In this document: in pieces, positions 1-64,000 of the stretch
Numbering within the stretch: position 1 is the first letter of the stretch
How the letters are laid out: every line of letters begins with the position of its first letter
Assembly: GCA_951230915.1 (NCBI GenBank)
Contig: OX579634.1
Span: 52,899,570-52,963,569 of the forward strand
Source of the DNA: Antitrichia curtipendula
Taxonomy: Eukaryota; Streptophyta; Bryopsida; Hypnales; Leucodontaceae
DNA: 64,000 nucleotides
Direction of reading: 5' to 3'
Notes under the pieces: model-generated
Seen by the model: only the letters and a program-made list of their open reading frames with translations
What the model was told of the DNA's origin: nothing
Databases searched by the model: none
Translations under genes and position numbers: made by a program

Positions 1-2680
1 ATACATATCATGAGATTTTCTGGCTCCTGTAGAGGACGGAGGTCTAATCAAAATTTATTTAACTTACTACTAACTATTCAAATTTATATTGATGAACACT
101 CTTTTTCAATAAGTTTTAGAACTACTTTCTTATTTATATAATAATTACTTGCTTAGAACATGATGTGTAGTACCCGTGTGCTTAAAACCAAGATAAAAGT
201 AAAGAAAAGGTTAACTAATTAGTTTGTAATTGAATTAAAGTATGTCAATTATTTTTGACACCCTAAGCAACGTAACAAATGTCCAATTCAACAACGTTGC
301 GAAGGATTATTTCCTACGGTTAAGAAATTGAAAACACTACGAGTGTTTTCTTCTGGTTAATTTTCCATCAAGATTAGAATTAGTTAAAAAAAAAGGAAGT
401 ATACACTGTCATTCGTCCTATTTCCAATATATAGGAATACCTATTTTTCCTAGTGCAAAATCTTAACAACTTTATTAGATGTTACTACGTCACATTTTCA
501 GAACGTTAAAAAATTGACCACCCTGGTCGAGAGTAGGTCACTTTGTCTGATCCAAATTGGATCGTGAGCATCTTACATCTTATAACTTAGAGTAATAATC
601 ACAAAATGAATCAATTATTACAATCATACAACCTGAATTGGATCATGTTTAATTAGGAATACTTGCAATTCAGCAAAACGCTATAAGGTTAGCAAAGTTC
701 AAAGGCCTTTCTTCCATCAACACCATATTCATTCAAATGAGAGTTTTCCATTGAAATGAAAGGTAAATTAAAAAAATTTGGTGAAAAGGTTTTAATGCAA
801 TTGAAGTCGAGTTTTGACCTAAATTGACATAAAACGTTTGAGATTTGACCTAATTTTGAAAGGTTTTCTTGCAATTTATGTCGATTCGTCCTAAATTGCA
901 ATAAAACCTTTCAAAATTAGGTCAAATCTCAAAGGTTTTATGTCAATTTCAGGGCAAAACGAATATTCATTGCTACAAAATACTGCCACAATCATCACTT
1001 GCTGGAAATGAAGATAATCTATGTAAATTAAAATCATGTAATTCATGTGTATAAATTGAATGTACTTGTAGTAAAATTTTGGTAATTGTTGTGAATCATA
1101 ATTTCAAAACGAAATCCATGTTTTTAGTATACATCATAAAAAATCATTTACCTATACATCATACGCAATCATATGGATTGCAATGATGTACCATGATACA
1201 TCATAAATTCAGTAAGTGCTAATCCACGTGAAATAATTTCCATTCATTTGACATGACATGATTTATTACTCCAATCTTCACAATGATAGTGTAACTATTA
1301 ATTTTTCTAACAAGTTCAGCTTACAAAAACATATTAAAAGGTTATTTGTATTTAACACTAGCAAAAGGGGGCATACATTAATTGTAATCTCCAATTGCCA
1401 TAAATTTACCATATGCCATTTTACTCTTATATTTTTTTCTCTTTAATTTTTTCCAGCTCTAATTTTTTTTCCCACCACTTCCTATTGAAAGTTAGAAACT
1501 TCGGTGAAGAGTTTAGAGTTCCCAAATATGGTACTTAAGAAGAAGTGCCCATTGCAGAAGGATTTAAACTTTACAAAAAGTTGTTTCACTCTAGCAATCT
1601 ATGCAACTAACAAACTCTTCTAAGTAAACCCGTTTTACTCCTATTTTTTCTTTTTTAAAATGAACATCCAACTACAATTTGAAGTGGCACTCTATATATT
1701 GGTCATCTGGTACATGATTTTCCTGAATTCCTTGTTTTCATTTTAATAATTTATAGTCTTAGCAAAGCTACAGAACGCCAAACATTTGCAGCCTTTTCCC
1801 AGCTTACGTGAATTAAAAATATAACTGCTAGTATATGACATCAAGTTCAATTTTATGGTGCGCAATAGTTTTGGGGAAATTCAATAGATTCCATGCCTCT
1901 GTTCTTCATTTGATACTAAGTTTTTTGAAGTGTGCCTAAAGAAATCTATCTAATGATTATTCTACAATTCAATTCAGAATTTAAAAATTTGTATATATTG
2001 CCTACTAGTTACATATGTGGTAGTTGTACTTGCATACAAACTGAAATAGTTACTTTTGATATCTTCAATCACGAATTATAGAACCTTGTTGTAGAAAGTA
2101 TTTAAAATTAAAGTTTGCATAAACGCGAGGCATAGGTTGAAAGTCCATGTTTCAAATTAAAGGCTTGCATTTAGGAAAAAAACAACTAGGGGCACCATTA
2201 TTAAATAACAATGTAACTCAACATCAAATTCAATGGAGTGAGAAATCAACACAAAGGTTGTCTAAGCAGCGATTGCTCCTAAACAACATGATCACATAAA
2301 TTATTGAAAGCTAACCATTAGTCAATGTAATTTGAATTAAAAACATGAACATAAATTACACTTCAATAAGGATGGTTCAAATTGTTTTGCAAGATGTGAG
2401 CACTTATAGCCCTTCAATTTTGTGAAATCATAATTTATATTAAGAGCATTCTTCTATTTGACATTTTCTAATTAAGATAAACAAATGATTGCTATAAAAA
2501 TACCGTCTAAATTTACTGCTTTCACTGCCAAAAAACACCCTCCAATTTTATATTATCCTGATGTTTGAAATCCTACTATTGTGGATAATATAAACCTATA
2601 ACTCTAAGGCAAAGGAACCAAAAAACTAAGACTGTGAACCCTAAAATCGAAGACCGTGAACCTTGCAATATAAAATATTG
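1..2680. other. AT-rich intergenic DNA, no gene seen
   Basis: Long stretch of A/T-rich sequence in which all reading frames are short and have no recognisable domain or splice-linked coding. The only structure I can support is the foldback hairpin listed separately at 808-963. I see no promoter, RNA gene or transposon terminus. Confidence 0.6.
808..963. repeat. Long foldback hairpin (about 70-nt arms)
   Basis: Positions 808-878 and 892-963 are inverted copies of one another with only a handful of mismatches, separated by a 13-nt loop (879-891). The arms carry the word TTTGAGATTTGACCTAATTT and its complement. Near-identity of the arms argues for a recent foldback element, a small MITE or a young hairpin-RNA locus. 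No coding capacity. Which of these it is cannot be told from one copy. Confidence 0.75.
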
Positions 2681-2689
2681 AAACCCTAA

Positions 2690-2835
2690 ACCTTTAAATT
2701 CACTTTAATCTAAACCCTAAACCCTAAGCCCTGAAGCCCTTGAACCCTAAATAATCCTAAAACCCTGAAAACCCTAACCCCCCTAAATCCTAAACCCTAA
2801 AAACCCTAAAGAAACCCTAAACCCTAAGAACGCTG
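2690..2835 (+). repeat. Degenerate interstitial telomeric repeat (CCCTAAA)n
   Basis: A run of AACCCTAAA words, many with one inserted or changed base (CCCTGAA, CCTTGAACCC), typical of an old interstitial tract of the Arabidopsis-type plant telomere repeat. Shorter tracts of the same word occur at about 27,960-27,980, 39,834-39,865, 52,612-52,650 and 63,822-63,832. Confidence 0.8.
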
Positions 2836-3029
2836 AATTCTGAAATCCTTACCCCTAAAAATGCTGAGGAATTTCTTTTTATTACATTAATAATAGATAG
2901 TTAATACATTAATACAGGACGGTTTGAAATTTGCTATTAGAAATAAAAACTAACCCCCAGTATTTATCTAACAAAACTAGTGCCAACTCTAGCATATGTA
3001 TTTGAAATGAATATTAATAAACCCGTACT

Positions 3030-3175
3030 TTTTTTATTTTCTGCATTTTTTTCATATTCTATTTTTTTCATTTTTTTTTTCATTACATTTTTAGCTTATC
3101 TTCATTTAAATTTTATTATTATTTTCAGTGTTTTGAATTTTTTTATTTTTTTATTTTTTTATTTTTTTGGAGAAT
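3030..3175. repeat. T-rich low-complexity tract
   Basis: Poly-T interrupted by A, C or G (TTTTTATTTTTTTATTTTTT pattern). The reading frame across it encodes only Phe/Leu/Ile-rich low-complexity sequence and is not a gene. Confidence 0.7.
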
Positions 3176-3184
3176 TGTGAGTTC

Positions 3185-4165
3185 CTTGCTGTCATGGCAT
3201 ATATTTCTCATGCTTCATGCATGAAGAATTATCTTAGGACAATAAATTGATGTTCTCTGCAAATGGCAAAGCATCGAATCTGAATTCGGGATTCCTTGGC
3301 TTACTGGGAAACTGAAAGTGTTCAAAGCTAGGTTCGCTTTGCTGAAAGTATCATTGACCCTCAGAGTCCCTTGCAACGATGCCATCTTTGAATGCAACGA
3401 AATTTCACATGTCAGGGAGGATTTGAAATACTGGTCAAGATTCAAATTCTGAATTTTTTGGCAGGAAATCAAGAGCCGCATGCCCTCCCTTCATGTTGTC
3501 AGGGCCGCGCGGATATGGAGAGATCGGTCAACATAAGCGGGAAACGGCAGCACGTAATCCCTCGACTTGTTGAATGCGGCGTGTCATTCAAGATAGATTC
3601 CAACATCCGATATGAAGGAACGCGCTTCCATTTCAAAATGTCAAGGCGGGAATTCGGAGCTCGAGAATCCCAACCCAGTTCAGTCATAAGCTTTGAGGAA
3701 CCTCAAGCTTTCTCTTTTCTGCACTTGATTAAGCTGTGGAGGCTTTGGAGTGAGCAAGTCGTGCTGCTTGCTAGTGCCATTTCCTCTTGTTGCTGGCACA
3801 GAAGGCTCTCAACTGATCCAGTCGGTGCAAGGTAAGCTACCGTGACTTCCAATTTCATTGCTCATGATTGCTTCGATGATTTCGCTTTGCTCTAGACGAC
3901 CCAGCTGTTCCTCAGATGAGAAACAGGTATCTGCGGAGAGAGAGAGAGAGAGATAAGATTTGGGAAGAGCAATGGCTGCATTTAGTTTGTCCATTGTCCT
4001 CGACTGCAATCGAATTAGATCAAGATTCAGCTCTTGAGAAGGATGGAACAGAGGTCTGGGTGTACGCGGACACAATGATCATGTAGTATGGAGACGACAA
4101 TGTTGTATGTATATGATGTCTTATATCCACGGAATACGTATACATATGTTTGAATGTACAGAATG
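3185..4165. other. Mixed-composition stretch, possible old exon or element edge
   Basis: Base composition rises above the flanking AT-rich DNA and a 147-codon open frame runs at 3,392-3,835 (+), ending just before a good donor-like AGGTAAGC at 3,831. The protein has no recognisable motif and the opposite strand is equally open, so I do not call a gene. A short GA microsatellite (AGAGAGAGAGAGAGA) lies at about 3,937-3,951. Confidence 0.3.
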
Positions 4166-4169
4166 ACTA

Positions 4170-4810
4170 TTGTGTGATCCCACGATAGTTTGCTAGGCTG
4201 TTCAACAACCCCTATTACGTGTAGTTATTGCAGGATCTTGTGATGTCTACATCATGGGATCCCACGACAGGAGTTTTGGGGCTTCCCTTCAGATCTGGAT
4301 CAAGAGACCTCTACATAGATTAACTTGTGGTGCAGCCTATCGTGTCCTCCGTTTTCATGGAGGTATTGTGGGATCTCACGATGTCTACATTACGGGATTT
4401 GGCAGTCGGAGCTTTTGGTTCAGAGTCGGATCATGGGATCTCACGATAGTTGATCTTGGGCTGCAACTTATAGTTTTCACCAAATATTTTGAGAAATGGG
4501 GAATTGTGGGATCGCACGATAGATGAATCCCAAGGTTTCTCTATCGTCTTATCCAGGAATGACTTGATAGCTCTGGCAGAGGATCTCATGTCAATTGCAT
4601 TATGAAGTTCCATGATACCATTTTCTGGAGATGGTAGTCTATATCCATGTTAGGGGCATCGAATCGAGCCTAGTTTGGAATCATGTACGTGTAATGCTTA
4701 GCGCGATTCCAAATAATGCAAGCGACAATATCACTTGGTTACAAAAGGAACCATCCCTAGTTCTCTTTATACATACATCGTGAGATCTCCTGATGAGAAA
4801 AACAGATGGT
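4170..4810. repeat. Left field of GGGATCYCACGAT-type words
   Basis: The word GGGATC(C/T)CACGAT or close variants occur near 4,176, 4,255, 4,370, 4,434, 4,508 and 4,780. Relatives (GGGATCTCACATT, GGGAGATCTCTC, GGGGAAATCTCCTG) reappear at 8,848-9,312 on the other side of the broken DUF7869-type gene. The core GGGATCTC/GAGATC is partly self-complementary. This is what subterminal repeats of a DNA transposon look like; that role is inferred. Confidence 0.55.
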
Positions 4811-5073
4811 TGATAATAACCATTCATCTTCTGATCACAAGGTGATGTTGCATTGCATGACCTTGACTATAATGAGATGGTTTCCATATGTTCTGCGCCT
4901 TGATTAGCATATCTGCTTTCACATGATTCAGAATGTTTGGACAAATGTCGTATCCTGTACTGGGCACGTGCTATGAATTCTGTCCCTGCCCTGCCTAACT
5001 CTGTCTAGCCTTCATCCTATTCGCAGATAATTGTGCTCCACCAGTTTTTTCTTTTCCAAGAAGTTTACCGTTC

Positions 5074-8000
5074 ATGATGGTCTCAACACGTCATTTGAAT
5101 GCTAGTGCGATAATTCCTCATTTCGAAGGACCAGGCGTGCATGGTGAATCGCAAGCTTCCACTGGTGCACATGGACCATTCGCCAATGGTGATTGGGTTA
5201 GGCTGTTTGTTTATGGCTTCGGTGAAGCTGGAGCAGGGATGGTAAAGGAGGTTCGTCCTGAGGGTCAGTGGCTTGGTGTGCCCATCCCGTTGGAGCCGTG
5301 GACTTACATTTTAGTTTGGGCTCAGTCTATCAAACCCGAATTTCAAGGTTTAAGGTGCGCACCCGTTCAGATAGGGGTGAGATCTTTGGAGGACGCTCAA
5401 GAACGGATAGTTTTGTGGAGAGCCGCCACCATCGTCAGATCATCAGAAAATCCCCCGATGGATGCACGTCCGTATATTCGACAAGGAGCCTGGTGGGGTC
5501 TAGATGTGCATTGGAAAGACTCGAGCGGTGTCGTACTGTCGTTGGGTCGAATATTCAGTTGGAGGCCAGATGATCATTTTCAGGATGAAACACTTGGTGA
5601 GGACCACGTGGGTGTGACAATCCGCGAGGTTTTTGTGGGGAATGAAGATGATATTATGTCTCACGCTTGGTGGCCATTGTCTGAGTGCTGGTTCCCAAAT
5701 GGTTGGTCCTTGGAGGAGACCGTGCATCATTTTTCAGTAGTTCCGGACTTGAACGACCCTCTGGCTTATCTCAGCGGCAGAATGAAAGCTCCGTATCGAT
5801 TCATAGTTCGTAAGCCATGTTTGGACGTGACGGATTCACTGTACGATCAGAAAACTACTGACGATGAGATTCGGGAGGTCACCTTGTCGAAATGCTGCAA
5901 TCATTTATGTTGCTAGTACTTCAACCAATTCCAGACACTCCTTGTGAGGCAGAAATACTACTTGAAGGCATTTGAGGACCGCCGTGAGTATGGCATCTCT
6001 GTCGGAGGACAACTTCATGAGCTTGACGGAAATCGGAAGAAAAAATTCGTCACATTAATGGGGATGGAGGTTTGTGCCACGGCATGGTACATAATTCACG
6101 GTATCCCGAAATCGACATACCATAGTTACATAGAGAAGTATAACGAGGGCACTGTTTCGGAAACGCACGGAAACAAGGGCGTTAAGCGCCCACGGATTCG
6201 AACTGTCCAGGTCACTAGAACTATGAAATCCATCATAGACGAGAACGCGGACCAAATGCCCCATCAAATGCGCGGAATCGGGAACGGGCGAGTGGACACG
6301 CTGAAGTTCTTGCCTGCGGGACGAAATTGGAAACGCGTCCAGGCAGATGCCAACGAGGTATTTGTCTTACTCCTTGCTAAATGCGTGGCTGATTGTGATT
6401 TCCTACCATGGGCTGTGATCATTGTGTGATCTCAAGATGTTCTTCTGGATGTTGGGTGTTTAACTTTGCAGTTCTTCATTGTTAGTTGTACCCAGGCTAA
6501 TGTGCGGTTCTCTTTCCTATGCAACTCAATGCGGACTACGAACTTCCTCTTGTCAGCCAGTCCACTATCAGTAGACTGAGGAAGGAGCACTTCAACAATG
6601 TTTATATTAAGCCTGTTGGAAGTTCGTTTGCAAAGTGTAGCACATGCGACCAGCTTCAACAATTTCTTCTGAAATCACCAAAGGGGTGCTCTCAATATGT
6701 GGAGTTCATGAAGCAACGCACTAAACATCTCAATCACCAAGCTTCTTGCCGTCGACTGTATGCGTCTTGGCGTGAGGAATCCAAACAAAACCCTCAGGAG
6801 ATATTGTGTATAATTCACGACAAGATGGATACAGCCAAGACGGCTTTACCAAGAATGCGGGTGACCACGAAGGCCACGGTGGGGTTGGGACAACTTCCAC
6901 TTAGCGTTACTGGTATGGTAGCCCATGGTCATGCTGATGGGGCTTACGCCCATTATGCTCCGTCTTGCTGGCCAGGAGATTCCAACTTCACAATTTCGTC
7001 GCTGGCCAGACTGTTGCGCCGGTTGGAGGGTCCACCGATTCGAGAGACAGGCGACCTATTCCCGTATCTGCCGGCTAATCCAATGTTTGAGGCTCTTCTG
7101 AGGGGGAAGTCTAGATGTTTGGACAGCTTAACCCTTGTTGAAAAAGGAGCTCGGGTCGGCTCCACTCTTCTTCCCCAAAATTTGTATCTTCAGCTTGACA
7201 ACTCTGCTAAGGATAACAAGAACCAGTACCTCATAGCGTTCTTGTCCCTGCTGACTGCACGAGGTGTCTTTAAAGAAATTCAAGTTGGTTTTCTGCTTGT
7301 GGGACACACTCATGAAGACATCGATGCGTATTTCAGCCATCTCTCAAAGGCCTTGAAGAGCAAAAACACTTTTGTTGTCGCGGACCTCATGAAGGCGTTC
7401 ATGCAATCTCAGGAACTGTCATTTATGCCGGAGTTCATACAAGAAGTGGGGGACTTCAAGTCGTTCATAAAGGGTTACCAGAGCAATGGCTCCGCTAGAC
7501 TAATTGGACTAGGGGAGATGCATCTTTTCAAGTTCTACGTGGATAGTGATGGAGTCCCAGTCATAAAATATAAGAAGTCAGCAATGGACTCGAAGTGGCT
7601 ACTGTCTGATAAGCCGTCAACCCGCCTTTGGAAGCGAGACCGCAATGGTCGGCCAATGCTCCCTCATGGGTTTCCAAAGCCTGTTCCATTCAAGCCAATG
7701 TGGGGCATTGAAGTTCCTAAACCAACGGGAAATCAAGAGAAGGCTAAGGAAATGGCACGAAAGGCAACCGTGAATAAGGGATTCATGCTAATAGGCCTAG
7801 AGAAGTACATTCAGTATTAGCAGAACGGAATGTCCAAATGCGACGGATTTGCGACGGCGTTCGGTCCATACGTGGAATATTGGAAGCGCGTGCTGATTGA
7901 GTTGAAGGAACCATTACATGAATGTGCTGCTGAATTAGTGGAGGGTTTCTGGCCGAAGCACGATTGGAGGGTGCCTCGCACTAAAGGACCTCTCGCGGGG

Positions 8001-8345
8001 TTCACTAGGAATCCTTTCGACATGATTCCGGAGGAGGAGGATCCCGAACCTTACTGCGGCCCTGCAAATGAAGCGCCTCTGGAAAGCTTCAATCCCTGGC
8101 TTGACATACGCCCATGGTCATGGGTGCTTCTGAGATCCGAAAACCCAGCAATCTGTGTTGTATGGCAATGAAGAGCACTATCTGCCGTATGCAAAGTCAA
8201 TGGAGATGCAAATAACGGGAAGTTCTTGATACAGTATTGGCGACCAAATAACTCGGAGAGTACCATGGAATTGAGGTACCGGAATTGCTGGGAAGGTAAG
8301 TGGGTTGTTGAGAGAAGGAGCTTCTGCTGGGAAGCTTATACCTGA
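5074..8345 (+). pseudogene. DUF7869-type mobile-element protein, broken by in-frame stops
   Basis: The gene reads as three blocks. Block 1 (5,074-6,357) is one frame interrupted only by TAG at 5,914-5,916; its second half carries the YGISVGGQLH and KKKFVTLMG segments. Next comes a probable intron from GAG|GTATTT at 6,358, but neither nearby acceptor (6,471, 6,495) restores the frame of block 2, so an indel is likely. Block 2 (6,501-8,345) is one frame broken by TAG 7,818-7,820 and TGA 8,169-8,171. It holds the Cys motif KCSTCDQL, the HDKMDTAKTALPRM segment and the VGHTHEDIDAYFSHL segment that marks DUF7869-type proteins of repetitive plant and animal gene families. The acidic tail (MIPEEEDPEPYCGPANEAP) follows the second TAG. 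The molecular function of the family is not settled; transposition-related is the usual suspicion. Codons around all three stops still look coding, so the breaks are recent. The gene sits between two fields of GGGATCTCACGAT-like words. Confidence 0.75.
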
Positions 8346-8839
8346 AGTGTGGCTTCGGCTTTCTCTGATGTGTTGCATTGCATGTGGTTCATGTTTGTAT
8401 CAGATTGAAAGTGCAGTGCTTGGATTATGCGTGCTTCAGTATTAATCTGTGTCTGCAATTTATTTCCTCTCACATTTAGTGAACGAGGGAATTCTGCTTT
8501 CATGGATTTCTTGATCTTTAGTCTCAAGAAGTAGGCAACCAAGTAGAGACCATTTCTAGTAGTGAGAGAGACTCCATGTTCCTTTCACACAATCTGTTAC
8601 TATTTCTGATGGAACAATATGCTTGCCATTATTCATCTGGAGTCAGATTGGCAATGTCTTAGTCTCTACACACTCCTCTATTTGCCATAATGTACATTTG
8701 CTGCAAAAGAGATTCTAGCTACGAACGCAGTCGTGGACCTCCGCGTGAATGAGTGGTTAATAATATACGGTGAGTGTTGGCATTTAATCACAAACCATCA
8801 CTTTGTTATAGATGATTACATTGCTTGACAATGTTAGTA

Positions 8840-9320
8840 CTCTATCGGGGGATCTCACATTGAAATCATGACGGCGGGCGTTTTTCCTAAGAGGAAATCC
8901 TCATTTGATAATTATGTAATCATCTCCTACTCTTTGAGACAATCTCTTACATCATGTCTTCTTGTGGATCATATACTGTTTTGGAGGACTGTAAGTATAG
9001 CACTTGCATTGTACCACAAGAGTTGAGATAGGGATTCATATGGGTGATGGGAGCTATATTTGCTTCAAGCACTTTTCATCGGGAGATCTCTCAATACTTT
9101 TCGGGACATCGTTCTACTGCTAATGGGATCCTCAAATATTGGATACCTTGGTCGGATTTCTCCCAATCCAGTAGTGCAAACTTTTGCACAGTAATTATTG
9201 AGCAATGTCTGAAGAATTCGAGTCATTTCTATACAGACAAAGCAATTCATGCAGTAGTAACAATTGCAAAACTTGATGCATGCAAAACCATCATACATGG
9301 GGAAATCTCCTGATACAGAG
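8840..9320. repeat. Right field of GGGATCTC-type words
   Basis: GGGGGATCTCACATT (about 8,848), CGGGAGATCTCTC (about 9,078) and GGGGAAATCTCCTGAT (about 9,300) echo the words left of the DUF7869-type gene. No gene is supported here; two overlapping frames of 89 and 130 codons lie on opposite strands and are random in composition. Confidence 0.45.
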
Positions 9321-9329
9321 GAAAACATT

Positions 9330-11720
9330 GGGGGATTTTGCCACTTCCTTAATTCTGGACTACCCCTAGTCCAAAAGTAGTTAAATAGGGCATATACTAT
9401 CAAACTATCAAAGTTTCTAAAATTTCTTCCATACATTTCCATACTAATGTATTGCAAGATCCTATAGTTGGACTTGCAAAAAAAAAATTTATTTTTTTGT
9501 TATTTGTATTGAAAAACGCAGTTCTAAATGATTTTTGACAGAAAAATGGTCTCAAGACTTTAGAAGTAAAGAGTATTAAAAAAGTAGATTACTGGAATTA
9601 CATTTTCATAATGAAGCTCCAAGACATTTAAAAATCAAGAACAATATAAAAGTCAAATTCAACCCTAAAACTATATTCCTTATACATATTTGTACTTTAA
9701 CCCTTGTATGTTGAAAAGAAAACAAAATAAGTGAAGATGTTTTTTTGCTGGATTAAAAAAATCCAAAATAATTGGCAACTAGTCAATGACCGGAAATTTT
9801 ATGGTTGGATTTTGAGCAGACTTACTGATGAGTGCAAATCTGCAATTATAAGAGAATCCACCGTGCAGATTTTGAGATTATATTATTTGATGAACATGGC
9901 ATTCCACAAATCTTGGTCATTTTTTAGTATGATGAATCTTTAGGAATCTATAGAGGGTTGTGAGCCCCTAAGTTTTCACTTTGGTCTCATAATTTTCTTA
10001 TTTTTTTCTTGTGCTTATTATTATTAGATTTTGTACTTAGTAAAAAAATGTACAAAAAGAGTGTTAAAACCAAAATTGATAAAATCGTCCCTACCAATAT
10101 GGTGTTTTATCCCTAAAAGCTTGGAGTGCTTGAAACGCTCTAATTATTTGCTTTTGGATATGTTAGGTGTCTAAATTGTTAATTACATATCTAAGAGATA
10201 TTAATTAGGTGTCTGAGTGATAGTTAGGCCTAACAATGTGAGATTCTTGTTAGAGACTATTCTAGACATAGAAGTGCATGTAACAAGAGCTTGGCTAATT
10301 GAAATAGAAGTTCATAATAGAGATTGTCTTTTTTAAGCTTAGATATACTACTAGTCAATCAATTTAAAAATTACCTTCCATTCCAAGAGAGCCATAGAAA
10401 GTTAAATACTGACTTTGTAGGTAAAAATTCAAGCAGAAGGAGGGACGACACAATCAAAGATTCAAGAGATATATTTTTGACATACAAAGACATTAGGAGA
10501 CCAACGACACAATTAGTTTGTCAAAATTCCCTTCCAATCAAAAGATTTCTTGATCATTGAACTTTAAAGAAGGTAATTAAATTAGACCTTCTTATGAAAG
10601 TGCAAAGTAAAAATGTGAGCTAGCACTTAGTTTGAAAGAACTTCTTAGAGGTTTCTACAAAAAAATTGGATTTTTCCAAAATGAAGAAGATGACTATGAA
10701 AAGTCAACCACTTTAACTAGTGTTAGAAAATTCCTAGAAATTACTCAAGTTGCGATTAGATTCCACTAAAATTTAGAATAGAATGTTTTATAGTGATAAC
10801 ATGCTACAACAAATTTCAAGGCATTTCGACATTGACAAGTACCTGAACTGGCGGCTTCATCAAATTTTAACCAAATTTGATATGTTGATCGGCATATCGG
10901 GAGCTTGCAACATCCAAATGAGGACAAAGAAGAGTCTTTTCTTATTCCCACAAATACTCCAAACACTCCAAGCAAGTCCAAAATTTTGAAAAGTGAAAAT
11001 TTCATCATCTGTGATTTTTACATTTCTTTGTCTTGACAATTTGTTGGCTTTTGTGAGCCCGTATGATGTGGAAGTAGGGGTGGTCAAGCCCTACACTAAT
11101 TTAGGCCTTCTAAAGCCAATGGTGCAATTCTTTTGTCATTTAGAGTTTTTCTTCCCAAATTAGTTGTGGTTCACCATTACTTTGGCTTTTTCCTAGTAAT
11201 TAGTTGTAATTAGGATTAACTCTAGAAATATCTAGAGATTTGAAAGAGGAAAGGGAGGCCTTGGAATTTTTTGAAAAAAGGCCATTTCTTCTTTTTCAAA
11301 CCATCCCCTATTTGCTATTGTCAAATCGTTGATAGTGTTTTGTGTTTGTATTGTTCTTGGCCAGTTTGGCTATTTGGTGTCATTTGGTGTTTGGGGAGCA
11401 TTTTTCTCATTCTTCTAAGTGTTTTGGTACACTTCTTGAAGGGTGTGAGGGTCTTTAGCCTTAGTATCTTTTAGTTGTTAATGGTGACGATTTAGAAAAT
11501 ACTATAAAAAATAAAAAAAATAAAATTGATAAAAAATAGGAAAGGGAGAATTAGATGAGAAAAGATATAGAGAGCTTACTTTAAAATTACAACAACTTTT
11601 ATAAACTTTCTATTTTAGTGGGTTACAAAAGCTCAAAAAAATCAATGAGATGGAATGGGATGGATATTACGACTCAATTGTGATTATGTACACGAAGATG
11701 GGATCAACAGCATTAAAGGT
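9330..11720. repeat. AT-rich DNA with a diverged dispersed repeat (pairs with 37.3-38.9 kb)
   Basis: No gene is visible. The stretch from about 9,955 to 11,500 has the same order of words as about 37,270-38,900: a GTACAAAAAGAGTGTTAAAACC-like segment, then CAAGTACCTGAACTGGCGG against CAAGTACCCGAACCGGGGA, then GAAGAGTCTTTTC against CAAGAGTCTTTTC. Both copies lack an open reading frame. An old non-coding or LTR-type repeat is the simplest explanation. Confidence 0.4.
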
Positions 11721-11726
11721 ATGTGC

Positions 11727-12648
11727 TTAACCCCTAAATGTATTTGACTATGTTTCCACCCAAAAAGCTTTGAAACTGCCATTTCTAATACAAGATCCAA
11801 ATTTTTGAAATAAATCATTTTTGGACACATATAACCGTAGGAGTTTGTAGTACAATGGTTTGAAAAGATGTGGAAAAAATTTCAGAATTCTCTACCATGT
11901 AGATTGCAAGATATTAGTGTTTGAAATGACAAAAGTCCTTTTTTTGACCCTGCGAAAAAATGGGCAGCTGCACTTCAGAAGGTCATATTTATATAAAAGA
12001 AATGTTCAAAATGGTGGTTACTCTTTGGAATCATTTTGCAAGTCAAGTTGGCTACATGCTTAAAAAATTTCAGATCATTTGGAGTTGTAGACGATATAGG
12101 AAAAAAATAGTAAGTAGAAAGAAGTATAAAATGATTCAAAATACCAAATTATTAATAATTTATTTATGGAATTGAAAAATTACAATCCCAATGGTTGGAA
12201 TGTTGTGATAAACAATCTACACCCATTTCATAAAAAAAATTCAAATATATTGAAAATTGAGTTAAATAAAAGACTTTAAAGTTTATTTTAGAGTAGAGAC
12301 TCCATAACTCTTTACAAATCTCATTAATCCAAATGGAATGATTCAAATCTTTCCATGTATATACAGATCTAGAGAACCAATTTCAAATTTTAATTTAAAA
12401 AAAAGTGATTTTTCAAGAAGTTTTTTTTACTGCCTGGACTGCCCCGCTGAAGAATGAAAACAACATATCATACCATAACTTTTTAATTATATAGTCAAAA
12501 GCTATGGAAATTGTTGGGCCTTAAAGCTACTCTTTGGAAAAATGTTGTGTGAAAATTTCAAAGAAAAAAAATAAAAACTCCATTTGTAGTGAGCTGTCCA
12601 AAATTGCTATGTAGCCAAAAAAACGCAGTTTGGATGTTTAGGGGTTAA
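11727..12648. mobile_element. TTAA-bounded inverted-repeat element, copy A (non-autonomous)
   Basis: Starts with TTAACCCCTAAA (11,727-11,738) and ends with its exact complement TTTAGGGGTTAA (12,637-12,648), giving a 922-bp unit with 12-bp perfect terminal inverted repeats that include TTAA. The interior has no transposase. A large part of the interior (for example 11,849-11,960, core GTAGTACAATGGTTTGA) matches copy B at 17,888-19,142 in the opposite orientation, so this is a family and not chance. TTAA next to CCC...GGG ends is the piggyBac arrangement; membership of that superfamily is inference. Confidence 0.7.
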
Positions 12649-12649
12649 A

Positions 12650-14400
12650 TGTTACGTTTGATTGTTTGATCTTTCTATAGAATTAGAAATTAGAATAAGG
12701 AGTTAAGTTGTAAAGTCAAATCTTTAGGAGTCTATCAAAATCCAACTCTAAATTTAGAATTGCATAATTATTTTCTAGAGGTTTTCAAAAATATATTAGA
12801 CTTGAATAGATAAATATTAAAAAAGATATAATTTGATGAAGTTTGAAGCTAATTTTGGATGAAAAATAGTAAAAATCATTTACAAATAGGTCAAAAAAAA
12901 CTTTAAGAATATAAATAAAATTTAGACATTTTAGCCCTCAAAAAGTCAATTTGGAATTGTAGATTAGTAGAAAATGTTGGATGAAGATTTAGAGTGCCAC
13001 TTAGCAGGGGCATTTAGGCTTAGAAACACAAAAACTTAAAACTTAGGTAAAACTTAGGTAAAACTTAAAACCCTAGAATAATATTTATCAAGTCTTCAAA
13101 AGACAACTACTTAAGTGTAATCTTGAAAAAATGCAATATTCAAGTGAAATCGAAACTATAGGAACTAGGATTAGCTTTAAACAAAATCCTAAAATTAAAA
13201 GTGAATTTGGATCAATAGGCTAGTAGAAATTGATGGACAAAGTTTGACATGACAATTTAAAGAAAGAACTTTATCCGTGAATAACTTTTAGTAGGAAAGT
13301 CCGGTTAGGAATATTTTATCATTTTAAAAGGGCATGAAATTTTCTAAAAATTAGGCTATTTAGAATGTAGATTTGATTAGTTTTTACTTGGAAAATTAGA
13401 GTTTTGGTCACTACTGGCCAAAATTGACCTAAACTTCTAACTTCTGGATATTATATTGTTTTAAGTTTATAATTAAATAGATCCATTAGGATTTAGCACA
13501 AAACAAGATTTGTCTATTGTTTGGAAGGCATAATTGGACAATACTTAGACACCCATTAGGATTTAAAGATTAAAATGTGAAGAACTTGGTTGTCCTTGCT
13601 TTATCTCAAAGGTGGAAATAAAATCCTCATAAGAGTATATCACAAATGAGATGCATGCGAGCTTCAAGTGTGATGTAGAATGTGCAAAAAAGAATCAAAA
13701 GAACTGTTTTTCCAAAGCGAGAAAATTTCAACTTTTGTGGTGTCTAAAAATTGTAGGATACAATGCAAGCCAAAGGATTATGTTTGCAAGCTTGGTACAG
13801 TCAAGAAAGGACTAGGTTGGTGCTTGTATTCACTTGAAGATCAAGTCAATCTATGGTGCCGATTGGTGTGACTGACATCCCTAAACTATTGTAGAAAGAA
13901 AAAACACGTAATGCATATGATTGAAATCATCTCATATATCTCTTTAAAAAAATGGTTTTCAACATCCAAAAAACATCTACACTAACACATAGGGATTAAG
14001 AATTAATATTAGTATAGCTATTGATTAAACCACACAGCTTTTGTTTAGCAACTCACTACCGAAAGGGACCAAAAGTGTCTTCATATAGTTTCAAGTCTAA
14101 TTCAAAGTTTTACTTCAAACACAATTCCTAATTTTGATTTAAATATGAGTGATTGAGCTCCTACTATTTCTAATTTACATATCCCACATGAATTGTTCTA
14201 CCTCCTACCACCCCACATAAATATATATATATATAAAGAACTTTTCTAGTCAATTGAAATCCAATCTAAGTTGAACATGCCTTTGAAACTATGTGAAGTG
14301 GTTATTGGATTCATTGTTCTCAATGAATTAAAAATAAAAAATTTATAATTTGATTTTGAAGCAACTAAACTACTTCACATAAACTACTTCACATTGCATA
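12650..14400. other. AT-rich intergenic DNA upstream of the lyase gene
   Basis: No coding region, RNA or transposon end found. There is a short AAACTTAGGT duplication near 13,040-13,060 and a (TA)n run at about 14,221-14,235. The promoter of the lyase gene must lie in the last few hundred bases, but I see no distinctive box. Confidence 0.5.
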
Positions 14401-14654
14401 CCACAATTTTTTCGTAATGTAAACCGTTGGCCGATTCTAACATGGTTTAGGGGTAAGTACGACTTTCGACGAGGACTGCAGCTCACTTTTGAGTAAAGAA
14501 ATTTCGCCCCGCGCTTCCTTGTTCCTAGCTGGGCTGCCGCAATCCGCCATGACGCTCGTTTGTCCCTCGAATGCTGATTTTTCTCCGTTGGTTGATGTTG
14601 CAGCAGGATTGTCCTCGCCTGTCTTCCCAAATCCTTTGCAATTCGATCCTTCCC

Positions 14655-17555
14655 ATGGCGACTCCGATGCTGCTCACATGCGCTCTCTTCTCGGTGCTGC
14701 TGCTGCTGCTTCTGGGGTCGCCTTGCTATGGCGACCGGGAAGTTTGCATTGTGGGCAGCGGAATGGCCGGCGCGTCCGTCGCATATTTCCTCCGGGAGTA
14801 CGCGCACCAGCCTCCCACCATTTCCATCTTCGAGGCGCGGGACCGCGTGGGCGGACGCATGGCCGTGGTCGATCTCGAGGGTGACACCTTCGAAGCCGGG
14901 GGCTCTGTGATCCACCCCAAAAACGCGCACGCTGCGCAATTTGTTGAGCTTCTGGGCCTGAACCGCACCTCCGAGGACGATGAGGAGAGCTTCGGGATTT
15001 GGGATGGCAAGCAATTCGTGTTCCAGACCGCGCGCGCGGGGGACTCGCTGTTCTCCAAGACGATCACCCAGATCATGAATACCCTGTCGATCTTGTGGAG
15101 GTATGGCACCAGCTTGTGGAAGATGCAAACCTATGTCAATGTAAGTATGACAGGCAGAATGAAACCTCTGGCGCTACACACACACCAGCTCAGAACTAAA
15201 GTTAGGGTTTCGGAGGTCTAGGATTTGGTGGTTATCTTCCGCAATTCGGATTAAGGTCTGAGGAGGTGCTGGATTGGGTCGATCTCGTCTTCCTGCACAT
15301 TTCTGATCGTGGTTACACTTGTTCGAATCGTCTCATCTCAAAAATTCCTTGCCACTAATTGTCAAATTTTCCAATTCGACGTCAATTAGCTGATAGCTGA
15401 ACACCGAAGTAGTACTGGTTTAATGTTATTTCAATGAATTTATATTGTTTCATAAAGAATTGATCTTTAATCAAGTACACTAGAAAAACTCTAGTAGTAC
15501 ACTAAAATGGCACCAAAATTCTGCATCTGTCGCATCTGAGTAATGGGGAGTTTAGAGTGCTTGTAAGATTTTCTTAATTTTGCGTGTTCTTTTCTGAAAT
15601 TAACAGGGGATGTTAGACAAGTGGGTGGCGTTTTACAACGAGGATCGTCCAGCCTTTGACTCTGTGGAGGGAATGCTGAAATCGGTGAATCTCTATGACG
15701 GCACGCAGCATACTATTGAAGAGTTGCTCCAAAATGCCGGACTGTCCCAGCTCTTGATTGATGAGCTCATCACGGTATCGCCTGCCTCACTTTGGACCCT
15801 CGTTTTTCATGTTGTATCTTTCTAGTATCTTTCTAGTATCTTTCTGGTAACTTTCTGGTTTATGTCTGCCTAATTCTGCTTAATTATGTCATTGACAAGA
15901 CATAACCCTCTCCTCTTTGTCACGTAGCATGTTAAAATAGGAGAACCTGGAGTCGGAATTCCTGTCTTCCTGATTTGATTTGTACTACACAATTGAATGA
16001 GTGCTAGGAGACCCGAGTTGATTATTGGGCTTTTCCCTCTCCGTCAAACTTGATGAAGATTGTCCAATCTCGGAGATTCATGCCTCAAAGAGTGTGTTGA
16101 GGATGGATATGACTGTGAGGCCTCCTCTTTTCCAACTGCGAAGTGCCATGTGCTATGAAAGTGACAGAAGAGGGTTATGTCTGATAACCATCTCGGGCCT
16201 CCCAGCTCATAAACCGGTTATTTAGTACATTCATAATCTACACATCGCTGTCACACGCCATCTCTTGTTATTCCCCTCTGGTTGCTATTACATTTCTGTA
16301 TTTTCAAGGATGTCTCTGGCATGAAATGCCCTCCCTGCATGATGTAATGGATTGGGGTTTGGTTTTGACCCCTAAAATCTCTGCATCAAGGCCTTTTTTC
16401 CATCAAAAACCACTCAAAACTGCCATTCCTATTGCAAAGAGCAAAAACCACTCAAAAACTGCTCCAGTAAGTCACGATCAGTGCTGACGGGTGGTACTCT
16501 GTGTAGGTTACAATGCGGATCAATTATGGCCAAAATGTGAGCATAAGTGGATTGGCGGGCGGAGTTTCACTTGCAGGAGCACAAGGGGGGTTATGGGCTG
16601 TCGATGGCGGGAACTGGCAGTTAGCCGAGGGTCTAGTTCGCTACACAAACGCATCTCTTTCCTTGAACCATGAAGTGGTTTCGGTCACTGCTGTCGACGG
16701 AAAATATGAAGTGGGCTCTGAAGGAGGAGCTGTAACTTGCGATGCTGTCGTTATAGCAACATCTTTGGATGAATCCAAGATAATCTTTACACCACCAGTC
16801 AACCTTGTCAAGCGCCACATGCAACATACTTTCACCACATTCGTTCGCGGACTGCTGAACTCGGTACAATCTCTCCACAAGATCGCTGGTTCTTCGTCTT
16901 GGAGTTCATCAGTTAAGGGCAGCTTTCATGTTCACGTTCGAGATGATCGGGAACCTCTATCTGAAGTTGTGAATGCTCATGGCAGGATTACTTCGGCTCA
17001 ACAAGTGAAAGCATTCCAGAGCTGATTGGAACGAAGGAGGATCCAAACATTCCCTTCTCGTCGATCAGCATTCTTAAGGAGTATAATGCAACCGACAGAG
17101 CTTATAAGGTCTTCTCTCGAGCTCCGTTGTCAGACAAGCTCCTGGACCTTCTTTTCAGGTAACGATGGACTTTTATATCAACGTCAATATTGGTGTAATG
17201 GCCCTTGTAGAAGAACATGAATTCTATGTTAATCTAATGGTGGGGTGGGAACTTTTAAGATGTACTTGTGATAATGATTATGGCTGTGCATGGTTGCAGC
17301 ATCCACAGGAGCACTATTCGCATTGACTGGGCTGCTTATCCGCACTACACAGCACCAGAGAAATTCTCTCCTTACATCCTGGATGAGAAGCATCTGTACT
17401 ACATCAACTCTTTCGAAAATGCCGCCAGTGCCATTGAGACAGCGGCCGTTTCAGCCCAAAATGTGGCTCGCCTCCTTCTGTCTCGTCTCTCGGATGGGCC
17501 CTTGCGAACACGTCCGAGCGGGGTTAGGGAGGAGGTTCCGGTCGATGATCTTTAA
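14655..17555 (+). CDS. FCLY: Farnesylcysteine/prenylcysteine lyase (FAD oxidase), five exons
   Basis: Exons 14,655-15,140, 15,607-15,774, 16,507-16,863, 16,986-17,158 and 17,300-17,555 join in frame with canonical GT/AG borders to about 479 residues, close to the roughly 500 of plant and animal relatives, ending in TAA. The ATG at 14,655 opens a hydrophobic signal peptide (leucine run, residues 5-21). Next comes the FAD-binding VCIVGSGMAGASVAYFL (GxGxxG) and the second flavin motif RVGGRM, GSVIHP, then the prenylcysteine-lyase regions INYGQNVSISGLAGGVSL, TTFVRGLLN, SSISILKEY and RIDWAAYPHY near the C terminus. The family oxidises the thioether of farnesyl- or geranylgeranylcysteine, releasing cysteine, an aldehyde and H2O2 during breakdown of prenylated proteins, in a vacuolar or membrane compartment. 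Exon GC content is well above the flanks. Intron 2 (15,775-16,506) contains a scrap of dispersed repeat at about 16,370-16,460. No frame breaks; this is the only clearly intact host gene here. Confidence 0.93.
16365..16465. repeat. Dispersed-repeat fragment inside lyase intron 2
   Basis: A CCCCTAAA word followed by the AAGGCCTTTTTTCCATC and CTGCCATTCCTATTGCA segments resembles sequence around 19,285-19,350 and the start of the TTAA element at 11,727. It looks like a fragment of the same repeat family inserted in the intron. It does not disturb the splice sites. Confidence 0.4.
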
Positions 17556-17887
17556 TCGCCGGATGGGCTAGTTTGTATCATGGAGAACCGAAGGAGGATG
17601 CCCAGAACACTGTGAATTCAAAATTTGGGAAACAGTGGACTATTCCTTGGATTGTTTTGGAGGGTAGAATACGGTAGTTATAATCTTTGCCGGTTGTTTC
17701 CTTCTGAGCCTTGACCCAGGGGAATTGAGATGGAACCCATTTTGTGAGACATTCTATTCTTTCCCTACTGTTGTTCCAGCCACTGTGATAGTCAAGAGCT
17801 TACCTCAAATCTAGATTTGATGCGACAGAGCAATTTGCTTGAGGCTTTGGCTGTTGCTGCAGGCACTTCATAAAGATACGTATCAAG

Positions 17888-19142
17888 TTAACCCCTAACG
17901 GATCAAAGTGTGTTTTTTGGCAACATAGTAATTTTGGGCAACTCATTACAAATGAAATTTTTATTTTTATTTTTTGAAATTTTAACACTACATTTTTCCA
18001 ACAATTTTCATAACTTTTAGACTACATTGTCAAAAAAGTTATTGACTAATATGTAGTTTTCATTGCTCAACAAGCAGACTGGGCAACAGAAAAACTTCTT
18101 TAAAAATCACTTTTTTGAAAAATAAAAATTTAAAATTGATTTTTTTTGGATTTTTATTTACATGAAAAACTTTGAATCATTCCATTTTGATTAATCAGAT
18201 GAAGCTTATAAGGAGTTTTAGTTGAGGGTAGTTTATAAGTAGTTATGAAACTTCTATTCCAAAATAAACTTTGAAGTCCTTTATTTTATTCAATTTCTAA
18301 TGTTTTTGAAAAAGATAAAAATATTAGGTTTAGATTTTTTATTACAACATGTCAACCATTGGGTTTGGCATTTTTCAATTCCATAAAATAAATGGTTAAC
18401 ATTTAGTATTTTGAATCATTCTCTACTTCTTTCTACTTACTATTTGTTTTGTATTTGTTGTACAATTCTAAATGATCTCAAAATTTTCAACCATGTATAG
18501 TCGGACCATCCATTACCAACCAACCAAGGATGGATTCCCAACTTCTAGGGTATTGCTATTTCCAATCAATCTATTTTTCTTGTAAATTGTTGATTTTAAT
18601 GACATGCAAGGCTACAAGAAGCAATAGTTGAATGCCACGTGTTATTTTGAAATTTGTGCACATGAGTAGGAAGCAATCTTCCCTATGATCGGAATTGCAT
18701 GAATCTATAGGTAAGATATTAGTTCCAAATATTTTTTGCCTCCCAAAATTCACAGAAATTTCAATTTTGTGAATAAAATTCTGAAAATTTTGCAATTACT
18801 ATATTTTCTATCTCCCTACACATGAAAAATTCCCATTGCTCTCAACTGCTCACCATCTATTCCACAAATGCTTAAGTGATTAGATATGGGTGATCCAACC
18901 ATAACCAACTCGCCTTGAAGAATGAATCCAAAGAGTTACAACCATTTTGAATTTTTTTTCCATAAAGATCTAACCTTGTGAAGTGCAGTTGTCTGGTTAT
19001 TCACAGGGGCAAAAAAGGAATTTGTCATTTCAAACGCTAATATCTTGCAATCAACTCTATGGAATTTTCTGAAATTTTTTCTACATCTTCTCAAACCATT
19101 GTACTACAAGATCCTATGGTTACATTTATCTTTAGGGGTTAA
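17888..19142. mobile_element. TTAA-bounded inverted-repeat element, copy B (inverted relative to A)
   Basis: Begins TTAACCCCTAAC (17,888) and ends TTTAGGGGTTAA (19,131-19,142), about 1,255 bp. Read on the minus strand it follows copy A (11,727-12,648): the GTAGTACAATGGTTTGA core, the GATTGCAAGATATTAG segment and the final CCAAAATTACTATGTTGCC segment are shared. There is no transposase and no open frame beyond about 75 codons. It lies just 3' of the lyase gene, so the gene sits between two inverted copies. Confidence 0.7.
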
Positions 19143-19700
19143 GAAAACAAATGAAATCAATATTTTAGACTCCGGAATGTTTTCTAGACTACCAATATGT
19201 TTGTCATTCCTACTTTTGCATTAGACAGTCTGGTGTCTAGGGTCTTTAAAAAATGATTTTAAAATAAAAGTTTTTTAAAATTTTATTAAAGTCCCAAGTC
19301 CTTTTTTTCATCAAAACCCACCCAAAATTGGAATTTCTATTGCACAAAGAAAAAAATTTAAGTTTTTCTTTTTCTATTTTTTATTGGATATCTAGCCATA
19401 GAATCTTGCATCAACCCTTAAAGGTTGAGGCGAAGGTTTGGCATCTGATGGATGACAGATAATCTTTTAGTGTAGGATAGAAGTGCAACTATTCATCTTT
19501 GGAATTTTGTATAAAAAGGGGAGATCTTCTAAAATACTTTGACTTTGAATGCGTGCTTTTGGATTCTCTTAAACCAATGATTTCCACAGTATCAAAATGG
19601 ATGATTTCCACAGTCACCAATCCGTCATTTAAGGATTAAATCAATATAAGAATGTGGAAGTAATTTCAAAAACTTCAATGCAAGATATTTGCATTTAACC
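19143..19700. other. AT-rich spacer between elements
   Basis: No gene. Contains words shared with the repeat scrap in the lyase intron (CATCAAAACCCACCC, GGAATTTCTATTGCAC). Confidence 0.4.
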
Positions 19701-19701
19701 C

Positions 19702-20355
19702 TTAATCCCTAAATGCCCAAGGCCTTTTTTGAACTTTTGGGAATTTGCTCTAAATTGAACAAAAAAACAAAAATTTGATAAACTGTATTAGTTCTTTTTG
19801 AATTGTAACCATACAGATTCAAACTAAATGTATTAGAGATCACATAGGAAAAGAAAACACAACATCACCTATACATTGAAAGATTATAATGTTTGATAAA
19901 GACAATGTTAAAACTGCAAAAGTGATTTGAAGTCTTTCAATCCTCTTTTTACATGTCAAATCTAAAAGTTGGTCACCAAAAAAATATAAGGATAAAGGGC
20001 CTAACATGCATAATTCCAATCCATTTATGGCTTCTCACAATTACTCTACAATTTTTTTTAAATGAATTTCTAATATGATTTTTTCTCCAAGATCTAGTGT
20101 ATTTGAGGCTCATTTTTAAGAGTCCTCAACACTTCAAGAAGTCAAGATTGCAATGGACATCCTTAAACAACATCTTGAATAGAAAAATCATATGTATTCA
20201 TTTATTTGAAAAATCAATTTTTAAATGCTAAAACTAGACTTCAAAAATAATCTTTCAAAAATATAAATTACTAAAAATAGTAATTTGGTAATGTTTTATT
20301 TAACTTCAAAGTTTTTAGACCCCACGTTTTGGTGCCTCAAGCATTTAGGGATTAA
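19702..20355. mobile_element. Third TTAA-bounded element, perfect 15-bp inverted ends
   Basis: TTAATCCCTAAATGC at 19,702-19,716 is the exact reverse complement of GCATTTAGGGATTAA at 20,341-20,355. The 654-bp interval has no open frame of note. The interior does not match copies A and B, but the terminal CCCTAAA next to TTAA does, suggesting a related subfamily moved by the same enzyme (inference). Confidence 0.65.
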
Positions 20356-23300
20356 AACAACATTACCTTGTGTAAACTAGGTTTTGTTTTTCACAAAACC
20401 TAGGGTACAATAGTATAGGGGTTCTTAGTTTTGGGGAAAGGTTTAATCAATCTAGCGTTTTGTGACTAAAATCACTTTCAAATAGATTTATGTTTAAAAG
20501 TTTTCAATAATATTACACCACTTTTATTTCCAGGTATGTGAAATTTGAATTGTCAATCCATTACCAATGTATATGACCCAACGTATGAAGTACTAGTCCT
20601 ATATAGTGTTCTATAAAGAGGTCAAAAATTTTGATCAAAAGTTTAGGTTTGGTCAAATTATCTTCTGCAATGAATGCTCTAGGACCTAATGATATATACG
20701 AAGTAATACTTTGAAAATAATACAAATAATTCATTAATTATTCTTTTTAGGTGTTTGGGTCAATTGGTCCAATAGGTGCTCGCCATGAACAAAACTAAAT
20801 GCAAAATGCCTAAGTCTGTCAGTTCTACGTCAAAATTATTCCAATTAATGCAAAGTATGGTGAGTTTAGGTGTTTTACAAAATTTTATCTTTCTCCTTAA
20901 ATTTTCTACTATATTTTTCTCTAGGTCAAATGGTTAGGTCAAATGGTTAGGTCAAATGGTTAGGTCAAATGGTTAGGTCAAATTGTCCAAGCCAACATTG
21001 GTCAATTCCCTAAATTCACACAAACATTAGAACAAATTACAATGTGCCCAAACATATAAAATTCAAATTCAAACACTAAATTTACAAGGGTCTTAAAACC
21101 GTGACCATGAACCTAAGTCCGTGGTCCATACCCCAAGACCAAGCGCTGAATTTTTTTTAAATAATGGTCAAGGACCTAAGAGCATGCGACTAAATTCCAA
21201 AACTATGGACTAAAGCCTTAAGACCATGTGATTTGGCTTATAGTTATACTCCATAACCTATGACCGCGGTGCCGCATCCTAAGACCGCATGTAGCGACCC
21301 AAGACCGTGGCCAAATCCCTAATCAAGATTTGCAGCGCCGAAGCTCCGCAGCGATCTGCCACGTCGATCTCCAATTCTAGTCAATTCATCTGAATTCAAG
21401 AGAATTTGTTTCAGTTTCGTAGTCAATCAATCGATTTGATCTATGCTATTCTCCCAGCAATCAAATTCGGTCATACTTTTGAAATTTGAAAAAAATCGGC
21501 GATGAAGTCAGGCCAAACGCCGCAGCTTGCCAGCAACCAATCTTCCGACCAATCCACAAATTGGATTATGATTTGATTTTCAATTCAATGATTGCACTGT
21601 CTGAATGATTAATCAATTACACAAGCAATCTGCATTGAACAACGAATTCACCGAACAACGAATTCACCAGCGATCACAATTCCCAAATTTATTCAGCCTC
21701 TTGCTGCTCAAGTCAAGGTTGAGGCCGATCGACTTGCTCAACACAAGTTCGTTGAATTGCTCTGGACGGGAGATTTCCTTCATCAATATTGAGATTTGAA
21801 TTTCAAATTTCAAATTCAGCTTGTCTTCAACTCTTATTCACGTTAATGGCGCTCCTTGCTGTCCAAGATGATACCGCAACACCAGATTCTGGATGCCTTG
21901 AAATTTTAAATTGTTTTGATAATTACTGAGGTCGTAGCTTGGATTTGGTTCAACATCCCAAGATTTCGTACAGCAGGCTCTAATAGCCTTCAATTCGATC
22001 CCCTCTCACCCCAACCCTGATCGGACAAGCACTCAGCACCAATTCCCTCACAGATCACACCAACAATTTGCAACAAATAGTTTAGAAGAAAATCCCATCA
22101 ATTCTCAGACTCTCATTTTGCGCAGCACCGATCTCCACAACTTCAGTTGCAGCCTTCAATTTTCCGTTCAATCGACACTAGACTCTCCATTCCACTCATT
22201 CAAAATCTCTACATATAATAAACAACAAGAATAAACGGCAATTGGGCAATTAGAATTTAATAACAAGCAAGCATGTAAGACAAAAATAATAATAATATAA
22301 ATATATTAAATATAATGGGTCATACCAAATGCCATTTTTTTTATTTTTTAAAGTCTATTTATAATCCTAAAATGAGGAATCACATCTTTTGGGAAAAGGT
22401 GTGTCCAAACTCACACCCATTCATCCAATTTTAATTTTTTTTAATTTTTTAATTTTATATTTATCTTACCTAAATATCCCTATTTACACTATTACAAATA
22501 TTTTAACTTTAAAAATAACTTTATTTAAACTTTTTCCTAATAAGGGTCTCAAATAGGCTCCTTTTTTCTATAATTACTAATCTTTAACTATTTTTTTTGT
22601 TTACACCTTGCCTAATGGGCAACCCAAGAGAGAATAAAAAAATCTCCTTGAAATGGGTCTTGTTGCTTGCCTAAAATATATTTGATTAAGGCATGCAAAA
22701 TTGAACATTGAATAGTCTTTTGACTTTGTAGTCTAAATGTAGTGCTTAGTGAACCATATTCAATATAGAAGTGAGTACAATAGGTTGAAACATTCCAAAA
22801 AAAATGCACAAAATATTTTTTGTCAATGATTCTCTCAAAATCAAGCCTTAGGGGCTTGGCTTGTCATTTAAAGGTTTAAGTGTAGAAATGTTTTTTTTTT
22901 GTACTTTGTGTAACTAAATAATAAAACTTCAAATCTTCTTAGCTTAAAAGCTTTGCACTACAAATTTGAAACTTAAGTTTTTTATATTGAAGGTTTAAAT
23001 TGACAATCTAGGATTCTTGTTTAATTTTTAAAAGACTTGATTTCATTCCTTAGAAAAATTGTTAAATAGGTGCATGAGTACTTGATAGAAGGAAAAACTA
23101 AATTGTTAATAGCTCAATGAGATTTTCTAGCAAGCATATTAAATCTTGTGGAACTTTTTGTTTTCAAAATTTCAAAAATTGAGTTAAAAAAACAAATCCA
23201 GTACATTATTTCTCAAGAAGTTTCTATGATTGCCCACAAAATAAAAAGCTCCATAACTTTCACATCAAAAATTCAAATGGAATGAATAAAAAACTTCTAT

Positions 23301-23590
23301 ATAGAAAAAAATACAATGTATGAGTTTTTTTTTAATCATTTCAAGTTTTTGTGAGTTTCTTTTGCTTATTTGTCAACTTTAGGATGGCATAACTTTTGCT
23401 TCCAGACACTAATTGAAATAAAAATTATATTCTAGAGAAGAAAATGTATGTTTCTAACATAAACAATTGTGCCAAACTAATTGTGTTCATAGGAACCTAT
23501 TGATATCTTAGTTGGAATTTAAATTTTGATTTTTTGTATTCAATTTTGTATGTCTTTGCTTCATGGTGATAGGCAAGTTATGAGTTTGAG
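20356..23590. other. Intergenic DNA, no gene seen
   Basis: Mostly AT-rich. At 21,060-21,310 the word AAGACCGTG and variants (GACCATGAACCTAAG, GACCGCGGTGCC) recurs roughly every 30-40 bases, a worn short-repeat field. From about 21,300 to 22,220 the DNA is less AT-rich and pyrimidine-rich, with no open frame longer than 64 codons. Nothing else is supportable. Confidence 0.45.
20924..20985 (+). repeat. 13-bp tandem repeat
   Basis: GGTCAAATGGTTA is repeated at 20,924, 20,937, 20,950 and 20,963, with a fifth diverged unit at 20,976. Confidence 0.9.
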
Positions 23591-23599
23591 TTCCAATTT

Positions 23600-25145
23600 G
23601 TTGATTTTGAGTGTTTATTAACCAATTTGGAGGTCATTTTTGTGATTTTGTTCCAAGTCGATATGCCCAAAGTAGGAAGGGCTTAGGTGGTTGTGTTTCA
23701 AGTTGGAGTGAAGTGCCAGCTTGGGTGTCCGAGTTGGAATCTGCAGGTAGTTCGGAGGCGGTTGCCAAGTGGTTCCAAGTTGGTGGGTTTTTTTTGTGAT
23801 TAGGCAAGGCCAAGTTGGTTGGGAATAATCGTTGGGTTGCTTCCTATTAGGCCTAGAATTCCAATTTGTTTTTCATTGTTTGAGGAAGTTCCAATCGTGT
23901 CCCAGCCAAGTTGTATCGTGTATCTTGTTTGTTTTTGTTTGTGTGTTTCCAAGTAGGAGATGCTTGTATTTGTGAGTGTATCAGTGGTGTGCTTGGTGGT
24001 GTCATGTCCAAGTCGAAGTGTGCGCATGTTGATGAAGTTTGCGGGAATTATGAAGGAGCAGATGATTTCCTATTTGGAGATATGCAATAATGACAATGTT
24101 GATAGCGTGAGCTCATGGAGATTGAGATGCATGTCCTAATTGGGGAGAAATTTGGAGATGTGTGCGAGGCAGTGAATGTTGAGTTGGAAAATATCTGTGT
24201 GATGAAGAAGATTGTATCATAATTGGAAGATGAAGTAAATGAGTGTTAGGTGAGTAAAGAAGATATTTTAAACCAAATCTAAATAAGTGTGTACAAGGAG
24301 AAGAAGAACTTATGAGAAGTAATGAAAGTGGAGTGTGATGGATTAAATGTTGTAATAAACTCATATATTTGTAATGGTGATTTTATCACCAATTTGGCTA
24401 AATTTAAACGGAATTTATACCAATTGTGTTATAATGTGTGTATGTGATATAGAAATGAACTTCTGGTGAAAATTTGAATATTGAAGTTTGTGTATGTTTT
24501 AGATGTTAAGTCATGAGTTAAAGGAGAAAATTTTGCTGAGTACGTAAGTGAAAGTGTTGTAATTGTTGTAAGCAAAGAGCGTGTTCTAATTGGAGTGAAA
24601 TGGAAGCCTGAGTGTTTGTTTGATTTATGAAGTGGTTATTTAAGAGAAAATTAATGTTTATAATTGTGTGACTATTTGAGCTTGTCAATGATGTATCACA
24701 ATGGGGATGATTGGCATTAATTGTGCTGAATGAAGTTGAGAAGCTCAAGTTGGAGTTTAAATTTTGAATGTTTTTTTTTTATTGTGTCCAATTTGGTGTT
24801 GTGAAGTAAATGTAATGTCTAGCAATTGAGAGAATATTATTAGATGTAGTGAGTTAGTTTATTAAATCCAAATTAGAAAGAAAGTTTATTTAAGATTGAG
24901 TGAATTTGAGAATGTGAAGATGTGTTACAAGTAAGCTGCTGGAAAGCGTAAGTGCTGCAAATGCCGAAGTCATTTGAAGCTAAATTGTGTGATTAATGTT
25001 GTGCTAAACAAGTTGGTAATAATGATTTGGCTATTCCTCAAGTCGAAGACAAGAATCCGGGCTTATAGTGATGCAATCCTAATTGGAAGTTGAAGAGCCA
25101 TAGTTGGCTGTACCAATAATAAAACTAAGTTGGAAAAGATAGAAG
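23600..25145. repeat. Field of CCAAGTTGG / CTAATTGGA words
   Basis: Words of the form CCAANTTGG, CAAGTCGAAG or CTAATTGGAG occur over and over (for example near 23,690, 23,776, 23,808, 23,909, 23,950, 24,009, 24,137, 24,221, 24,590, 24,748, 25,012, 25,040, 25,079 and 25,130). CCAAGTTGG is nearly palindromic. The field has no gene. It resembles the other palindrome fields in the window that sit beside element genes, so a decayed element end is likely (inference). Confidence 0.5.
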
Positions 25146-25289
25146 ATCAAGTGATCAAAGATTACATATTTAACAAACAAAAAAGATTCTCTTTCAATTA
25201 TGACCATTAAGAGTGGAGAGAATAAATTGAGCAATTAGCAATACCTTGTGAGGAAAACAATGTACATGAGAATACCAAATGATGAATAT

Positions 25290-25350
25290 GGAGTACCAAA
25301 TAATAAAAATAAAAAAAAAATAAAAAAAAAATAAAAATAAAAAAAAAATC
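25290..25350. repeat. A-rich low-complexity tract
   Basis: AATAAAAATAAAAAAAAAA pattern; no other content. Confidence 0.8.
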
Positions 25351-25496
25351 AGCAGTCTAACATGGTAGACCTTTGGACACCTAGGATTATTTTGATTTTT
25401 TGAAGGAAAAAAATTGAAATTTTTTGTACTCAATTTTCATGGTATATGGTCAACAAGGTGAAATCCGATTTTATTTTACTTTATTTTTATATTTTA

Positions 25497-25579
25497 ATTA
25501 GGAGAGGAATGAAGCCTCAATAAGGCTGCGAGATCTGTAATAGCTTGTACTGCTAAAAAAATAGTATTCCTCTCCTAAT
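25497..25579. repeat. Short perfect inverted repeat
   Basis: ATTAGGAGAGGAAT (25,497-25,510) and ATTCCTCTCCTAAT (25,566-25,579) are exact complements around a 55-nt loop. It could be a small structured element or the end of a worn LTR. It does not fold as a tRNA. Confidence 0.6.
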
Positions 25580-27050
25580 GCTAATAGGCTTAGTTTTTCC
25601 CAAATAGGATCTAAACTTGTCTATAGAACTTGCCTTGAACTTCCATTTGTCCTTTGAGGGGACAATGAGATTTTAGAAATTAAATTAACTATTTCAAGAA
25701 GTTTAGGGTTTAATGGAATTAGTCCTAATTCATTTAACTCCTAAAGTCATTAAAGACTCTATGTCACTTTCATTATTTCAGTAAGGCCAATTGGTTCTTC
25801 AATGCTTCAAATAATTATTATATATTAATAAGTACATTGGAGATAAATTATTAAAAAAATAGTAATAAATTAAAAACATGCATATATAGAATAACTATAA
25901 CCTTGTCAACAACAATTTTATTAATAGAACTATTCTAGGATAGTGGGACCTTAAATTGACAAGTATCTAAAAGTAAACCCCTATTTTTTTTCAAATAGCA
26001 AACCAAATTTGTACGTAAAGCCACCAAGCATGCTATACAAAACTTAGTAGATTATCAAAGTGGCTATTCATGCATCACTCTCTATTGCTTTAAGATTTCA
26101 AATGTGTTATTTCCTACTAAATCTATGGCCCATTGTAGGGGCCTATAGAGTGTTGCTTTTGAAAATTTATAACATATTCATTAAGTAACTGGAAATTTAG
26201 ATTGTACTTGCAACATATCATTATAACTTGCTAATTTGTTTGAACAAAATTTTCACTATGTGGCTACACAAAAATACTTGTATTATTGGTGTAAGGTGCT
26301 ACTCTCTTATATCTTACAAAGAGCTTAGGCAAATGCACTTCATGAATTTGCATAACTCTTCAAATAATACAAATTTAGTGTTATTACTTTAAAAGCACAA
26401 AAATTAAATGAACTAATATACCATTTTTAATAAAAATAATATTTTCAAGCCATTTTTGTCAAAAATTATAGCCATAGTAAATTTAATACAAATTTATTAT
26501 ATTCTATAACAAATTAAAAGACGTTTGCACCAAGTGATAGTGATAGATGGCCATATTTGTTAGATTGAGACAAAATGGACATTTTGAGACTTCAATCCTA
26601 TTATTTGAGACCTCTATTTTAACAAATCACAAATTTATGAACATATCAACTTTTATAAAACCAAAGTTTTGTGAATGTATGAACATATTAAAGTCTCAAA
26701 TTACCAAAAAAATTCAATATCAAATACTTCTTATTATCCAAATGTAAAGTCAAAGATAATATGAGATTGCAGATTCTTTCATTTTAATAAATATGGTCTT
26801 TAGCTGCAAATAATATGCTAATGAGTGTAAAGACTTACAATTTATGGAAAGGTTCGAACCACTTCAATATCTCATCCATCTAAATCTACTAATCCCAATC
26901 AAACCCACAACAAATTAAGCCATGCTCTTCTTCAAATAATTATGTAAATCCTTTCATGATCTAATGTCAAAATATGCACTTTTTCAAAAGAACAAGTGTG
27001 AATGTTACATAGGTTAGTTCATTTTGACATTTCAAATTCCTAACTTTGGC
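25580..27050. other. AT-rich intergenic DNA, nothing seen
   Basis: Open frames are short and random. No repeats or termini that I can support. Confidence 0.45.
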
Positions 27051-27059
27051 ACTTTTTGA

Positions 27060-27330
27060 CTAGGGTTGACGAATTTCAATGTCCAGCTAAAAATTGGACA
27101 TCTGGATGCAACGGATGTTGCTGACCCTTAGCATTCGGCAAACAGCCTTGCGGATGGGCAAATTGACAGACATGCGGACAAGTAGACAGCTTCATGGCCT
27201 AGCGGCTTGACGGATGGCCTCACCGACGATCAGATGGCCGGACTGCCTCGCGGACAAGTGAACAGGCATATAGCCTTGCGGACAGGAGAACATACTGACG
27301 GCCTCGTAGACGAGCCATTTGTTGGGCGAA
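27060..27330. repeat. Field of GCGGACAAG / ACGGATGG words
   Basis: GCGGACAAG, TGACGGATGG, GCGGACAGG and GCGGATGGG recur every 20-40 bases. Locally GC-rich in an AT-rich setting. Probably a worn subterminal repeat field. Confidence 0.5.
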
Positions 27331-27840
27331 CATCCACTATGAATTGCCATAAAAAAAAATTCCATTTTTTGATTACAATTTTTGGATTATTGGGCGTGTA
27401 ATATATCGTTGGAAAGGTCTTGAAAATACCTTAGTTATGGTATAGTACATGCACCAAGAATCCCCAAACTCCAATCACAAAACACACAAAAACCCTAACA
27501 CATAGTGGGCATCCGCCAACTATCAAACCGCCTTCATGTGCGCATTGCCGTTTGTTTGGCAGATAAGCAAATAGCCAAATAGCTGGGAAGATGCCCACTA
27601 TGTATTCCCTGAAATCTTCTTTTGTTGTTTGTGACTTCAATTTTTTGAATCATGGGGCGTGTAATATGCCATTGGAAAGTTCTTGAAAATACATTTCCAG
27701 TGGTATATCACACACACCAAGACTCCATAAAATTGCAATAAAAAATGACAAAAATGTTGGCTTGTAATGCATAGTAAATATCTATCCAGTGGTCCGCCTA
27801 TCCGCCCTCATCTTTTAAAACATTGGATTCTAAAAGGTAC
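27310..27840. repeat. Two diverged tandem copies, about 263-bp period
   Basis: The segment GGGCGTGTAATAT occurs at 27,392 and again at 27,655, each followed by CATTGGAAAG-like and CTTGAAAATAC words and preceded by the same TTTTTTGAATCAT-like context. No coding. Confidence 0.6.
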
Positions 27841-28349
27841 AGATCCACTTACAATGACTTCTATTCAATGTTATAAACTTCTAATGTAGCATTAATGTAT
27901 GAATGTGTAATTCAAGGTAATTTTCTACACAAGTAAACTTGTAAATTCTAAATCCTGTATCCTAAACCCTAAACCCTCATTCACAGTTTGTGGGATATAT
28001 AGTTTTCTAAAGGTTATGGTAGGCGAATTCTACTTTGGAAATATTTATGATATTTATTTGGAGGAAGTTTTGTCGCAACCAAAATTTTTGGTTTCTTCTT
28101 GTTTACCTAAAAGTTGAAACGGAAATTAGTAATTAGGATCCGGATCCAACTTCAAGACAGGAGAAAACTAAAAATAAACAAGGATAATAAAGTAATGGGT
28201 CAGCTAGATCAGATCCAATCCAAGTATCAGTACTTAGGAGCGGAATCATATCTGGAGTTGTTGAGGATCGGTTTATGGTTGAACCGGATTGCTAAGGACT
28301 GGACCGGAAAAGGTCATAATGACCAGTCTAGATTCTGAGAGACTGAGAC

Positions 28350-28357
28350 TATATAAA
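28350..28357 (+). promoter_or_regulatory. TATA-like box
   Basis: TATATAAA at 28,350-28,357, followed about 160 bases later by the ATG of the TAG-broken ORF at 28,514. Placement is right for a core promoter, possibly within an LTR. Start site not determinable. Confidence 0.4.
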
Positions 28358-28513
28358 GGCTGGTCTTCCCAGTTTCGTCCCTTTCCAAATTCCATTTGGT
28401 GAGATGCTCCTCCGCACGTACCATGTTTTCTCCTCAGCGCCTTGATTTTCTATAAGTGCGTGAGTGTGCGGAGGGTGTGAGTGTGTTAAAGTGTGTTGTA
28501 GGGTTAGACTTCC

Positions 28514-29272
28514 ATGCCTGCAAGGTTTGTTGTTTTCCGGTTGAGATTGGAGAGAGAAAGTGATGAACGGGACGTGCGGCTAGGAGAGGGTGAGGTAGTA
28601 TCGGAAAGGATCCGGCTAGTCAAGTCTGTGTCCATGCCGCAGCTTCACAAGAGTAGACCGGGGTCGTCCAGTTCCTCCGCAACTAGGGTTAAGCTCCGGA
28701 AGGTGATTCCGATCATCCCCTCTAAAGAGCAGGAGAGGAACTAGCTCATGGAAGACCTCACCGCGATAGGTTGCCTAGGGTAGATAGATAAACCCTGGGG
28801 ATTTAGAGAAGAACGGATGGTAAGAGAGTTATTGGGAAAGTTATCAAATCAGTTTGACAACACCACCCGGGAACTTTCGACCTGTTGGACGGAAGAGATG
28901 TAGAGAGCGGTTTACAACTTCCAATTAGGAGGTCTTGGAATGGCAAGCCAGAAGGACAAATTCATCCGGGGGAAGTTTCGGGGAGCAGTGAATCTAAAGA
29001 ACGGATATGCGGTCGAGGATTATGTAGACAACCGCCACCGCAACCTTCTCTAGTTCCTGATTCCGATCCTCCACTCGGAGAAGTCGACAAGGGTGATGAT
29101 AACCCTTGGTAACACTATTTTTGGAGTCCTGAACAGGGATCGAAAAGCGGATTGGGCCCAGATCCTTTTCGATTTGGTGTCCCAGTTTGTTACCAGGATT
29201 GGGGAGAATGCTGGTATGCGAGCGTAGAGTAGCGAGCAACGAGCGAAAAGCGAGGAGCAACAATATTAGAAC
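28514..29272 (+). pseudogene. Unknown mobile-element-like ORF broken only by TAG codons
   Basis: A single uninterrupted frame runs from ATG 28,514 to at least 29,224, apart from in-frame TAG at 28,742-28,744, 28,781-28,783, 28,901-28,903 and 29,051-29,053; two more TAGs (29,225, then after QQY near 29,270) follow. The segments between stops are clearly protein-like: WGFREERMVRELLGKL, FDNTTRELSTCWTEEM, YNFQLGGLGMASQKDKF, RVMITLGNTIFGVLNRDR. There is no indel over more than 700 bases. I do not recognise the protein with certainty; a retroelement gag-like or element-specific structural protein is possible. Each stop fits a former CAG (Gln). Upstream is a TATA-like box at 28,350; downstream is a GTGGATGAAAAA minisatellite. 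Confidence 0.55.
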
Positions 29273-29309
29273 TATAATATAATTTTTGGGATTAAAAAGA
29301 TTAGAAAAA

Positions 29310-29545
29310 GATGAAAGTTTTTGAAAAAGTAGACGGAAAAGTGGATGAAAAAGTGGATGAAAGAAGTGGATGAAAGAAGTGGATGAAAAAAGTGGATGGA
29401 AAAGTGAATGAAAAAAGTGGATGAAAAAGTAGATGAGAAAAGTGGATGAGAAAGGCGGTTTAGGAAAGTGGATGAAAAAAGTGGATGAAAAAAGTGCATG
29501 AAAAAGCGGTTTAAAGTGATGAAGAAGTGGATGAAAAATTTCTCC
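29310..29545 (+). repeat. AAGTGGATGAAAAA minisatellite
   Basis: AAAGTGGATGAA units of 12-17 bases repeated about a dozen times with small length changes. The Phe/His/Pro-rich frames on the minus strand (29-29.7 kb) are read-throughs of this repeat and not genes. Confidence 0.85.
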
Positions 29546-30019
29546 AAAAAACATGAGAGTGAACTAAGAAAACTGAGAAACTTCAATGGAGAAAATGGTT
29601 TAAAGGAATAGGTAGAAATGTCTGCATGTGGTTCATGAAAAAGGATGAAAAGTGGCCAAATCAATGGATGAAAGTTTCTTAGGATTTAGAATGAAAAAAT
29701 GAGATGAAAGTACATGAGAGCAAATCCTACAAACAAAAAAGTGGTACGAGAACGTGGATGAAGAACTATCAAGGGCTCCCCGATGTGGATTAATAGGGCT
29801 CCCCGATGTGCCTGTCCCTGGGCACACGGTGTAAAAATTACAGTAGCATTGTCGTGACCCCTAACTTATTTGAAGCATATGATGTTAAGGATGACTATCC
29901 AAGCCTTTTGGAAGACAGCCGCGATTCAACGAGGACCGAAGTTTGAATTTTTTTGCAATACATCCAACATAAAAAATCATACAACAAAATATATGAAATA
30001 GGAATTAGTATAGATTACA

Positions 30020-33000
30020 TCAAGGATAGAGTCCGCTGTTGGTACTACTATCTAAATTTGATGATCCTGAATCTGATTCCATCTCACAGTCGTCCACAAA
30101 GTTCAGAACACGGGGGTCGACTAAATGGGCACGTGAGGTTGGCCTTGGGTCTGTCGTGATGAACTCCGTCAAAAGTGCCTCGACATATTCAAGGAGTTGA
30201 TATAGTTTTGGGGGGCTTGGAAAAAATTCCGGCCTCCTCCAAAAAGGAATGCGGCTGAATTTCCTTACTTCTTGGGCCGCTCTACAAAACTGAGTTAACA
30301 AAACATTAGATAAGCAAGAGCAGAGCTTATGCATTACATGGAGAAATGGAATGACAAATAGACTTACTTACTGAATTGGGCTGTCTTCACGACACGTTCT
30401 GGCACAACCTCCTCGTCCTCAAGATCTATAGGTGCAGAAGCAGGGTGTACAAATACAAAGCGAGTAGGTGCACTTGTGCACATGACCGGAGCTATGAGTC
30501 CATCAAAGATCACCTTGTCTTCCTCAAATGCAAGTACATGACGTCAAGTAGCGCGACATGCCTGGATGCTGGATCCTAAATACAAGGTGACATTAGAAAA
30601 TAACTATTTAGTGACGGGGACTATTCCAAAATTGATGAATAATAATTGGAGAATTAGTGTAGCTTAGCTATATAAATTATCTGTAGCCGTTGTGCAATCC
30701 ACAACCACATCCCTAGGTTCTGAAAGTACCTCTACCAGCATCTGCATGAATTGGCGAGCCTTTTCGCGAGGACCCCCCCATGGCCCATGGAACTTCTCCA
30801 TTCATGGTGACATTTTCTTTGTTCAGGAAGTTTTGGAGAATGTCATCAGGGGCGACGTTTACCCCTACTTCTTGATGTGATGGAACAAATTGGAATGGAA
30901 ATGCAGAATCCGTTTAGGGCCCAATTCCCTCACGAGAAGGGAGATAGAGAATCACATCGTCTGCAAAATTATATAAGTCAAAATGCATCACCGAGGATTT
31001 AGGTTCAAAATTTGATTGAGGATAGAGTTGGTAATCAATAATACCGTTTTAGTAGGATCGGCCAACGACGTCAAGTACAGGTGGTTCATGCCTAACCATG
31101 TCATGAGGATCCTGAACCCGTACATCTCACAGCAACCTAGAAGATGACTTTTTGTGCTGATAGGATGGTACTAGATACATCACCAACAAAGCACCATTGT
31201 TGTGGAGGTACTCCTTTGCGAAGTCAAAGATGGAAGAGAGGCAGTCTTTCTTGAAGTCGTTCCAAGCGGGAATATCCATCGGTGCAGCAGAATTGTGGGC
31301 ACATGCAAGCCTTCTGGGACATCCACTAGGATGAGGTCCACGGCGGGTCCAGTTCCCAATTTACCTTCAAAATATCTGTCCTTGTCACTTGAATGCTATA
31401 CAAAAAACCAAAGTAATTTAAAATGAATGCAAGCTGAACTACTTTGCCTAGCTTCACGGATGAAAACAAAAGTTACCTCTCACGGATTGGTCAATGAATA
31501 AGTGACTACATAATGATGTTTCGAAAAATGTCATTTTACCATGTCCAAGAATGTCAAGATAGAGTCGAAGACCTTCTCATTTGTGGCAATAGCACCCATT
31601 GAGAGATTGAGGATGCACTCGTCGATGTCAAGAACAGGAACAAAGTTCTGCACCGTCGGAGTGAGCCCATGAACAAGGCGATCTTGAGTGAGAGAGAACC
31701 CTGATGACCCCTCTCTGATGTCTGCAGTGCTACTGGCTGGTTCGTAAATAGGAGTGCCGGCTTTTCTCTTTGTACCCTTCTTCTGTCCTTTCTCTTGCTC
31801 TTTTTCTGCCCTAGACGCCAGCCGCTTCATTTTCACATCCTCAGTCCTCTTCTTTGCCTCTTCCAGCCGCTCCACTTTCTTCCTGTCAGACGCATCCCGT
31901 TTGACAATGGCCTTGGCTCGTGCCTCAAGATCCAAACCAGCGAACTCGTCAAACTCAGGCTCAAGGACAGATGTCTCTTTCAACGTGTTGAACAATGTTT
32001 CTTCTTCCGGCGGAGTGAAATCGATGTTGCACTCAAGGTACCATGGACATGCTTGAAGGTGAGGAGTAGTCCAATTTCGAAGTTGCTAAGTCGTGAACAT
32101 GCAGTCAGCGGATGCCCTGTCCAACCATGTCTTGAGGAATGGTGGCAAGTCTGCTCTCGCAATAGCCTTCTTGGTGTAGAGTTTGAACTTGAAGTACCTG
32201 ACCATTCAATGAATGTTTATTAATAGGTTCCACAATTCAGAAGTCAACATAACAAAGCAATCCACTGACCATTACATCTCTTGAAGTGCACTAAATGTGT
32301 ACTTAAAAATAAGGCGGTGCACGGCTAGCATGGCGCCCTTGAAGTCCCTAAAGTTCTCCGACTTCTTGAAAGCGTCTCTACCTTTTAACATTCTAGAGTA
32401 CGCTATATCCCAAAGCTTCATCCTCCATCCCTTGATGTATTCCTTGAGAGTTTCAGGTTTTGCAGGAACGCCCATGTTAACAGTAATATTATCAGAGCGG
32501 ATAATATTGTCGAACATCTCCGAGGCGGCCTCCTCTAACTGCAAAATAAAATTGTATCTCAGTTACTTAATAGTGACGACATACAGGTATTCATTAGGGA
32601 AAGTGAATGAAAACAAAAAAGTATGAATAATGAAAGGAAGGATGACTTACCCCAGCATACCAACAAGCCTTAGCCAGAAATAATTGCAATTTTTCCTCGT
32701 TCATAGGTCATGGAGGAAAGCGTTGCGCTTCCCTGGTAGGCGCCGACGAGTTCATCCACTTGAGCCACATGACCTTGTATTCAGAACTAGCATTAGCTTA
32801 TGCTATCATTTAAAGCTTCTCTAAGGTCAACTCCAGAGTAGCGAAGAGGTTCCAATGCCTCTCAATCTGTCCATAAAGTGAATGATACATTAGATCGCAG
32901 CAACACAGACAATAGAAAATAAACAATTATATGAAATTCAGCAAGATGAACCTCAACAAGCCAGTCCAGGCTAAGAGCTGGATTAGCTACAGAGACTATC

Positions 33001-34672
33001 TTGGACAGCTTCTTGTAGTACTTCTCCATAGAGTCCTTAATGGAGGTCCTCATAGTAGCTGTAATTCCTTCTTTTGTAACGTCATTAGGAAAAATGTTTT
33101 CCTTGTACTTTCTCACCACAACCTCGGACGCTGCAAAAATCTCTTGCTGGAATTTCGGAAATGCAGACATATAATCATTAGAACTACTGGAAGTGAACTA
33201 TGAACAAGACATATAAATTTTCAGTGAACAGTCGGCGGATAGTAGTGGATCCTATACCTTAAAAATGAATGAGGTAAAGACCTCAAGGGGCATGGTATAC
33301 CATTTCAATCTGTTATTGGATTGATATGTCTTCAGTTTATTGGCGGATAGAAGTTCCTTAAACTTCTCGAGGTCCATCATCCCATACTTCTGAACACAAT
33401 ATAAGGTGTGAACCAAATTCGTCTTCACATGGTAATTCTTTGTGTGCTTGTAATACCATCCCAATGATTATTAATATTGGAAAAATAAAGCATTATCACC
33501 TAGAAGAAATATGCATGTATATTCTTTGTAGAAATTCATTTGTTAATATCATGCATAGCTTGCATTGCTACGCCAATCCGATTGCGAGTATCCAGAATAA
33601 TTGAGTCCATGGAGATATGCCAACTCCTCTTGATTTCCATCATAGACATTGAACTTGTAATCCACCAAGTGCTTCACTATAGGTTGCGACCTCAACATAT
33701 TGTTGAAGTCATCATAATTGGATTCCAAATTGGACCCCATTCCTCTTTCTTTGCCGCAGTGAAAATTGAATTCTAACCGTCTTCGTTACATACAGACACA
33801 TAAAAAACTCTGGCTCCTTCTTCATAACCCCCACTGAACTGGTGTTCCAGCAATGTCAAATTGCATGTAAGTGTGGGCCAAACTATAGGCATGGGAACCA
33901 TCCGACAAAGAGGAATTCTCATCCTAGATGCATCCATGGAAGTGAGCCTTAGTCCATGAAGAATGGACATAGTGTCCAACTTCTGGAACCTCCTTATCTC
34001 ATCTTCCCCGGCATCCATCCGCAGTCCAAGAATGTTGCCATCATTGGGTATAGAGTCTGAGGCAAGTTCATCAACATGTCTTCCCTTCATCAAATGAGGT
34101 TCTTCTTCGCCGTTAGGCTTTTCCGGCTCGTAAGGCATCTGCATCAAAGAAGGCGAAGGAGATGAACAAATGAAATAGACAACGATGGTAATTATGGAAT
34201 AAGCAGAAGAAGTAGATCCAATGGCAACTCCGACTTTCTCAATACAGCACAACGTGCATCAAGGAATAGAAGTTTATCAACTAAATGGCACACACACACC
34301 GTCCGGTAAGCTCCCGGTAGTGCCTACAACACCAGATGAGAATGTCCAAATCCAATTCGGCTGCTAATGTAACTTCAACGTCTACATGACTATAAGTGCA
34401 ATACCCATCATCCACTAACGTAACCTCACACTCTATCCTCTCATTGCATGAACCTACTGAGGTGCACGAAGACAAATCCGGTGCCAAACGGCCGTCCCTG
34501 TACATTTTGTCCATCCCTGCATCAAGGTCCTGAATCAGATTGTCAAGACTTACGGCTTTTCTTGCCGATTCAATTGGTACTGCATCTTCCCCAGATACGC
34601 CATCTCCTTGTCCAACAGAAGGGGATCCTCCAATCCAACTAGTGGGTCGATTTCGACATGCTCTATATTGCC
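30020..34672 (-). pseudogene. ParB-like / beta-class DNA methyltransferase-like fusion gene, decayed
   Basis: Exons by GT/AG borders, 5' to 3' on the minus strand: 34,672-34,300, 34,138 to about 33,520, 33,437-33,258, 33,146-32,952, 32,538 to about 32,272, 32,197-31,540, 31,395-31,045, 30,960 to about 30,680, 30,575-30,372, 30,281-30,020. The second exon holds a ParB/sulfiredoxin-like core: HLVDYKFNVYDGNQEELAY (DGN-x-x turn), then ILDTRNRIGVAMQAMHDINK. The seventh has DLILVDVPEG (31,309-31,338), in the place of motif IV DPPY, and FAKEYLHNNGALLVMYLVPS. The eighth and ninth give REKARQFMQMLVEVL, then DVVVDCTTATG and HVLAFEEDKVIFDGLIAPV, the motif X then motif I order of beta-class N4/N6 methyltransferases. 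The family would bind and methylate DNA; here it cannot make one full protein. Breaks: TAG 33,773-33,775 and 32,086-32,088, TGA 30,544-30,546, and frameshifts near 34,555, 33,750, 33,600 and 31,290. A 265-bp tandem array lies directly upstream. The domain calls rest on motif reading, not alignment. Confidence 0.6.
31309..31338 (-). other. Methyltransferase motif IV region (DLILVDVPEG)
   Basis: In beta-class DNA amino-methyltransferases a hydrophobic strand ends in (D/N/S)PPY. Here the strand DLILV is followed by DVPEG, so the first proline and the aromatic are changed. The position, a little before the FAKEYLHNNGALLVMY strand and well before motif I, fits. Catalysis would be doubtful even without the stop codons. 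Confidence 0.5.
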
Positions 34673-34859
34673 CTGCATCACCAAGATGCAAACAACCACA
34701 ATGTCAGAATAACATCAAGAAAGGCACGCTACACTTCTTTTCCTAAATATTGATACCAATTCCTGCTCCCCGACATCCATAACATAGAAATATCCAACCA
34801 TAGACCACAGCAACACCTTGACCCAATTTACAAAAATATACAATAATCCAGAACAAAAA

Positions 34860-35870
34860 GCCATTGAGTAGGTGAATCTGAGATGGGATGAGTATGGCCT
34901 GTCCACATCCAGAATGTGTCCCGCCCTGAGAGGGGTCGGGAGGGTGGTCTAGCTATGCTCAGATACGCCCTGTCTGGGCTAGACTTGTGCGGTACCGCAA
35001 GGCCCCATGTCAAAATCTGGTTATGAAATCGAGCACCATGTGTTGGTCAAGTCAGTTCATATCAAGACAGACTACACCAAGTCAAGAAAAAAAAATATGG
35101 AAATCCAAATACAATACTAGGGCCTCGAGCACGCTGAACTTGGGCTTCGCTCCTTGAGCATGGCCTGTCCACATCCAGAATGTGTCCCGCCCCGAGAAGG
35201 GTCGGGAGGGTGGTCGAGCTATGCTCAGACACGTCGTTATGGTTGAGCACAAGTGCGGCACCGCAAGGCCCACGGTCAAGATTTACATTTGAAATTGGTC
35301 ACCAGGTAGCATTCTAGAGAGTCCAAGGGTAGGGTGATCACATCAAGACAACCAAAAGAAAACCGTAAATCAAAGTCTAGGGTCTGGGCCGCAAGAGAGC
35401 TGAACCAAACCTTGCCGTTGTGAGTTTGGCCTTCCATACACCAGACAGTGTCTCGCCCCGGGAGGGGTCGAGAAAGTGGTGGAGTTTTGCTCAGCCACAC
35501 TTTATTGGAGGAGCACAAGTGCAGCACCATGAGGCCCACAATCAAAATGTTGATTTGAAATCGGTCGCTAGGTAGCAAACTTAACAGCCCAAAGCAGGAG
35601 AGATCCCATCAAATCACCAAAAAAACTAAAACCTAATCCACTGCTTGGTCTGCAAGGGACCTAACTCCGAGCATGACTTTGGATAGTTTAGCCTTTACAG
35701 ATGGATGGCCTGATCTTTCCGCGAGGGGTGGTCGGAGGGTGGTCGGAGGTTGCATAGCAACACCGCATGGGCAGACTAGGTGCGCCGTTGCGAAGTAGGC
35801 GAGGCAAGGTGGATTTTAAAATCGGTCACTAGGGGTTGGACTTAGCAATAGGGTAATGAGAGCGGGGCCT
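34860..35870. repeat. Four-copy tandem array, about 265-bp period
   Basis: TGGCCTGTCCACATCCAGAA begins units at 34,895 and 35,161, with diverged third and fourth units at 35,427 and about 35,688. Each unit continues with a GAGGGGTCGGGAGGGTGGT-like stretch, a GCTATGCTCAG-like stretch and GCAAGGCCC. The array is GC-richer than its surroundings and starts just upstream of the ParB-methyltransferase-like gene, as a subterminal or promoter array would. Confidence 0.75.
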
Positions 35871-37265
35871 TATCAAAATCCAAAAAAATTGTAATTTTAA
35901 GACCCAGGGCCAGATTCTACGACGTCCTGACCCCGTGCTTGCCGCATTTGAGCTACACTCACAGAGGCAGGAGGTCATCCGGCCTCGACTGGATTTTGCT
36001 TGACTGTGATTGGGAATGTGTAGGGCAACTGGGACCGTTTTGACAATTAAGACGATGAATATATGAATGAAATTAGAATATTACCTGGGTTCTTTGTGTG
36101 GAGCTGCTTCTTTCAGTTTCTCTTGTTCCATGATTCTGTATTTGTGCCCTCCTCGATCTCAAATTCCAATCTGTCGAGTTGATCTACCAAACACGTATAT
36201 GGATGTTTGCTATTGCCTTCTACAACATGCAACTCATAGCATGAGTATGACCCTATATGACCTGTGTTGTTGCGAATGACTTTTTAGTGTGTGGCTTGAC
36301 TTCCAGCTCCTTTACTTCACATGCTGAACCTCGACCCTTCGCACCCTAGAGTTCCACTAGACTCTGGATTCAACCAAGGTAGTTAATCCTGCCCTCTCCC
36401 TCTAATATGTCTGGAATTTGGACCAAGAACTACACTAAGATGTAATTCTAATATCCTGGCTAGGGATGTCCCATGAACGTATGTTGTCTCATTCACATTG
36501 ACATACATATTCCGAGTTTATGTTGATCTCCATTTTTCCATACATGCCCTTTTAAAAACTCTGCCTGGGACAACAAACTAGACCTCCTAGGCAGATTCAT
36601 GTGAGGGTACAATCAATGCGCGGCTGACCGGCTGTCTCAACTGATTTTTATACATAATCTAATTTATTTGAGATGTTCTTCTTTTAGAATCTGATTAATA
36701 AAGTACTTTAAGTCATGTACCGAATCCTTTCATTATATCGTTCTATATATGCAATAGGGAAGTTCAGTTTATATATATGTATGATTGTGTTTCGCAACAC
36801 TGACATGCTGGACTTTTACATAGCATCAATACAATTTCAAAACTTCCATCTATTGTACTGTAAAGTTGGTCATTCCACTTAATCATACTTACAGGAGGTA
36901 TTCATGACAGATCAATATATAACAGTAATTACTGATTTTGATCCAGGAGATGGACATGATATACTCATTAATATTTTCACTTCACGTGGTTATTTGTGGA
37001 GGCTATGGGTACATATATGATGGTTTGATTTGCTTTTCTATTACTTACAACATCCTTGCATTATCCTACAGTCATAAGTGAGATCTGACTAACTTTGTGC
37101 ATTAAGGTGTTTTGCGTCTAGGACAGTCACCATGGGTATATTGATACATGTTCTACTCATTTGGTTTCTACGGCTCTCTTGCTATATTACAATTTGTTAT
37201 ATTGCGTTCTATATGTTGCTTTCTGGTTGTCAATATTAAAATGGTTTAGTCACTCGCAGTAAGTG
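35870..37265. other. Intergenic DNA, no gene seen
   Basis: No open frame longer than about 70 codons, no repeats beyond single words. Nothing supportable. Confidence 0.45.
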
Positions 37266-37269
37266 AATA

Positions 37270-38960
37270 GATGGCTGTGAGCTCCCAATTTGTCACTTGA
37301 GACTCGTAGAATTATTTTTTTGGAAATTTGCAATTTAAAGTTAAGAAAAATATACAAAAAGCCATAAAAAGAGTGTAGAACCAAAATAGGGTTGTAACAT
37401 ATCCATTATAGTATTTGGCCTAGATTTGTGTTTGGACTTAGAATCCCACCAGATCTGGCCCAAAAATAGGTAGAAAGAACGAAACGGTTAGATTTGGAGG
37501 ATTCAAGTCACATAGGCCCAAAAGGGATAAATCCCATCATAAATGTGGCAATTCATGGCTAAGTCGGTCTGAGGGATCTACAACGAGGCCACTAGGTCGG
37601 GTCCTAGAGTTAGGTTTAGAATTCTCCAAATCCCAATTGTTAGCATGTAGGAGCCACTTACGCAAGATCAGGCCCGTGGAGGAATCTATAGCCCAAGGAT
37701 GGTGTCCAGGGATAAATTCCATGCCAGGAGTCCAACGACGAAATCAATTCGCCAAGATTCCTCTATCTGCAAAAGATTCTCGCACCATCGCTAATTCAAG
37801 GAGATGGCCAGTTTCATCTCCACTGACCAATCGTGCCAGGTATGGAAACGCACCTACACGTCTTTCACGTGACTCCCTGAGAGGTCATGTGAAAAATCTT
37901 GTCATCTTCCGACTTGGAGAAGAACCTTTTCCGGGTAGTCAACCTTGAAAACCTCCAATGGGAATTTCATGGAAATTACCCAAGTTACCAGAAAATCTCA
38001 CTAAAAATTAGACTAGCTTGTTTTATATTAATAATGCGCTCCATGAAATTTCACAACATTCCGATAGCGACAAGTACCCGAACCGGGGAGATTCCTCGGG
38101 AATTAATCACGTGGCGAGGTCCCCGCCGCATTGACCGGCATCCCGGGACCATACGATGGCGAAACAAAGTCAACCAAGAGTCTTTTCCGACTCTCTCACA
38201 TCTACCAAAGACCCTAGGCTATTTACATTTCTCAAAATAGAAGACCCCCAAGATCTAGGATTTTACCACGATTTGATTTTTTAAACTAAATTAGCCTACG
38301 ATGGATTTTTGGCCTTGGTATAGGGGATTATGGGGATCTTGAACTAAACACGGCGATCTGGAGCCAGTGGCGTAGTCCGTTTGACGATTGAAATTAATCT
38401 CCAAAAGTTAGGAGGTTGGTCCAGCATAGATAGGTAAAAGTAGTTTTTAGGGACTAGGATGAAAATCTTTGAAGATGAGGATGAAAATCCAAGTTGATAA
38501 GGTTACCTTAGAACTCTTGAGGGAGGGGTGGGGCCTTGGAAACCTATTCAAGGTCCCCATTTTTCTCTCTAGAAGACCCCCAATTCTTGTTTTGGGTCCA
38601 TGGGTCTAACTTATGTTGGAAGATTTTGGCGTTTTAGCCAAGAAACCTCTACGGAGTTTTTTGAGCTCTTTTTGGACTCTATTGTTGTTGAAATTCAAGC
38701 TTTGAAGTTCTTTGTAGAGTCCTTCTACCTTATTGCGTGTGTCATTCGGTTCTTTCTCTTCTTGTTCACTTGGACTAACGAGTTCTTTTGTTAAGTATTC
38801 TTGGGTTGATTGTACTAATCCTAAAGATACCCCCCACCGTACCTTGGCGATGCCGCTTTGGGGGGCCTTTAGTGTGGATTGTTGAGTGCATACATTAATC
38901 ATTATCATACTAACCCATGCATATCAAGTGGCACTAACCTTTGAGAGCATTCTTGTGTTA
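37270..38960. repeat. Dispersed repeat, second copy (pairs with 9.96-11.5 kb)
   Basis: Shares ordered words with 9,955-11,500: AAAAAGAGTGTAGAACC, TACCCAAGTTACCAGAAAA, GACAAGTACCCGAACCGG and AGAGTCTTTTCCGACTC against their counterparts there. Less decayed than the first copy and GC-richer. The 100-113 codon frames in it have no recognisable content. Confidence 0.4.
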
Positions 38961-38989
38961 AAGTGATCCCATTTGGAAATTAACCTTTG

Positions 38990-39380
38990 TGTAAAGTCGT
39001 GTTCACCGTGTGTAGGACCCCTATATACGGCGAAGCTTTGAACCTGTGAGTGTCAGAAATCCTAGAGTGTGTGTTAAAATTAGGGCGGCGGAGCTTTGAA
39101 CCCCCGGTGTGTTCCCAAGTCCTAAAGTTGGTGTTAAAACCAATTTGGCGGCAAAGCTTTGACCCTCCCAGGTGTTTAGTTCCAAAGTCTAGTTTCCAAG
39201 ACCTTTGTGGAAACATCCAAAGTTTAGCTTCCAAAATAGGTAGGGCCCTTTACGGTTAATACATTTAGTGTTCAAAGTTACTTCCTTTTCGCTTAGAGAA
39301 AACCCGTCCCTTAGCTTAGGAAAAACCCGTGTTTTTAGCTTAGAGAAAACCAGTCCTTTAGTTAGAAAAAATAAGGGTTG
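38990..39380 (+). repeat. Two small tandem repeats
   Basis: At 39,000-39,180 a unit of about 70 bases containing GGCGAAGCTTTGAACC is repeated three times. At 39,290-39,370 a unit of about 24 bases containing TTAGCTTAGAGAAAACCCGT is repeated three to four times. Confidence 0.65.
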
Positions 39381-39383
39381 TCT

Positions 39384-39417
39384 ATCCGGACGTGACGTGG
39401 GCTTTTCACGTCCGGAT
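39384..39417. repeat. Perfect 12-bp inverted repeat
   Basis: ATCCGGACGTGA (39,384-39,395) and TCACGTCCGGAT (39,406-39,417) flank a 10-base spacer. It marks the left edge of the CCGTCC palindrome field that precedes the hAT gene. Confidence 0.85.
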
Positions 39418-39419
39418 GT

Positions 39420-39840
39420 CATGACACGTCCGTCCTGACGCGTCCTGATTCGTCACAACCCATCGCCGATACTGACGGGACCATCCGCAGCGCGGATGAA
39501 GTCTGTCCATTCTGCAACAACGTCGGGCCGTCTCCTGGACGGTCACTCCGTCGCCGAATGGACATCCGTCTCTTGGACGGTAAGCCGTCCTCTGGACAGA
39601 GAGGCCGTCGCTGGACAATAAGCCGTCCCCTGGACGGAGAGCCCGTCTCTGGATGGAATTCTCGTCTCCAGGACGGTAATCCGTCCTTTGGACGGCCTCT
39701 CTGTCTTCTGGATGGGAAACCGTCCCGTCCTCTGGACCAGAATATCACAGGACATGACAGTCGCCACTTGGACGATTTCGTTGGCAAAGCTGCGGGTTTA
39801 GGGTCCACCCCATCAGCCGTCACTCCGTCTAGCTAGGTTT
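39420..39840. repeat. Field of CCGTCC-N-TGGACGG palindromes 5' of the hAT gene
   Basis: GACGGTAAGCCGTCC, CCGTCCTCTGGAC, CCGTCCCCTGGACGG, CCGTCCTTTGGACGG and related words recur every 20-25 bases, often as inverted pairs. hAT elements carry short subterminal motifs bound by their transposase; this field sits 260-700 bases upstream of the transposase start and is a good candidate. Ends in a TTTAGGG telomere-like tract (39,834-39,865). Confidence 0.65.
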
Positions 39841-40103
39841 AGGGTTTAGGGTTTAGGGTTTTAGGGAGGGCTTCAAGGTGTATATTAAGGACTTCTGCCT
39901 ATTCAAGTTTACTTTCCCTTGCTAATTTTGCCTTTCCTGACTTGGTTGGAGTACAACCATTGCGGTAGAGCAAAGTCCAAGAAGAGTGTGTTGTGGTGGC
40001 ACTTGGTGTGAGAGCAACAAGTGTTTAGGCCACATCACATTTCAAACAGAATACTAATCTTTTTTTTGGTGCAGGGGCAGGTAGAGGAGGACAAATAAGA
40101 GCA

Positions 40104-42435
40104 ATGGGTGGAGGAAGATCACAGTGGGAACCTTGGTACACACTACGGCCAGATGGAAAAGTTGTTTGCAAGTTTTGCAAAGCTTTGCTAAGCTATCGAA
40201 AGGATCGGTTGCTTTTCCATTTGGGATACAGACGAAATGACACCCTCCTTGGAGTGAGAGCGTGCACTAAAGTCAATGCAACCGTGAAGGTAATGTTTTT
40301 TAATTGTGGAGGACATATACCTACGGACACTTCGCATTGAACTGGACGCGACGTGGAAGTGACATCACCATCAACGATACTACCAAGTGTAGTACGTGGT
40401 GAGCAACAACCTGATGCTTCAATCTCGGCAAACGATGGAGGAGAAAACACTGGGGGGCAAAGCTCTCAAGTACAATCATCGGAGGCGCCCAACCCTAATT
40501 TGATCCAGAGTCGATCGATGAGGCAACTGTCTCTACAAGAAGGAATGAACGCATCAAACAAGCAAGTACTTGACAAGAAGTGGGCTAAGTTTTTCTATGA
40601 AGCCAATATACCATTCAATGTAGTGAGGCATCCTGCTTTTCTGGATGCAGTGAAATCAACATCGGAATCAAGAGTTGGCTACAAACCTCCAGCGTACCAT
40701 GCACTTCGTACAAAGCTCATAAAATCTACAAAAGACGAAGTGGCAGCAATTGTAGCAGAGAAGACGAGGGCACCAATCCACAAGTATGACGTTACAATAT
40801 GCTCTGATGGATGGGACAACGTTACACATCGACCATTGATGAATTTCATGTTGGCATGTACAAGTGGAGAGGTATTTCTTGGATCGATAGACACAACAAG
40901 CGAATGCAAAGATGCTACCTACGTGGCTAATTGCATGGGTGATTACATTGACGAGGTAGGGGCATAGAACGTGGTACAAGTTTGTACAGACAATGCAGCA
41001 AACATGTTGGCCGCTGGCGCTCTGTTACTTCGTAGATTTTCACACATATATTTTCAAGGGTGTTCAGCACATGCACTTGACCTTCTACTTGAAGATTGGG
41101 GAAAACAAGATTGGATTACAAGTATGGTCAAGAAAGCCAAGTCAATTGTGAAATACATTCGAACGCATCACATGCTACTTGCAATCTTTCGACGACATTC
41201 TCCTAATCACGTTTAATTTGAAAAATCCCGTTCAAACACGCTTTGCAACCATGTTCCTCATGATCGAACGTTTGGTGGAGGTGAGGGAAGCGGTAGAATC
41301 GACAGTCCACGATCCGCAGTGGAATGAGTACACACGGAGATTGGCATCCAATCAAAAGCAAAGAAAAGCTAACAATGTGCGACGATATGTGCGAACGGAT
41401 GAATTTTGGAGGAAATGTTTGAACTTTGTGCACATAGTGCAGCCCGTGTTGATTGCTCTTCGAGAGCTTGATGGCAAGCACCCGTGCTTGGACAAGGCAT
41501 GGCTTGTGATGAAAAAGGTGGAAAAGCATGTTTTATCTTTGGAGGATCCACCATTCGCATTAGAGCGGAGGTATGCAATTTCCGCCACCGATGATTTCTA
41601 CAAGCGCTGGGACATACTCAGGACAGATTTGCATTACTCTGGGGCTCTATTGAATCCCTTTTTACTTGACGAAGTGATGCTAATGGATGATAATGAGGCA
41701 AGAGAAGCCATATTGAGAGTTTTGTGCAAATTGGCTATTGGAGATCAAGCATTTGCTTCAGCTTTGTTTGAGTACCAAGCATTTAGAGATCGGCGAGGCA
41801 TTTTTGGTGGACCTCCTAATGTAAACACCTTGAATTTGCAGCCTCACGAATGGTGGGACCTTCTCGGAGCCGGTGCTCGTACACTTGCACTGATTGCCAG
41901 AAAGATCCTCGCGCAAGTGTGTTCTGCATCATCCTGTGAACGCAATTGGAACATGTATTTGTTTGTTCACAACAAATCACGCAATAGATTGACATCAGAG
42001 CATGCTGAGGAATTGGTTTACATTTATACCAATTCCAAGACTTTTAGAGAAAGGGCTGCAGCAAATCCGACAAGATGGTATACTGAAAACATGATGTCAG
42101 AGGATTCCATGACAGATGAATCTGATGGTCTAGACCGTGGTTTGGTTCTCTCTGATCCCAATGATGATGATTCAGATGATAGTTCCAATGACAACGATGA
42201 GCCACCGATTGATAGATTTCGTGGGGTGGGAGCAGTGCGTCCTCTAATTGATGCATCCGTATTTGACTTTGAAGAGGGGGATAATAACGACAATGACTAT
42301 GAGGGACATCAAGGAAGTCCACCACGAATGCCACAAACGTGGAATGCTGGGCCAAGTGGGGGCAATACAAATGAGGACGTTGTGACACCAAGACCACTAA
42401 GTCCAGACCCTATGGATGTACAAGTTGATGGGTGA
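40104..42435 (+). pseudogene. hAT-family transposase (BED finger, DUF659, hAT dimerisation)
   Basis: Exon 1 (40,104-40,289, ending AAG|GTAATG) encodes a BED-type zinc finger: PWYTLRPDGKVVCKFC, then LLFHLGYR. The second block (about 40,353-41,216) has a DUF659 core: NVVRHPAFLDAV, TICSDGWDNVTHRPLMNF and VCTDNAANM, the usual positions of the first two catalytic acidic residues (SDGW, TDNA). The third block (from 41,220) runs to a typical hAT C-terminal dimerisation region, CERNWNMYLFVHNKSRNRL and EELVYIYTN, followed by an acidic tail and TGA at 42,433. Two breaks: TAG at 40,965-40,967 just before NVVQVCTDN, and a one-base shift at about 41,213 where the reading passes from HV to NLKNPVQTRFA. The protein would cut and move its own element; as written it cannot. 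Upstream lies the CCGTCC/GGACGG palindrome field. Confidence 0.88.
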
Positions 42436-42439
42436 TCGC

Positions 42440-44640
42440 ACGCTACGGTTGCCCCCCTGGCCCGATGTGCGATCAAATGCGATTAGTACAAACTGTACAA
42501 CTTTGGTACGCCGCACATCCCGGCGGCTTTACTGGTCGGTTTGACTTGTTCAGTTTGCGCTCTGAGGATGTCTAACCCTCCAGTGACTAGTTGCACACTT
42601 GTTCAACAGTGCATTACAGATTATTTTCCGTTTCGTACTTCTAGCCTAGTTCAACAGTGCATCACGACTTACTTCCCATTCTGTAGTACTCAACATTGTT
42701 CTTTACATTGTGTGTTTGAGTCTTTGGTTACTTCGACGGACACTTCGACGGGTGGATCCTATATCTCCGAAACTTCGACTTCGAAGCAAGGTGACATTGC
42801 GTATTATCTAGGAATTTGTAGTACTACTGTCATGAGGAGCAGCAAGGCGTTGTTTGAGCGGTCAGTGACAGCAGAAGCCCCAACTTCATCGTCTGATTCA
42901 GTGAATCAAAGTATTTGAAGGTTTGTATACGTACTTTACTTCTAATTGCACAGGACTGAAATTTCAACTTACCTATTGGAAGGTCTGTTTGACTCTTAGA
43001 GAATGAGCGTATGTTCGGATTTAGTTGTATCCTTCAAGTCGTACATTGGACGCTTTGTATTTCAAGCACCCACCTTCTGTACATTGGCAGGACTGGAGGC
43101 TAGGTTTGGGACGTACTATCTGCAAAGGCACTTTGTAAGTTACCTCATCACCTAGTACATAATCAATTTCTGCATTAGTTCATGTACTTATTTTGTACGA
43201 GGGGTACCACTTGTACTGGGACTGAGGCATTTGTACCGATAGCGGTTTTAGGAAAGGAATTATTGTACAGTGCTGCTCTACCATCTCATGGTTCAAGAAT
43301 TACGGACTGTATCAATTGTTACCAAAGTACAGGGTTCAGAGTTCTCAAACCACATTTCGTTCAAGGAATGTAGTGAACTTACTGTTTGTACTAAGACAGT
43401 TGCATTTGTACCGATAGCGGTGAATGAAAGGAATGTTCGTAAAGTGCTGCAGTACCATCCTATGGTTTCAACAGTCCTAATTGTACTAACTGAAACCAGA
43501 GTGCAGGGTTCATAGTTCTCAAACTCAGTTGTTTTCAGAAATTGTAGTATTTGTAGTCTGTGTACTTACAAATACACTTGCAGTACTTATGTTACTACTA
43601 ATCAATCCTCATGGAACAATCATCTTTCATTTACATAAGTAACCATTGTACTTTATATTGTCAGAATAGCTTACTATAGAGTATAAAAATTGTACATTTC
43701 TGATTTTGTGTACTTATAGTCATAATTGTGGTACCTTCAGTACTTTTTGTACTGATAGTAGTACAAAATATTGATCACTTTCTTCTTTGCTCCGCCATTG
43801 GACAGATGCCGATAAATTGGATTGGAACGCAGCTGCAAATTACAAATTCAGGACTATGGAGTTGTGTACACAAGTCCAATTTGACGAGAGGGACGAGCCA
43901 AGCTATGGACCGACCTTTGGAGCTGGGGTTTTCGGGGTACAATTTCTACAACAACGTGGAGCAACGGTACTTCCCCATCACTTGCACACCGTACTCTGCT
44001 GCACTATCCATACCCACCCGCAACTAGATTTGCTTGTGCTCTTTGTTCTTTGTTTTCATTAACCTCTGGCGTTTATTTTCTCTTTTGCTCGTTTCAACCG
44101 TCCAGCTGCCTGAGGGTGCCTTAGGTTTTTTTTTCTATCAGTTCTATCAGTAAAAGATCCACCCGGAAACAAATTTCTAACCGTATTTTGATGGATAGCA
44201 AGCTATCGTGGACGCTGTATTCCAGGGGGTGCAGCGTTGAAGATGTAGTCTTCTCACTAGTATCAATTTTTGGTGTATTATGTGCGGAAGGTAGAACAAG
44301 TCACCGTCAATTCAATCTTCAGGCTTCATATTTCGGGTTTACCGCGGTTCTTTTTCTTTAAGTACAACTTTACAAAAGTTGTGGCACAATTAGTTCACAG
44401 AGTGCGTGGTCATTTCTCAGCTTTCACTAAGTTCATGCATTTCCTACCTTTGATCATTTATGGTCATCAGTAAATATACATAATCCATGGGTCCGCGTTC
44501 TCCCGGTAGTTTGCAACTTATACATGGAAACTGTTTCTTTATACAATTAGGTACAAAACCTACGAACTTTGCAAAGAGGTACCAAACAATGTACTAGATA
44601 TACCATGGCAGTGCACCTTTGTCTTTGAACGTTGTTGCCT
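42440..44640. repeat. GTAC-saturated non-coding region, left part
   Basis: The word GTAC, itself a palindrome, occurs far above chance: I count 14 in 43,079-43,560, about one per 34 bases against one per 256 expected. Contexts are TGTAC(A/T), AGTAC(A/T) and GGTACC on both strands. A diverged duplication (TTTGTACCGATAGCGGT at about 43,230 and 43,408) is also present. No supported gene. The enrichment continues, with interruptions by coding exons, to about 55,270. Confidence 0.7.
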
Positions 44641-46174
44641 TTCTCAAGTACCACAAATATTAACATGTGTTGAACGTTGCTGCCTTCCTCAAGTACCATG
44701 AATATTAACATGTATTAGGTGGCTACCAAGACATATGAGACTGCTGTGAATATTACATTGCAACAGAAATTTCATAAGTGTCAGATACCCACCTAACACT
44801 GGTTAATTTTGTCAGAATCCACCGAAGTAGATTCTCCACAATGAAAGCTACGACATGTTTCCACATGTTTTGTTATTCGGCAAGAGATTGGTGATGTGAT
44901 GAAGTAGGGGACCGTCAATTACTGTGTCACGGCAGTGAGTGCTACCACACTTACAATAGAAAGGAATTACAGGATTTACAACATCGACTTGTGGCTTTTG
45001 AAAAGTACAACCATAATCCCAAGTGAGCTCTTCAAACGCTGGAATGTCTTCTTGTGCAAAGAATGCAACATGGTAGAGTCTTGGGTCCTCGTTGCCTACT
45101 TTGACAGGCACATCAATGAGGTTGGCATCTTCACATCTACAAAAACAAGCAACACTAAAATTAGAAATGGACATAGCACAAGTACCGTCAACAAGGCTCC
45201 CGGCTTAACAAACCAGTACACATTCAATATCTTTTGTACAAATTAGTACAAATCGACTGTACATTATTAAAATCACAAGGCACAAGTCCAGGAAAATACC
45301 TGTGGTTTACAAAGCAACTGACATTTCCCATGACAGTGCTATCTATGCACAATGCCACATCATCGGTGACCTCCTGCTCGGATATCCAATCGGCGTCCAA
45401 TGCTAGCGTGAATGCCTCTGATTTCCCCATTTCTCCCAAAGTTCTCTGTTGCATGAGCTCAACATTTGTAACAATCTCTCCTACATATTCAAAGACAAAA
45501 GTACCCTTGCAAATTCTCTACTTTGCACGCAATTCCTAGCCCTTCTCTCCAGTCCAAAAAACCTCTATGGGAATGCGTAATCCTCTCTGAACCACTCTAT
45601 TGCCGCAAGAACTATTGCAGTTGCAAGAGTTGTTGCATTCTTCAAGAAAAAATTGGTTTGTATGACCAGGACATGCAAAACCCGGCTCTTGACAACATTG
45701 TACAGTGCAGAATGATGTCTCTTCCATCGACACCTACAAGCATACAAAACAGTACACAGTCAGTATTTTCTGTACAAATCAGTACAAGACACATGTTGGT
45801 ACAGAGAATAATGAAATTGAATGGTTGCAAGAGGTAGAGAAAAAAACCCTAAACCGCAATGAAATTAGCATTGTCCTCTCAATTCAAGAAATACTTACAT
45901 GTTTTAGGGTGGAACTCCGTAGACGCCCTCGTTTGTTATACGCCAAGCACAAAAGTTTTTTCACCCGACAACAGCATGCATGCCCATGACAATTACGCTC
46001 ACCACATTGCCAAGAAACGGGGAAATCCATCTTCACTTTAGCCAAACTCTTTGATGCAATTGTAGATAGCCTGGACTGAGAACAGTAAGTAAATTCCTCT
46101 AAAGCACGAAATCCCATATTCGGAACAGATACCGTGATTGGGACTCTTTCTAATCCATTGGACAAGTCGCTTGC

Positions 46175-46272
46175 ATCATACCAAAATTGTTCCTATGGAC
46201 AGAAATGCAACTTCAAAAATAGTATCATACCAAAATTGTTCCTATGGACAGCAATGCAACTTCAAAAATATG
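46175..46272. repeat. 49-bp tandem duplication across a splice acceptor
   Basis: ATCATACCAAAATTGTTCCT starts at 46,175 and again at 46,224, giving two almost identical 49-bp units. Each contains the CTATGGAC that reads as a splice acceptor for the SUVR-like exon on the minus strand, so the acceptor is doubled. Confidence 0.8.
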
Positions 46273-46649
46273 TGAGCTTGTTAGAGAGAAATGGAACTTT
46301 AAACTGTGAATTACAAGTGGCGACGAGGTGGACTCCTGGCCCAATTTACAGGTGCTGATTTGCTCACTTTGGGCCTACTCTGCTTGGGGTTTTTTTGCCT
46401 TTTTGGCTTCCCTGTGTCTTGAGCCTTTCGCCTCTTCTTCCTAAATTCCACAAAAAACACATGTGTGTTAACATTGGTACATTTTGCAAGTATGTTGTGG
46501 ACATAAAAACACTAGAAATAATGACAAATAACATAATACCCGGATCTTATTGTTCGTCCCGGTTCAGCAACCCCAGCTTCGCCTTCCTCGCCCTCGCTAG
46601 CTTCTACATCCAGTCCCTCTCCGGTACAAGTGTCCTGCCCCCCCCCAAA

Positions 46650-46990
46650 CTTCACCAATGCCTTCAGCTTCACCAACTGTCCCCACAGCGGCTTCAGAAG
46701 CACCCGCGACAGTGACATGGGCTTCATCAGACACAGCTTCAAGCATGAGGGGCTCTGGAGCAACGGTGACGTCCTCAACCGCAGCTTCAACCACCTTTGG
46801 CTCTGGAGCAACGGTGACGTCCTCAGCCGCGGCTTCAACCACCTTTGGCTCTGGAGCAATGGTGATGTCCTCAGCCACAGCTTCAACCACCGGGGGCTGT
46901 GGAGCAACAACTTCATCAGCAACAGCTTCAACCACGAGGAGCTGCGGAGCAACGATGACGTCCTCAGCAATGGCTTCAACCACAGCGGGT
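46650..46990 (-). repeat. 48-bp coding minisatellite in the SUVR-like gene
   Basis: Encodes seven or so copies of a 15-16 residue unit (VVEAAAEDVTVAPEPK and variants). Length differences are multiples of three bases, so the array was kept in frame until the C-run frameshift downstream. Plus-strand frames over this region are shadows. Confidence 0.8.
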
Positions 46991-47699
46991 TGTGGAGCAA
47001 CGGCTTCATCAGCCATGGCTTCATCAACCACGGGGGGCTGCAGAGCAATGGTGACAACCTCAGCCACCATTGCTTTATCAGCCACGTCAAGGGTGGATTC
47101 TTCAGCGACGTCAATGGTGGATTCTTCAGCAACGGTGACGGTGGATTCTTCAGCAACAGTGATGGTGGATTTGTCACCGATGTTGACTATGGCTTGTTCG
47201 CTCACAGCTTCAGGAGCATCAGATTCTCCAGCACCCGTACATGAAACACTTGCTAGTACGCAGTCAGTCACCTCGGCCATAGTTGCCCTAGTACATTCCT
47301 CACAGCCAATACAAAATGATTCAGAACAGCCCTGCACCAACACGTGATCCCCTCCCTTTCTAGCAGTGGCCGATGTGAATGGGAGCGCCTTTGCTTCCGT
47401 CCTACATTCCAACGCAGCATTTGGTAAACCCAATACGCCCAGTACGCTACGTATTGAAGGATGTACACAAATACGAAACGAAAGCAACAAAAAATCGATT
47501 GGAAGATTCGGAAACAATACCGAGGTACTACTGATGCTGCCTTAGCCAGTTGCAGCATCCTAGACTCAATACTCGGTTCGCCGATGGGAGCCCCACATAC
47601 GCCAGAATTTCTTCTCCCTCCTTCTCTATTCGATGAACCAAGCTTTGCACCATAACACAATCTACAACTGAGTGAAGAAGGTTCTATCACAAATTCGGG

Positions 47700-48400
47700 G
47701 CTTAAATATACAAACAAGATACATATTATAACAGAAAAGGTACAACTTCAAATTTGTACATACTCAAGGTACGAAGTATACAATCCAGGTAGGCACAAAA
47801 TTACCTGGAATACCACAACGACTGCCTAAGTGCAAACAACATGGAACTTTATACAAATAATACAAACTATACTACAACAAGTACAACAACAAGGACCATA
47901 CTAAACATGAAGTACTAACAATATGGAAACTTATACAAACAATACAAATTATACTACAACACGTACAACAACAAGGACCATACTAAGCATGAAGTACAAA
48001 TCAAAACACATGCGGGTAGCGATGTATCCAGAACATTACCAAACTGTACAAACTTGAGATACAAAAATGCACACAATACAACCTCAAGGGGAACAATGAC
48101 CATCAAGTTGAAATCAAGTTGAAATTATACTACAACAAGTACAACAATAAGGACCATCCTAAACATGAAGTACAAATCAGAAGACATGCGGGTAGCGATG
48201 TATCTAGAACGTTACCGAATTGTACAAACTTGAGATACAAAAATACACACAATACAATCGCAAGGGGTACAGTGACCATCAAGTTCAAATCAAGTACAAA
48301 TTAGTGATTTCCAAACAACCTTTCCTAAACGATGTACCCAACACTATACAAAATTGATAGAGCATGATATCCCAATTCCAAGTCCCAGAAACCAATTGAA
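47700..48400. repeat. GTAC-rich spacer with a 180-bp tandem duplication
   Basis: CATGCGGGTAGCGATGTATC occurs at about 48,008 and 48,187, and the preceding ACTACAAC(A)AGTACAAC segment is present three times (about 47,870, 47,952, 48,130). GTAC words are again frequent. No gene. Confidence 0.65.
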
Positions 48401-48401
48401 T

Positions 48402-50153
48402 CTAACAAAAATGTAAATACCTTTCACTACACGTACCAATCAATACAAAGGTGTACCAATCAGAATGCAGTTGTACAATATTTACTTCCTCCTCGATGGC
48501 TGATCTATTGCGCTGGATGGCTGTATAAAATTCTGCTGCTGCGTTACTCCTAGCTGCTAATCCTCCAGTGATAGCAGTGTCACACTCTGCCTGTAACTTC
48601 GTCCACTCTTCACTCCCACCTCCAGGGCAACCACAGCCACGAACACCCCTCCAACCAAAACTCATGATCCATTCAATGGGTTGAACCTTCTTGCAATATA
48701 GAGCGGAGCATTGTGTGCCATTGGTGAAGTTCACCAATGCACACCATGGATGATATACGTGTCTGCATGCGGCGACAATCATCTCAGAATGGGGGAAAGG
48801 AAAACCGCACAAGGAGCACTTCTCATTTGGTATAGTGCTAGTGTCTGTGTCTGCTTTTGCTTTCCCTGCGACATACACCATGGATAACGGTCGCATGTGA
48901 AAACCACAAGATGCACGTCCCAGATAAGCATGCTCCTCCTGCAACGCACGAACCTGCATGCGCATCTTTACAACTCGGTGGCTCTCCAGGTTGAGTGTCT
49001 CCTCCAAAGTAGCCACTTTCTCCTCCAACTCCTTCAATTTACTATGCTCGCCACTTAATAAATCGTTGGCTATTTCCAACTTGTCACTTAGCACCACTTC
49101 CCCTGTTCTATCTGGGTTGGCTGCACGGAACTCTTTCTCATAACCCTTTTGTCTCAGCTTCATAATCTTCAGTAACCCCCTCTGATAATTCATGGCTTCG
49201 TCATGCTTTTCTTTGGCTTTAATAGCATTCTGCTCAGCCTCCAATCTAGCCTCGAGCTCTAGATTCTCCACTGCCAGCAACCGGCCCAAATACTCCAACC
49301 TGGAGTTGCACTCGTTCTCCTCCAACGCTATTCCGCCCATTGAGCTTCCTCTCTCCTCGCAAATCTCTGACTGCAACTCGCGTTTGTCCACGTGAATTTT
49401 TTGCCATTGCCGGGTGACCATTCCGGTGTCCGGCACCTTCGCCTTTTGCAACCGGATGGTGTCCTTTGCGACCCTTTCCTGTTGGGTCTTATTTGTGGCT
49501 TCTCCATAGGCAGCCCAATTCACCGGTATGTTTTGTTCCTCCAAAACAATCCCTCTAGCCATCTTGTGAGGAAGCAAATTGCGAGGAACTTCTCGTTGAT
49601 ACAGAGCTTGTAGGAGCTCTTTGATCCTCTTTCTAATCCTCGTTGACTTGACATCCCTCCAATTGTAACCATACCGTCCTTCTCTGCCCACCGGTTTTCC
49701 AAATAGTTTGACACACTGAGTGTCGTCAAACGGTTTGCCTTGCCATTTCGTTAAACGATTTGGCAAGTGCCCTTCATTCTTGAACCCGTACTTCTTCAAG
49801 AAATTGGCTCTGGTGAGCGCCGGTGGTGGGTCAGGTAGCTTTGGCCTATCCTCGCCCTCGCTGTCGCCCTCGTTGCTGCCCTCAGCCTCACCCTCCTCAC
49901 CCTCCTTGCTGCAATCGCTGCCATCGATGCCGTCCTCACTGCCTTGCTCGCTGCCCTCCTCGTTGCCTTCCTCGCTGCCTTCCTCGCTCTCCTCGTGTTC
50001 GGAACGAGGACTGGGAGCAATGGGAGGGCGAGCGGATGACTTCGCCCGGCTTGCAATGGGAGGACGGGCGGATGAAGCTGCTTGGGATGACTTCTCCGTC
50101 AGTGCTCTTGCCCGCAGTACCTCAACAGATCCTTTACCCTTCACCTTCAACAT
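48402..50153 (-). CDS. Coiled-coil protein with a C-terminal RING-like zinc domain
   Basis: One long minus-strand frame, about 583 residues from the ATG at 50,153. Order: basic N terminus with two SSARPPIA repeats, a long Glu/Ser/Gly acidic run (about residues 55-100), a conserved-looking domain (FLKKYGFKNEGHLPNRLTKW, GRYGYNWRDV, RIRKRIKELL), a long coiled coil (about 270-410), then CSLCGFPFPHSEMI, CRHVYHPWC and CSALYCKK, a C-x2-C / C-x-H / H-x2-C / C-x4-C pattern like RING or PHD fingers. The last 30 residues may be intron read-through after GAGGAA|GTAAAT near 48,487, so more exons may follow. I do not know the family. It lies in the GTAC-rich region, on the same strand as the SUVR-like gene, and has no frame break, unlike its neighbours. 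Confidence 0.6.
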   Translation of the reverse strand: MLKVKGKGSVEVLRARALTEKSSQAASSARPPIASRAKSSARPPIAPSPRSEHEESEEGSEEGNEEGSEQGSEDGIDGSDCSKEGEEGEAEGSNEGDSEGEDRPKLPDPPPALTRANFLKKYGFKNEGHLPNRLTKWQGKPFDDTQCVKLFGKPVGREGRYGYNWRDVKSTRIRKRIKELLQALYQREVPRNLLPHKMARGIVLEEQNIPVNWAAYGEATNKTQQERVAKDTIRLQKAKVPDTGMVTRQWQKIHVDKRELQSEICEERGSSMGGIALEENECNSRLEYLGRLLAVENLELEARLEAEQNAIKAKEKHDEAMNYQRGLLKIMKLRQKGYEKEFRAANPDRTGEVVLSDKLEIANDLLSGEHSKLKELEEKVATLEETLNLESHRVVKMRMQVRALQEEHAYLGRASCGFHMRPLSMVYVAGKAKADTDTSTIPNEKCSLCGFPFPHSEMIVAACRHVYHPWCALVNFTNGTQCSALYCKKVQPIEWIMSFGWRGVRGCGCPGGGSEEWTKLQAECDTAITGGLAARSNAAAEFYTAIQRNRSAIEEEVNIVQLHSDWYTFVLIGTCSERYLHFC

Positions 50154-50229
50154 ATCTCGCCTCAACCGCACGAAATCCCGATTTGTTGTCAGTTTTCATC
50201 CTAAACTAAACATCACGTTTTGAAGAAAA

Positions 50230-51130
50230 TGAAATCCACATTTACAGAAAGAGGTGGGGACTAACCGCACACATTCCGATACAATGCGTACAAATTTGTA
50301 CGCACAGTACCGCTTGGAAATGGAGTTTGGTCACTAACTTCCTCTACACCCTAAATTATGATTCACGCATTAGATTAGACCACCAGGAAACTGTCAATAA
50401 AATCGTTGGCTTGGACATGTAAACCCTACGTCCAAGGCATTTGTCGAAAGCAGTGAATCGCGCACCAACACTACCATTAGCAGTTCATACAGTGCAACCT
50501 AAAACGCTAGACAGTTCTTTGAAAGTAAAGAATCTCGTTACCAAGACAATGCCTAAACCCAAAGCGACAGTTAGGACGCAACTCACCTCTTCTTCTCACA
50601 CCCCGTCCACTTGCAAGACAATGGTTCGGCCTGGTTCGCCTTCCCTTGCAAATTGCCCTGGTTCGCCCTTCCCTTGCAAATCGCCCTGGTTTGCCCTAGT
50701 TTGCCATTCCCTTCCAAATCGACGCAACAAATCCACCTCTTGGCTCATTGAACCATTCGCAAATTGCAAACAAAGGGCGCGAAACACAAACCAACGAGAA
50801 CACCCAACGAGAACACCATTGGAAAGTAAGCGGAGAGGGGCACACAGCGAGAGAGAAAGCTCCCACCCGAAGCGGTCAACCATGGGACCCCAACCGGATA
50901 CCACCGGTCATGACGTGACTGCTTGAGTACCACAGGTGACGACATGACCGCTTGCCCTCCGTCGAATCATGACTACCAATAAATGCAATTCCGTGTTGTA
51001 AATATTATGCATTCTAAACAAGCGTTCTGTTAGCAAAATGGTAGATGAGAAGCTCAGAAAATATAAGTTCCTGGTTTTCAACAGGTTCCCCCTTGAACTC
51101 TAAAAAAGCATACTCCTGAATTTCTAGATT
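50230..51130. other. Intergenic DNA with a short CCTGGTTCGCC repeat
   Basis: Between about 50,625 and 50,705 a unit of roughly 30 bases (TTCGCC, TTCCCTTGCAAAT, GCCCTGG) repeats three times. Opposed 102- and 161-codon frames here look random. GTAC occurs several times near 50,280-50,310. Confidence 0.45.
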
Positions 51131-51136
51131 AAAGAA

Positions 51137-52070
51137 ATGCTTGTTGGTCCTCAACCACATTAATGGGTGTTGTTCTTTTTAATAAAGGTTTAATGTCACA
51201 CGTTTTGAATGGTTGAAGAAGTGCGTGATGGAATCAATTGGGTTTTCATATATTTCAGTGAAAGAAATACCCAACGCTAGTAAACCAAAAAAATTGGGTA
51301 ATCAAAAAAATGGCCACAAAAAAAAAGAAATAGATAATAAAAAAACATTGGGTAATCAAAAAATGGGCATTCTAGTTCATAGAGTTTCACAAAGAAATGT
51401 TGGTTGGCCCTCAAACACATTAATGAGTGTTGCTCTTTTTATTAAAGATTTAATGTCACACGTTTTGAATGGGAGAAGAAGTGCGTGATGGATTAAATTG
51501 GGTTTTCATATATTTTTAGGTGAAATAAATATCCAATGCTAGTAAACCAAAAAAATTGGGTAATCAAAAAAATGGCCACCAAAAAACAATAGATAATAAA
51601 AAAAAGAATGGGTAATAAGAAAATGGGCATTCTGGCTCATGGAGTTTCACAAAGAAATGTTGGTTGGCCCTCAACCACATTAATGGGTGTTGATCGTTTT
51701 ATTAAAGATTTAATGTCGTACTTTTTGAATGGGAGAAGAAGTGTGTGATGGATTAAATTGGGTTTTCATATATTTTTGGGTGAAATAAATATCCAATGCT
51801 AGTAGGCTAGTAAACCAAAAAAATTGGGTAATCAAAAAAATGGCCACCAAAAAACAATAGATAATAAAAAAAAGAATGGGTAATAAGAAAATGGGCATTC
51901 TGGCTCATGGAGTTTCACAAAGAAATGTTGGTTGGCCCTCAACCACATTAATGTGAACAGTTCTTTTTATTAAAGATTTAATGTTGCACATTTTGAATGG
52001 GAGAAGAAGTGGGTGATGGATTAAATTGGATTTGAATATATTTCAGTGAAAGAAATACCTATCTTCTTAT
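51137..52070 (+). repeat. Tandem repeat, 260-bp period, about 3.5 copies
   Basis: TTTAATGTCACACGTTTTGA recurs at 51,190, 51,450, 51,710 and 51,978 (the last step is 268 because of an 8-base insertion). Each unit includes TTGGTTGGCCCTCAACCACA and AAATTGGGTAATC. Copies are highly alike, so the array is young. Non-coding. Confidence 0.9.
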
Positions 52071-52243
52071 ATTTTGCCTTATCCCTAAATTATTTGGTGA
52101 TTAATAATAAATGAAAGACACCACTTTATTTTTGAAAGTGTAGTATTAAATCATCAAAATCCTCAATAAAATTTTTTATTTTTATAAAATGAAGGACAAG
52201 GCAACTTTAAATTTGAATTATTGGACGTTGTGTCTTCGTAAAG

Positions 52244-52388
52244 AAAAAGTCATGTAATGGGATTGTTTTGATTTTCATAATGGGATTATTCAACCACAAA
52301 AAACATGACTTCAAAGTCTTTATTGTTTTTTATGGTTGAATATTCCCTTTATGAGAATCAAAATAACCCATGTTACATGATTTTTTGC
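52244..52388. repeat. Imperfect foldback, arms about 62 nt
   Basis: 52,244-52,305 and 52,322-52,388 are inverted copies (TCATGTAATGGGATTGTTTT against its complement near 52,360-52,380) with a short loop. Similar in kind to the hairpin at 808-963 but unrelated in sequence. Confidence 0.65.
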
Positions 52389-52611
52389 AGGATTAACAAG
52401 ATATGTTTCGTTTAAAATATTTATATTAATTGATGATTGAAGTATGTTTATTATTGTGAAGCTCAAATTCTCAACCATTTCGAATGATACATATCTTTCT
52501 ATGTTTTTATCAACAAAACATTACTTAAAACAAGAGTGACTCATTGTATGCACTCATGTTCTTTAGAAAACAACACTGAGACAAAATAAAGGTTTAAAGG
52601 TTTGTAGAGTG

Positions 52612-52650
52612 TAGGGTTTAGGTTAGGTTTAGGGTTTAGGGTTCAGGGCT
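52612..52650 (+). repeat. Short telomere-like TTTAGGG tract
   Basis: TAGGGTTTAGG, GGTTTAGGGTTTAGGG: about four units with small changes. Plant telomere word. Confidence 0.7.
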
Positions 52651-52929
52651 TTTTTTTTGGAACTAAAAATAAACTGTGAACTAGTATTTTTGTAAAGACG
52701 GAAATTGTGTTTCTATGCGCATGGGATGCCAAGCTTTTCGTGCTGACATGACAAAAGGCCCGTCTGTTTTTGGAGTGTGCGGAAGGCAATGAATCTCTAT
52801 TTAGACACGACAGTGGCGGTCGGTTATTGGTTGCCAAGGTACAACGTGTACGCTTATGTACAACCTGAGATTCGGAACCGAATACAGAACATAAGTTTCT
52901 TGTGTAGAACACGTTATGCAATGTAGAAA

Positions 52930-53600
52930 CTGGAACTTAAAGCACAAACACTTTGCAAACTGTGGGAATGCACAATAATTGAAGGCCGATGGTGTCAGAC
53001 CATTCCAGCCTGCGCTCACGAAAAGAGGGGAAAAGATAGGATTCCGAATAAAAATCAGCTAATTTAGCATTGGGCAGACGATGCTGGAGTCCAGAAAGAA
53101 CTCGGTACACGATGTTGGAGTCTGGAATCCTTAGACTCTTCCTGTTTTTCTTAACTTTCTTCTACTTATTCCACTGATTCCTCCGCAGTCATGTTTGTGG
53201 TCTTTTGCTGTGTTATTACACATAACGGAATTGAAGCCTCCGAAACACATTACACATTTTTGAACAAGAAAATTTAAAAAATATCCGAAACATACGCAAA
53301 TGCAAGTCGAGAGGCGTTTTTTTATGTAAGAAGGCCTCAGAAAAAGGTGTAACTACTGCAGTAATTAAGAAAAATTCAATGTTTTCCGTTGTATGAGTTC
53401 ATACATATTGTACTAAATGGTACAGAACAACTTTGCAGAACTCACCGAGTGCACACTAATTGAAGGGCGCCGATGCAAAACCGTGTCAGCCTGTGGTCAT
53501 GAAGATCGGAAAAACGAGCATTCCAAATATAAAACTATCAATTTAGTACACGATGCTGGAATTGCAAAGACTTCAGTGCAAGTCGTTGCTTTTTTTTCCC
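52930..53600. repeat. Duplicated gene scraps in the GTAC-rich region
   Basis: 52,935-53,095 and 53,415-53,575 are diverged copies: CTTTGCAAACTGTGGGAATG against CTTTGCAGAACTCACCGAGT, then TAATTGAAGG(C/G), then GACGATGCTGGAGT against CACGATGCTGGAAT. In addition 53,130-53,210 matches the 3' exon of the minus-strand gene at 54,513-54,610 (shared CGCAGTCATGTTT and CTACTT context), so it is a truncated copy of that exon. Confidence 0.55.
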
Positions 53601-53881
53601 ACCGTAGGCCTAGGGACCGAGTTGTTGTTGGTGTTTTTTCCCGCTGCCTTCACCCGAGCTGCCTGCATCTGACATTTGTAATTGTCCAAACTCCGCAGAA
53701 TTATGTTGACAGTTTGATCGGCTGCCGCATTCCACGTAAATTGGTTATGCAAGAGAAGACTTACCAGAGGATGCATCCGGAGAAGTGTAAGCCCCGAACT
53801 CTTGCTCTCCTCTTCAAAAACCATGGCCATGAACAAGCAAAGTTCTTGCTTATTCACTAGGTGTCCACGAATGAATGCCAT
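53573..53881 (-). other. Possible exon of unknown gene
   Basis: A 102-codon minus-strand frame ending LDNYKCQMQAARVKAAGKN with a basic tail. The plus strand is open over the same interval (147 codons), so coding is uncertain. No domain recognised. Confidence 0.2.
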
Positions 53882-54495
53882 TACCTACACCAAAACAACA
53901 ATAAACAAAGAAGTAAACCACAAAGCACAGGAGGCGCACATTATCCAAGATACAACGTAGTACCACACCCATTGAAAATGAAGAACTTCTACTAAGCTTC
54001 TGAAAACAATACACACCCACCCAATGTCGTGGATCGCAGGAGCACCCGAAGGCAAGAGCACAAGAAGTCAGAAGCGCAAGAAGGCTCACAATGTAGTAAC
54101 CGGCTTCGCTCAAAGACAGGAGCACAAGAAGGCAGGAGCACAAGAAAGAACACAAGAAGGATCAAATGGGAAGGAGCCCTTCTCTAAACATCCTCACCCT
54201 CATGATTAGTACTTGAATCACATATTGTGAACATCCTCACCCTCATAATGAGAGTACATCTTATTCGAATCATATAATATGAACATTCTTTAAGAAGTCA
54301 CTTCACTTAGTTTTCAAATATTTTCAAATTAGGAAGCACGGTGTTTTAGGACGTAAGCATGGGCAAAGAGTTTTAGGGAGACACTATATCAAATGTCACT
54401 GTAATTTTTTTAAAATGTGCCAATTGGCAAAGCGTACAGATTTAGTACAGTGCGTACATATTTTTCTGCAGACTAAACCAAATGCAACGTGGACA

Positions 54496-55118
54496 CTAAC
54501 CAAGCGGCGTAATCCTGTGACTCTTCTTGGTTTTCTTGTATTTCTTCTTTTCTACTTCTACTTCTTTGGCTGATTCCTTCGCAGTCATGTTTCTGGTCTT
54601 CCGCTTGGTTACTGCATTGTCATTATCTATTGGAGGGAGTGGTGGGGGCTGAGGCACCTTCACCACCGCCGTAGTCACTCCCTCTGCCCTAGCTTCTTCT
54701 CTCAACTTCTTGCGGCGTTCTAATTCTGCAGCTTCTTCTCTCAACTTTTGTAGTCTTTCATAATCCACTTCCTCCTTTGTCAAATTTTTGATATGTTCAT
54801 GCAGGTCTGCCTCAGTTTCGATCTTGCAAGACATAACAAGATCCTCATCTTTTGCTGGGGAGTCGACTTCCTCTATAGATGGTAGACTCGGAAGTGCAGG
54901 AAGCTCAAGACGTACAGTCTCAGGTACAGAAGGTACAGGACGTTGTACAGAATCACTTTGACCTCGGTTGCTATCAACGGCGCTGCCGTTGCACAGGCTT
55001 TGTGACACAAGAGTCTCACTGACGCTGAGCACAGGATCTGTCTTTGTAAAACTGACAGTGGGTGTCTGTGTGCAAATTTGGAATTCCTGCAATTGCTCTT
55101 GGTATACTTTCTCTGGAT
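54496..55118 (-). CDS. Coiled-coil protein with basic C terminus, partial
   Basis: A minus-strand exon starting after a good acceptor (TTCTTTTTCAG at about 55,119) and open for some 205 codons. Order: Ser/Pro-rich segment with LPALPSLPSIEEV, a charged helix with the repeated LREEAAELERRKKLREEA (likely coiled coil), a proline stretch (PQPPPLPPIDND), and a Lys-rich end (KRKTRNM, EKKKYKKTKKSHR) that looks like a nuclear localisation signal. It ends at TAG 54,496, or at a donor G|GTTAGT just before. A first exon may lie at 55,380 to about 55,233. Family unknown. It is the last minus-strand gene in the GTAC-rich region, and a truncated copy of its 3' end lies at 53.1-53.2 kb. Confidence 0.5.
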
Positions 55119-55399
55119 CTGAAAAAGAAACGAGAAGAGATCAAGTAACGTAATGTGATGGTTTTCTAGTGTCGCATACTAATTTAATAGCTGAAATCCT
55201 GAACTCTACAATTTCATCTAATGATACACACCTCACGTCACGTACTGACTTCTGTACAATTAGTACTGAATAATATACAAGTTTCGACAACTGCTTGAGG
55301 GAAATCTGCGAGGAATCGCACCAATATGTGGATGGGAGTCCAAAATTGTCGATGTCAAGGCTTCCATGAGAATGCCGCATTTAACTAATTTGGACTTTG

Positions 55400-55690
55400 G
55401 GAAGAATTCTGGACTGTTTTGGAAAATCACTCCAGCTAATTACTACCTATATTAGGTGAAGTCAGAGCCTTGTGCCAATGACAATACAAAGGAAAACATT
55501 TCATAATTGGGCAATGAAACATGTAGACAATGGTTACTTGCATATAGTTAGCAAAATTATCTGGAACTATCGTGATGTTTGTACACGAGGTCCTCAATTT
55601 GGTGTAAGCAATGAGAATTTACATTCTTCCATCTCCACGTGATTGGCTAAGTCCTCCACATTCATCATGAAACGGAGGAATTCCAACACT
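55400..55690. other. Short intergenic stretch, nothing seen
   Basis: No coding or repeat. GTAC enrichment stops about here (last cluster 55,235-55,275). Confidence 0.4.
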
Positions 55691-55739
55691 CGAGTTGGGG
55701 ATTGGAGATTTAGAGATCATCTCATGATTGTCAACCCAT

Positions 55740-56320
55740 AGCATTAGTAATTGACATTTCCAACTCAGAATTTGAGAATTGGACGTCTGGAGACGTTCTC
55801 AAGTCCTCCCCTCTACATTACACATTCATTTGACAACTCCAACACTAAGTTTGGGAACGGGAATTGGACATCTGGAGACGTTCTGATGTCCTCCCCTCTA
55901 CATTACATTTTCATTTGACAATTCTAACACTAAACTTGAGAATGGGAATTGGACGTCTGGAGACGTTCTGATGTCCTCCCCTCTACATTACATATTCATT
56001 TGACAATTCTAACACTGAACTTGGGAATGGGAATTGGACGTCTGGAGACGTTCTGATGTCCTCCCCTCTACATTACATTTTCATTTGACAATTCTAACAC
56101 TAAACTTGAGAATGGGAATTGGACGTCTGGAGACGTTCTGATGTCCTCCCCTCTACATTACATATTCATTTGACAATTCTAACACTGAACTTGGGAATGG
56201 GAATTGGACGTCTGGAGACGTTCTGATGTCCTCCCCTCTACATTACATTTTCATTTGACAATTCTAACACTGAACTTGGGAATGGGAATTGGACGTCTGG
56301 AGACGTTTTGATGTTCTCCC
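55740..56320 (+). repeat. 85-bp satellite with a 170-bp higher-order unit
   Basis: GAATTGGACGTCTGGAGACG begins at 55,776, 55,861, 55,946, 56,031, 56,116, 56,201 and 56,286, exactly 85 bases apart. From 55,861 the copies alternate between a TACATTTTC...TAAACTTGAG form and a TACATATTC...TGAACTTGGG form, so the array grew as dimers of 170 bases. The last unit is a hybrid of both forms. Confidence 0.95.
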
Positions 56321-56447
56321 TTCACCATCACACAGTGATAGTTGTATAATAAAGAAAGGTAGTGGAACCACCATTTTTTTTATTTAGATGTATGAAAGAA
56401 TAGGAACTGAATACAAATAAAGCATTGTTTGCAATTTTGAAGGTAGT

Positions 56448-56924
56448 CTATTTCAAATCTGCTGGTTGGGTGTCCCTAATATGTACAACTGGGGGTATTA
56501 TAGAAACCTTCTGGGTTAGGGGATCCACATCAGAGAATACAAGGGTGCGATTTCTAAGCAAGTTGCGCCATGCCATTTTACTAAAGAGATATGAGAAGAG
56601 GTCGCCTCTATTGGGGTACTTGTCTGAACTGCTTGGTAAGTCACGACCTTTAATAAGAAATAATATCGCAATAAAATTCCTTGGAAGTATCCGTGGAAGG
56701 AGCTCCTCCAATTTAGAAGTGGTCATGTTCGACCAGATACCAACGGAAGTCTTCGACAGCATAAAACCAACTAAATCCTGGAAGGCCTCAATCTGTTTGT
56801 TTTGTCGAACATCCACAACAGCAGCCTCAGTGCACAAAACACCTGTCAATACCAGGATCACCACTCTCTGCAAAGACCCACGTGACAACACATGGTCAAT
56901 TGTGAACGGACAACCAATATTCAA
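56448..56924 (-). other. Possible coding exon, strand uncertain
   Basis: Both strands are open: 158 codons on minus (VDVRQNKQIEAF, LPRNFIAILFLIKGRDL) and 208 on plus. I recognise no domain on either. The minus frame has the more protein-like hydrophobic pattern. Could be a scrap of an element gene. Confidence 0.25.
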
Positions 56925-57054
56925 CAGGAGTGCTCCTGGTGTAGATTACCAAATACCACTGATTAGAAGGTCCATTACAGAGCATAAAATTCACACATTC
57001 AATGTTCACCAAAGAGAGCACATTACCAGTACATTTCCCTCTATGTCCTAACCC

Positions 57055-57425
57055 AAATTCTGACGACAGTGTGCAATGTTAAAATTTCTGACAAAATCTA
57101 TAATTCGAAATACTACATGTTGACATTCATCATTGCTCTTGTCTAATATTCCAAATTCCACCCATGTAATTAAGGAACTTGCGTTTAAACTGCCAATTAA
57201 ATTTTAAAAATGACACAAATACAACATTATCGCCGTCATCCTAATATATAAAGTAGTTGTAAGGTAGTTTTAAAAAAAGACATTTACAACAGTTATAGAT
57301 TGATACAAAATGTCAGAGAGTCTGCACCTAGTCCTATCTACAACAATACTGTGTCCAAGGGTTAAGAAAACCCTGAAAAGAGATCATCTGGAGCGCCCCA
57401 GATGAACGCAGCCTAACATTCCACA
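57055..57425. other. Downstream region of the 57.4-62.7 kb gene
   Basis: AT-rich, contains one copy of the element palindrome (ATCTGGAGCGCCCCAGAT at about 57,385) just after the stop codon of the minus-strand gene. Confidence 0.5.
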
Positions 57426-57428
57426 GTC

Positions 57429-58081
57429 TTAATACTTTACACCCTTCAGAACCTGGAACCCTACACTACCCATTGGATCCACCGGCAGTTGGCATCCGGA
57501 AAGTGGGTTGGCTTTGACATAAACCTGCACAGCTTCGTTGCACTTTAAAAGACCTTCAAGCCAAGGCTTCAGAGTTCGTGACAAGAAGTTATCGCCTAAT
57601 TCACCAGACCAGGTCGCTGGGTGAACAACATTGTCAACATGGTTCAATAAGTTCTTAATCGGACTGTCATCAACCAAAAGGACATTCTCTACAGACTGAA
57701 CATCGCCCATCTCAACCAGGGTTGACAAATCCTTCAAAAATACTGGTTTATTTGGGTTCGCTGGGTCTTGGTATGAAGACAGAGTGCACGAAGCCTGCGA
57801 AAGATATGTGCATTCTGTAGGGCCAAAAGCGGTAGCCGACAGCATCTTCGCTAGCAGTTTGCACATGTTCTTATCTTGCATACTGCTCCAAAATATTATT
57901 CGTACCCTACGGAAGAGCCAGTCAAGGAAGTTCTTGAGACCAGGTCTCCGAGTAAAGCCAGATTTGTTATCCTTATAAGTACGATAAATAAGAAGTCCGT
58001 TCAAGTCCAGAACCATGACGTATTGCCTTATAGATACCTTACTCGATACAGTCTTCTTCGTCAATGAATCCGAAAGAAGAT
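57429..58081 (-). other. FCP1/SCP-like HAD phosphatase domain exon
   Basis: Last exon of the gene above, after a clean acceptor (TTGTTGTCTTTAG) and ending in TAA. DLNGLL replaces the classical DxDGT/V of FCP1 and SCP phosphatases; plant FCP1-domain proteins with DLNGLL are known. The DDSPIKNL motif near residue 145 of the exon is the conserved C-terminal acidic pair. The exon itself has no break. It could have been captured from a host gene. Confidence 0.7.
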
Positions 58082-61000
58082 CTAAAGACAACAAACAAAG
58101 GAACCAATTACAGGCAGGATACAACCATTACAAACAATGAAAGTTCCAGTAGAAAATAAACTAGTCAAAGAGGTCACGAGAAGCACCTTTCGGGACACCC
58201 AAATGAGAATCCTTCTCCACCTCCATCACGCTAGCCTCCTTCTCCTTCTCCAGCTTACTAGTCTCCTTCTCAACCTCCATCACGCTAGCCTCCTTCTCCA
58301 CCTCCACCACGCCTACTCCACCAGCCTCGTCTTTCCCAGGATTACTTTCCACCATCACATCATCCTTCTTCTCTAACTCGTCACCCCGAATCCCCTCCTC
58401 TACCTCAACGCCAGTCACCTTGTCACCCGCAACCTTCTGTTTGATGATCACGTCGGGGGTCACAACATTCAACACTCCTACGAAAGAGTCATGTACCACA
58501 GCAATGGGAACATCCTGAGAGACAAGGAAGAACACACAAACATGCATCCCTGAGTAAAATGAATCAAAATGGAACTTATTCATCACCTGATACTATAAAT
58601 GCAGTCAAAGTTGTCCAGTTTATTCAAACAATGAAAATGATACAGAGTTGTAATGCTATCCCCTAGATCTAACCTTCTCTGCGATATTTGCATCGTTATG
58701 ACGGCGCAAGTTGGGACTCAATGGACTCAAGTCTTCTAGTGTGTCATCCCGAATAGGTCCAGACATCTCCGGAGCACCGATTTCAGTTGGGTCCATCTGG
58801 ACTGTTCCAAATGAACTAGGCGCAGCTCCATCCTTCCTCGCTCCAGCAGCATGGCCCTCCAGTCCATCAGACTCAGCAACAGTAGAACCCGGAGTGTGAG
58901 CACCCTGACTAGTACTTGGGAAAGATAGTAATGCGGATGCAGCATCCCTTTCATGTTGAACAACCTTAGCTGCGGCATCCACTGAATCACAAACATCCGG
59001 ATTCCCTGGAAACGCATTACTCCCCTCTCCTCGTCTCTCCGACTCCATAAATCGTGCATTTAGGTTCTGCTTTGGTTGACCCGCCTTCTTACGATTTAAA
59101 ACTGGTAGGGTATCTTCCACCAACTCCGAAAGTTTCCTCTTCTTCTGCTTGCTTGTTCCCTCTGTCGTGACTGCAGAAAGTGGATTTTCCGCAGTTTTCT
59201 CTGCGGATGGGTCCTTCAACTTCTTAGGCGGCAATGATGGTGGAGGAGAGGACACCTGCAATAACAATGTCTAGAATATGAGACTAGGTCCACAAACACT
59301 CTCCAAACGAACAACTGGAGCAATCCAGATGCATGAAGTTCATGCAACACTCACCTCGGGTGACTTGCGCTTTGGAGGCTCATCATCGCTCTTTTCAGAG
59401 TATTCTTCGCCGGTGTTCTCTGGAGTTTCCGTGTCACTGTCTGAGAGTTCCTCAACATCGGGCGGTTCTTCTTGCGGGACGTTGACTGCAAATTGCTCCT
59501 GCATTTGTCTGGCAGTAATTATCCTAGCTTTCTCTGCCTCCGCAGAGTTAAATACTTCCAAAACCTTCACCCTTCCCCACTGGTACAATACAACGATCGC
59601 CAGTTAATTCACAAGATCACTAGAAATACAAGATGACTAAGACTACAACATATAACAACAATAACAACCAATTTCCATCGTTTGGTCTTACCATTCCCAG
59701 GTGAGTGATCTCTGGTCCCCCGTTCACGTTAACAAGCACCATGTCATCTCGTATTAACCCTCCGAATAATACAAGTGCAGAATTTGCGCTCAGATAGGGC
59801 ACACCACGACGCCTCCATGAACTGTTTACGTCAGCCGGGATTGCCTCCGAATTGTATACAGAACTGTATACTTGTTGAGAGGGGAAGTAGTAGTTGAAGC
59901 GGCTTTGCGCGCTTTCCGTTTCATTGTATCCAAAGCAAAAAATTACGGACATCACGAATTCGCTTCTAGTGGCAGTTTCTGGAAAGCCGTGATCGCGTCC
60001 AGCAATGTAGTGAATCACGTGCCAATCCCAAATTTTGTGCGCGATCTCCAACTTTCGTTTGTACAAGTGAGCCACTACTTCATGGAATCCTTGAGCATCC
60101 GTCATGAGAATCGCTAGTGACCAAACGGAGGTGCCATTCTTCTCCACGCTTTCCAGAGCATCAAAAACACGTCGCAGATTCCGGTCTTCCAAAAACTTTG
60201 CCCGCGGTGCCGTAGCCGTGGCTTCAAACAAATACCAGATGTACAAGTGCCTCATCCCTTCGCCACGCCATGCTACAACGTCCTGTTGCATTAGAATGCC
60301 GCTGATGTTCCACATATTATCGTCCATGATTTTTGATAGGTACTTCTTTGCAAATCCTTTCTCCATTGCCTCTGCCACCGCGACTTGGGCTTTCGCCGTG
60401 ATGAATGCATCCCACATGTCGTGCACAAATTTGGGACAGTCCGCGGAGTCGGACGTCTTGTTTAAGCCCTTCGACCGACCTTCAAGCCAATTCTTCTTTG
60501 CGTCCATTGCCATGGCTCTGTCCACCCAAAGCTATAATTCGGGACGTCCAAACTTCATCTCAGTAGCAAATTCCTCGAACTCCGAATCGGGGTATGGAAC
60601 GTATTTCGGCTTCTTGCTGGGAAGATGGTACTGCCGGTAATGAAGCATCATCTCATTCTTCATGGCTCGGATGTATCGTTCTCTAGCTCCAGCTTCCGGT
60701 AGGGTCTCCAGTGTCGGGCCTCCTTTTCGCTTGGCCTTCGAGCTTTTCACAGTTATCTCCTTATTCTGCACCCGATCCGCAAGGAAGTTGATATCTTCTA
60801 CCCGCAACCCGTATAGAGTCTTAAAATCAAATAGAGTCAGGCGCTTCCGCAATCCCTTCGCTGGATCCGGTAGTTTGTCCTCATTGCCCGGAAGAATGTA
60901 TTGCACATACTCCCTCTCAATCCTTACCCACTTCTCAACGTCAGCGTCATCCTCCAGAAACAACAATGGGATTTTCGTTTCACTTGTGTCGGTCCCTTTG

Positions 61001-62648
61001 ACGGAGGTGAAAATAGTTGAGATCAGTGGAACGAACTCCTGAATGCATAATGATACAGAATTAGTTTTACATCTATGTTATTTGTCGACATTAGAGAAAA
61101 TCAAAACAAGCAGCTGGAGTGAACCAGATGACCTATTTGAGAACTATAATCCCAAAGACTATAATACCACGAGCAGAAGCAATGGACACCATCTGGATCA
61201 CTCCAGGTGAAAGCAACAATGGATTGACATTTGAAACCATCACGGACTCACAGATTCGACCATCAGAAGTGATTTAGATGGGTGTAATGTGATGTCCATT
61301 TCTAACAATATTTTATGAAAGAAAAAAAATATAAAAAAGAAAAAACGTACATTATACGCAGGAGTGTGTGGTCGGCCGCCATACGCTGGTTGTGGACTTC
61401 CCATCTCCCTCCATTTGATTCTCGCGGTAAGTAGCTACGTGAGAAATGATTGCTCCTTCTGTTCACCAGCGACGTTCTGGTTTAGAGCTCGAGAGAGGTG
61501 CATCACGTCCGAGAATTTGCTTCGCGGCGCAAAGATTGGGATGATTTTAAAGCAAGAGGCTTCATGAACATCCGATTCGGGAATTTCTCCGTTTTCGACA
61601 AGTTTCTTGTAGGCCTCCACTGTGTGTTGTCCCCCAATAATAAAGTAGTGGGTTTGTCTTGTGATGGATTCCAGCTTTGGACAGGTATCAAAATACGTCG
61701 CCCTCAATTCTGCGCCGTATGGCCCGATTTTTATAGGAAGCACTGTAATGACTCTCCAGTCAACGTTAAAGTCAGTTTCCAGGCGTGCTCTGTTCATCAT
61801 ACCAGGTAATCGGGTATCCTCAATGCCTCGATACACTAGCCTTCCTTCAGGGGCCCTGTGAAGATAGTCGAAGTGCACTCGCAGGACGTCACCAGCGACG
61901 TCAACAAACAGTTGTTTCTTCCACTTGTACATGCAGTCAAAGTGAGCTTTGTACAATGCCTTCATCACTTTCAACTGCTTCGAGTCGAGCTTCTTTATCT
62001 CAGCCTCCTTCATTGCAACGCAAGCGGAAATGGTCAGCTTACTGGCAGCATCTTCTGCAGCCGTCTTGTCTCCTGGTGCCCGGTCAGGGACCTCCATTTC
62101 TTCCCCTTTTTCTTTGGCGACGGTGTTGCAGCTGCGACTGGTACTATTGCCTGGGATGCCTTGCTTTGGCTGCTGTCTTGGCGAGCCTCCTCAATTAGGC
62201 TCCAAGTAACTTGCATTTCCTTCGGCGTCCACTTCGGGATGCTGCCTTTGGGATCCAGTAACGATTGTTCCACCAGTGATTCACAGTGACTCAACTCCAT
62301 CAAGCTGTAATCGAGGATGAGGCCGTAGATTCTTGTACTATCCGATCCGAGCATTTTCTCCTCAATGACAGGAGCGCAGTGTCGTTGTCAAGACCCTGCA
62401 TTTCTAGAATGTCAAGGCCGACGTCGCGGTGCACTTTCATACCACTCATAAGTTTTGGGACAATTCGCACGTGTTCATCTTCATCCTTCTTCCACTGGAT
62501 CCCCCATTCACTGACTTTGCTTAAGCAGCGATAGACCGCCGCTGGGTGCAATTTCCCACTGTAATGAAATTGATGAACCCATCCGTCACAAAAGGGTCTG
62601 AGCTTAATTGGGCACGCGTCCTCAGGTCCATCCTGAAGAAACTCATCA
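57429..62648 (-). pseudogene. ParB-like gene with C-terminal FCP1-type phosphatase-like domain, decayed
   Basis: Minus-strand exons: 62,648 to about 61,350 (ending AAT|GTACGT), 61,038-59,692, 59,579-59,355, 59,255-58,674, 58,514-58,187, 58,081-57,429. The downstream junctions I checked (59,692/59,579, 59,355/59,255, 58,674/58,514, 58,187/58,081) keep frame, so this reads as one transcript. Order: N-terminal unknown region (RPFCDGWVHQFHYSGKLHP), Lys-rich linker, ParB/sulfiredoxin-like core (HYFIIGGQHTVEAYKKL, then LSRALNQNVAGEQKEQ), a long middle part with HLYIWYLFEATAT and LIRDDMVLVNVNGGPEI followed by WGRVKVLEVFN, which may be a worn methyltransferase fold, acidic and basic linkers, then an FCP1-like domain: VMVLDLNGLLIYR, RRPGLKNFLDWL, FWSSM, VLLVDDSPIKNL. 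The usual DxDG has Asn for the second Asp, so phosphatase activity is doubtful. Breaks: TAG 61,435-61,437 and 60,532-60,534; frameshifts near 62,385 and 62,105. Element palindromes occur in its introns and upstream. Confidence 0.6.
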
Positions 62649-62689
62649 CTGCATTCAACCAAGAGCTAGTTAGATGTGAAGGTGACCAT

Positions 62690-63590
62690 CGATTGCACCT
62701 AGCCTCTTCATTGAGCTGGAGCACTCCAGATGACTGACTGCGAGCATGCATTGTGCATCACTAACCGATCACTACTTCCAATCACCTGAGAATTCTACGA
62801 CTAGGTTATGAACCACTCCACCTGCGGTGATCTATTTCTACATCTAGAACACTCCAGATGACTGATCGATAGGCAGTGCTTAATGCATTTGAGATTCAAC
62901 GTTATTCCTAGTCGTCCATGAAATGTGCACCCCAGCCTGCAATGCTACGTAAGTTCACGGGAAACTCACTGAGACTCTCATCTGGATTTGTCCAGATGAA
63001 ACAAGATTTTGAATCATCTGGATCACTCCTGATGACTAATTGAGACCGTATATGAGGCCTCATGTCTGCGCGATAATCGTATCCAACCAATAAGCTTGCA
63101 TCTAACCTTGTTATTTTAGGAGCGTTAATACGGAACTTGCTCACTGCTTTCAGATTCTCAAACTCTTATCTGGATCACTCTAGCTGAGGTATTTTATTCA
63201 TTTATCTGGAGCACTCCGGATGACTCATTGTGCCCATGCTTGAAGGTGGAACTCGCTCAGTGCTTTCAAATTATGTGACTCATCTGGATCACTCCAGATA
63301 ACATATTATCTTCAATAATCTGGAGCACTCCAGATGACTCATTGTTTCCAGGCGTGATGGTGGAACTCGCTCAGTGCTTTCAAATTTACTGACTTTCATC
63401 TGGATCACTCCAGATAGGATATTCTCTTCAAATATCTGGAGCAGTCCAGATGACTCAGTGATTCCAGGCTTTGAGGTGGAACTCTCTCAATGCTTTCAAA
63501 TTAACTGACTCTCATCTGGATTACTCCAGATGTGATAACATCTTGATTTATCTGGAGCACTCCAGATGTCTCATTGTGAACATGCTTGAA
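62690..63590. repeat. Array of the palindrome ATCTGGAGCACTCCAGAT
   Basis: About a dozen copies of ATCTGG(A/T)NCACTCCAGAT, near 62,705, 62,835, 62,977, 63,014, 63,165, 63,203, 63,279, 63,318, 63,395, 63,434, 63,511 and 63,550. From about 63,120 they sit two per unit in a 115-bp tandem repeat that also carries GGAACTCGCTCAGTGCTTTC (63,248, 63,362, 63,478). One palindrome of each unit has GGATCACTCC, the other GGAGCACTCC. The array lies immediately 5' of the minus-strand ParB-like gene; single copies occur at about 57,385, 59,305, 61,112 and 61,193. Confidence 0.85.
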
Positions 63591-63594
63591 GCAT

Positions 63595-64000
63595 GAAGAT
63601 TCCGTTATATTCCTATCTATCAAATTACTTAGCCTCCGACCTTCTACTTTTATGTGGCCTTTTGCGGATCCTGCCTGCTGCTCGATATTTCAGACGATCC
63701 TATGGATCACTTTGTATGAGATTATTGTAGAAATCTAACTACAGAACTGTATCTGGAAGCTTTGAGGTCCGCGGCCATAGGACAAGTTTTGGGGGTAATA
63801 GGGTTAACTTCCACGGTAGTAGGGTTTAGGGTGGAATTGCTTAAATACGGATTATCCCACATTGGTGTTGTTTCCTTGCCTCGCCGTGTTCCCATGATCT
63901 TTCTTACTGACTTTGAATACCTGTATACAACTAGCAGTGTATAACTTAATATACAATGACCACATTGTATTCGAAGGATGTCTTGTTTTTTCCTGAATGT
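63595..64000. other. Right end of the window, no gene seen
   Basis: No open frame beyond 60 codons. A single TTTAGGG word at about 63,822. The palindrome array ends before this stretch, so an element boundary may fall here. Confidence 0.4.

Follow-up and report, generated by a model that had tools for sequence, protein, structure and literature searches.

Accessory genes that combine a ParB domain with a DNA methyltransferase domain are known from algal transposons. The available text of Dinatale et al. (2025, PMC12477816) describes such a gene in the Ectocarpus element Sola1-1_Ec32 and similar ParB-methyltransferase proteins in green and red algal transposons. Bacterial and phage ParB-methylase fusions, e.g. 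Bce_0392 of Bacillus cereus (PMC5512222, available text), carry the same domain pair in one polypeptide; the gene described here differs from them in being intron-bearing and in having a long middle part and an altered motif IV. Rotifer N4CMT is a eukaryotic enzyme with a bacterial-type PF01555 domain and has transposons among its targets. It displays an SPPY motif and a chromodomain, its 4mC activity has been shown in E. coli, and the word ParB has 0 occurrences in the available text of that report (PMC8885841).

An open literature search found no land-plant ParB-methyltransferase transposon system in print, and the word ParB is absent from the available text of PMC12695648. A sequence-only reading of the present locus knew of no named plant system of this kind. 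Within the scope of that search this holds for land plants, but Ectocarpus Sola1-1 is an algal precedent (PMC12477816, available text). The principle is already known from algal transposons; what is new here is that none of the 15 copies in hand has the motif IV aromatic residue, while sequence comparison shows purifying selection.

A decayed gene copy and its intact relative

The window, i.e. the whole 64,000-nucleotide stretch of Antitrichia curtipendula DNA that was analysed, displays ten exon-like blocks on the minus strand at positions 34075-30134. These form a decayed pseudogene, one member of a multi-copy family. An intact relative, termed copy D (contig C7), is open throughout, with ten exons, GT-AG at all nine introns, and 1028 open codons with no internal stop. 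Each of the ten exons of copy D has a window counterpart, colinear and on the same strand, at 48–80% protein identity; thus the ten-exon model of the sequence-only reading was right. The features are as follows.

29203..29540, no strand assigned: left terminal or subterminal inverted-repeat-like end; starts GGGGAGAATGCTGG, then repeats of the GAAAAAGTGGAT type
30134..30277, minus strand: exon 10 counterpart, C-terminal tail (tblastn with copy D exon 10, 48% identity)
30370..30573, minus strand: exon 9 counterpart, in which motif I ends and the next strand follows (GSSIQAC..HVLAFEEDKVIF); 56% identity, 1 stop
30682..30960, minus strand: exon 8 counterpart, covering motif X and the first part of motif I (GPREKARQFMQMLVEVLSEPRDVVVDCTTATG); frame-shifted, 51–80% identity in two frames
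31045..31395, minus strand: exon 7 counterpart, with motif IV (DVPEG) and the domain part that follows it; frame-shifted, 49% identity, 2 stops, gaps
31540..32196, minus strand: exon 6 counterpart, encoding the middle and the charged linker; 71% identity, 1 stop
32305..32538, minus strand: exon 5 counterpart; 55% identity to copy D
32651..32866, minus strand: exon 4 counterpart; 69% identity, 3 stops
32952..33146, minus strand: exon 3 counterpart; 60% identity to copy D
33258..33443, minus strand: exon 2 counterpart; 66% identity to copy D
33542..34075, minus strand: exon 1 counterpart, ParB/Srx-like domain; frame-shifted, 48% identity, 4 stops, gaps
34284..34703, minus strand: open frame upstream of the gene, closed by a stop (read by eye); it may be either a small protein of its own or part of the gene
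34889..35625, no strand assigned: promoter-side tandem repeat with degenerate units of about 266 bp each (self-blastn, 72% identity)
35626..37105, no strand assigned: remaining stretch homologous to copies A, B and C, longest in B (blastn/tblastn)

Compared with copy D, the window copy is broken: exons 1, 4, 6, 7, 8 and 9 each contain stops or frame shifts. The peptides quoted in the sequence-only reading are all present on the minus strand: VYDGNQEELAY and RIGVAMQAMHDINK lie in different frames between 33660 and 33539, DLILVDVPEG and ALLVMYLVPS between 31395 and 31130, and HVLAFEEDKVIF near 30540-30505. The final codon of DVVVDCTTATG is complete only across the 30682/30573 splice. Exon 7 has no stop in copies D, E, L024 and L025, and most of exon 6, compared as DNA, is found at 41 places in the genome, itself counted. 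Copy D has an upstream frame similar to that at 34284..34703, with the same C-x-C-x-I-stop end. Sequences of hAT and DUF7869 type are present elsewhere in the window.

Because the intact relative reads as one gene, we infer that a single transcript would have carried both halves in the window copy.

A first look at the genome gave 1256 candidates for the ParB exon and 1125 for the methyltransferase exon, among which 150 matches of each were scored. No stop is present in at least 85 of the 150 listed ParB exon copies and in at least 122 of the 150 listed methyltransferase exon copies. Both halves are under purifying selection as judged by sequence comparison, which for exons 7–9 means copy D against C or A.

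The ParB-like and methyltransferase-like halves

The first half has a predicted alpha+beta fold of the ParB/Srx type and a conserved DGNHR-type box, which we take to be the ParB/Srx box whose Arg sits in the active pocket. Both features place it with ParB/sulfiredoxin, as had been read from the sequence; in window exon 1 the box has decayed to DGNQE. Of 114 protein-database candidates for the ParB exon, 33 are relatives at E ≤ 1, the best with 4e-52. Six of the 33 end short of the box, and the 27 that reach it show DGNHR (22), DGNHK (2), or DRNHR, DDNHR and NGNHR (1 each). At 20 genome loci (21 alignments) the box reads DGNHR 19 times, DSNHR once and DENHR once. At the sensitivity used, the ParB alignment gave 20 pattern matches in viral contigs with 0 confirmed, the ParB exon gave 82 in prokaryote genomes with 0 confirmed, and tblastn with this exon showed no relative in phage records.

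The intact DGNHR in 22 of the 27 relatives reaching the box is consistent with a ParB domain acting as a nickase or NTPase, with the methyltransferase-like domain as its specificity module, that would cut element ends or competing DNA. Bce_0392, a fusion of ParB with an adenine methylase, is described in the available text of PMC5512222 as a nonspecific nicking endonuclease. As the elements carry another long gene that could serve as transposase (see below), this role is considered improbable.

The methyltransferase exons have 7 database relatives among 40 candidates (best 1e-37). With its exons joined, copy D matches Pfam N6_N4_Mtase (PF01555) with 27.5 bits against a cut-off of 26.7, over profile positions 163–218 of 221; when the genome was searched with this profile exon by exon, none of 127 candidates reached E ≤ 0.001. 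PF01555 and phage methylases both align at the exon 9 region of copy D. The motif order is IV-X-I, colinear with phage methylases over residues 17–240, and the Pfam and phage alignments uphold both the beta-class order and the DNA methyltransferase homology first proposed for this half. It is the only half for which phage relatives were found, and these are distant: the beta-class methylases of Cellulophaga phage phi17:2_18 and Xanthomonas phage KPhi1, which have D-L-P-Y-G, align with query positions 17–240 or 17–232 at 22–23% identity.

The catalytic motif (D/N/S)-x-P-(Y/F/W) is altered, with an aromatic residue in 0 of the 15 copies in hand. Motif IV reads D-[VIQ]-P-E-G in 13 of the 15, and its first acid and proline are kept in 14. 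The SAM loop has changed too: its GxG lacks the first glycine and reads [AS]TG in the undecayed copies that cover it. Thus, whereas the phage methylases have the Tyr of motif IV and a GSG loop, the sequences here have Glu and [AS]TG. Searched as a DNA pattern, the Tyr/Phe form of motif IV matched 0 places in the genome, a zero obtained without the Glu version as positive control.

Since the motif IV aromatic is absent in 15 copies and the SAM-loop GxG is changed, a non-methylating domain is somewhat favoured over a methylating one, and the domain has probably been remodelled. Alternatively, the domain may be catalytically active and mark the element's own DNA by N4-cytosine or N6-adenine methylation, with the Glu of motif IV tolerated or the chemistry shifted. 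Such activity has been proposed for Ectocarpus Sola1-1 (PMC12477816, available text), and the domain homology, the retained acid and proline, and the purifying selection on exons 7–9 are consistent with it. Against it are the altered motif IV and GxG loop, the zero for the Tyr/Phe pattern with the control limit given above, and the rotifer enzyme, where activity is abolished when Ala replaces the Ser and Tyr residues in SPPY (PMC8885841, available text). An active enzyme is rather unlikely on these grounds, and the suggestion that methylation marks the element DNA is left unsupported.

The window's own spliced protein, which is broken, has no significant Pfam or PHROG match and none in viral contigs or among 4907 database candidates. 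Single-exon queries succeeded, presumably because the database holds exon-sized eukaryotic frames. The window copy alone could be taken for degenerate sequence with a chance resemblance to both sets of motifs, but this is refuted by the conserved relatives, the fold match and the Pfam match of the intact copy above the curated cut-off; its likelihood is negligible.

The mobile element

Two copies, D and E, are complete elements of 14.5 and 15.3 kb with related inverted ends, and both have target duplications of 9–10 bp. These ends and duplications confirm that the intron-bearing gene is carried by a mobile element. In both elements there is a long second gene divergent from the ParB-methyltransferase gene, with a 255-bp tandem array between the two. 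The product of the second gene (roughly 1190 residues) is presumably the transposase; the 1187-aa divergent protein has no Pfam match at E ≤ 10.

The Sola superfamily has a 4-bp target duplication, and Mutator-like elements have one of about 9 bp together with a MULE transposase domain. The 9–10 bp duplications of D and E differ from the former; their length in both elements would fit the latter, for which the second protein gives no Pfam match to the E-value stated. In the Ectocarpus type, a DNA transposon carries both domains in one protein, encoded on the strand opposite to the transposase. Here both domains are in one protein, within an element that has defined ends, and divergent from the second gene, so that the arrangement would be of this type if that gene is a transposase. 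The Ectocarpus element is, in contrast, of the Sola-1 superfamily, and the likeness of its accessory protein is one of domain description in the available text (PMC12477816).

The left end of the window copy aligns with the left ends of A, C and D, and via D also with those of L024 and L025. The right end of D has the same kinds of repeats as the left ends, inverted. TRF does not report the 34889..35625 repeat, and clearer arrays with a 255–267 bp unit are found at the corresponding place in D, E and B. Blastn and tblastn detect neither a right end nor anything matching the second gene in the window. A large DNA transposon flanked by inverted terminal repeats, of a kind abundant in this photosynthetic genome, has probably decayed here, and the segment from 29203 to about 37105 would be its left part.

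The tandem array was considered as a ParB site; its palindrome content gives no support and it is a candidate only. Copies B and C share a 92% block adjoining the copy, with a RING/coiled-coil gene. This block is not counted as part of the element, as no counterpart is seen in A, D or E.

Phages commonly carry ParB and methyltransferase domains, and the hAT and DUF7869 sequences of the window would fit a host gene or captured viral gene that is unrelated to transposition and lies in repeats by chance. But the gene is inside elements with sharp common ends and duplications, the 150 listed matches of each exon are spread over contigs C1 to C10, and no close relative was found in viral contigs or, for the ParB exon, in phage records or prokaryote genomes. 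This origin is largely refuted and very unlikely.

Proposed role of the protein

The explanation that we favour as a whole, and consider probable, is a transposon accessory gene for a DNA-binding protein with a remodelled methyltransferase domain. Autonomous element copies would make a 1028-residue product in which a long stretch that includes a charged linker connects a ParB/Srx domain with intact DGNHR to a permuted methyltransferase domain of beta-class-like type. This protein is predicted to bind element DNA and may act there as an accessory factor, the ParB domain providing nucleotide-regulated DNA contact and the methyltransferase-like domain sequence or base recognition. METTL14 is partner to METTL3 as a recognition or partner module, and by analogy the domain here may have been kept for such a function.

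A more specific proposal is put forward tentatively: in a plant-lineage transposon family, a ParB-methyltransferase of phage type may have become a pseudo-enzyme that is conserved for binding its own element DNA in a partition-like or anti-silencing role. The ParB domain would do so together with a methyltransferase fold that recognises bases but does not methylate them. Its targets would perhaps be the 255–267 bp arrays or the terminal repeats, and some thousand copies, perhaps, could be maintained in this way.

Known so far from algal transposons (PMC12477816, available text), ParB-methyltransferase accessory genes make up a large intron-bearing family under selection in this genome, in which chlorophyll a/b-binding proteins also give 53 matches. 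With at least 85 ParB and at least 122 methyltransferase exon copies free of stops, the idea of self-marking is testable in this genome. If the altered motif IV does mean no methylation, the reading of these proteins as self-marking enzymes would need revision for this branch.

Intact and decayed copies of the accessory gene

The ParB-like and beta-class methyltransferase-like peptides that a sequence-only reading had quoted for window positions 30020–34672 are present in the window sequence. The ten-exon minus-strand model proposed with them agrees with an intact paralogue, copy D (C7:8620000–8649999), found in the same genome (400 Mb and 303 contigs searched; the window is C2:52899570–52963569). 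Copy D has ten exons, each with a window counterpart in the same order, and nine introns, all GT-AG. It is open throughout, with 1028 open codons up to the stop. Six window exons carry stops or frame shifts relative to copy D, and by this comparison the window copy is a pseudogene. Contig C5 carries its nearest kin, copies A, B and C (88%–92% DNA identity across most of the gene), which are partly broken too. A similar frame precedes the ParB exon at both loci (window 34284–34703, D 17356–17724), with a stop at the matching place; it may encode a small protein of its own or be a leader left unspliced.

A first look at the genome gave 1256 candidates for the ParB exon (exon 1) and 1125 for the methyltransferase exon. 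Scoring of 150 of each yielded 151 and 150 matches, respectively; only scored copies are confirmed, and the others stay candidates. Among the matches listed, 85 of 150 (ParB) and 122 of 150 (methyltransferase) have no internal stop. At 118 of the 150 listed ParB places a listed methyltransferase exon follows downstream, on the same strand and no more than 8 kb away (median distance 2904 bp). Another arrangement occurs at none, and the other 32 places lack a partner among the 150 exons listed. Random placement, with guessed lengths for five of ten contigs, gave 0.3 pairings on average and at most 3 (200 trials).

Searched unaltered, the window copy gave no significant family or protein match. 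As single-exon queries, the ParB exon gave 33 relatives at E ≤ 1 (114 candidates, best 4e-52) and the methyltransferase exons gave 7 (40 candidates, best 1e-37).

The methyltransferase half and its motif IV

PF01555 matches copy D above the curated cut-off, at the motif X–I end. The methyltransferase half of copy D matches eight PHROG families at E ≤ 10, seven of which bear the name methyltransferase (best E, 4.4e-9). At the same limit it matches 12 PDB sequences: four DNA methyltransferases (DpnA twice, 0.0046–0.0047; CcrM, 0.88; MboIIA, 0.99) and eight unrelated proteins. Phage DNA methylases align over residues 17–240 with 22% identity (E = 1e-3); of 234 matching records, 15 span 80% or more of the query.

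The phage methylases have DLPYG where copy D has DVPEG (both of two pairwise alignments), which indicates that the main departure from the catalytic tetrad is loss of the aromatic residue. The exon 7 motif is D-[VIQ]-P-E-G in 13 of 15 copies, DLPKG in one and DVLEG in one, with no aromatic in any; ten of the copies belong to this genome (the broken one of the window among them) and five are database proteins retrieved using a DVPEG-bearing query. They represent fewer than 15 separate lineages: D, E, L024, L025 and L027 form one closely related set, and A, B and C form another together with the window copy. A pattern search, run without a Glu-version positive control, found no genome place with a Tyr/Phe motif IV in conserved context. 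The PF01555 profile, searched exon by exon across the genome, gave no match at E ≤ 0.001 among 127 candidates; thus single exons of the accessory-gene family score below that limit too. The SAM loop reads DCTAATGSS or near variants (DCTASTGSS, DYTAATG) where DxxxGxG is expected.

In the rotifer N4CMT, changing Ser and Tyr of SPPY to Ala abolished activity (PMC8885841). The motif IV of the accessory family argues against ordinary amino-methylation. The earlier suggestion that element DNA is marked by methylation is thus not upheld as stated, the aromatic being absent in 15 of 15 copies and the SAM loop altered.

At two other loci, L026 (C2:41279000–41288999) and L028 (C2:55755000–55764999), the exon 6 and 8 counterparts adjoin and exon 7 was not found between them; these are perhaps a subfamily with motif IV lost altogether.

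The transposable element and its surroundings

Carriage by a mobile element, also proposed from the window, is supported by copies D and E, which share their ends and each have a target duplication. D and E (the latter on contig C8) are ~96% identical over D positions 11686 to 26169 (blastn), and their left end also occurs at L024 and L025. One end reads GGGGAATGC.. and the other ..GCAACGCT; subterminal repeats of related sequence accompany them in inverted order. A 9–10 bp duplication flanks each element, CACATGTGA(C) and GTCTCAAAG(G). A second gene, read in D, has ~1190 codons in two exons and is divergent from the accessory gene, with an array of a 255-bp unit between them (5.6 copies in D, 8.6 in E). 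No Pfam match was found for it. It is presumed to encode the transposase, given where it lies, how long it is, and a cysteine-histidine cluster of SWIM-like appearance noticed on visual reading. Neither the right end nor a second-gene counterpart was found in the window.

Features of the window
29203: left end, common to A, B and C
34889–35625: degenerate repeat, common to A, B and C
to ~37105: further homologous sequence, common to A, B and C
4999–7820, strand +: three successive frames, the last DUF7869 (PF25273, 5.9e-44); probably another transposon gene
40341–42918, strand +: hAT-type transposase pieces (Dimer_Tnp_hAT, 2.4e-9, in 41152–42435)
48402–50195: weak RING-like frame (PF17120, E 0.0073, under its cut-off)
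51131–52057: tandem array, 260-bp unit, 3.5 copies
55776–56320: tandem array, 85-bp unit, 6.4 copies, 94% matches
57429–58127, strand −: NLI-interacting-factor-like phosphatase frame (PF03031, 3.6e-15)
AAACCCT-type runs are also present; with 53 genome matches to the chlorophyll a/b-binding family, they make a plant-lineage source likely.

Copy A (C5:5096000–5125999) adjoins a more distant head-to-head remnant (~9424–14387) with accessory-gene exons 4–8 (34%–52% identity, motif IV DLPKG) and second-gene pieces on the opposite strand. Next to the window-like copies at B (C5:6095000–6124999) and C (C5:23809000–23838999) is a block, 92% identical between the two, that carries a RING-like and coiled-coil gene.

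Selection and proposed role

Between subfamilies (D against others), synonymous sites are close to saturation (pS 0.71–0.88), whereas non-synonymous differences are 0.15–0.25 in the ParB exon, the middle exons and the methyltransferase exons alike. This indicates that the methyltransferase-like domain has been maintained with its altered motif over between-subfamily time. dN/dS of the middle exons is 0.41 (window and C) and 0.28 (A and C), and that of the ParB exon is 0.07 between L030 and L038, two stop-free copies of another subfamily; the higher values are in line with relaxed decay. Among recent copies, comparison of D with E, L024, L025, L047 and L033 yields ratios between 0.17 and 1.03 from few changes, and A and C give 0.67 in the methyltransferase exons, decayed sequence included; these say little either way on selection.

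Judging by its domains, the accessory protein would be an element-encoded DNA-binding protein. The altered motif IV would mean that methylation is lost, a reading held with modest preference. A bacterial ParB-methylase is described with nonspecific nicking activity (PMC5512222). ParB-methyltransferase accessory proteins of transposons are already known, as in Ectocarpus Sola1-1 (PMC12477816), from which the moss family is set apart by its target duplication (9–10 bp here) and probably by its motif IV.
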